Shown: positions 1 to 37,750, counted from the first letter of the stretch. The stretch is 37,750 nucleotides of DNA from Candidatus Aminicenantota bacterium (GCA_022866045.1 JALHTW010000009.1:1-37750), one strand, 5' to 3'. The notes: generated by a model not told the origin, from the sequence alone. Numbers and translations are program-made.

Positions 1-110
1 GCCGACTCCTCGTTCATCCAGCGTCGTTTCTGACCCTCGGTGCGTCACTCTATGACGGGATGTCGAGTCCTGCGGCTTATTCCCCGCCGGCGAAGTGAGA
101 CCGCGCCGGA

Positions 111-431
111 GTTGAAATAGCCGTTCTCCACGATGCATTTTCTTTTAAAGGGGAATTCATCCAGGCGGCGGACGACGAAATCATTAGAAAGGGCTGGTAC
201 CTCCAGGCCGGCTATTTTTTCATGCCGAAGACACTGCAGGGAATCTTCAAAGTCGATTCCTATGACAAAGACACGAAGACAGACCTCGACCGGAGCGACC
301 TGTGGACTTTAGGCCTGAACTGGTTCCTGACGGAAAAAACGAAGCTCATGATTAATTTTGAGTTGACCAAGGATGAGTCCGGGAAGACGGCCAACACGGC
401 TCTCCTGGCCCAGTTCCAGGCGGCGTTTTAA
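111..431 (+). pseudogene. C-terminal part of a phosphate-selective porin (OprO/OprP-like), 5' part disrupted or outside the window
   Basis: Frame starting at 111 reads VEIAVLHDAFSFKGEFIQAADDEIIRKGWYLQAGYFFMPKTLQG...LGLNWFLTEKTKLMINFELTKDESGKTANTALLAQFQAAF*, a beta-barrel C-terminus ending in aromatic F; in-frame TGA at 96-98 just upstream; lies directly before pstS. Confidence 0.6.
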
Positions 432-562
432 GAAAAAATGTTACGAGCAATGAGTGATGCGGATTCTGTCGTCGATCAGCCCCCTCGTCCTCGTCGGTCA
501 GACGATCCGATCGACGCCGCCCCATCCATCTTTGCTTGTGATGTCAAAGAAAGAGAAATGAG

Positions 563-1522
563 ATGAGAAAAATGATGAAAAGACTCGCGGCCGGAATTTC
601 ATTGGGTTTTTTCCTTTTGACATTTTCTTCTTTTGGCCAAGCCCCGCCGAAGCCCCTTAAAGGCAGGCTCAGCATTTCGGGCGCCTGGGCCCTGTATCCA
701 ATGGTCCTCAAGTGGGCCGAGGAGTTCAGGAAAATCAATCCCGGCGTCAAGATCGATGTCCAGGCCGGCGGCGCCGGGAAGGGCATGGCCGATGTTTTGG
801 CCGGCATGGCCGATCTCGGGATGGTTTCTCGCGACGTCCATCCGGAGGAAGTAAAAAAAGGGGCCTATCCGCTCGCCGTCACAAAAGACGGCGTCGTGGC
901 AACGGCCAGCGAGAAGAATCCCTTTCTCGATGAGATTTTAAAGAAAGGCATTTCCCGCCAGAAATTCCTCGATATCTGGGTCACGGAAAAGATCACAACC
1001 TGGGGCCAGGTTCTAGGGAGCCAGGAAAAAGCGGCCGTCCATGTCTTCACCCGATCCGATGCCTGTGGAGCGGCCGAGACCTGGGCGGCCACCTTCGGAA
1101 AAAGACAGGAAGATTTGGGCGGCGTCGGCGTCTACGGCGACCCCGGGCTGGCCGACGCGGTTCGCCGCGACGCGCTGGGGATCGGCTACAACAACATCAA
1201 CTTCGTTTATGACGCTAAGACGTTGAAGCCGGTGAGCGGGATCGTCATCATCCCGATCGACCTTGACGGAAACGGAAAAATCGACGACATCGAAAAGTGC
1301 TATGGGACACGGGACGACATCACCGCGGCTATTGCCAAGAGCATCTATCCGTCGCCGCCGGCCCGCGACCTCTATCTTGTGGCTAAAGGCAAACCCGAAA
1401 AGCGAGCGGCCGTCGAGTTCCTTCGCTGGGTCCTGACCGATGGTCAGAAATTCGTTCCCGAGACAGGATACATTCAGCTCAGCCCGGAGAAGCTTAAAGA
1501 AGGATTAGAGAAGCTGAAATAG
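563..1522 (+). CDS. pstS: Phosphate ABC transporter substrate-binding protein PstS
   Basis: Signal peptide, SGAWALYPMVLKWAEEF...GAGKGMADVLAGMADLGMVSR; followed by pstC/A/B. Confidence 0.9.
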   Translation: MRKMMKRLAAGISLGFFLLTFSSFGQAPPKPLKGRLSISGAWALYPMVLKWAEEFRKINPGVKIDVQAGGAGKGMADVLAGMADLGMVSRDVHPEEVKKGAYPLAVTKDGVVATASEKNPFLDEILKKGISRQKFLDIWVTEKITTWGQVLGSQEKAAVHVFTRSDACGAAETWAATFGKRQEDLGGVGVYGDPGLADAVRRDALGIGYNNINFVYDAKTLKPVSGIVIIPIDLDGNGKIDDIEKCYGTRDDITAAIAKSIYPSPPARDLYLVAKGKPEKRAAVEFLRWVLTDGQKFVPETGYIQLSPEKLKEGLEKLK

Positions 1523-1532
1523 CTGGATATGA

Positions 1533-2450
1533 TTGAAGCGTCGGCAACAAAAACGGAGAAATATTTTGAGGCATCTTAAAGACCTGATCGCCCGGCGGGC
1601 CATGTTCCTCCTGACGGCCGTCCCGGGCTTTCTCGTCTTGTCGATGCTCTTCGGACTCCTCCAGAAGTCGAGGGCCATCCTCGCCTTGAAGTCCTTTTCC
1701 GGGCTCCTCTTCGGCTCGGGCTGGCATCCGCTCAAAGGAGAGTTTGGTTTTCTCCCGTTCCTCATGGGAACGCTCTGGGTGACGCTCGTGGCCATGGTCC
1801 TGGCTGTTCCCATTTCTCTTTTGACCGCGGTTTATCTGTCTGAATATGCCCCAAAGTTTATCCGCGAGTTCACCAAACCGGTCATCGACCTCCTGGCCGG
1901 CATCCCCTCCGTCGTGTATGGAGTCTGGGGTGTGCTCATGATCGTCCCGTTCGTCGGGAAAGTCCTTGCCCCCCTCTTCGGCGTGTATTCATCGGGGTAT
2001 AGCGTTCTCTCCGGCGGGATCGTCCTGGCCATCATGGTCTTCCCGACAATCATCCATGTCGCCCTCGAAGTTTTTTCCTCGGTCTCGCATGAGCTCCGCG
2101 AAACGTCGCTGTCGCTGGGCGCCACCAAGTGGGAGACGGTCAAGTATGTCGTCTTGAGAAAAGGTCTTCAGGGAATTATCGCCGCGGTCGTCCTGGGACT
2201 GTCTCGGGCGTTCGGAGAGACGATGGCCGTCCTCATGGTCGTCGGCAACGTGGCGAAGATTCCCAAGTCGGTGTTCGACCCCGCCTATCCGCTGCCGGCC
2301 CTCATCGCTAATAATTACGGCGAGATGATGTCCGTGCCGCTCTACGACTCCGCCCTGATGCTCGCGGCGCTGGTCCTCCTCCTCGTCGTTCTGGTTTTTA
2401 ACCTCGGGGCGAGGTTTGTTCTGATGAAGGCTGAACGAAGGGCCGAATGA
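1533..2450 (+). CDS. pstC: Phosphate ABC transporter permease PstC
   Basis: Multi-TM permease with EEA-like loop (SLGATKWETVKYVVLRKGLQGIIAAVVLGLSRAFGETMAV); ATGA overlap with pstA. Exact start uncertain. Confidence 0.92.
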   Translation: MKRRQQKRRNILRHLKDLIARRAMFLLTAVPGFLVLSMLFGLLQKSRAILALKSFSGLLFGSGWHPLKGEFGFLPFLMGTLWVTLVAMVLAVPISLLTAVYLSEYAPKFIREFTKPVIDLLAGIPSVVYGVWGVLMIVPFVGKVLAPLFGVYSSGYSVLSGGIVLAIMVFPTIIHVALEVFSSVSHELRETSLSLGATKWETVKYVVLRKGLQGIIAAVVLGLSRAFGETMAVLMVVGNVAKIPKSVFDPAYPLPALIANNYGEMMSVPLYDSALMLAALVLLLVVLVFNLGARFVLMKAERRAE

Positions 2451-3307
2451 TGACCTTGAATAAGCGAAAAACAGAAGAGCGAATCTTCAAGTTCCTGATG
2501 ATGGCTTCGACCGTCATCGTCACCGGAAGCTTGCTCGTCATCATCGGAACGATCGTCGTCAAGAGCCTGCCGGCCCTCCGTTTAACCATGCTCACCCAGA
2601 CGCCGAAAGGCGGCTACTATCTGGGGAAAGAGGGCGGGATCCTCAATGCCATCGTCGGGTCGCTCTATCTCGCCTCGGGCGCGACTCTCCTCGCCGTCTT
2701 AGTGAGCCTGCCGATCGTCCTCTATCTCAACCTTTACACGAAGAAAGCCTCGGCCCTGGCCACGTTCACCCGGTTTTCGCTCGATGTTCTGTGGGGCATT
2801 CCCTCGATCGTCTACGGCGCGTTCGGGTTCATTGTCATGATGACCCTCGGCCTGAGAGCTTCACTCCTCGCCGGGATCTTTATCGTCGGACTGCTTGAGC
2901 TTCCGATCATGGCCCGGGCCATGGACGAGGTCATCCGGCTCATTCCCCAGGCTTTGATCGACGCTTCCTATTCGCTCGGCGCGACGAAGCTTGAGACGGC
3001 GCTCAAGGTCATCGTGAAACAGTCGCTGCCCGGGATCCTTACGGCCGTTTTGATCGCCTTCGGACGGGGGATCGGCGACGCGGCCTCCGTCATCTTCACC
3101 GCCGGCTTCACCGACAGCATCCCGACCTCCCTGCTCCAACCGGCCGCCACTCTTCCTCTGGCCATATTTTATCAGCTCGGTTCGCCCCTCCTTGAGGTCC
3201 AACAGCGGGCCTATGCGTCGGCCGCGATCCTGACATTGATCATTCTCGCGATCAGTCTGATCTCGCGCGTCTTGATCAAAAAATTCACAAGGCATACGAT
3301 TAGATAG
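2447..3307 (+). CDS. pstA: Phosphate ABC transporter permease PstA
   Basis: SLGATKLETALKVIVKQSLPGILTAVLIAFGRGIGDAASVIFTAGFTD; between pstC and pstB. Confidence 0.92.
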   Translation: MMTLNKRKTEERIFKFLMMASTVIVTGSLLVIIGTIVVKSLPALRLTMLTQTPKGGYYLGKEGGILNAIVGSLYLASGATLLAVLVSLPIVLYLNLYTKKASALATFTRFSLDVLWGIPSIVYGAFGFIVMMTLGLRASLLAGIFIVGLLELPIMARAMDEVIRLIPQALIDASYSLGATKLETALKVIVKQSLPGILTAVLIAFGRGIGDAASVIFTAGFTDSIPTSLLQPAATLPLAIFYQLGSPLLEVQQRAYASAAILTLIILAISLISRVLIKKFTRHTIR

Positions 3308-3315
3308 GTGAGACC

Positions 3316-4077
3316 ATGGACTTTCCAACACATCTCCGCATTCAGAACCTGAGTGTGTCCTATGGAGACCATTTAGCATTAAAAGATGTCTCGCTCGACG
3401 TTCCAGATAAAAAAATCACTGTCATCATCGGGCCTTCGGGATGCGGCAAGACAACCCTCTTGAAATCCCTGAACAGACTTCTGGACTCCGTGGACGGCGT
3501 TAAGATCCGGGGCAATATTTTTGTGGATGACGAAGATATCTATGATCCGCGGGTCGAAGTGACGCACATCCGGAAAAAGATGGGCTTGTTGTCGCAGAAG
3601 CCGCAAGTCCTTCCGATGTCTGTTTTCGACAATATCGCTTACGGACCGAAGATCCATGGGACGAGCGACAGGAAAAAATTGAGCCGGATCGTGGAACGCG
3701 AGCTCCGGGCGGCCGGGCTTTGGGACGAAGTGAAGGACCGGCTCCACGAGCCTGCCTCGCAGCTGTCCGTCGGCCAGCAGCAGCGGCTGTGCCTGGCCCG
3801 CGGGCTCGCGGTCGAGCCCGAGATCATCCTGGGGGACGAGCCGACATCGGCCCTCGACCCGCAGTCGAGCCGCATCGTCGAGCAGCGGCTGATCGAGCTG
3901 AAATCAGATTATACCGTGATCGTCGTGACGCACATCCTGCGCCAGGGGCGACGGATCGCCGATTATCTGGCTTTTCTTTATCTCGGCGAGCTGGTCGAGC
4001 ACGGCCCGGCCGAGGAGGTCTTCGCCCATCCCAAAGACCCGCGCACGCGCGCCTATTTAACAGGTGAGATTAGCTAA
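3316..4077 (+). CDS. pstB: Phosphate ABC transporter ATP-binding protein PstB
   Basis: Walker A GPSGCGKTTLLKSLNRL, signature LSVGQQQRLCLARGLAVEPEIILGDEPTSALDP. Confidence 0.95.
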   Translation: MDFPTHLRIQNLSVSYGDHLALKDVSLDVPDKKITVIIGPSGCGKTTLLKSLNRLLDSVDGVKIRGNIFVDDEDIYDPRVEVTHIRKKMGLLSQKPQVLPMSVFDNIAYGPKIHGTSDRKKLSRIVERELRAAGLWDEVKDRLHEPASQLSVGQQQRLCLARGLAVEPEIILGDEPTSALDPQSSRIVEQRLIELKSDYTVIVVTHILRQGRRIADYLAFLYLGELVEHGPAEEVFAHPKDPRTRAYLTGEIS

Positions 4078-4247
4078 TCGTTTCCCTGCCCCCCAATTAA
4101 ATCAGGCGCGGGGTGAGCGAGCCAATATATTTTTTGTAAAGGAAAAACGATGAGGGGATATGCCGCTCAAAAGCCGGTCTTCGGACGGAGCGGGCAGAGT
4201 TAAGAAAAACGCGTCCGATTTTCCTTTCGGAGAACGTTCGCCTTTTT

Positions 4248-7121
4248 TCAAAATTCTTTCAGAAACTCGTAAAAATTGATCTCGTTTGCGTCCAAGCCGT
4301 ATTTGTAGACATAGGCGCCGGCGAGCCGGGAGGCGAAGAGGGCCTTCAAGTAGGTCTTGGGAATCCTCTTGAGGATCTTGTCCACGCCCACTTTCTTGAC
4401 GAGCGTCGGCGGGACGCCCTTGGCGATGACCTTCTTCACCAGGGCTTTGTTGGCGAACAGGTCGGACGCGGCGACGGCGTCCTTGATCCGGTTGATTTTC
4501 TCGCTGATGACGTCGGTCAGAATCGCTCTAGGGATGCCTTTGGCCTTGTTCTCTTTCCAGATGACCTCGAATTCCTTTGAGGCGTTGTCCTTAATGTCCT
4601 CGATAATCTCGTTGATGTATTTCTGCCGGAATTCGCTGATTACTCCGTCCTTGACGCACATGAGTTCGTCGGACTCCTGGTCCGTGAGGGCCAGGCTGGC
4701 GAGGACTTCGAGCGAGGAGGACGTGACGCCGCCTTTGTTGGCCGAGGCATCCTTGTAGAGGACGACGCCCTTTTCCTCAAGGCGCAGCCGCGCCTGCTGG
4801 GTGATGAAGAGGTTTGCGCCTTCGACGATCACCTTGAAGCGGGGCTCGCCGCTCTCGTTGAGGTAGGTCGTCCAGTTGTTGATCGTGACCGAAGAAGGCC
4901 GGCCGCCGCAGGGCACGAAGATGTCGGCCTTGAACAGCCGGTGGAGATGGAAGGTGTTGCGGAATTCGAGTCCGTTCTCGACTTTCTCGCCATGGGGCAG
5001 GATCACGTCCCGGTCTTTAATGTTGACCATGAAGCCGCCGGCCGAGAGCTTGTTAATCGGGAAGTTCTCGATCATCTTGCGGGATTTGGCCAACTTTTTC
5101 AGTTCCTTCCGGTCGATGCTCTCGGGATCATAGAGGACGCCGGAGCCGTCCACGATCGCCAGGATCTTGTCCCTGGAGATCAGAATCTCGTTCGAGCCAA
5201 GGTCGCCGTCCGGTCCGCCGGTCATGACCTTCGTGATGGCCTCTTCCTTGAGGCCGAGCTTGGCCAACGCGTCCAGGACATACCGGTGCGTGGAGTTGGT
5301 GGTCATACCGTAGAGATCATGGGGGATGCCGCCCATCGTGACCGGCTTCCCCGTGGAGAAAGCTTTCCAGAAGACGAAGCCGCGCTTTTTGCCCCGCAGG
5401 GCCGCCCACTCCATGAGGTCGGCCGTCCATTCGTCGGGGCCGAGGAAGAGGATGACGGGCTTGCCGTAGTGGTCGACGATGGACCCGTGGGGCAGGATGA
5501 GGTCGAGCAGACCATCCACGTACTTCTTGAAGCAGGCCGCGGCCTTGTCCATGTGGCCCCAGTTGAGGAGGATTGTCCCCTTCGAGCCGCCCTCGGCGAG
5601 GTCCTTGTTCTTTCTCTGCTGGGTCCAGGCCAGGTTGTAGTTTTCGTCGAAGATGAAATCCGAGTTGTTCATGTAGGTCTGGAGGTTGGGGGACTTGACG
5701 ATGCGGATCCCGCCTCGGGCGATGTCGCGGAACCGGATGTGGAAGCCCCGGAACTCGGCGCCGACGACGTGGAAGATGCCGAAGGGCGTCTCCGGATAGT
5801 CGACCTTGTTCAGGAATTTCGAGTCGTACATGTAAGAGAGGGACGTCTTCTCGCGCCTGTAGAAGTTCGTCCGCAGCGTGGCCTCGATGAACAGGCACGC
5901 GGCCAGGAAGATGTTCCGGTCGATCTCCAGGGAAATGTTGCGGAGGATGTTTTTCTTAAGATCAACCAGCTCGGCGTCGATCTTGTGGTCCTTGCGGCTC
6001 GGATTGAATTTTTTGTCGAAGAGCCTGAACGCTTTCTTGACGTATTCGAAGTTGTCACAGAGGGCGTCCCAGATGCGGGATTCCTGGTAGGTGTCCTTGG
6101 ACAGCCTGGTCTTGAGAGTGCGGAGGAGGCCGGTGAGCTCGGGCGAGTCCTTGAGGGCCTCGCTGAGCTTGAGGTACTCCTCATTGTAGCCGCTCAGGAA
6201 CTGGTGAGAGAAGCTCCAGGCCGACACGCCGAACACGGTTTCCTGAGCATGGAGTTTCCCTTCGCGGAAAAGTTTCGAGAGAGGGCTTTCCGGGATGGCG
6301 TAAACCAGGCTTATGTCTTCGACGAGATCCTGGATGACTTTAGGGTCTTCGATATTGTCTAGATAGACCGAAATGGCCGTCTTGCCGTTGGCGAACTGTT
6401 CGATATATTTGCGGTTCGACACGAGACCGTGAGAATTGAGCACGTCTGAGATGTTCGAGAAGAAACGGCGACACGAATCGCCGTTGACCACGATCATGAC
6501 CCGCAGTTCCTTTGTCTTATGGTCGTGCGAAACATCGATCAGCGGGCTTTCCCAGCCTTTGTGCTCCCTGATGAGCTTCTGGAAACGCTGGAGCGTTTCC
6601 TCGGGAACGGAGGCCAAAAACATCTTGTCTCCGATTTTGCGGATATCGGTCTCATCGGGAAGAACCGTGTCGATCTCGAATTGAGGCTTGCAGACTAAAT
6701 ACATCCTCAGATACTCGAGTCCCGCCGCTTTTCTCGAGGTCCGGTAGGACTGGAGCCTATGGCGGGGGTATTTCTCCTCGATCCGGCGTTCGATCTCGAG
6801 CGCTCGGTAATGATAGTCGTCGACGAGGTAGGTGGCTTCGTTCTCGAGCTCAGTGCCAAAGTCGATCTTGACGATCTTTTCCTGTTTGACCGTGGCCAGA
6901 ATCTCGGCCGCCATGAGCGCCTCGATGTGTTTGGCAATCGTCTCGACGGGCGTGGTTTTGAAGTAAAAGGCGTTCATGACGAGGCCGGCGCAGAACCAGT
7001 TCAGCTCTTCCCGAACGGCGGTCTGGGTGAAGCGGCCGTGGGAAAGAATGATCTCTTCGATCTTCCGGATCTGGGCTTCGTTCAGAACAGCGTTGCAGGA
7101 TATCTCTTGTAACGTTTTCAT
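4248..7121 (-). CDS. Large NAD-dependent glutamate dehydrogenase (957 aa, GDH-115-like)
   Basis: Contains FHVVGAEFRGFHIRFRDIARGGIRIV, LAEGGSKGTILLNW, TGGPDGDLGSNEI, VEGANLFITQQARLRLEEKGVVLYKDASANKGGVTSSSLEVLA, all typical of large GDHs. Confidence 0.88.
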   Translation of the reverse strand: MKTLQEISCNAVLNEAQIRKIEEIILSHGRFTQTAVREELNWFCAGLVMNAFYFKTTPVETIAKHIEALMAAEILATVKQEKIVKIDFGTELENEATYLVDDYHYRALEIERRIEEKYPRHRLQSYRTSRKAAGLEYLRMYLVCKPQFEIDTVLPDETDIRKIGDKMFLASVPEETLQRFQKLIREHKGWESPLIDVSHDHKTKELRVMIVVNGDSCRRFFSNISDVLNSHGLVSNRKYIEQFANGKTAISVYLDNIEDPKVIQDLVEDISLVYAIPESPLSKLFREGKLHAQETVFGVSAWSFSHQFLSGYNEEYLKLSEALKDSPELTGLLRTLKTRLSKDTYQESRIWDALCDNFEYVKKAFRLFDKKFNPSRKDHKIDAELVDLKKNILRNISLEIDRNIFLAACLFIEATLRTNFYRREKTSLSYMYDSKFLNKVDYPETPFGIFHVVGAEFRGFHIRFRDIARGGIRIVKSPNLQTYMNNSDFIFDENYNLAWTQQRKNKDLAEGGSKGTILLNWGHMDKAAACFKKYVDGLLDLILPHGSIVDHYGKPVILFLGPDEWTADLMEWAALRGKKRGFVFWKAFSTGKPVTMGGIPHDLYGMTTNSTHRYVLDALAKLGLKEEAITKVMTGGPDGDLGSNEILISRDKILAIVDGSGVLYDPESIDRKELKKLAKSRKMIENFPINKLSAGGFMVNIKDRDVILPHGEKVENGLEFRNTFHLHRLFKADIFVPCGGRPSSVTINNWTTYLNESGEPRFKVIVEGANLFITQQARLRLEEKGVVLYKDASANKGGVTSSSLEVLASLALTDQESDELMCVKDGVISEFRQKYINEIIEDIKDNASKEFEVIWKENKAKGIPRAILTDVISEKINRIKDAVAASDLFANKALVKKVIAKGVPPTLVKKVGVDKILKRIPKTYLKALFASRLAGAYVYKYGLDANEINFYEFLKEF

Positions 7122-7208
7122 GACTGACTCCTCCGGATCAACGTAGGGAGAAAATTAATAAGTATTATACCAGAAAACGGACTCGGGGTGACATGGAAAA
7201 TGGGGGAT

Positions 7209-7571
7209 CTAGGGCGAAGAAGGTTCGTCGATTTCGAGCTCGATTTTCTCGAGGAAGAGTTCGGTGCCCTGGAGGATTTCAAGGTCCGGGGATTTGCAGG
7301 AACCGCAAAAAAAAGTGTAGGTTGTGATCTCGGTTTCGGTGCCGCAGGCCCGGCAGCGGATCTTGAGGGGGATCTCTTCGATCTCGAGCCGGGCGTTCTC
7401 GGCGATCGTTTCTTTTTTATACATATCGAATGCCGATTCCAGGAGTTCGGGGACAACGCCCGATAATTTTCCGACCTTGAGCTTTACCAAGGTGATCTTG
7501 CCGGCATTGTGTTCGCGGGCCTTTTCGAGGAGCGTGCCGAAAAGGCTGGACACGATCGAGAGCTCATGCAT
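7209..7571 (-). CDS. hypA: Hydrogenase nickel incorporation protein HypA
   Basis: MHELSIVSSLF... with two CxxC zinc motifs (CRACG, CGSC); start at 7571 overlaps the hypB 3' end. Confidence 0.92.
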   Translation of the reverse strand: MHELSIVSSLFGTLLEKAREHNAGKITLVKLKVGKLSGVVPELLESAFDMYKKETIAENARLEIEEIPLKIRCRACGTETEITTYTFFCGSCKSPDLEILQGTELFLEKIELEIDEPSSP

Positions 7572-8235
7572 GGCTGCTTTGAAGTTCCTGGTGCATGGCC
7601 CAGAAATAGTCGAGAAGCTCATCCAGCCCCTGGCCGGTGACGGCCGAGGTGACGAAGATCTTGAGCTTCGGGTTGAGCTCGAGAGCCTCTGTCTTAGCTT
7701 TTTCGACGTCGAAAGGCAGGTGGGGCAAAAGATCGGCCTTGGTGAGGACAAGAAGGTCCGAAGTCGTAAAGGCTTTGGGATATTTTTTCGGCTTGTCGTC
7801 CCCTTCGGGCGTCGAGAGGAGGACGCAGCGGAGGTGTTCGCCCAGTTCGTAACTTGCGGGGCAGACGAGGTTCCCGACGTTCTCGATGAACAGAAAATCG
7901 ATGTCCGGATCCACGCCGGGCAGGACCTTGGCGATCATTTTCGCCTCGAGATGGCAGGCGCCGCCCGTCGTGATCTGCCACGCTGGAACGCCCTTAGCCC
8001 GGATGCGCTCGGCGTCCAGCTCGGTCTCGATGTCGCCTTCGATGACCGCCATCTTCGCGCGCGTCTTCAGCCGCATGGCGATCTGTTCGAGGAGCGCAGT
8101 CTTGCCGGCGCCCGGCGAGCTGAGGAGATTGACGGCCAGAATGCCGCGCCGTTCGAGCTCGCCCCGGATCTCGGCGGCGATCTTTTTATTCGTGCCGAGG
8201 AGGTCCTGGAGGACGATGACTTCCTTTTTGTTCAT
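7564..8235 (-). CDS. hypB: Hydrogenase nickel incorporation GTPase HypB
   Basis: NLLSSPGAGKTALLEQ P-loop, VIEGDIETELDAERI, FIENVGNLVCPASYELGEH; start MNKKEVIV at 8235. Confidence 0.93.
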   Translation of the reverse strand: MNKKEVIVLQDLLGTNKKIAAEIRGELERRGILAVNLLSSPGAGKTALLEQIAMRLKTRAKMAVIEGDIETELDAERIRAKGVPAWQITTGGACHLEAKMIAKVLPGVDPDIDFLFIENVGNLVCPASYELGEHLRCVLLSTPEGDDKPKKYPKAFTTSDLLVLTKADLLPHLPFDVEKAKTEALELNPKLKIFVTSAVTGQGLDELLDYFWAMHQELQSSHA

Positions 8236-8714
8236 GGGATGTCCTTCAATACGTTTTTGATCTTTCGAACGATATCGGGGAGGCAACGTTCCATGTCTTC
8301 GCTCAACCCTTCGCCCAGATTATAGATGTTTTTGGCTTCGACAGCTATGATTTTGACCGCGTCCGGGACCTTGAGGCCCAACCCGCGGCCTAGCCTGATG
8401 GTCTGGGGCAGAGAGATATAGTGCGGCGAAGGGCCGGGAAGGTCCCGCAAGTCCGTTTCCTCAAGAATATGAATCCGGCCGGTGACGGGGTCCGGGAGTT
8501 TTATGGCGTCAACAACCACCAAGGCATCATAGCCCACCATCACATCCAAGAGAGCTATGCCGGTCAACGGGCTTGCCACGCAGTCGATTTCGGGCGAGCC
8601 CTGACCTTGGAGGTCTTCCTTTCCCAGCTCTTTTTTAAGTCGCCGGACGGCATGATGGCCGACGCCGTCATCTCCGTATATGTCGTTGCCCAATCCCAAA
8701 ACAAGGATTCTCAT
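8232..8714 (-). CDS. [NiFe] hydrogenase maturation protease (HyaD/HycI family), standalone
   Basis: MRILVLGLGNDIYGDDGVGHHAVRRL, VVVDAI, GPSPHYISLPQTI; start MRILVLG at 8714; ATGA overlap with hypB. Confidence 0.88.
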   Translation of the reverse strand: MRILVLGLGNDIYGDDGVGHHAVRRLKKELGKEDLQGQGSPEIDCVASPLTGIALLDVMVGYDALVVVDAIKLPDPVTGRIHILEETDLRDLPGPSPHYISLPQTIRLGRGLGLKVPDAVKIIAVEAKNIYNLGEGLSEDMERCLPDIVRKIKNVLKDIP

Positions 8715-8734
8715 GGCAGGCGCAGTTTTTGAGG

Positions 8735-9847
8735 TCAAGGCCGCGGCAGGCGGACGATGAATGTGCTCCCCGCATCCGGTTCGCTCGAAACGTCGATCGT
8801 GCCGTTATGGGCATCGACGATCTTCTTGGCAATGGACAGGCCGAGTCCCGTTCCTTTCATTTTTTTCCCTTGGCTGCGGTGAACCTGGTAGAACTGGTCG
8901 AAGATGAACGGCAGGTGCTCTTTAGCGATCCCGATCCCGGTATCCTCGACGGCCACAGCGATGAAGCCGGCGTCTATCTTCAAATTGAGATGCACGCGGC
9001 CCCCGGGCTTGGTATATTTGATAGCGTTATTGATGAGATTCGTAAAAACCTGTTCCAGGCTTTCTTCGTCTCCCAAGACAAGAAGCGGGGCCGGGGCCGT
9101 GTTGAGTTCCACGGCGACCCCGTATTCTTGGGCAAGTGGCCGCATGAAATCAATGAGTTTCTCCAGCATCTTTTGGATATCCAGGGTTTTGAACTTATCG
9201 ACGATTTGTCCCTTGTTGATCCGGGCCAGGTCCAGCCAGTCGTTGATCAGATGGAGCAGGCCATCTAGGCGGTCTCGGGCCTTGAAAATCATTTCCTTTG
9301 GCTTTTCGTCGACCGGCCCGACCATTCCGGCCAGGATGACTTCGAAGTACTGTTGGATGGTGACAAGCGGACTTCGGAGTTGATGGGAAACCATGGTAAT
9401 GAAATTTTCTTCCAGGAGTTTTTTCTCTGTTCGCAGAGCTTCGGCTTCAAGGATGAGCTTTCGCCGTTCGTAGGCTCGGCGGATGATGATCCGCAGTTCC
9501 TCGGGCGAAAAAGGCTTTGGGAGGAAGTCATAGGCCCCTTTTTTCATGGCCTCGACGGCGGAATCGACGGTCGCATAGCCGGTGATGACGATGGGAATGA
9601 TATGAGGGTCGAGATTTTTCAGGCGGTCCAGGACTTCAAAACCGCTGATCCCCGGCATTTTCAAATCGACAAGGACCAAATCCGGCCCGAGGTCCTTGAT
9701 TTTCTTGAGGCCTGCAGCTCCGTCTTCGGCTGTCTCCGCACGGAAGCCGCTTTTAAGCAGGATCTGGGTGCAGGAGTCCCTCATCGCTTCTTCATCGTCA
9801 ATGATAAGCACTAGGGGTTTTTGTTCCGTCATGGAATAGCTCGCCAT
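8735..9847 (-). CDS. Hybrid response regulator-histidine kinase (REC + HisKA + HATPase_c)
   Basis: VLIIDDEEAMRDSC...LVLVDLKMPGISGFEVL...ITGYA...KPF; MVSHQLRSPLVTIQQ H-box; NLINNAIKYTKPGGRV; VEDTGIGI; GTGLGLSIAKKIV. No input domain besides REC. Confidence 0.9.
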   Translation of the reverse strand: MASYSMTEQKPLVLIIDDEEAMRDSCTQILLKSGFRAETAEDGAAGLKKIKDLGPDLVLVDLKMPGISGFEVLDRLKNLDPHIIPIVITGYATVDSAVEAMKKGAYDFLPKPFSPEELRIIIRRAYERRKLILEAEALRTEKKLLEENFITMVSHQLRSPLVTIQQYFEVILAGMVGPVDEKPKEMIFKARDRLDGLLHLINDWLDLARINKGQIVDKFKTLDIQKMLEKLIDFMRPLAQEYGVAVELNTAPAPLLVLGDEESLEQVFTNLINNAIKYTKPGGRVHLNLKIDAGFIAVAVEDTGIGIAKEHLPFIFDQFYQVHRSQGKKMKGTGLGLSIAKKIVDAHNGTIDVSSEPDAGSTFIVRLPRP

Positions 9848-9962
9848 AGCATTTTAATCTAAAATGCGTTTTCTCGCAGTAAAAATTTGGCGGACAGACA
9901 CAAAGAATCGGATCTGCGGGCCTCTATGGACCAAAATTCCGGGAGGGCTGGCCTTGAGCTTA

Positions 9963-10370
9963 TTAGCTTTTCAGAAGTTTTTCGATCCTGGCCAGGAGGT
10001 CCGCCGGTTTGACGGGCTTGTCGATGTAATCATCCGGCCCGATCATCCCCTGCTCATCTCCCTTGAACTGGAATCTGGAGCCGGCAATCTCCTTGACGGC
10101 GGAGACGAAAATGACTGGCGTGCTTTGGACGTCCGCGTATTCCGGAGACGTTTTGATGGCGTGGCAAAGAGAAAAGCCGTCAAAAAGGCTGTCCATCATG
10201 ATATCCAGGAGAATCAGGTCCGGCTTTTCCGATAAAATTTTCTCCTTGGCTTCGGCAGGATTGGCGGCGGAGATGACGTCATACAAGGCTGATTTTAAAA
10301 TGGGCGCTACGGCCTCCCTGAAATCCGGGTCATCATCAATCACCAGAATTTTTGGCGATGTTTTCGTCAT
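9963..10370 (-). CDS. Single-domain response regulator (REC)
   Basis: ILVIDDDPDFREAV...DLILLDIMMDSLFDGFSLCHAI...VIFVSA...YIDKPVKPADLL. Confidence 0.88.
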   Translation of the reverse strand: MTKTSPKILVIDDDPDFREAVAPILKSALYDVISAANPAEAKEKILSEKPDLILLDIMMDSLFDGFSLCHAIKTSPEYADVQSTPVIFVSAVKEIAGSRFQFKGDEQGMIGPDDYIDKPVKPADLLARIEKLLKS

Positions 10371-10384
10371 GGCGTTGTCCTCCT

Positions 10385-10759
10385 TTACTCGTTTAAGGCA
10401 TTTTTGATTGCGAGTTTCAGTTCGTCTTTGCCGAAAGACTTGATAAAATAAAAAAAGATGTTCTGCTCCCGGACCTTGGCTTCTAAACGTTTGGTGTTTT
10501 TCTCCGCGGTCATGATGATTTTGATTTTGGGATCGAGGTTCTTTAAGATGGAAACGGCCTCGTAGCCCTTCATTTCGGGCAGGTCGACATCCAGGATCAA
10601 GCAGTCGAAATATCCTTGAGAAATTTTCTTGATCGCTTCGGTCAACCTCCTGCCTGTTTCGACATAGTAGTTTTCATTCTTTAAAAACGTCTCCAGATCC
10701 TTCCGAATTTTCGTGTTGGGGTCGATCACTAGGATCCGTTTTTCTGAAACTGCCATCAT
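10385..10759 (-). CDS. Single-domain response regulator (REC)
   Basis: RILVIDPNTKIRKDLETFLKNENYYVETG...CLILDVDLPEMKGYEAV...IIMTAE...; SD-like AAGG upstream; 24 bp downstream of a sigma54 motif. Confidence 0.85.
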   Translation of the reverse strand: MMAVSEKRILVIDPNTKIRKDLETFLKNENYYVETGRRLTEAIKKISQGYFDCLILDVDLPEMKGYEAVSILKNLDPKIKIIMTAEKNTKRLEAKVREQNIFFYFIKSFGKDELKLAIKNALNE

Positions 10760-10782
10760 CAGGTTACCTTCAATAAATTTTC

Positions 10783-10798
10783 TGCAATTATCGTGCCA
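10783..10798 (-). promoter_or_regulatory. sigma54 (RpoN) -24/-12 promoter element of the REC/REC/HK/protease/hypB/hypA operon
   Basis: Minus-strand TGGCACGATAATTGCA is an exact match to TGGCACG-N4-TTGCA. Confidence 0.88.
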
Positions 10799-10911
10799 AG
10801 TGGGTTGGGATCGAGAGAATTAACAACTCTCTAACCTATTGATATAAAATGAGTTATTTAAAAAGGGGAAGCATGGGAAATCGATTATTTTGCCCGGCGC
10901 AGAAGCCCCGA

Positions 10912-10935
10912 GGAAATATTCCCCGGTGTTGTTCC
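10912..10935 (-). promoter_or_regulatory. Putative upstream activating sequence (shared motif copy 2)
   Basis: Plus strand GGAAATATTCCCCGGTGTTGTTCC; close match to 15990-16014; 114 bp upstream of the sigma54 element. Confidence 0.5.
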
Positions 10936-11135
10936 ATAAGGCGACAGCGACGACATCAGCCTCAACGCCGGCCCATAATAATCTAAAAGTTGTTAAAGGC
11001 AAGACCAGACCGTAAAAAGATCCGTTAGCCGCGCTTTTTTGATGCAGCAATTATAGGCAGGCAGAGCGATCAAAGAAAGGCCGCTCTATGTTTAGGTGCA
11101 CTCGACTGGACGATTTTTATCGCGTTCTCTTTAGT

Positions 11136-11312
11136 CTGAATTATTCATGAATTACGTTATCTCTCCCGGTCGTGGATTTGCAGACGGGCGCTGAATTCGG
11201 GGACATGACCCAAATTCTCCGGAATTTGGGATCGTGTCCCCCTCGTCTTGAATTCGGCGCCCGGCTGCAAATTCTCTTCTCGAGGAAACGACTCAATTTA
11301 TGAATAATTCAG
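11136..11312. repeat. 177-nt nested inverted-repeat (fold-back) element, MITE/REP-like
   Basis: Outer arms CTGAATTATTCATGAATT / AATTTATGAATAATTCAG (17/18), middle arms ATTTGCAGACGGGCGCTGAATTC / GAATTCGGCGCCCGGCTGCAAAT, inner arms GGGGACATGACCCAAATTC-tccg-GAATTTGGGATCGTGTCCCC. Confidence 0.85.
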
Positions 11313-11313
11313 G

Positions 11314-13053
11314 TTAGTTTTTTAGCTGTTCAAGGATTTGTTCCATGGCCAGTCGGACGGGCTCGGATATTTGTTCGCCGTCTTCAAGCGAGGCGGGCTG
11401 GATGCCGAGGATATAGGAGTTCTTAAGCTGGTCGAAGCTGATCTGGCTTGTCACCAGGGGCAGCAGCCTGTGGCTCAAGACGGCATTCCAGGCCGCGTGC
11501 TGAAGCGGCATGATGGTGATTTTTCCTGGGCGTTCTCCGAAGTCCACCGCATCCAGGAAGAGCAGCGGACGACGCTCGTCAGCTTCCCGAGCGCCCGATT
11601 TTTCAAGGGCTTCATCTTCGATCCAAACCTCTTTGACTCCCTGGCCGCGCAGCCGGCGGGCCAGTTCTAATCCCACGGCATCGTCGGAATGACCGGGCGA
11701 TCCGATGCCGATGATGACCGGAGAGACATCCGTTTTGAGCGCTGCGATTTTTGTCTTCCAGTCTTCCTCGGGAGCCCTTTTGACCTGGACCGTGTGCACC
11801 GAACAGCTGATACAGGGGTCGAACGACCTGATGACGAGGTCCATCCGGTCCTTGATTTTTTCTTCCTGCCCTGATTCGAGCAGTTTCTGCGCGGTGATGT
11901 AGCAGTAGCGTTCGATGTCCTCGGCGTTCTGGGCCGTGGGGGTGATGATGTCCGTATGAGACACCAGGCCTTTCGTCACTTCATAGGCGTGGAACAGGGT
12001 GCCGCGGGGAGCTTCCACGGCGCCTGCCCCTTTCCCGTCTTTTTGGCTATAAAGGACGAGCGGTTCATCGGGAAGCTTAACGGCTTCATCGACGACCCCG
12101 GGGATTCTTTCGAAGGCATAGACCAATTCCAGAGCCTGGGCCGCGTTGTTGAACAAAGGATTCTTTGTCCAGCGGGCGTTGAAATACTTCTTATACATTT
12201 TCCGGGCTTCACCTTCGAACCTTTCTCCGAGGCAGTTCACCCGGGCCAGGGCGCCGACGGAGTAGGGCTTGCCCTTGTACTGGCTTCGTTTGCAGAAAGA
12301 ATGGGGGACGATGAACTCGTTGGTCAGGTTTTTGTAATCCTGGACGTCGATGATATCGCCGTTGGACAGGATGATTTCATCGCCGACAATCCCGTACTTT
12401 TTATCGGGCGGATGGCAGCAGGCGTAGAGCGTCTCCGATTCAGGGACGTCGGGATAGGGAAGTTCGGCGAACAATTTCACGGTTTTCAAAACGAAGGGCA
12501 TGAATTGAATGGCCCGGTTTTTGATCCAGACGAGCTCGTCCCGGCTCGGGAATTTTCCGAATCCTCCGATCACGGGATTCTCGCCGTGGATATAACGTCC
12601 ACTCACTGTCTTCATGATGTGGTTGCCGTACTGTTTCATCTCCAGGGCGATCTTGACTTCAAAGGGGAACTTCGAGGCCATGGCGATGGCATTCGGGAAG
12701 CCGACATAATCCGGAAGCGCCAGATAGAACACATGGAGAGCATGGCTTTCCACCATTTCTCCGAGATGCATGAGCTCACGGATGAGCTTCACCTTGGGCC
12801 CGACATTGACCTTCAAGGCCTTTTCCATGGCCCGGATGGCGGCGTATTTATGGGACAGGGTGCAGATCGCACAAATCCGGGGAACGAGGTTGACGTCCTC
12901 TTCGGGCGTTTTGCCCAAGGTCAGACGTTCTACCAGACGTGGCCCCTCGTTCACCAAGAATTTCACGTCCGTGACGACATTCCCGTCGATGGTGGCGGTC
13001 ACACCGCCGTTGCCTTCCAGGCGAGCCAGGTGTTCTATGGTGATTTTCTTCAT
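11314..13053 (-). CDS. Group 3b-like [NiFe] hydrogenase alpha (large) subunit fused to a C-terminal maturation-protease-like domain
   Basis: N-terminal RICAICTLSH and DPCISCSVH nickel ligands; then VIIGIGSPGHSDDAVGLELARRL...PLLFLDAVDFGERPGKI...YILGIQPASLEDGEQISEPVRLAMEQIL resembling HycI/HyaD proteases. Confidence 0.9.
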   Translation of the reverse strand: MKKITIEHLARLEGNGGVTATIDGNVVTDVKFLVNEGPRLVERLTLGKTPEEDVNLVPRICAICTLSHKYAAIRAMEKALKVNVGPKVKLIRELMHLGEMVESHALHVFYLALPDYVGFPNAIAMASKFPFEVKIALEMKQYGNHIMKTVSGRYIHGENPVIGGFGKFPSRDELVWIKNRAIQFMPFVLKTVKLFAELPYPDVPESETLYACCHPPDKKYGIVGDEIILSNGDIIDVQDYKNLTNEFIVPHSFCKRSQYKGKPYSVGALARVNCLGERFEGEARKMYKKYFNARWTKNPLFNNAAQALELVYAFERIPGVVDEAVKLPDEPLVLYSQKDGKGAGAVEAPRGTLFHAYEVTKGLVSHTDIITPTAQNAEDIERYCYITAQKLLESGQEEKIKDRMDLVIRSFDPCISCSVHTVQVKRAPEEDWKTKIAALKTDVSPVIIGIGSPGHSDDAVGLELARRLRGQGVKEVWIEDEALEKSGAREADERRPLLFLDAVDFGERPGKITIMPLQHAAWNAVLSHRLLPLVTSQISFDQLKNSYILGIQPASLEDGEQISEPVRLAMEQILEQLKN

Positions 13054-13835
13054 TTTGTTTCTCCTTTGAGCCGGGCGAAAAATTGAGTGATGCTCGTTCC
13101 GCTGAAGTTGGCCATCTTATTTTTGATGAGGGCTGGGTCATAGCCTTTTTCGAGTAAAAGCTTGTATTCCGCTGTCCGGTTGGCTTCTTCCGAAGGCCCC
13201 CAGCAACCCACGCAGGGCAGGTTGTGATTGACGCAGACCGAGCCGCAGCCGGCGGCCGTCAGAGGACCCAGACAAAGGATGTTTTTGTTAAGAAGGCAGT
13301 CATTCTCGTGCCACTTGCATTCGACGCAGACCGGAAACCGGAAAAGTTCAGGCGGATTGCCGGCTAAAAGCCGGGCGAACGTCGAGAGAAACTGTTCCTT
13401 GCCGATCGGACAGCCGGGCAGGAAGTAATCCACTTTGACAAAATCGCCGATCGGCTTGGACGGCAGGGCTTTGGCATGGATCATTTCCACCCCTCCATAG
13501 ACGGCCTTTAAATTTTTCGCCCAATCCTTGTCGTCCAAAAAATACGATTGCATTCCGCCCAGGCCGGCGCAGATGCCGATGGCGATGAGCGCCTTGGATC
13601 TTTTCCGGATTTTTCGAAGTTCTTCCAGCTCCTTTTCCGTCGACACCGAGCCCTCGACGAGGGCAACGTCGAGTTCGACCTCGTCGTTGTTGTCGCTTTT
13701 CGCCATCAGAAAGGCTTCGATGTTGGCGGCTTTGAAGATATTGACCAGTTCTTCCTCGCAGTCGATGATGAGTAGGGCATCACCCGCGCAGCCGGTGAGT
13801 TCGTAGATCCCGATTTTCAGTTTGTTGTCTGGCAT
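13050..13835 (-). CDS. Group 3b-like [NiFe] hydrogenase delta (small) subunit
   Basis: IGIYELTGCAGDALLII, ICAGLGGMQSY, DYFLPGCPIGKEQFL, CVECKWHENDCLL, GPLTAAGCGSVCVNHNLPCVGCWGP. Confidence 0.9.
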   Translation of the reverse strand: MPDNKLKIGIYELTGCAGDALLIIDCEEELVNIFKAANIEAFLMAKSDNNDEVELDVALVEGSVSTEKELEELRKIRKRSKALIAIGICAGLGGMQSYFLDDKDWAKNLKAVYGGVEMIHAKALPSKPIGDFVKVDYFLPGCPIGKEQFLSTFARLLAGNPPELFRFPVCVECKWHENDCLLNKNILCLGPLTAAGCGSVCVNHNLPCVGCWGPSEEANRTAEYKLLLEKGYDPALIKNKMANFSGTSITQFFARLKGETK

Positions 13836-13845
13836 GGCGTCCTCC

Positions 13846-14706
13846 CTAGATAAGTTCCCTCATGTGAAGCACATCCCAATAGGTGAAAACAGGGCCGTCG
13901 AGGCAGGTGTAAATATAATCAATGGCGCAATGGCCGCACTTGCCGACGCCGCATTTCATCCGCCGTTCCAGGGTCATCAGGATCTGGTTTTTCGGGATGT
14001 TCAGTTTGAGCAGCTCTTTGATGACGAATTTGTACATCACCGGCGGCCCGCAGACGAGGCTGTAGGTCGCATCCGGATCGACTTTTTTGAGGCGGGGAAA
14101 GAGCGTCGTGACGACTCCGATGTTCTCCTTCCACGTTCCCGTATCGTCCTGGTCCACCGTCAGGTGGCACTCGAGGTCGCCTCTCTCCTTGAGCGAAAAA
14201 TATTCTTCGCGGAAGATCATCTCGGCCGGCCTCTTGGCCCCGTAAAGGACGGAGACTTTGCCGAACTGGTCGCGGTTATCGAGACAATAAAGAAGGACCG
14301 AGCGGAGCGGCGCCACGACCAGCCCGCCGAGGACGATGATGATGTCCTTGTTCTTCATGTCGTCGACGGGGAAGCCGTTCCCGTAGGGGCCGCGGAGCCC
14401 GATCAGCGAATTTTCCTTGAGCTTGAAGAGCGCCCCGGTCACGGTCCCCGCCTTCCGGATGCAGAACTCGAGCAGCCCCGGCCGCGACGGGGTGGAAGAA
14501 ATGCAGAAGGGCGCTTCGCCGGTTCCCAGGACCGAAATCATGGCGAATTGCCCCGGTCGGTATTTGAACAAGAGGGCCTTGTCCATGTCGACAAGCCGGA
14601 CCTGAAAAAATTTCACGTCGTCCGTCAGAGGGTAGGTCCGGACGATGCGGGCCGGCTCCGGCGTGAAGGGGTTCTTCCGTTCCAGAGATTTGTGTTCGGC
14701 GTTCAT
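13846..14706 (-). CDS. Group 3b-like hydrogenase gamma subunit (FAD/NAD(P)-binding, dihydroorotate dehydrogenase electron-transfer-like)
   Basis: YRPGQFAMISVLGTGEAPFCIS, LRGPYGNGFP, IIIVLGGLVVAPLRSVL, ERRMKCGVGKCGHCAID. Confidence 0.9.
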   Translation of the reverse strand: MNAEHKSLERKNPFTPEPARIVRTYPLTDDVKFFQVRLVDMDKALLFKYRPGQFAMISVLGTGEAPFCISSTPSRPGLLEFCIRKAGTVTGALFKLKENSLIGLRGPYGNGFPVDDMKNKDIIIVLGGLVVAPLRSVLLYCLDNRDQFGKVSVLYGAKRPAEMIFREEYFSLKERGDLECHLTVDQDDTGTWKENIGVVTTLFPRLKKVDPDATYSLVCGPPVMYKFVIKELLKLNIPKNQILMTLERRMKCGVGKCGHCAIDYIYTCLDGPVFTYWDVLHMRELI

Positions 14707-15761
14707 TTTGTCACCTCACGGCTCATTTTTTTCCAAAAGGCATCCACTTCTTCCCCCTCCAGGGCCCGGGCGATGGTCTTGACGTTGATGCCCACGGGAC
14801 AGGTGGCGATGCAGCGGCCGCATCCGACGCAGCTCGGCTTTCCATATTTGCTGACATAGGCCTGGAGCTTATGGGTATACCAGAGCTTCAGCCGGTCGGA
14901 TTTGTCCTCGCGGAAATTCTCCCCGCCCGCCACCTCCGAATATTCGGGGAGCGTGCAGGAATCCCAGGTCCGAATGCGCTTGCCGGGCTTTCCGCCGAGG
15001 AATGTCTTGTCCGCCACGTTATAACAGTTACAGGTGGGGCAGACCATGCTGCAGGAGCCGCAAGCCAGGCAGGCGTCGCCGGCTTCCTGCCAGAAAGGAG
15101 CTTTGTACTTGAGCTCCATCAGGTCGGGCATGGTGACGAAATCGATTTCCGTTTTGAAGGCTTTTTCCTTGTCATTTTGCCAGCGGATGTAGGCCTGGAT
15201 ATCTTTGTCGGATAAATTCTCGTCGAACTTATCCGGCGCGAGCTTCACCAGGTCATCGCCCTGGCTGGACCCGATCCAGACCAGGAAAAACTCGTCGAGA
15301 TCGGTGAAGAACAAATCATAGCCTTCTTCGATGATGTTGGTCCGGGTGGACTTGCAGAAGCAGTGTTCATCCGGCCAGCAGGAGAGGCCGAGGATAAGCG
15401 TTTTCTCCCGGGCGCCCATATAATACGGATCGGGGTATTCCTGAATGAACAGCTTGTCCAGCGTTAAAAGGCCGTGGATATCGCAGGGATGAATGCCGAA
15501 TAGGATTTTTTTGGAGATATGAGAAAAATCTTCTTTGTAACCCGCTTCGTTGAAGTCGAACATATTGAACATCGGCGGGACCATGATCTTTTTCGGCGGA
15601 ATGATGGTTCGGGTCGTCTGCAGTTCGATTTTGGAAAAATCGTCCACGCGGTCAAACACAAATTTGTCGCCTTTTTTTTGGGGAGCCCAGATATCGGCTT
15701 CTTTGTAAATGACTTCCAAGAAACGATATAAGTCCGCTTTTTTGAGTTTTAGAATTCTCAT
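14703..15761 (-). CDS. Group 3b-like hydrogenase beta subunit (4Fe-4S dicluster)
   Basis: CLACGSCSMVCPTCNCYNV and CVGCGRCIATCPVGINV; first gene of the beta-gamma-delta-alpha order typical of sulfhydrogenases. Confidence 0.88.
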   Translation of the reverse strand: MRILKLKKADLYRFLEVIYKEADIWAPQKKGDKFVFDRVDDFSKIELQTTRTIIPPKKIMVPPMFNMFDFNEAGYKEDFSHISKKILFGIHPCDIHGLLTLDKLFIQEYPDPYYMGAREKTLILGLSCWPDEHCFCKSTRTNIIEEGYDLFFTDLDEFFLVWIGSSQGDDLVKLAPDKFDENLSDKDIQAYIRWQNDKEKAFKTEIDFVTMPDLMELKYKAPFWQEAGDACLACGSCSMVCPTCNCYNVADKTFLGGKPGKRIRTWDSCTLPEYSEVAGGENFREDKSDRLKLWYTHKLQAYVSKYGKPSCVGCGRCIATCPVGINVKTIARALEGEEVDAFWKKMSREVTK

Positions 15762-15856
15762 GCTTTTGTTCCTTTTGTTTTCATGATTGTACTCTTTCCG
15801 CTTCTCCTTTGAGAAAAATTAACGTCAAAAATATATAAAACCTCGCCCTTTTCCTA

Positions 15857-15872
15857 TGCAAAATCCATGCCT
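15857..15872 (-). promoter_or_regulatory. sigma54-like -24/-12 promoter element of the 3b hydrogenase operon
   Basis: Minus-strand AGGCATGGATTTTGCA versus consensus TGGCACG-N4-TTGCA; GG and GC invariant positions and spacing are retained; 96 bp upstream of the beta ATG. Confidence 0.72.
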
Positions 15873-15989
15873 GTTTTAGGTTCGGGGGGTGTCGTCGCGA
15901 AATTTTTTTAACTAGCAGAAATTAATATATTTGGCAAAGTTGGTTTTGGAAAGCAAATGCCTTTCGGCCTAGATAAAATAAAAATATGT

Positions 15990-16014
15990 GGAATTATTCC
16001 CCAGGGACTGTTCC
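15990..16014 (-). promoter_or_regulatory. Putative upstream activating sequence (shared motif copy 1)
   Basis: Plus strand GGAATTATTCCCCAGGGACTGTTCC; minus strand contains the perfect palindrome GGAATAATTCC; 118 bp upstream of the sigma54-like element. Confidence 0.5.
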
Positions 16015-16022
16015 TTTTTGAC

Positions 16023-17378
16023 TTAGGCCAGGTTGTATTTTTTGATTTTAGCCCAGAGCGTTTTGCGGTCGATCCCCAAAGTTTTGGCGGCCCGGCTCCT
16101 ATTTCCGTGATGGTCTCGGAGGACGGCCTTGATATATTCTTTTTCGACGTCTTCCAGGGGTTTGAATTTCCCGTCGGCGAAGCTGAAAAGAGATGAGGCG
16201 GCGCTGATCCCATGATACATGATGTCTTCGATGTCGATGCCGTTTCCTTTGGAGAGCACGACCGCCCGTTCGATGGTGTTCTCCAGCTCCCGGATATTCC
16301 CCGGCCAATCATAGTCTGCGAGAGCCTTCATGGCCTGAGGGGAAATGTCCGTGATATTTTTTTTGGCCTTCTTGTTGTATTTCTGGAGGAAGTGCTCCAC
16401 GAGCAGAGGGATGTCCTCCTTTCGTTCACGGAGCGGCGGCAGGTGAACGGGAACGACGCTCAACCGGTAAAAAAGATCTTCTCGGAACGTCCCTTTGGCC
16501 ACAGTGATGGCCAGGTTCTCGTTCGTCGCGGCTAGGATGCGGATGTCCACCTTGATCGGTCGAGAGCTGCCGATGCGGGTCACTTCCCGCTCTTGGATGA
16601 CGCGCAAAAGCTTGGCCTGAATGTTCAGGCTGATGTTGCTGATCTCGTCAAAAAAGATCGTTCCGCCGTCGGCGACTTCAAAACGGCCGTGCTTGGTCTC
16701 ATGGGCCCCCGTGAATGATCCTTTGACGTGCCCGAACAGCTCGCTTTCAAACAGAGTTTCGACCAGGGCGCCACAATCGACGACGACGAACGGGGCGTCG
16801 TGCCGGAGGCTGTGGCTGTGGATCTCGTGGGCGATGAGCTCTTTGCCCGTTCCGCTCTCTCCCGTAATAAGCACCGTCGTTTCCGTGGGACTGACGCGGC
16901 TGATGACGTCCAGGACCTTCTGCATAGCCCGGCTTTTGCCGATGACCATATCGAACTCGCTTTTGGCCTTGAGCTCGCTGTGGAGATACAGGTTTTCTAA
17001 AGTCATTTTTCGGCTGTCCAAAGCTTTCCGGGCGATGAGGCGGAGCTCCTCAGGCGTAAAGGGCTTGGCGATGTAGTCAAAGGCGCCGGTCTTGATGGCT
17101 TCAACCGCCGATTCGATCGTGCCGAAGCCCGTGATCATGACGACCGGCGTCTCCGGGCTCGCATATTTCATCTGGCGCAGAACATGGATGCCGCTGAGGC
17201 CGGGGAGTTTCAAGTCCAGAAACACGATATGGAAGTGTTCTTTCTGGAAGAGCGCCAGTCCTTCCTGCCCGTCCTTGGCCTCTCTGATTTGGTAACCTTC
17301 TTTTTTCAGGACCTGCCGCATGGAATCCCGCATGGCTTCGTCGTCGTCGATAATCAGGACCTGAACGGCGTCGCTCAT
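16023..17378 (-). CDS. sigma54-dependent response regulator (NtrC family: REC-AAA+-Fis HTH)
   Basis: VLIIDDDEAMRDSM; GESGTGKELIAHEIHSHS; ELFGHVKGSFTGAHETKHGRFE (GAFTGA-type loop reads GSFTGA); Fis-like C-terminus RAAKTLGIDRKTLWAKIKKY. Confidence 0.95.
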   Translation of the reverse strand: MSDAVQVLIIDDDEAMRDSMRQVLKKEGYQIREAKDGQEGLALFQKEHFHIVFLDLKLPGLSGIHVLRQMKYASPETPVVMITGFGTIESAVEAIKTGAFDYIAKPFTPEELRLIARKALDSRKMTLENLYLHSELKAKSEFDMVIGKSRAMQKVLDVISRVSPTETTVLITGESGTGKELIAHEIHSHSLRHDAPFVVVDCGALVETLFESELFGHVKGSFTGAHETKHGRFEVADGGTIFFDEISNISLNIQAKLLRVIQEREVTRIGSSRPIKVDIRILAATNENLAITVAKGTFREDLFYRLSVVPVHLPPLRERKEDIPLLVEHFLQKYNKKAKKNITDISPQAMKALADYDWPGNIRELENTIERAVVLSKGNGIDIEDIMYHGISAASSLFSFADGKFKPLEDVEKEYIKAVLRDHHGNRSRAAKTLGIDRKTLWAKIKKYNLA

Positions 17379-19354
17379 GTCGTCTCTCGCTTCAACGGAA
17401 GCTTAACGGTAAACGTGGCCCCGTGTCCGGCTTCGCTTTGAACCTCGATCACTCCCCGATGTTTTTGAACGATGCCGTAGCTGATGGCCAGGCCGAGGCC
17501 GGTTCCCTTGCCGACTTCTTTGGTCGAGAAGAACGGCTCGAAGAGCCGCTTTTTGTCCTCTTCCCGGATGCCGTGGCCGGTATCCGTGAATTCGATGCTG
17601 ATCATGTCCCGGCCCGTATCGACGGATGTTTTGAGGGTTAAGGCTCCATTCCCGTTCATCGCCTCAGCGGCGTTGAGGATGATGTTGATGAACACCTGCT
17701 GGAGTTGGGCGCCGTCGGCGAAGATTTTCGGCAGGCCGGGCTCATACGATTTCCGGATGTCGATGTTCTGAAACAGGGCCTGGCGTTCCATCAGGGTCAG
17801 GGATTTGTTCAGGAGTTCGTTCATATCGACCATCCCCATCTCGGGCTCTTTCGGCCGGGCGAATTCGAGAAGACCCTTGACGATGTCCTTGCACCGCGTC
17901 GTCTCTTTCACGATTTTTTTGAGGTTTTCGTAGTGGGGGTGGTTTTTTTCCGTGTCCTCCAGGATCAGGTGACTGTAAAGGAGAATGCCTCCCAGGGGAT
18001 TGTTGATTTCATGGGCGATGCCCGCGGCGAGCTTTCCGATGGAGGCGAGCTTTTCGGACTGGACGAGATGGGCTTGGATCTCGACGAGCTCTTTGGTCCG
18101 TTCCTCGACCTTTTTCTCCAGGGTCGTTCCCCATTCAATGAGCGAATCATTAGCCTCGCGAAGATGGTCGGTCATCTGGTTAAAGGAATCCGCCAGGGTC
18201 CCGATTTCATCGCCCGAGCGCACATCGACCTTATGAGACAAATCTCCGTTGGCGATTTCCTGCGTGGCCCTCACCATCCTCTGAAGAGGCCGGATGATCC
18301 GGGTTGTGGAAAAGTTGAGGATGACCAGGAGAAAGATGACGAAGAGCACGGCGATCAGGGCGAAGGTCAGCATGACCCGGTTGGCGGTGTCCAGATAAGG
18401 CTTTTCGAGCATCCCGACATACAGAATGCCGATGATCTTGCTTTCGACGTTTTTGATCGGCTCGTAGGCGGTGATATACCAGTCGTTGACGACAAAGGCC
18501 CGGGCCAGCCACGCCTTGCCTTCGTCGAGGACGGCCTTTTTCACTTCCTCCGAAAGGAGCGTTCCGATGGCGCGCTCGCCCTTTTCGTTTTTGACGTTGG
18601 TCGAAATCCGGAGGTCGTTCTGGAAAATGGTCGCCGTCCCCGTCTCCCGGCCTTTGTATTTTTCGCCCTTGAAGACGAGGTCCTTGACGCGGTCCACGAT
18701 CTCATAATTCCGGTTGAGAAGAATGCCTCCGTAGAGGACGCCGAGGAGCGCACCTTTTTCATCGGTCACCGGCGCGGCGGCTTTGAGTATCATTCCGCTC
18801 GTCTCCCGGTTTTCGGGCCGGGGCGCGGCTTTCGGCGTCGGGACGAATTCCAGCACGGCCTTATCGGCCAGGTCGCGTCCCTCCCTGAGGAGCTCGTCCC
18901 GGGGGAGAATCTGGGAGGAGGCGGCGATGTTATTTTTTAAGGCCTGCCGGATGATTTCGTCGGAAGACTCGTCGTCTCCGGTCATTTCCGGATTCCTGGT
19001 TCTGAGAAGGACTTTTCCTTGCCCATCGGCCAGGCTCAGGATATCCAGTCCGTTTTCGGTTCGGACGCGGTTAAGATATCTCAGGAGGATGTCTTTCTGT
19101 TTTATTTGAACGGCTTCCCGCAGGCTTTCTCGTGCCGCGGTCAGGCTGACGATGACCTTGATGTCGTTGAGCTTTGCGTTGAAGACCATCCAGGCGGAAG
19201 ACAGATCATGGCGAACTTTGGCCTGAGCTTGGGAAATGAGTGTGCTGCGGATGAGCCGGGAACCGATGATGAGCGTAAGGAGGCCGCCGATGATGATGAC
19301 GACAAGAAAGCTCAAGATGAGCTTTGTCCGCAAGGAAAATTGAAACGCTTTCAT
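17375..19354 (-). CDS. Membrane histidine kinase (Cache sensor, HAMP, HisKA, HATPase_c)
   Basis: TM at N-terminus, Cache-like VLYGGILLNRNYEIVDRV...GTATIFQNDLRISTNV, HAMP, GIAHEINNPLGGILLYSHL H-box, GTGLGLAISYGIV; ATGA overlap with the RR. Confidence 0.93.
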   Translation of the reverse strand: MKAFQFSLRTKLILSFLVVIIIGGLLTLIIGSRLIRSTLISQAQAKVRHDLSSAWMVFNAKLNDIKVIVSLTAARESLREAVQIKQKDILLRYLNRVRTENGLDILSLADGQGKVLLRTRNPEMTGDDESSDEIIRQALKNNIAASSQILPRDELLREGRDLADKAVLEFVPTPKAAPRPENRETSGMILKAAAPVTDEKGALLGVLYGGILLNRNYEIVDRVKDLVFKGEKYKGRETGTATIFQNDLRISTNVKNEKGERAIGTLLSEEVKKAVLDEGKAWLARAFVVNDWYITAYEPIKNVESKIIGILYVGMLEKPYLDTANRVMLTFALIAVLFVIFLLVILNFSTTRIIRPLQRMVRATQEIANGDLSHKVDVRSGDEIGTLADSFNQMTDHLREANDSLIEWGTTLEKKVEERTKELVEIQAHLVQSEKLASIGKLAAGIAHEINNPLGGILLYSHLILEDTEKNHPHYENLKKIVKETTRCKDIVKGLLEFARPKEPEMGMVDMNELLNKSLTLMERQALFQNIDIRKSYEPGLPKIFADGAQLQQVFINIILNAAEAMNGNGALTLKTSVDTGRDMISIEFTDTGHGIREEDKKRLFEPFFSTKEVGKGTGLGLAISYGIVQKHRGVIEVQSEAGHGATFTVKLPLKRETT

Positions 19355-19396
19355 GTCGCATGCTTTAGGCTGGTCCTTTCGAAAAAGGGAGCCTGG

Positions 19397-19426
19397 AGTC
19401 AACGGAAAGAGTCCTCTTCGTTGACT
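19397..19426. promoter_or_regulatory. Inverted repeat overlapping the presumed start region of the HK-RR transcript
   Basis: AGTCAACG-ga-AAGAG-tc-CTCTT-CGTTGACT; adjacent minus-strand TATAAT at 19431-19436. Confidence 0.5.
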
Positions 19427-19495
19427 TTGTATTATACCAAAAAATCCCTCCTTCCCCTAGCTGAAGAGAGGACACAAAGTGGTTTCCTTCTTCGG

Positions 19496-20956
19496 CTATC
19501 TCTTGAGCTGCCGGAGGAGCTGGCGCTTATGGTCGTAGATATTGATGGTCAGGGGCATGTCTCCCGGCAGGGCATGCGTTCCGCAGCCGTGGCATGGGTC
19601 GTACGCCCGAAACGCGATCTCGGCCATGTTCAAAAGCCCCTCGGAGATCTGGCCGCCCTTGATGAACGTTTTGGCGGCTTTCTCGATGGACATGTTGATG
19701 GCCGCGGCGTTGCCGATCGTGGCCACGATCAGGTTGGCGTCGGTTATGATCCCTTGAGCGTCTGTCGTATAATGGTGAATCAACAGGCCCCGCGGGGCTT
19801 CGACGATTCCCACCCCCTCGGTCGGCGACTGCGTGGGCAGTCTCCTGATATCGGCTCCCGTGATGTCTTTGTCGTCCAGGAGTTCGACCATCTTCTCGGC
19901 GGCTTGCAGAGCTTCGATCAGGCGGGCCCAGTGAAAAGCAAGCGTATTATGGACGGGTTTCCCGCCCAGAGTGGCGTACATTCGTTCATAATGTTTTTGC
20001 GCCCGGGGCGTCTGCATGCCGTTCGCGACATTGAGTCGGGCGAGGGGGGCGACCCTGTAAACGCCGCTGTCCTTGCCTTCGACAAAACCTTTCCAGCCGA
20101 CGTTTTTCAAGAACGGGAATTTGACATACGTCCAGGGTTCGACATGCTCGGCGATGTGTTTCAGATAGTCCGCCGGCTTGAATTTGACGTATTCCTTGCC
20201 GTCGGGGTCGACGACGCGGATATCGCCGTCGTAGAACTCGACCTGGTTGCGGGTGTTGACCAGGCCCATGTAGTAGGTTTTGATTTTATAGGCCTCCCCG
20301 ACGACGACATCCACATAAGCCTTGTTTTTTAAAACGACGTCGTCGAAGATCTGGAGGGCGAATTCGGCGAATTCGACCGCCGCCTTGGCCGTTTCTAAAA
20401 ATTTCAGCCGGTGCTCCTCATCCAGGCCTTTGGCTACGCCTCCCGGCAGTCCGCAGACGGGATGGATGGCCTTGCCGCAGAGATAGTTCATGATCTCCCG
20501 GCAGTCCTCCCGGATGCGGATCACCCGGCCCCCGATTTCGAGGCCCACTTTGCCGATGACACCCAGGATGTTCCGTTCGGCGGCCGGCGCCTGTGGCCCG
20601 ACGACGAAATCCGGCCCTCCGAGGAAGAAGAAGTGGAGCGTATGGTCCTCCATGAAAAATGCGTTGTAGATGAGTTCTCTGAGCTTTCGGGCGGTCGGCG
20701 TCGGCTCCACATGGAAGACGGCGTCCACGGCTTTGGTCGCGGCCATATGGTGGGCCGTCGGGCAGACGCCGCAGATCCGCGGCGTGATCCGCGGCATTTC
20801 TTCGACCGGCCTGCCGACGGCGAACTGCTCGAAGCCCCGGAGCTCCGGGACCTGGAGAATGGCTCGTTCGACGTCGCCCAGATCATTGAGAAAAATCTCG
20901 ATTTTTCCGTGTCCTTCCAAACGGGTAATCGGGTCGATTGTAATTCTTTGCGTCAT
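19496..20956 (-). CDS. [NiFe] hydrogenase large subunit, group 3c (MvhA)-like
   Basis: TRLEGHGKIEI, RICGVCPTAHH, DPCHGCGTH followed by a 25-aa extension ALPGDMPLTINIYDHKRQLLRQLKR. Confidence 0.93.
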   Translation of the reverse strand: MTQRITIDPITRLEGHGKIEIFLNDLGDVERAILQVPELRGFEQFAVGRPVEEMPRITPRICGVCPTAHHMAATKAVDAVFHVEPTPTARKLRELIYNAFFMEDHTLHFFFLGGPDFVVGPQAPAAERNILGVIGKVGLEIGGRVIRIREDCREIMNYLCGKAIHPVCGLPGGVAKGLDEEHRLKFLETAKAAVEFAEFALQIFDDVVLKNKAYVDVVVGEAYKIKTYYMGLVNTRNQVEFYDGDIRVVDPDGKEYVKFKPADYLKHIAEHVEPWTYVKFPFLKNVGWKGFVEGKDSGVYRVAPLARLNVANGMQTPRAQKHYERMYATLGGKPVHNTLAFHWARLIEALQAAEKMVELLDDKDITGADIRRLPTQSPTEGVGIVEAPRGLLIHHYTTDAQGIITDANLIVATIGNAAAINMSIEKAAKTFIKGGQISEGLLNMAEIAFRAYDPCHGCGTHALPGDMPLTINIYDHKRQLLRQLKR

Positions 20957-21933
20957 TTCACGGCCTCCATTCTTTTCCGTTTTAAGATTGAGGACGGCAG
21001 GCTGAACCGGTAAAACGTGCCGGCCGGGTCGACGATCGTCGAAACGATTCGTTCGATTTCCTTTTCGTCATTGGTATCCAGGATGGATGCGAACGCCGAA
21101 AGGAACTTGGCCCCTTGGTCGTAGACCTGGTCGGTCGGGCCCATGCAGCCCCGGCAGGGCATATTCCCCTCGATGCACCGCTCGCCGCAGCCGCTCCGCG
21201 TGGCCGGGCCCATGCAGATGACGCCCTGGGCCAGGAAGCACTTTTCGGGGTCGAGCAAGACTTCGTGCGGTCTTTTGATTTCCTTGATCGTCAGTTTTTC
21301 CGGCTTGGTGTCGTTCCGGTCGCAGTCTTCGCAGCAGGATTTGTTCGGGGCAAGAACCGAGCCTTTTGGAGGAAGTTTTCCTTCTAGAATGGCGGTCACG
21401 GCGTTGATGATGAGGTCCCGATGGGGCGCACAGCCCGGGAGGAAATAGTCCACGTCGATAACGTCGTTCAATGGATGCACGGTGTCCCAAAAGCGGGGAA
21501 GCGTCAGTTCGTATCCGTCGACGACGGATTTTTCCTGGGGAACGATCTTGCCCGGATTGTCTGTGGAGACGGTCGTCTGATATACCTTTCTGAAAATGGT
21601 GTCTTTGTTCCAGAAGTTGGCCAGTCCCGGAATGCCGCCCAGATGGGCGCAGGCGCCGTGGGCGACGACGAGCTGGGATTTGCGCCGGAGGAGATGGGCC
21701 ATTTCCTCCTGTTCCGACATCCGGATGCCCCCGTTGATGAAGCTGACGGCGATGGACTTGTCGGGCATGGCCTCGACGTCTTTTTTCTTAAAATCCAGGG
21801 CCACCGGCCAGAAGACGATGTCCACGGCGGCGACGACTTTCAGGATGTCTTCGGCCAAATCGACGATGGATTCTTCGCATCCGCCGCACGACGAGCACCA
21901 ATAAAACGCGACCTTAGGCTTGGCCTTGCTCAT
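20953..21933 (-). CDS. [NiFe] hydrogenase small subunit, MvhG-like
   Basis: [73 protein letters not shown]; start MSKAK at 21933. Confidence 0.92.
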
Positions 21934-22360
21934 GCCGTCCTCCATTCTGGTGAAGATTGAGAGGTCCGAGTTTTCGGATCTGTTCGGTGAACTCATTGCA
22001 GACCAGCTGGAATTTCGTCCCTTCCGAAGCGGACACCCATTCAAGCCTGAATCGTTCTTTTTCGATGCCGAACTGTTCCAGCATCTTCGACAGCAACCGG
22101 TGTCTTCTCAAGGCTTTGTAATTGCCTTCTTGATAATGGCAGTCTCCCGGATGGCAGCCGGAGATCAATACTCCGTCCGCTCCCTCCCGGAAGGCCTTCA
22201 GCACGAATTGAGGGTCGACCCTGCCGCTGCACATGACGCGGATGATGCGGATGTTCGGAGCATAGACCATTCGGGCGGTGCCCGCCAGATCCGCGCCCGT
22301 ATACGAGCACCAGTTGCACAAAAAGCCGACGAGCCTGGGCTCAAAGGTTCCGTTACTCAT
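21914..22360 (-). CDS. MvhD-like hydrogenase iron-sulfur subunit
   Basis: [78 protein letters not shown]. Confidence 0.93.
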
Positions 22361-22458
22361 CGTTGAATTCCCTCCCTTCATTTTTCACTTTTTTTTGCCC
22401 AAAATGAGATAGTATTTCCAATGCTGAACTCCTCGGCCATCCTGTTTTTTTCATAGCC

Positions 22459-24216
22459 TCAGACAAGGAGAATTCCTTCAATCTCGGCGAAAATCTGCGC
22501 ATCGCGGAAATGTTTTTGCTGGGACGCGCCGCTCGGGCAGGCGGCCACGCACGTTCCGCAGCCCTTGCACAGGGCGTCGTTGATGACGGAAATTCCCTTG
22601 TCTTTGTCGTACGTGATCGATGTGAACGGACAGAGCCCGACACAGATCTGGCAGCCCGAGCAGAGCTCATCGTCGATTTCCGCGGTGATCGGCTCCAACT
22701 CGACTTTACCGGCGTCGGCCAGGGCCAGGGCTTCGGAAACCGCCGCGCCCGCCTGGGCAACGGTATCGGGAATGTCCTTCGGCCCTTGGCATGTCCCGGC
22801 CAGGAAGATGCCGTCGGTAAAGGAGGACACGGGAGCGAGCTTGGGATGCCGTTCGAGGAAGAATGTGTCCTGGCTGCAGGAAATGTTGAATTTTTTGGCG
22901 AGCTGGTTGTGGTCGACGCTCGGCTCCAACCCCACGGCCAGAATCGCCATGTCGACCGGAATTCTCCGCACGGTGCCGATCAGGGTGTCCTCCACCCGGA
23001 TGATGAGCTTTCCTTCCTCTTTTTCGGTCAAGGCCAGGTCGTTGATCTCGGAGACCCGCCCGCGGATGAACTTCGTCCCCTCTTTGAGCAGCCTGTGGTA
23101 GAATTCTTCATAGCCCTTGCCGAAACAGCGCATATCGACATAGAAGTCGTAGATCGTCGCCTTGGTCTTTTCGCCGAGCAGGTGAGCGAATTTAAGGGAG
23201 TACATGCAGCAGACGCGGGAGCAATAGGCGTTGTAATTTTCATCGCGGGAGCCGACGCAGTGGATGATGCCGACGGCTTTGGGCTCCTCGCCGTTGGCCA
23301 TAAGGACCTTGCCGCCGGTCGGGCCCGAGGCGTTGACCAGCCGTTCAAACTCCATGGCGGTGATGATATTCGGGAAGCGGCCGTAGCCGTAAGCGGGGAT
23401 GCGGCGGGCGTCAAAGGGCTTGAAGCCTGAAGCTAAAATGATGGACCCGACCTCGAGGTCCCGCAGCGTGTCGTCCATCTCATAGTTGACCGCCTCTCTG
23501 TCGCAGACCTTGGCGCAGATTTTGCACTCCCCGGTCTTGAAATGGATGCACGCCTCTTTGTCGATAAAAGGCACCATCGGCACAGCCTGGCGGCTGGGGA
23601 CACGGATGGCAGTCGTCGGGCCGAGATACATTTCTTCATGGATGACTTTGCGGCCGTATTTGTCTTCGCACGTGATGGCTCCGGTCGGACAGAAATAGGC
23701 GCAGGCCGTGCATCCGATGCAGGCCTCGGACGGCTCGCCGAAGGGGGTCGAGACTTTTCGTTCGGTCCCGCGTTCAATGAAGCTGATGGCCGACGCCCCG
23801 ACGATCTGCTCGCAGGCCCGCACGCACAGGCCGCAAAGAATGCATTTTTCCTCGGGGTCTTTGACGGCGAAGCGCGTCTTTTTAATTCCGAGCTCTTTGG
23901 CGATCTGCCGCAGCGGTTCGGCGGCAGGGGCGCGCGCGAGGAGCATCTCGACGTTGAGCCGCCTGGCGCGCAAGGCTCTTTCGGAATTTGTCTGGACATC
24001 CATACCTTCCTGGACTTTGGTGTTGCATGACGTCACAAGATCGGCCTTCCCTTTAAGGGAGACCTCGACCATGCAGACCCGGCAGGCCGCATAGGGCTCG
24101 ACGACGGGATGGTAGCAGAGCGTCGGAATCTTGGCCTCGGCTTTTTTGGCGGCCTGCAGAATGGTCGCGCTTTCTTCCACCTGGATTTGTTTTCCGTCAA
24201 TCGTCAGATTCACCAT
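22459..24216 (-). CDS. Chimeric subunit: NuoG-N/HoxU-type 2Fe-2S and 4Fe-4S domains fused to the C-terminal half of HdrA
   Basis: N-terminal CYHPVVEPYAACRVCMVEV, ILCGLCVRACEQIVG, CIGCTACAYFCPTGAI; then HdrA-like CKICAKVCDREAVNYE, GYGRFPNIITAMEFERLVNASGPTGG, HCVGSRDENYNAYCSRVCCMYSLK, DMRCFGKGYEEFY, GIFLAGTCQGPKDIPDTVAQA, and two 4Fe-4S motifs. No GxGxxG FAD N-motif found. Confidence 0.9.
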   Translation of the reverse strand: MVNLTIDGKQIQVEESATILQAAKKAEAKIPTLCYHPVVEPYAACRVCMVEVSLKGKADLVTSCNTKVQEGMDVQTNSERALRARRLNVEMLLARAPAAEPLRQIAKELGIKKTRFAVKDPEEKCILCGLCVRACEQIVGASAISFIERGTERKVSTPFGEPSEACIGCTACAYFCPTGAITCEDKYGRKVIHEEMYLGPTTAIRVPSRQAVPMVPFIDKEACIHFKTGECKICAKVCDREAVNYEMDDTLRDLEVGSIILASGFKPFDARRIPAYGYGRFPNIITAMEFERLVNASGPTGGKVLMANGEEPKAVGIIHCVGSRDENYNAYCSRVCCMYSLKFAHLLGEKTKATIYDFYVDMRCFGKGYEEFYHRLLKEGTKFIRGRVSEINDLALTEKEEGKLIIRVEDTLIGTVRRIPVDMAILAVGLEPSVDHNQLAKKFNISCSQDTFFLERHPKLAPVSSFTDGIFLAGTCQGPKDIPDTVAQAGAAVSEALALADAGKVELEPITAEIDDELCSGCQICVGLCPFTSITYDKDKGISVINDALCKGCGTCVAACPSGASQQKHFRDAQIFAEIEGILLV

Positions 24217-24227
24217 GTCGGTCCTCC

Positions 24228-26060
24228 TTAATCAACCTTTACGGCGCCGAAATTACAGACATCGAAACACACGCCGCACTTGATGCATTTCGCCCGGTCG
24301 ATGACATGGGCCTCGTTCTTCTGGCCGGTGATGGCGTCCGAAGCGCAGTTGCGACGGCAGACATCGCAGCCGCGGCCGACCTTCACACATGTCTCCGGAT
24401 TGATCGTGTAGATGTTGAGTTGCCGGCAGACATGGGCCGGGCATTTTTTCGTTCTGATGTGGGCTTCGTATTCGTCACGAAAATACCGCAGCGTCGTCAG
24501 AACGGGATTCGGGGCCGTTTTCCCAAGTCCGCACAGGGCTGAATCCTTGATGGACAGGGCGAGGTCCTGGAGGAGGCCGATGTCCTCTTCGGTTCCCTTG
24601 CCCGCGGTGATGCGGGTCAGGATGTCGAGCATGGCCTTGGTCCCTTCGCGGCAGGGCGTGCATTTTCCGCAGGATTCTTCATGGGTGAACGACAGGAAAT
24701 AGCGGGCGATATCCACCATGCACGTGTCCTGGTCCATGATGACCATGCCGCCGGAGCCCATCATCGAGCCGGCTTCGGTGAGGCTTTCATAGTCGATCGG
24801 TAAATCGATTTTCTCTCTCGGGATGCAGCCGCCCGACGGTCCTCCGGTTTGGACGGCCTTGAAGGCTTTTCCCCCGGGAATGCCGCCGCCGATATCGTAA
24901 ATGATTTCCCGCAGGGAGATCCCCATCGGAACTTCAACCAGGCCGGTGTTGTTGATTTTCCCGACCAGGGAAAAGACTTTGGTTCCCTTGCTCGTTTCGG
25001 TCCCGATGCCGGCATACCATTTCGCGCCGCGGTTGATAATCATGGGCACGTTCGCCCAGGTCTCAACGTTGTTGATGCACGTCGGCTTCCCCCAAAGCCC
25101 GCTCTGGGCAGGGTAGGGAGGCCGCGGCCGAGGTTCGCCGAGCCGGCCTTCGATCGAGGCCATGAGGGCCGTCTCTTCGCCGCAGACAAAGGCTCCGGCG
25201 CCGCGTTTGATCTGGATGTCGAAGTCAAATCCGGTTCCTAGAATATCGCTGCCGAGGAGGCCATAATCCCTCGCCTGATCAAGGGCGATGCTCAGCCTCT
25301 GCACGGCCAGCGGGTATTCATTCCGGACATAAACAAATCCTGCCGTGGCGCCGATGGCTTTGGCCCCGATGACCATGCCTTCGATGACCGCGTGCGGGTC
25401 GGCTTCCAGAATGCTCCGGTCCATGAAGGCGCCCGGGTCTCCTTCGTCGCCGTTGCAGACGATGTATTTGCCGCCGCCGTTGGAGCTCGCCGCATTGCGG
25501 ACGAGCTGCCATTTCAAACCGGTGGGAAATCCCGCGCCGCCCCGGCCGCGGAGGCCGGAGAGAGTGATTTCGGTGATGATTTTATCCGGCGTCATTTCGG
25601 TCAAAGCCTTGACCAGGGCCTTATAGCCGTCCCGGGCGATGGATTCATCGATTTTTTCCGGGTCGATGAGTCCCCGGTTCCGGAGGGCGATGAGGACCTG
25701 TTTCTTGAAGAAGGGGATGTCGTTGAGTACCGGCACGGGCTTTTTTTCTTCGGGCGGCGTATACATGAATTTCGACACGAGCCGCCCCTTGAGGAAGTGT
25801 TCTTCGACGAGGTGAGGAACGTCTTTGACGGCCAATTGTTGGTAGAAAATATTTCCCGGCTGGACGACAAGAATCGGGCCCCGCTCGCAGAACCCGTTGC
25901 AGCCCGTGGGGACGACGGTCACTTCATTCTCCAAGCCGTGCTTTTTGATTTCCTTCTCTAACGCCTCCTTGATCTCGTAGGAATGGTTGGACACGCAGCC
26001 GGTCCCGGCGCAGACCATGAGGTGCAGCCGGTATGTTTTGTCTTTCGCTTTTTCCGCCAT
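24228..26060 (-). CDS. NuoF/HydB-type NADH-binding flavoprotein (Trx-like 2Fe-2S domain, FMN/NADH domain, C-terminal 2x4Fe-4S)
   Basis: CAGTGCVSNHSYEIKEAL...PTGCNGFCERGP; LRGRGGAGFPTGLKW; CNGDEGDPGAFMDR; ESCGKCTPCREGTKAM; CVKVGRGCDVCRRNC...CIKCGVCFDVC; start MAEKAKDK at 26060. Confidence 0.93.
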   Translation of the reverse strand: MAEKAKDKTYRLHLMVCAGTGCVSNHSYEIKEALEKEIKKHGLENEVTVVPTGCNGFCERGPILVVQPGNIFYQQLAVKDVPHLVEEHFLKGRLVSKFMYTPPEEKKPVPVLNDIPFFKKQVLIALRNRGLIDPEKIDESIARDGYKALVKALTEMTPDKIITEITLSGLRGRGGAGFPTGLKWQLVRNAASSNGGGKYIVCNGDEGDPGAFMDRSILEADPHAVIEGMVIGAKAIGATAGFVYVRNEYPLAVQRLSIALDQARDYGLLGSDILGTGFDFDIQIKRGAGAFVCGEETALMASIEGRLGEPRPRPPYPAQSGLWGKPTCINNVETWANVPMIINRGAKWYAGIGTETSKGTKVFSLVGKINNTGLVEVPMGISLREIIYDIGGGIPGGKAFKAVQTGGPSGGCIPREKIDLPIDYESLTEAGSMMGSGGMVIMDQDTCMVDIARYFLSFTHEESCGKCTPCREGTKAMLDILTRITAGKGTEEDIGLLQDLALSIKDSALCGLGKTAPNPVLTTLRYFRDEYEAHIRTKKCPAHVCRQLNIYTINPETCVKVGRGCDVCRRNCASDAITGQKNEAHVIDRAKCIKCGVCFDVCNFGAVKVD

Positions 26061-26071
26061 TCTCTCTCTCC

Positions 26072-26461
26072 TTAATAGTCCGTCTTCTCGCTGCCGATTC
26101 CCAGGGCGTATTCCTTGACAATGGTTCCGCCCAGCACGTGTTTCTCGAAAATTTCCTGCGCTTTTTTTTCTGTCAGGTTGACGTACTTCACGGGCGCCTG
26201 GCCCGCGATTTCGATGGTTACCATAGGCTCCTGGCTGCACAAGCCCGCGCAGCCGGAGTTTGTCAGCAGGACGTCATGGACGTCCCGGGTTTCGAGCTCT
26301 TTGATAAAAGCGTTCATAATAGTTCTGGCTCCCGCTGCGATTCCGCACGTCCCCATATGGACATTGACTTTGGCCCGGAATCCGCTCCCTTCCCGGAGAG
26401 CGGTCGTGCGCTTGACCTGTTCTCTAATTTTTTCCAAGTCTTCGATTTTGAGTTTGGGCAT
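26072..26461 (-). CDS. Thioredoxin-like [2Fe-2S] ferredoxin
   Basis: VHMGTCGIAAGARTIMNAF...LTNSGCAGLCSQEPMVTIEIAG. Confidence 0.85.
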   Translation of the reverse strand: MPKLKIEDLEKIREQVKRTTALREGSGFRAKVNVHMGTCGIAAGARTIMNAFIKELETRDVHDVLLTNSGCAGLCSQEPMVTIEIAGQAPVKYVNLTEKKAQEIFEKHVLGGTIVKEYALGIGSEKTDY

Positions 26462-26472
26462 CGGTCCTCTCC

Positions 26473-26928
26473 CTACTTCTTATATTTTTTAATCAATCCG
26501 GCCGCTTTGGTTTGAGTGATTTTCCCGTGGACGTCCTCCCCGACCATGACGACCGGAGCCAGACCGCAGCAGCCGACGCAGCGGACGGCGTCCAGGCTGT
26601 ACTCCATGTCGGGGCTCGTTTCGCCGGTTTTGATGCCGAGCTCCCGTTCGAACTTTTCGAGCACGAGCTGGGCGCCGCGAACATGGCAGGCCGTTCCAAG
26701 GCAGACGTGAATCGGATGCTTGCCTTTGGGCTTCAGGCTGAAGGCTGTGTAAAATGTGGCCAGGCTGAGGACGCGGCTGAGGGGGATATCCAGCTCCCTG
26801 GAGACGATCATGAGGGCGTTTTTCGGAAGGTAACTGAATTCCTCTTGGATGTCCTGCAAGATGGCAATGACGGCGCCCGGATCGGCCTGGTACTTGGTCA
26901 AGATTTCCGAGACGCGTTGCTCATTCAT
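26473..26928 (-). CDS. NuoE/HydC-type [2Fe-2S] subunit
   Basis: LQDIQEEFSYLPKNALMIVSRELDIPLSRVLSLATFYTAF, CLGTACHVRGAQLVLEKFE, VRCVGCCGLAPVV. Confidence 0.93.
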   Translation of the reverse strand: MNEQRVSEILTKYQADPGAVIAILQDIQEEFSYLPKNALMIVSRELDIPLSRVLSLATFYTAFSLKPKGKHPIHVCLGTACHVRGAQLVLEKFERELGIKTGETSPDMEYSLDAVRCVGCCGLAPVVMVGEDVHGKITQTKAAGLIKKYKK

Positions 26929-27473
26929 GTTTTCCTCCTTATATGGTCTATCCCTTCATTGATATCATGCTTGATGAATTTGATGACTTGAGGGTCATTG
27001 ATCGGGATGCCGTGGAGCTGAGCTCGGAGGTCCCTTGTGTCGAAGGCGTATTTTTTACCGTTGACTGCGTGCGTGTAGCGGATGTCGATGTCCGGGTGGC
27101 CGGCAATCAAGGTCAGGAGTGTCAGGGTCAAATCCCCGAGCGGTTTGAGGTCAATATGGCTGAGCTGGAATGTCGCTCGAACCTTTGTTCCGCGGCCCGG
27201 CTGCGAACGGACGGTCAATGTTCCGCCAGCGGCTTTGGCGGCCTCGGTCAGCAAAGGCAATCCCAGCCCGATCCGCCGTGCTTTCTTGGTCGTGACAAAG
27301 GGATCGAGGGCACGTTCTAGGAGCTCTTTGTCCATGCCTTTTCCGTTATCCGCAATCTCCAGCGTCAGCCGGTCTTTTTGCCTGTTTTCCTCAAGCCGGA
27401 TACGGATTTCATCGGCCTGGGCCTCGACCGAATTTTCGGCAATATCGAGAATGTGGAGCGACAGGTCTTCCAT
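26925..27473 (-). CDS. HATPase_c domain protein (stand-alone histidine-kinase-type ATPase)
   Basis: LHILDIAENSVEAQADEIRIRL...LEIADNGKGMDKELLERALDPFVTTKKARRIGLGLPLL. Confidence 0.87.
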   Translation of the reverse strand: MEDLSLHILDIAENSVEAQADEIRIRLEENRQKDRLTLEIADNGKGMDKELLERALDPFVTTKKARRIGLGLPLLTEAAKAAGGTLTVRSQPGRGTKVRATFQLSHIDLKPLGDLTLTLLTLIAGHPDIDIRYTHAVNGKKYAFDTRDLRAQLHGIPINDPQVIKFIKHDINEGIDHIRRKT

Positions 27474-27481
27474 GGTTTGCC

Positions 27482-28213
27482 TCAGTGGATGATTTTCCTT
27501 CCTCCGGTGTCTAAGAAGGCCATTTTTATTTCGTCGAGCGTTCCCGCCTGGAGCAGGAACGTCGTCGTTCCTATGCCGATCTCGTTCAAAAAATGCGCAT
27601 CGGATGAAGAAATGACCGGAAGGTGCGGGGCGAACTTGGCCTGCGCCTCGCTGAAGCTCATGCGGGGAGAAATCTCCAGGGCGTCAAGCTCGAGATGGTC
27701 AGGGATGAAGCCGAGTTGACCGATCAGGCTGAAACCCTCGCGGTCGATATGGGAGGCGACGGCCAGGCCGTTTAAGGAGTGGATCGTTGCGACAACTTCT
27801 TCCAGGGTCAGGGTTGAGGCCCCGATGAGGAGCCTTTTGTTAAAGCCGAGAACATCCCCCCGGTGATTGACGATGACCTGCATCCCGAACGCCCGTTCGT
27901 CATTTTCGCCAGGGAGATGGGCATAGATGATGTCTTGCAGGGCGAGGGCGGGCTCCACCTTGTCGAATAGGGCGAGGATGTGGACTTCCTCCTGAGACGT
28001 AACCTCCATGCCGGGAAGGACGCGGATGTCAAACTTCTCCGCGGCCTTCATCAACGCCGGCGTATTCTCGGCGGAATTGTGGTCGCAGATGCCGAGAATG
28101 TCGAGTTCCTTGATTTTGGCCTGGTTGGCGATTTTATGCGGAGACATTTCCAGGTCGCCGCAGGGCGAGAGACAGGTGTGGACGTGCAGGTCGGCTCTAT
28201 AAGTCCTGAGCAT
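27482..28213 (-). CDS. PHP-domain phosphoesterase-like protein
   Basis: YRADLHVHTCLSPCGDLEMSP, LGICDHNSAENTPA, GMEVTSQEEVHILALF, ISSSDAHFLNEIG. Confidence 0.88.
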   Translation of the reverse strand: MLRTYRADLHVHTCLSPCGDLEMSPHKIANQAKIKELDILGICDHNSAENTPALMKAAEKFDIRVLPGMEVTSQEEVHILALFDKVEPALALQDIIYAHLPGENDERAFGMQVIVNHRGDVLGFNKRLLIGASTLTLEEVVATIHSLNGLAVASHIDREGFSLIGQLGFIPDHLELDALEISPRMSFSEAQAKFAPHLPVISSSDAHFLNEIGIGTTTFLLQAGTLDEIKMAFLDTGGRKIIH

Positions 28214-28216
28214 CGG

Positions 28217-28558
28217 CTAATCCTTCGGCATGATCAGTCCATACAGTTTTCCTGAAATCCCAAATGCGGAGTCCGCCGTTCTGAGGAGGATCACATTTTC
28301 TTCCCGGGCTCTTTTGAGCGTATCTTCGTCCGGCGTCCGGTTGTTGACAAAAATGACCGCGGCCAAATCTTTGAGTTTGGCGACGGCGACGACGTTCTGA
28401 TGAGTTTGGAACGTGATCCAGATATTCTTTTCCCGGCTATGGGCCAAAACATCGCTCAGCATATCGCTGGTATAACCGCCCCTGACTTCGACATTAAAAT
28501 CTCCCTGAAGCTGTAACACTTCCAGGGATAAGGCGTTGATGATGTTCATAAGTTGCAT
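28217..28558 (-). CDS. DRTGG-domain-like protein
   Basis: QGDFNVEVRGGYTSDMLSDVLAHSREKNIWITFQTHQNVVAVAKLKDLAAVIFVNNRTPDEDTLKRAREENVILLRT. Confidence 0.78.
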   Translation of the reverse strand: MQLMNIINALSLEVLQLQGDFNVEVRGGYTSDMLSDVLAHSREKNIWITFQTHQNVVAVAKLKDLAAVIFVNNRTPDEDTLKRAREENVILLRTADSAFGISGKLYGLIMPKD

Positions 28559-29883
28559 GGTTCTTTTCCTTTTAATGGGATCCTGCTTTTTCTCCCGGGA
28601 GCGGCGGCGGAGAGCTCTTGGCCGGCGGATTTGATGACGCAGTCGGCCAACTTGGCTTCGCCTTTAACCACATCCTCGGCGAAGGTCAGACACGTCGGAG
28701 AACCGCAGGCACCGCAGTCGATCTTCGGCAGCGTCTCATAGAGATCATCCTTTTGTTTTCTTTTGGCGATCGCGCGGGTGAGGTCGTCGTCCAGGGGCTT
28801 GAGCGGCCGGACCTCAATCTTCCCTTCCATGAAGAAATATTTTTCTTGGTAACGCTTCCGGACCTCCCGGATGTCCGGGCAGGCTTTAATTTTCTCAAAT
28901 TCCAGGGTTTCGATAAGCTTGAGGATCTTGTTGTAAGAAATATAAACATTTTCCACGGTGAGCGACCCTCCGACGCAACCTTGGAGGCAGGAGTAGGCTT
29001 CGATGTAATCGATGTTGCGGAGTTTTCCGCGTTCGATGTCGTCAAAGACTTTGATGATGTCGGTCAGTCCGGACACCGAGAGCGAGTTCCGCAGCCTCAA
29101 CGTCCGGCAGATGCCACCGACCATGGCCCAGCCGATGCCCAGAATGCAGATGTTTTCCAAGCTCTTCCGATAGCTCTCGTTCGCCACGGCTTCCATGGCA
29201 GAGAGAAGTGGTCCATAAATGTCGGAAATGGCAATCGCCCCGTCGAGATGGGATTTCCCTTTTTCGGCCGGCTGCTTGATAGAAATCATTTTGGAAGGGC
29301 ACGGGGTGAGATAGAATGCGCCGATATCCTTTTCGTTCAGGCCGTACTGCCGGGCTTTTTTCTTTTTGATCTCCCGGGCGGCGATTTCGCGCGGATTATC
29401 GATCGGGATCAGGAGATCGACGAGATCCGGGTATCTGACCTGGATGAGGCGGACGATAACGGGACAGGTGTTAGAAATCAAAGGCTTTGGCCCTTTGTAG
29501 TCCCTGATGTATTCTTGGATGGCGAAGCTGATCTCGCCGCATGTCAAAGCCTGGTCGAAGGCGTCGTCAAAGCCGATTTTTTTCAGGCCATTAAGAATTT
29601 TGTCCGGCAGAATTTCCCGGCCGAACTGGGCGTAGAGCGCAGGCGACGGGATGGCGATAGTATGCCGGAATTTTGTGAGCTCGCCGAAAGGATTGGTAAG
29701 CGGGACAATGGCGCCGTTGGGGCAGGCGGTGATGCATTCGCCGCAGTCGATGCATTTTTCTTCGAGCATCAGGGCTTTTCCGCTTCTCACGCGGATGGCT
29801 TGGGTCGGGCAGGTCCGCATGCACCTCATCCGCCCCGCGCAACGATCGGTGTTGATCTGGATGGAATGAGAGTACAGACTCAT
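28546..29883 (-). CDS. [FeFe]-hydrogenase-like iron-sulfur protein (ferredoxin domain, H-cluster-like domain, C-terminal Fe-S domain); probable sensor-type paralogue
   Basis: CAGRMRCMRTCP and CIDCGECITACP; NTCPVIVRL (L1-like), TPCPSKMI (L2-like), EAYSCLQGCVGGS (L3-like); C-terminal CGACGSPTCLTFAEDVVKGEAKLADC. Confidence 0.82.
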   Translation of the reverse strand: MSLYSHSIQINTDRCAGRMRCMRTCPTQAIRVRSGKALMLEEKCIDCGECITACPNGAIVPLTNPFGELTKFRHTIAIPSPALYAQFGREILPDKILNGLKKIGFDDAFDQALTCGEISFAIQEYIRDYKGPKPLISNTCPVIVRLIQVRYPDLVDLLIPIDNPREIAAREIKKKKARQYGLNEKDIGAFYLTPCPSKMISIKQPAEKGKSHLDGAIAISDIYGPLLSAMEAVANESYRKSLENICILGIGWAMVGGICRTLRLRNSLSVSGLTDIIKVFDDIERGKLRNIDYIEAYSCLQGCVGGSLTVENVYISYNKILKLIETLEFEKIKACPDIREVRKRYQEKYFFMEGKIEVRPLKPLDDDLTRAIAKRKQKDDLYETLPKIDCGACGSPTCLTFAEDVVKGEAKLADCVIKSAGQELSAAAPGRKSRIPLKGKEPCNL

Positions 29884-30332
29884 GGATTGGCTTTCACTTT
29901 TGGATTGAGATAAATGACGATCTCGAGCCGGGTGCCCTTTCCCACCTCCGAGGAAATCTCGAACAGATCGGAGTTTTTTTTGATGTTGGGGAGGCCCATG
30001 CCCGCGCCGAACCCCATCTCCCGCATTTCGGGAGTGGCCGTGGAATATCCTTCCTTCATGGCCAGTTTGATGTCGGGAATGCCCGGTCCTTGATCTTGAA
30101 GGTGGAGATGAACCATCTCCGGCGTGACTCGCAGGGTCATTTCTCCTTTTTCGGCGTACATGACGACATTCATTTCGGCTTCATAAGTCGCGATGGCCGT
30201 ACGGCGGATGATGGACGGGTCGATCCCGAGCTCTTTGAGGATGTCCTTAACGGTCGTTGAAGCTTTTCCGGCGCGGCCGAAATTCCCTCCGATGATTTCA
30301 AAGGACTGCGATAGGACATTCTCGCCGCTCAT
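29880..30332 (-). CDS. Anti-sigma/RsbW-type HATPase_c protein
   Basis: TAIATYEAEMNVVMYAEKGEMTLRV...LQDQGPGIPDIKLAMKEGYSTATPEMREMGFGAGMGLPNIKKNSD; start MSGENVLS at 30332. Confidence 0.83.
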   Translation of the reverse strand: MSGENVLSQSFEIIGGNFGRAGKASTTVKDILKELGIDPSIIRRTAIATYEAEMNVVMYAEKGEMTLRVTPEMVHLHLQDQGPGIPDIKLAMKEGYSTATPEMREMGFGAGMGLPNIKKNSDLFEISSEVGKGTRLEIVIYLNPKVKANP

Positions 30333-30700
30333 TCCTTTTTTATTGTGTCCGAAACAAGAATTCCTAGAAGGCCGTGCGTGTAAAGGATTCCGCAAGCCTC
30401 GTACATCATGCGCTTCGTGGAGAGGACCGGGATTCCCTTGACCATGGCCAGCTCCAATCCCTCTTCGTCCGGCCATTTCCCCCGGACATAGACGATGGCC
30501 TTGGCTTCGAGGATATCGGCCGTCCGGACGGACTGCGCGTTGCTCAGCCCTGTCAGCAGCAGCTGCCCGGGTTGGCCGAAGGCCAGGACGTCGCTCATCA
30601 GGTCCGCGCTGCAGGCGCATTCGATATTGGTTTCAAGGAGGGCTTCGGTTCCCCAGACGACCTCGGCCTGAAGGAGGCGCTGAATTTCCCTGAGCTTCAT
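30329..30700 (-). CDS. DRTGG-domain-like protein (second copy)
   Basis: MKLREIQRLLQAEVVWGTEALLETNIECACSADLMSDVLAFGQPGQLLLTGLSNAQSVRTADILEAKAIVYVRGKWPDEEGLELA. Confidence 0.78.
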   Translation of the reverse strand: MKLREIQRLLQAEVVWGTEALLETNIECACSADLMSDVLAFGQPGQLLLTGLSNAQSVRTADILEAKAIVYVRGKWPDEEGLELAMVKGIPVLSTKRMMYEACGILYTHGLLGILVSDTIKKE

Positions 30701-30701
30701 A

Positions 30702-31553
30702 TTAATGTTCTTTTCCAACTTCTTTGATGATCATCTTTCCTTTGCGGATGATCCGTTCCGAGGGGGTGACCGTGGTCGGGCAATTTTCCCAGCAGGCGCC
30801 GCAGCCGTTGCATTTATCGATATCGACATAACGCGCTTTCTTCCGGATTTTAGCCTTGAAATTCCCGATATAGCCCGAAATTTCCTCAACCTCGCTCCAG
30901 GTCAGCAGCTCGATATTGGGGTGCTTTCCTGCCTCGCTCATCTTGGGAGTGAGGATGCAGGCCGAGCAGTCGAGAGTTGGAAAGGTCTTGTCGAGCTGTG
31001 ACATGTGGCCTCCGATGGACGGCTGCTGCTCGACAAGATAGACTTTTTTTCCGGACTTGGCGTAGGTCAGAGCGGCCTGAATGCCGGCGATCCCGCCGCC
31101 GACGATCAAAACTTCGGGGCGGACCGGAACTTCTTTTTTGGTCAGGGAATCATGCAGGGCGACCCGGCGGACGGCGGCCGAGATCAAGGCCTCGGCTTTT
31201 TTGGTCGCGTCCGCGGGCTTAAGCGTGACCCATGACACCTGCTCGCGGATATTCGACATCTGGAAATAGAAGGGATTCAACCCTCCTTCGGCCGTCACGC
31301 CCCGGACCGTGGGCTCATGCATGAGGGGAGAGCAGGAGGCGACGACGACGCGGTTCAGGTCGTGTTCCTTGATGCTCTTTTTGATCAATTCCTGTCCCGG
31401 ATCGGAACACATGAATTTGTATTCTTTGGCGACGATGACATCGTCCAGCTTGGCGGCGAAGTCCAAAACCTCGGTGACATTGACTTTTCCGGCGATGTTG
31501 GTGCCGCAGTGGCAGACGAAAACGCCGATTCTCGGCTGACCGTTATGGCTCAT
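30702..31553 (-). CDS. N-terminal half of heterodisulfide reductase subunit A (HdrA-N)
   Basis: RIGVFVCHCGTNIAGKVNV, FMCSDPGQELIKKSIKEHDLNRVVVASCSPLMHEPTVRG, GGLNPFYFQMSNIREQVSWV, LIVGGGIAGIQAALTYA, GGHMSQLDKTFPTLDCSACILTPKM, IGNFKAKIRKKARYVDIDKCNGCGACWENCP; ORF then ends (283 aa). Confidence 0.92.
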   Translation of the reverse strand: MSHNGQPRIGVFVCHCGTNIAGKVNVTEVLDFAAKLDDVIVAKEYKFMCSDPGQELIKKSIKEHDLNRVVVASCSPLMHEPTVRGVTAEGGLNPFYFQMSNIREQVSWVTLKPADATKKAEALISAAVRRVALHDSLTKKEVPVRPEVLIVGGGIAGIQAALTYAKSGKKVYLVEQQPSIGGHMSQLDKTFPTLDCSACILTPKMSEAGKHPNIELLTWSEVEEISGYIGNFKAKIRKKARYVDIDKCNGCGACWENCPTTVTPSERIIRKGKMIIKEVGKEH

Positions 31554-32434
31554 AGCGTCCCTCCGTTTTTAAGCTTTTTCCAGACCGGCTTCAACGAAAC
31601 GATCGACCGGGAAAATCCGAGGTCTTCTTTGGCGATACCCATCGCCAGTCCCAGCAATTGGCTGAAATAGAGGATGGGCATCGCGACGTCGTCCTTGTAT
31701 TTGCGCCCGGCCTTGTCCTGGGTGATTTCCAGGTTGAACTGGCAAAGAGGGCAGATCGTGACGATGGCGTCCGCGCCCTTCCGCTTGGCTTCTTTAAGAA
31801 GGATGTAATTCAGCCGCAGCCCGACCTCTTCGATCGTCCCGGTCAATGACCCTCCGCAGCAGCGTGTCTTGGCCGAGTAATTCACGGACTCGGCTCCCAC
31901 GGCCTCCAGAAGGCGGTCCAGCTTTGTGGGATAATCGGGATCATCGAAATCGGTGTACGGCCGGACGAGCTGGCACCCGTAGTAGCAGGCCACCTTGAGC
32001 CCTTTGAGAGGCCGTCGGACCAACTCCTTGATTTTCGGCAGGCCCACATCCTCGCTGAGAACCTGCAGGGGATGCTTGACGGCGACCTTGCCCTGGTATT
32101 CGCAGCCGACGCTCTTCAAATCCTTCAATATTTTGGCGGCCTTCGGCTGGGACCCCGCCAGGAAGATGTTGGATTTCTTGAGGGTCAGGTAGCAGCCGGC
32201 GCAGGGAGCGATGATGTCCTTTCCGGCTTTTTCGGCGAGGGCCAGGTTTCGCCCGCAGACGGCGGCGGCCATGGTATCGTCCACGGAAAAGTAAGCGGTC
32301 GCGCCGCAGCAGTTCCAGTCCTCAAGTTCCTGGAGCGGCATGCCGATCTCTTTGAAAACGGGAAGGATGGATTCTTCGTAAGCCCGGGAACTGCCTTTGA
32401 GCGAACAGCCGGGATAATAAACGTAACCGTTCAT
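31550..32434 (-). CDS. hdrB: Heterodisulfide reductase subunit B (HdrB)-like
   Basis: Two complete CCG motifs: NCCGATAYF...CAGCYLTL and YYGCQLVRP...RCCGGSLTGT...CPLCQFNLE; ATGA overlaps on both sides. Confidence 0.9.
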   Translation of the reverse strand: MNGYVYYPGCSLKGSSRAYEESILPVFKEIGMPLQELEDWNCCGATAYFSVDDTMAAAVCGRNLALAEKAGKDIIAPCAGCYLTLKKSNIFLAGSQPKAAKILKDLKSVGCEYQGKVAVKHPLQVLSEDVGLPKIKELVRRPLKGLKVACYYGCQLVRPYTDFDDPDYPTKLDRLLEAVGAESVNYSAKTRCCGGSLTGTIEEVGLRLNYILLKEAKRKGADAIVTICPLCQFNLEITQDKAGRKYKDDVAMPILYFSQLLGLAMGIAKEDLGFSRSIVSLKPVWKKLKNGGTL

Positions 32435-33012
32435 CGGGTGTCCTCCTTGATAGCCTTTAATAAGGCTCCCAGTTGCTTTCTGTCTTTGATGGATTCTTTC
32501 TTGAGAGACATGCGTCCGGTCTTCATGAGTTTGAGCCCAAGAGGGGCCATTTTGAACAAGCCGAAGGGGTTGCGGGATTTGAGGTAGAGGTTAAGGATGA
32601 GCCACATTTCTGAATTCCGGCCGTATTTCGCGATCAGCCGGGACATTTGCCTGTCCAGGACCGGAATGGCGAACCGCGAGGGATAGACTTTCTCTTCGAT
32701 GGCTTTCCGCTTGAGAGCATACATGACGTCGGTGATTTTGATTTTGGATGGGCAGCGCACCTGGCACGTGTAGCAGGATGGACAAAGCCAGATGGTGAAG
32801 CTCCTCAGGGCTTCGTCTTTGAAGCCGCTTTTAATCATGGCGATGATTTTTCTCGGCGTATAATCCATATAGACGGCCATCGGGCAGGAACTGCTGCATG
32901 TCCCGCATTGGATGCATTCATCGATTTCTTCGCATCTCGACATTTCCTTGATTTCGTCCACAAAGCCGGAATCCAGTTCTTCCTCGTATTTGACTTTTTT
33001 ATGGATTTCCAT
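32431..33012 (-). CDS. hdrC: Heterodisulfide reductase subunit C (HdrC)-like
   Basis: CIQCGTCSSSCPMAVYMDYTPRKIIAMI and CPSCYTCQVRCPSKIKITDVMYALKRKA. Confidence 0.9.
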   Translation of the reverse strand: MEIHKKVKYEEELDSGFVDEIKEMSRCEEIDECIQCGTCSSSCPMAVYMDYTPRKIIAMIKSGFKDEALRSFTIWLCPSCYTCQVRCPSKIKITDVMYALKRKAIEEKVYPSRFAIPVLDRQMSRLIAKYGRNSEMWLILNLYLKSRNPFGLFKMAPLGLKLMKTGRMSLKKESIKDRKQLGALLKAIKEDTR

Positions 33013-33373
33013 GAATCCTCCTCTTAGAAATCATTCATAGGACAAGTTTTCTCCGGAAATCTATGGCAGGCCATTTCCTCCTCCCGTTTCGCCGGCCGGC
33101 AGAAAAAGAAGGGGGAATCCTTGGCTCTGTGGAAGAGGTCTCTGATGCCGGGGGCCTGGTGACGAATTGTAGAGGGAGACAGTCGGCAGGGCCGGAAGGA
33201 ACGCTGAGGAATAATGGCCGTAACAATACATCTCAAACGCAATAAGAAATCACGTCTTCGAGCGCGCCGATTTCTCCTCTTGGAGGTACAACTCAATTCC
33301 CTTACAGATTCCTGCATCAAAATTTTCTATCTAAATGATAGGGTTGGTAGGAAATCCCCTATATTTAGTATTA

Positions 33374-33402
33374 ATTCTATTTGGAAAAAAACTCTTTGTC
33401 AA
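33374..33402 (-). promoter_or_regulatory. sigma70-type promoter candidate for the hdrC...mvhA-like operon
   Basis: Minus strand TTGACA-N17-TAGAAT; about 360 nt upstream of hdrC. Confidence 0.55.
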
Positions 33403-33641
33403 TAGATTTCGCGTAATTTTTCCCCATGACTATGGGGTATTTTTCCACATTTTCTTTATCAGTATCTCTTTCGGCGTTAATTTTTCGGCTTATTCTTTCT
33501 ATCATGCCTTCGCCTGAAACGCGGGATCGGCATCATCCATGTCTTTCGCCAGGCCCATCCCGCTTACTCAATTAGGGGGGATTTGATATAGCACGTATGA
33601 AGACTTTATCTTAGTGATATTAAACCCCCTACCCCACAAAT

Positions 33642-33715
33642 CCGGAGACACGAACCTATTTTTTGGCCCCCCTTGGAAATCGAGGGGGGGCCTCAGAAGC
33701 CGTTCGCGTTTTCGG
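33642..33715. repeat. Palindromic intergenic repeat, copy A
   Basis: CCGGAGACACGAAC...CCCCCCTTGGAAATCGAGGGGGG...GTTCGCGTTTTCGG; its right arm is homologous in inverted orientation to 34983-35036. Confidence 0.75.
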
Positions 33716-33985
33716 CTAATGAGGCGATGGCAGCCGGGCTGATCGTGGACAGGACCCACGGAATCACAATCTTAAGTCGTCACGGACAAAGAGATGCTTA
33801 CCCGCTTGCTTTTTTAGTAAACAAATTGTGCATTTTCCGGGCCGAGTCAGAGAGGAGCGAGCGGATATCCAGAACCTTCCGGGCAGCAGGTTCCCTTTTT
33901 TAATGAGTTTTTCGCTTGCTTTTTCGCTTGCAAAAAAAGTAGAATTTGAAAATAATAGGAGCATATCGAACTGGAAGGAGGAAAA

Positions 33986-34675
33986 ATGAGGAGAAAGAGT
34001 CTAATCGTATGGGGTGTGATTCTGGTCCTGTTTTCCCTGCAGAGCTGCAAATCCAAGCCTGAACAGACATTATTGAAGAGCTATATCCATGCCTGTAACC
34101 TCAATGACGTGTCGACTATGTCAACCATGGCGGTCGATCCGATCAAGATCGACGCGGAAAGCTGGACGATCACTAAAGTCAGCGAGGAAAAGATTGAGCC
34201 CGCCACTCTCCCCGACCTGAACAAGGCTGAACTCGACCTCGCGAAGCAGAGGGACGCCCATATCCCCGTGACGCTGGACGCCAAAGATGAGCTGGACCTA
34301 GCGAAGGATGAATACAACTCCGCCCGGACCAGCGCCGCCAAAGCCGCGGCAAAGGCCAAGATGGATGCCGCCCAGAAGAAGTACGACGACGAATATAAGC
34401 TCCATCAGGATCTGATCAAACAGTACAATGATGCGAAGGCCGCGGCCGCCAAGGAGGAGGAGATCACGACCTTCTCGCTGGGAGCCGGCCAGCTGCCGAA
34501 CATCCGCGACCTCAAAGGCGAAGTCCACTCTAAGGACGTTGAGATTCAGGCGAAGTTCAAAGACGGATCGGCCAAGAACTACAGGATCATGACGAGGATG
34601 TACAGGCTCAAGGACGAGGCGGTGAACGTTGCTCATCCCGGCCGCTGGATCATCACGAAATTCGAGCAGCTGTAA
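33986..34675 (+). CDS. Putative lipoprotein with coiled-coil segment
   Basis: MRRKSLIVWGVILVLFSLQSC lipobox; Lys/Ala/Asp-rich heptad-like middle; GGAGGA-like RBS upstream. Confidence 0.75.
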   Translation: MRRKSLIVWGVILVLFSLQSCKSKPEQTLLKSYIHACNLNDVSTMSTMAVDPIKIDAESWTITKVSEEKIEPATLPDLNKAELDLAKQRDAHIPVTLDAKDELDLAKDEYNSARTSAAKAAAKAKMDAAQKKYDDEYKLHQDLIKQYNDAKAAAAKEEEITTFSLGAGQLPNIRDLKGEVHSKDVEIQAKFKDGSAKNYRIMTRMYRLKDEAVNVAHPGRWIITKFEQL

Positions 34676-34780
34676 ACACGAACAGGACAACACGCGGAGC
34701 CCGCTTTTAAGGGAGGCGGAAAGCCCTGGGATCGACAGGGCGCGGAGTAACGTTAAGGCCTGGCCCCGATTTATTTCGCC

Positions 34781-34809
34781 TTGACTCGTCGAACGTTATC
34801 CGCTATAAA
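34781..34809 (+). promoter_or_regulatory. sigma70-type promoter of the tRNA-Lys/tRNA-Glu unit
   Basis: TTGACT-N17-TATAAA, 15 bp before the tRNA-Lys 5' end. Confidence 0.75.
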
Positions 34810-34824
34810 TAAGGGTTCTTTTTT

Positions 34825-34896
34825 GGGCCGTTAGCTCAGAGGTAGAGCACCGGCCTTTTAAGCCGGGTGTCGCTGGTTCGAGCCCAGCACGGCTCA
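34825..34896 (+). tRNA. tRNA-Lys (TTT)
   Basis: Cloverleaf: acceptor GGGCCGT/ACGGCTC, anticodon loop CTTTTAA, T-arm GGTTCGAGCCC; no encoded CCA. Confidence 0.95.
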
Positions 34897-34904
34897 TTTT
34901 TTTT

Positions 34905-34977
34905 GCCCCTGTCGTCTAGAGGCCCAGGACACCGCCCTTTCAAGGCAGCAACACGGGTTCGAATCCCGTCGGGGGCG
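34905..34977 (+). tRNA. tRNA-Glu (TTC)
   Basis: Acceptor GCCCCTG/CGGGGGC, anticodon loop CTTTCAA, T-arm CGGGTTCGAATCCCG; no encoded CCA. Confidence 0.95.
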
Positions 34978-34982
34978 CTATA

Positions 34983-35036
34983 CCTTAGCCGAAGACGCGA
35001 ACATTTTTCGGGGCCCCCCTTGAATTCCAAGGGGGG
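34983..35036. repeat. Palindromic intergenic repeat, copy B (inverted relative to copy A)
   Basis: Reverse complement CCCCCCTTGGAATTCAAGGGGGGCCCCGAAAAATGTTCGCGTCTTCGGCTAAGG aligns to 33667-33720. Confidence 0.75.
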
Positions 35037-35152
35037 ATTGAAATCACTGAACGCGCCTCTAGAGAGGCTCAAACATCAGCTGCCGGCCGTCGTCACGGCT
35101 GCCCTCGTCGAAAAACGCCTCAGGAAGGCTAGGCCCTCCATGGTCGCTTCGA

Positions 35153-35374
35153 CTATTTCTGAGAAGATGGCGTCTGAGTGTTTTTTTTGTATCGTTTCTT
35201 CCAGAGCGAGTATACGACGACGGCCGGGATCTGGTAGACGGCGATGATGATCGGGGAGAGGATGATCCAGAAGACGTTCATGCCCGGGGCGAAAAGGATG
35301 ATGAAGCCGGCCACGCCTCCAAGGGAGAGGATGATCGCCCCCGCCAGCCAGAGGATGGAAACCACTTTTTTCAT
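35153..35374 (-). CDS. Small membrane protein (73 aa)
   Basis: Two hydrophobic segments: VVSILWLAGAIILSLGGVAGFIILFA and VFWIILSPIIIAVYQIPAVVVYSLW; positively charged tail. Confidence 0.6.
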   Translation of the reverse strand: MKKVVSILWLAGAIILSLGGVAGFIILFAPGMNVFWIILSPIIIAVYQIPAVVVYSLWKKRYKKNTQTPSSQK

Positions 35375-35428
35375 ATTTTTTAATCGCCCTCTTTCCCGCT
35401 TCTAAAAAAGGGGATGAGGGATGATTCC

Positions 35429-36772
35429 TCATTCAAAAGAGAACCTCTTTTCCCGGAAAAGCCTGACGCAGATATCGACCGCCGCAGGATCGTAGAACCG
35501 GCCTCGATTTTTGATGATTTCCTCGAGGGCTGTGTCGATGCCGTAGGATGGCCGGTAAGGCCGGTGCGACGACATAGCCTCCACGACGTCCGCCACACTG
35601 ATGATCCTCGCTTCGAGAAGGATCTCGTCGCCGGCCAGACGGCTTGGATATCCCGAGCCGTCCATCTTTTCGTGGTGCTGAAAGACGATCTGGGCGACAG
35701 GCCAAGGGAATTCGATGGATTTCAAAATATCGTAGCCCACCTGAGCGTGGTTCTTGATGATCGAATATTCGATCTCGGTGATCTGGCCGGGCTTGCTCAG
35801 GATCTCGGCGGGCACGTAGATTTTTCCGATGTCGTGGATGTCGCCAGCCATGCGGATGCCTTCGACCTGGTCCTGAGGCAAGCCCATCTCCTTGGCGATC
35901 GCGCCCGAGAGCCTCCCGACCCGGCGCTGGTGACCGGCGGTGTAAGGATCTCGGAGCTCAATGGTCAGAGCTATGGCCTGAACAGTCCCGGCCAAGGCTT
36001 TCTGGAGACGCTCCCAGCTCTTCTTCAGCTCGGCTTCGGCCAGCTTTCTCCGGGTAATGTCGCGAAAGATGAGAACTTTGCCGATGGTCACTTTTTTTCC
36101 CCGGTGGATCGGGGAGATGCTTTGTTCGATGGAAATGGTCGCCCCATTTTTCGTCTGGAGCAGGCTCTCCTGAAGCAGGTTGGCATCCGACTCAGGGATG
36201 CTCTGGATCTCCTCGACGAGAGGGAAGATATTCGCCAGCGGTTGCCGAAGGGCGCTTTCCTGCTTCCAGCCGGTCAATTTCTCGGCCAAGGGATTCATGA
36301 ACGCGACGCGGTCGTGGCCGTCCGTGGCGATGACGCCGTCGCCGATGCTCTTCAGGATCGTCGAGAGCCATTCTTCCCGTTCTCGGAGCTTCTTATCCAT
36401 CTTGGCCTTGTAGAAGGCCATTTCGATCGTCGTCTGCAGATCCCGTTCGTCGAAAGGTTTCAAGATGTAGCCGAAGGGCTCCGTGACTTTGGCCCGCTGG
36501 AGCATCGTCTCATCGGCGTGGGCCGTGAGATAGATTACGGGGATGGAAAAATTCTCCCAGATCCTTTCGGCGGCGATGATGCCGTCGATTTCGCCTTTGA
36601 GGAGGATGTCCATCAGCACCAGGTCCGGCAGCGCGGACTCGGTGAGGCGGACGGCTTTTTCGCCCGTTGAAACGACGTCGATGACGTCGTAGCCGAGGCT
36701 CTTAAGCATGTTGCAGATGTCCCTCGCCACGAGGCTTTCATCTTCGACGACAAGAACACGGATCTTCGTCAT
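35429..36772 (-). CDS. Response regulator with PAS and HD-GYP domains (putative c-di-GMP phosphodiesterase)
   Basis: VLVVEDESLVARDI...DLVLMDILLKGEIDGI...LTAHAD...KPF; PAS; ELRDPYTAGHQRRVGRL, GDIHDIGKIYVP, HHEKMDGSGYP. Confidence 0.93.
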   Translation of the reverse strand: MTKIRVLVVEDESLVARDICNMLKSLGYDVIDVVSTGEKAVRLTESALPDLVLMDILLKGEIDGIIAAERIWENFSIPVIYLTAHADETMLQRAKVTEPFGYILKPFDERDLQTTIEMAFYKAKMDKKLREREEWLSTILKSIGDGVIATDGHDRVAFMNPLAEKLTGWKQESALRQPLANIFPLVEEIQSIPESDANLLQESLLQTKNGATISIEQSISPIHRGKKVTIGKVLIFRDITRRKLAEAELKKSWERLQKALAGTVQAIALTIELRDPYTAGHQRRVGRLSGAIAKEMGLPQDQVEGIRMAGDIHDIGKIYVPAEILSKPGQITEIEYSIIKNHAQVGYDILKSIEFPWPVAQIVFQHHEKMDGSGYPSRLAGDEILLEARIISVADVVEAMSSHRPYRPSYGIDTALEEIIKNRGRFYDPAAVDICVRLFREKRFSFE

Positions 36773-36799
36773 GGTTTTTCGCTCGCCATCACTATCCTA

Positions 36800-36982
36800 T
36801 CAGAACGTCGGCTTGTTTTTCAATTCGCTCGACAGGATCTTAAGATGCGTCCTGTTCGGTTGCCTGACGATCAGGATGATGAACTGCAGCTCCAGCGTTT
36901 GGGTCCTATAGATGTTCAGTTTCTTGGGGATTCCCAGGCCGTCGTCGCGGACCTCGAGTTCGAAGGGATGATTTTCCCTCAC
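36800..36982 (-). pseudogene. Remnant of a histidine kinase HATPase_c domain
   Basis: ELEVRDDGLGIPKKLNIYRTQTLELQFIILIVRQPNRTHLKILSSELKNKPTF resembles the N/G1-box end of an HK ATPase domain with the glycines lost; only 60 aa; lies upstream of the HD-GYP RR. Confidence 0.6.
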
Positions 36983-37046
36983 CTTCTTTCCTTCCGGGGA
37001 GTGAAGGAGGACGGGATTTTTGCTATAATGGCGGTGCCATCGACAT

Positions 37047-37121
37047 GGGCGGTTAGCTCAGCGGCAGAGTATCGGTCTTACACACCGGTGGTCGCAGGTT
37101 CGAACCCTGCACCGCCCACCA
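37047..37121 (+). tRNA. tRNA-Val (TAC), CCA encoded
   Basis: Acceptor GGGCGGT/ACCGCCC, anticodon loop CTTACAC, T-arm GCAGGTTCGAACCCTGC, terminal ACCA; TATAAT at 37024-37029. Confidence 0.95.
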
Positions 37122-37322
37122 CGACGGCCTTTTTCAGCGGTGAAGTAGGTAATTCTTTTTCCGGGGCGCCGGAAAGTCGAGCTGGGGTGGCGCGGCGAAG
37201 GGGCTCCCCGCCCGCGCGGAGCGGCCTGGCCGCGAGCACGGCCGGGGAAGAGCCGCGACAGGACCCCGCCCGAAATTGGCCTGACACCGGAAAAAGAATT
37301 GCTAACTCAGGTGAATTCCCGT

Positions 37323-37351
37323 TTGACATAACCATAATCCTATGTTAAATT
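37323..37351 (+). promoter_or_regulatory. sigma70-type promoter upstream of rplU
   Basis: TTGACA-N17-TAAATT, 44 bp before the rplU ATG. Confidence 0.65.
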
Positions 37352-37395
37352 TATGGCCCAGTTTTTATCCCTATTTCGAGAAAAGGTAGAAAGAC

Positions 37396-37750
37396 ATGTT
37401 TGCTGTGATCAAAACAGGCGGAAGACAGTACGTCGTCAAAGAAGGTGATGTCCTGAGCGTGGAGAAGCTGAAGGCTAAAGCTGGCGAGACCGTGCAGTTC
37501 GACCAGGTCCTTCTCATCGAGGACGGGGACCAGACCTTGATCGGAACGCCGATTTTGGATAAAGCCGCGGTCAGGGCCGAAGTCGTTAGGAATTTCAAGG
37601 ACGACAAGATCCTTGTCTTCAAGAAGAAACGCCGGAAACAGTACCGGAGGACCCGCGGCCACCGGCAACCGCTGACCGAAGTCAAGATCCAGAAGATTTA
37701 TGCCGACAAGACAGCCGGGCCTGCTGAGGAGCTCAAGATCGAAATCGTCA
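37396..37750 (+). CDS. rplU: 50S ribosomal protein L21 (runs off the window end)
   Basis: MFAVIKTGGRQYVVKEGDVLSVEKLKAKAGETVQFDQVLLIEDG...FKKKRRKQYRRTRGHRQPLTEVKIQKI. Confidence 0.95.
   Translation, partial: MFAVIKTGGRQYVVKEGDVLSVEKLKAKAGETVQFDQVLLIEDGDQTLIGTPILDKAAVRAEVVRNFKDDKILVFKKKRRKQYRRTRGHRQPLTEVKIQKIYADKTAGPAEELKIEIV

Follow-up and report, generated by a model that had tools for sequence, protein, structure and literature searches.

HdrA is an electron-bifurcating subunit that is normally made as one polypeptide, with its FAD held in a TrxR-like fold. In a stretch of 37,750 nucleotides of DNA from Candidatus Aminicenantota bacterium (GCA_022866045.1, JALHTW010000009.1:1-37750; hereafter the window), two genes of a single operon each encode a different portion of this protein, and the question is whether their products form one HdrA and where its electrons would then go. 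Genomic comparison strongly supports assembly: the halves most likely combine into one working HdrA. The locus as a whole is, with good probability, best explained by one soluble HdrABC, MvhADG and BfuBC complex, in which HdrA consists of two polypeptides and its ferredoxin branch is wired through a HoxU module.

Organization of the operon

The operon and the regulator genes behind it contain the following features.

32431..33012, minus strand: hdrC-like gene with two 4Fe-4S motifs (NCBIfam CoB_CoM_SS_C, 2e-24)
31550..32434, minus strand: hdrB-like gene, both CCG motifs visible in the sequence (NCBIfam CoB_CoM_SS_B, 1e-63)
30702..31553, minus strand: hdrA-N, 283 aa, with the N-terminal Fe-S domain, the first half of the TrxR-like FAD domain and the first half of the inserted ferredoxin (HdrA2 profile, 5ODC match; conserved in the N-half alignment)
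31083..31100, minus strand: GGGIAG, residues 152-157 of HdrA-N, ADP-binding loop for FAD (sequence, N-half alignment)
30957..30959, minus strand: codon of Cys199 of HdrA-N, Cys197 in 5ODC numbering (5ODC alignment)
30780..30812, minus strand: CNGCGACWENC, first cluster motif of the inserted ferredoxin, in HdrA-N (Cys invariant in the N-half alignment)
28217..30718, minus strand: regulatory-looking block between the halves, with DRTGG-like, HATPase, [FeFe]-hydrogenase-like Fe-S and second DRTGG-like proteins
26925..28213, minus strand: PHP-domain protein and HATPase, the remainder of the regulatory-looking block (Pfam, conserved order)
26473..26928, minus strand: bfuC/NuoE-like subunit (PF01257, 1e-49)
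26072..26461, minus strand: small gene for a thioredoxin-like [2Fe-2S] protein (profile match)
24228..26060, minus strand: bfuB/NuoF-like, with N-terminal [2Fe-2S] domain and C-terminal ferredoxin (best PDB match 7t2r_B)
23647..24216, minus strand: HoxU/BfuA module of HoxU-HdrA(C), one [2Fe-2S] and two [4Fe-4S] clusters (profiles, invariant Cys in the C-half alignment)
22459..23631, minus strand: HdrA(C), second half of the inserted ferredoxin, rest of the TrxR-like domain and C-terminal ferredoxin (HdrA2 profile, 5ODC)
23503..23550, minus strand: CIHFKTGECKICAKVC, second cluster motif of the inserted ferredoxin, in HdrA(C) (Cys invariant in the C-half alignment)
23344..23346, minus strand: Glu291 of HoxU-HdrA(C), Glu356 of 5ODC (alignment; invariant in relatives)
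23191..23193, minus strand: Lys342 of HoxU-HdrA(C), Lys409 of 5ODC, at FAD N5 (alignment; invariant in relatives)
21914..22381, minus strand: mvhD (PF02662, 9e-57)
20953..21990, minus strand: mvhG, [NiFe] hydrogenase small subunit (profile match)
19496..20956, minus strand: mvhA, [NiFe] hydrogenase large subunit with RICGVC and DPCHGC (VhuA, 2e-125)
16023..19402, minus strand: sensor histidine kinase and sigma-54 response regulator, after the operon in most relatives (conserved order)

Transcription follows the order hdrC, hdrB, hdrA-N, DRTGG-like, HATPase, [FeFe]-hydrogenase-like, DRTGG-like, PHP, HATPase, bfuC, Trx-like [2Fe-2S], bfuB, hoxU-hdrA(C), mvhD, mvhG and mvhA, a single same-strand run in which nine genes separate hdrA-N from hoxU-hdrA(C). 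The initial annotation had placed the two HdrA halves about 6.5 kb apart in one operon, and both ORFs are confirmed at the positions listed, on the minus strand. The region shows no excess of terminator-like sites over shuffled sequence. Two genes of the block are presumably DRTGG-like, the first of them having no match in the Pfam search, and the start of bfuB is placed at M61 of a longer ORF on the basis of relatives. The hydrogenase genes have the composition of a Group 3c [NiFe] hydrogenase MvhADG, with a VhuA/MvhA-like large subunit displaying both Cys motifs, MvhG and MvhD.

Division of HdrA between two polypeptides

A single HdrA2 profile (NCBIfam NF040770, 777 positions) is tiled with zero overlap by three ORFs: residues 8-263 of HdrA-N cover positions 1-258 (E 6e-111), residues 196-582 of HoxU-HdrA(C) cover positions 263-640 (E 1e-130) and MvhD, the product of the next gene, covers positions 646-774. 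Pfam Pyr_redox_2 is likewise divided, the N half matching its positions 2-83 and the C half its positions 180-287. Alignment to an HdrA of known structure, proposed earlier as a check and performed here with the M. thermolithotrophicus protein (5ODC), places HdrA-N on residues 3-262 and the C half on residues 245-649, the short overlap being the HoxU ferredoxin aligned to the HdrA ferredoxin. The cut is located in the inserted ferredoxin, which sits inside the TrxR-like FAD domain, between its two cysteine motifs.

HdrA-N carries the GGGIAG loop, Cys199 and CNGCGACWENCP together with the first CxxCxxCxxxCP, and HoxU-HdrA(C) carries CIHFKTGECKICAKVC, Glu291, Lys342 and both C-terminal ferredoxin motifs; the motifs initially assigned to each half are correct in every checkable detail. 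In 5ODC numbering the HdrA residue set is complete: the N half supplies the GxGxxG loop and Cys197, and the C half supplies Glu356 and Lys409, the residues that position FAD N5 or make contact with it (PMC12054007). The FAD domain is thereby encoded by two genes instead of residing on one polypeptide, and the split is kept in relatives. A complete FAD site within the C half, which had been named as an observation that would speak against a shared site, is absent, no GxGxxG or FAD Rossmann motif being found in the HoxU-HdrA(C) sequence. The inserted and C-terminal 2[4Fe-4S] domains are both present with invariant Cys motifs, the inserted one divided between the chains. Residue conservation was judged on a 15-sequence alignment of each half, in which the FAD and Cys residues are invariant or nearly so; G152, G154 and G157 of GGGIAG are invariant and G153 is Ala in two rows of the N-half alignment. 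As a rule, each cluster of a 2[4Fe-4S] ferredoxin is bound by three ligands of one cysteine motif plus a single ligand of the other motif, and since the motifs are here divided between chains, both clusters should bridge the two polypeptides.

The N-terminal 190 aa of HoxU-HdrA(C) are HoxU/BfuA-like (Fer2_4; HoxU E 1e-33), and the best PDB relative of this module is BfuA of a bifurcating aldehyde oxidoreductase (9mqx). Single-chain AlphaFold models of the halves, built on shallow alignments, are of low confidence (mean pLDDT 59.6 and 56.1). Foldseek searches with these models return HdrA on top for both halves and BfuA 9mqx for the HoxU part, matches that may be sequence-driven.

A predicted Hdr-Mvh-Bfu complex

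The NuoEF-like pair is, by sequence match, of the bifurcating Bfu type, with the BfuB and BfuC core present. The best solved relative of BfuB is HydB of NiFe-Bfu HydABCSL (7t2r_B), at 870 bits versus about 400 for complex I NuoF. The HoxU module displays C34, C45, C48 and C64 and two CxxCxxCxxxC motifs, which account for clusters A1, A2 and A4 of BfuA, A3 being optional. The His-Cys3 cluster A3 is absent from the HoxU module in the C-half alignment, and passages of PMC9304861 describe Type 2 Bfu enzymes whose BfuA lacks it. With BfuB nearest to a bifurcating HydB and a HoxU without His-Cys3, the predicted complex seems to join two bifurcating machines, Hdr and Bfu.

HdrA-N and HoxU-HdrA(C) would associate to complete the TrxR-like fold for the bifurcating FAD, the N half giving the ADP-binding loop and the C half giving Lys409, Glu356 and the closing FAD strand. 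The same association would complete the inserted 2[4Fe-4S] ferredoxin, with each cluster ligated from both chains. Along the inferred electron route, electrons normally leaving HdrA for soluble ferredoxin would pass to the HoxU clusters and on to BfuBC, which would exchange them with NAD(H) and ferredoxin. H2 would enter or leave through MvhADG and the C-terminal ferredoxin, and HdrBC would serve a high-potential acceptor, probably a disulfide; a DsrC homologue as HdrBC partner was not found, with zero PF04358 matches in the 94%-complete genome. Since splicing has put the HoxU/BfuA module within the inserted ferredoxin, this exit from HdrA would most simply lead to BfuBC and thereby to NAD(H) and ferredoxin. 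A GltD inserted in or near the same ferredoxin was proposed in a 2025 study to block ferredoxin, NADH reacting instead (PMC12054007).

It is conceivable, although rather unlikely, that the halves assemble and HoxU and BfuBC only give or take mid-potential electrons or form a side branch, while soluble ferredoxin continues to dock at the inserted ferredoxin. Passages of PMC9304861 have BfuA of known Bfu enzymes carrying mid-potential electrons, and in canonical HdrA such electrons enter via the C-terminal ferredoxin, intact here. However, the fusion point of HoxU lies tens of residues or less from the inserted ferredoxin and not at the C-terminal one, the join recurs at that place, and the C-terminal ferredoxin is already served by MvhD.

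Recurrence across phyla

A genome-wide scan with the HoxU-HdrA junction identified 543 stretches with a relative, and the best 80 of these were analysed; as the scan favours query-like sequences, the frequencies are not unbiased. HoxU-HdrA(C) occurs in the best 80 of 543 under about 18 phylum labels, bacterial and archaeal, taken as given in the MAG record titles. The search for co-occurrence with HdrA(N), suggested by the initial annotation, bears out the pairing: by hand count a stand-alone N piece is present in 50 of the 53 loci having at least 6 kb upstream, and the genomes of the three loci without a nearby N piece encode stand-alone N ORFs elsewhere. A single N-HoxU-C chain was not found among the loci analysed (best 80 of 543 stretches). 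The CxxCxxCxxxC motif is retained in all stand-alone N halves examined (64/64) and the C-x7-CxxCxxxC spacing in 86/92 HoxU-HdrA(C) ORFs.

Two architectures dominate. In type A, that of the window, the whole HdrA-N is separate and its partner is HoxU-HdrA(C). In type B, found in Desulfobacterales, Planctomycetota, Thermoplasmata, Altiarchaeales and others, the separate piece is restricted to about residues 136/148-260. Its partner there is a double HdrA, HoxU-HdrA(C)-HdrA, some 1090 aa long. Stripped of the N-terminal domain, the type B N piece keeps the Rossmann segment for FAD along with Cys197 and the first of the two ferredoxin motifs, precisely the elements missing from HoxU-HdrA(C). Fusions of the N piece with BfuC occur at 13 loci, with a Rossmann-only piece in 12 and the whole HdrA-N in a Nitrospiraceae genome (L120), and place the N piece beside BfuBC and hence HoxU.

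These trimmed pieces bear on the improbable reading that HdrA-N serves HdrBC only as a docking stub, its Fe-S cluster being structural, and that HoxU-HdrA(C) is a flavin-free electron relay, no FAD site being shared. The ORF of each half is translated separately, and HdrA-N of the window retains the N-terminal Fe-S domain and adjoins hdrB, as such a stub might. A mere dock for HdrC would keep the N-terminal domain, which type B has lost; in other phyla the N piece comprises only the Rossmann piece, Cys197 and the ferredoxin half, often fused to BfuC, and the Gly-rich loop, Lys409 and Glu356 stay conserved.

Matching histories of the two halves

The same gene order is observed in about 13 other genomes of this taxonomic order, which represent at least four families, with identities to the window of 71-84% for the C half and 76-87% for the N half. 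The split genes, 71-87% identical across several families, are thus under selection. HdrA-N stops within a few codons of the same place in 13 further genomes, and its C-terminal tail is conserved.

In trees of the C and N domains, which are quick searches with long branches, the halves of the window fall in matching clades. N and C distances correlate with a Mantel r of 0.86 (66 pairs; maximum 0.13 over 999 permutations) and with r 0.83 within type A. One of the 13 genomes (G014) contains a second, compact locus (L044; 52-57% identity) consisting only of hdrC-hdrB-hdrA-N-bfuC-bfuB-hoxU-hdrA(C), without hydrogenase and without regulators, and at each of its two loci the N half has the same tree neighbours as the C half of that locus. 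As these paralogous pairs match half for half, species relatedness is removed as an explanation for the N-C matching. The earlier suggestion that FAD may be bound by two assembled polypeptides, tying HdrBC to the NADH/H2 branch, gains support, at the level of genomes, from the complementary invariant cofactor residues, the co-occurrence, the Mantel correlation, the half-for-half paralogue pairs, the BfuC fusions and the trimmed N pieces.

A complete HdrA of 649 aa is encoded elsewhere in the genome (contig C276), in the context hdrC-hdrB-2-oxoacid oxidoreductase-hdrA-mvhD; it shares 54% and 42% identity with the two halves and groups with a different subfamily in the tree. That the halves are unrelated leftovers beside this functional HdrA, or that the N half pairs with another HdrA, is nevertheless very improbable: the complete protein belongs to a different subfamily and sits with hdrCB, mvhD and 2-oxoacid oxidoreductase genes, the split genes are under selection, and the N and C trees match. 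The initial annotation had regarded a complete HdrA with the halves as unrelated paralogues as counting decisively against a shared site; the complete HdrA does exist, and its subfamily and neighbouring genes leave the shared site standing. It is no evidence that the halves are dead, and it might buffer loss of the split enzyme. In the weighing of assembly, the nine intervening genes and the complete HdrA elsewhere were counted against it.

Origin of the split

Nested within the type A clade of both trees are single-chain HdrA proteins in which this ferredoxin has received a GltD/NfnB domain, so that close relatives of both halves exist as one protein. Three loci (L109, L118 and L120) and the type B clade fall elsewhere in the C tree. 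A single origin of the split and of the HoxU-HdrA(C) fusion was rejected by an AU test on the C half (p 3e-59), a value to which deep subfamily differences contribute. The arrangement may have arisen several times, or it may have been conserved while its HdrA part was replaced. There is an even chance that the inserted-ferredoxin loop is a socket for NAD(P)H modules (Bfu via HoxU, or GltD/Nfn), spliced in several independent times, commonly with the FAD domain broken up between two polypeptides; the outcome would be a four-substrate machine whose two bifurcation sites, the Bfu FMN-FeS site and the HdrA FAD, act in series and are connected by [4Fe-4S] clusters shared by two chains.

Comparison with known systems

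The FlxABCD-HdrABC of sulfate reducers is an NADH-linked HdrABC like the one proposed here (cited in PMC10553843), but with Flx proteins instead of BfuBC and an HdrA that is not known to be split. The methanogen HdrABC-MvhADG (5ODC) shares the hdrABC and mvhADG parts, the HdrA fold positions, the FAD residues and all Fe-S Cys motifs; in contrast, its HdrA is one chain, there is no NADH module and the inserted ferredoxin faces soluble ferredoxin. Within the Bfu family, as covered in passages of PMC9304861 (HydABC, NiFe-Bfu HydABCSL, Wor-Bfu, Bam-Bfu), BfuB and BfuC homologues and a BfuA-like module without A3 are found again, whereas here BfuA is fused to half an HdrA and the third partner is HdrABC-MvhADG. 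Bam-Bfu has an HdrA module too, yet its BfuA (BamI) is a separate protein and it contains a tungsten enzyme (same passages); a tungsten AOR-like catalytic subunit (Bam-Bfu, class II benzoyl-CoA reductase) was not found among the operon proteins searched.

Type III HdrA or HdrL, with inserted GltD/NfnB (PMC2702500, PMC9012536, PMC12054007), likewise carries an NAD(P)H module in the same ferredoxin domain, and its relatives nest in the split clade; unlike the window proteins it is a single polypeptide with GltD instead of HoxU and no obligatory BfuBC. The window ORF contains HoxU in place of the GltD/NfnB insert, and GltD occurs only in paralogues (L045, L048 and L049). In the tandem or fused HdrA of ANME and in Moorella MetFV-HdrABC, the N-terminal domain and Cys197 are complementary between HdrA units, as in the double HdrA of type B, yet all these HdrA are stated to keep the FAD residues and no fission within the FAD domain is described (PMC9012536).

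No description of a split HdrA or an HdrA-NuoG fusion was found in the open-access texts searched, and neither an Hdr-Mvh-Bfu system nor a split HdrA appears in the HdrA passages of PMC9304861. The accessible text of a 2009 genome paper mentions an HdrA3/A3' pair without architecture. The comparisons support, from gene and protein sequences, a new HdrA variant whose FAD site and ferredoxin would be shared by two polypeptides, fused to a Bfu system and found again in many phyla. Assembly of the halves would mean that a bifurcating flavin site and two ferredoxin clusters are built at a subunit interface, which would be new for HdrA, and that the low-potential branch can be rerouted away from a diffusible carrier and into an enzyme wired to it directly. 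The same would explain many 'partial HdrA' and 'NuoG-like' annotations of anaerobes, and the pair would offer a natural split system for probing the role of each piece of the FAD site. Being widespread in uncultured anaerobic lineages, the arrangement bears on the balance of H2, NADH and ferredoxin near thermodynamic limits.

In-frame TGA codons at Cys197

Selenocysteine truncates HdrA annotations elsewhere (PMC12054007) and the genome is a draft of 365 contigs, but the chance that the split is an artefact of sequencing, assembly or annotation (frameshift, contig misjoin or selenocysteine misread as stop) is negligible, as the same architecture is found in many independent assemblies, including chromosome-level ones (L104, L121 and L127), and the C half begins with its own 190-aa HoxU module. 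For the window, frameshift, assembly error and misread selenocysteine were rejected because the architecture and the N-half stop are conserved in relatives. At 21 loci (22 hits, one of them in an HdrL-type gene) an in-frame TGA coincides exactly with the Cys197 codon and most simply represents a putative selenocysteine at a functional site. The N pieces interrupted by this TGA are nearly all separate genes anyway.

Fused and interrupted relatives of the split HdrA

A genome of the window's own order encodes a 1120-residue HoxU-HdrA(C)-HdrA double fusion (L047, G030:C148:3459-6821), so this single order has both the double architecture and that of the window, with separate HdrA-N and HoxU-HdrA(C) proteins. 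A BfuB-GltD fusion adjoins L047. At loci L038, L041 and L042, and also L061, L062 and L128, the NuoF-like subunit BfuB has gained a GltD/NfnB (NAD(P)H module) domain and lost its C-terminal ferredoxin, giving ORFs of about 1030 residues; this may place a further flavin module in the same complex. In relatives from the order (L045, L048 and L049), neighbouring hdrCB loci encode HdrAs of 1137-1149 residues whose ferredoxin domain carries a GltD insertion; elsewhere this architecture goes by the name HdrL or type III HdrA.

An in-frame TGA occupies the Cys197 codon (5ODC numbering) of the HdrA-N pieces at L082, L086-L088, L090-L092, L095, L096, L098-L101, L108, L110-L112, L114, L127, L130 and L134, and that of a neighbouring Cys at L085. 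At many of these loci the MvhD ORF is also interrupted, at one place. Both proteins are likely selenoproteins, in which case annotation would truncate them.

Other genes of the window and its genome

26925-30718, regulatory-looking cassette: DRTGG-like protein, two HATPases, PHP protein, [FeFe]-hydrogenase-like Fe-S protein
11314-15761, gene cluster of a second [NiFe] hydrogenase: its large and small subunits, a flavoprotein that binds NAD, and an Fe-S protein

The cassette, whose [FeFe]-hydrogenase-like protein may be a sensor, is kept between the HdrA halves both within the window's order and in several further phyla. The sole complete HdrA of the window's genome (L046, G000:C276) lies among 2-oxoacid:ferredoxin oxidoreductase genes together with hdrCB and mvhD, a setting that suggests another Hdr-linked complex. 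The second [NiFe] hydrogenase looks like group 3b.
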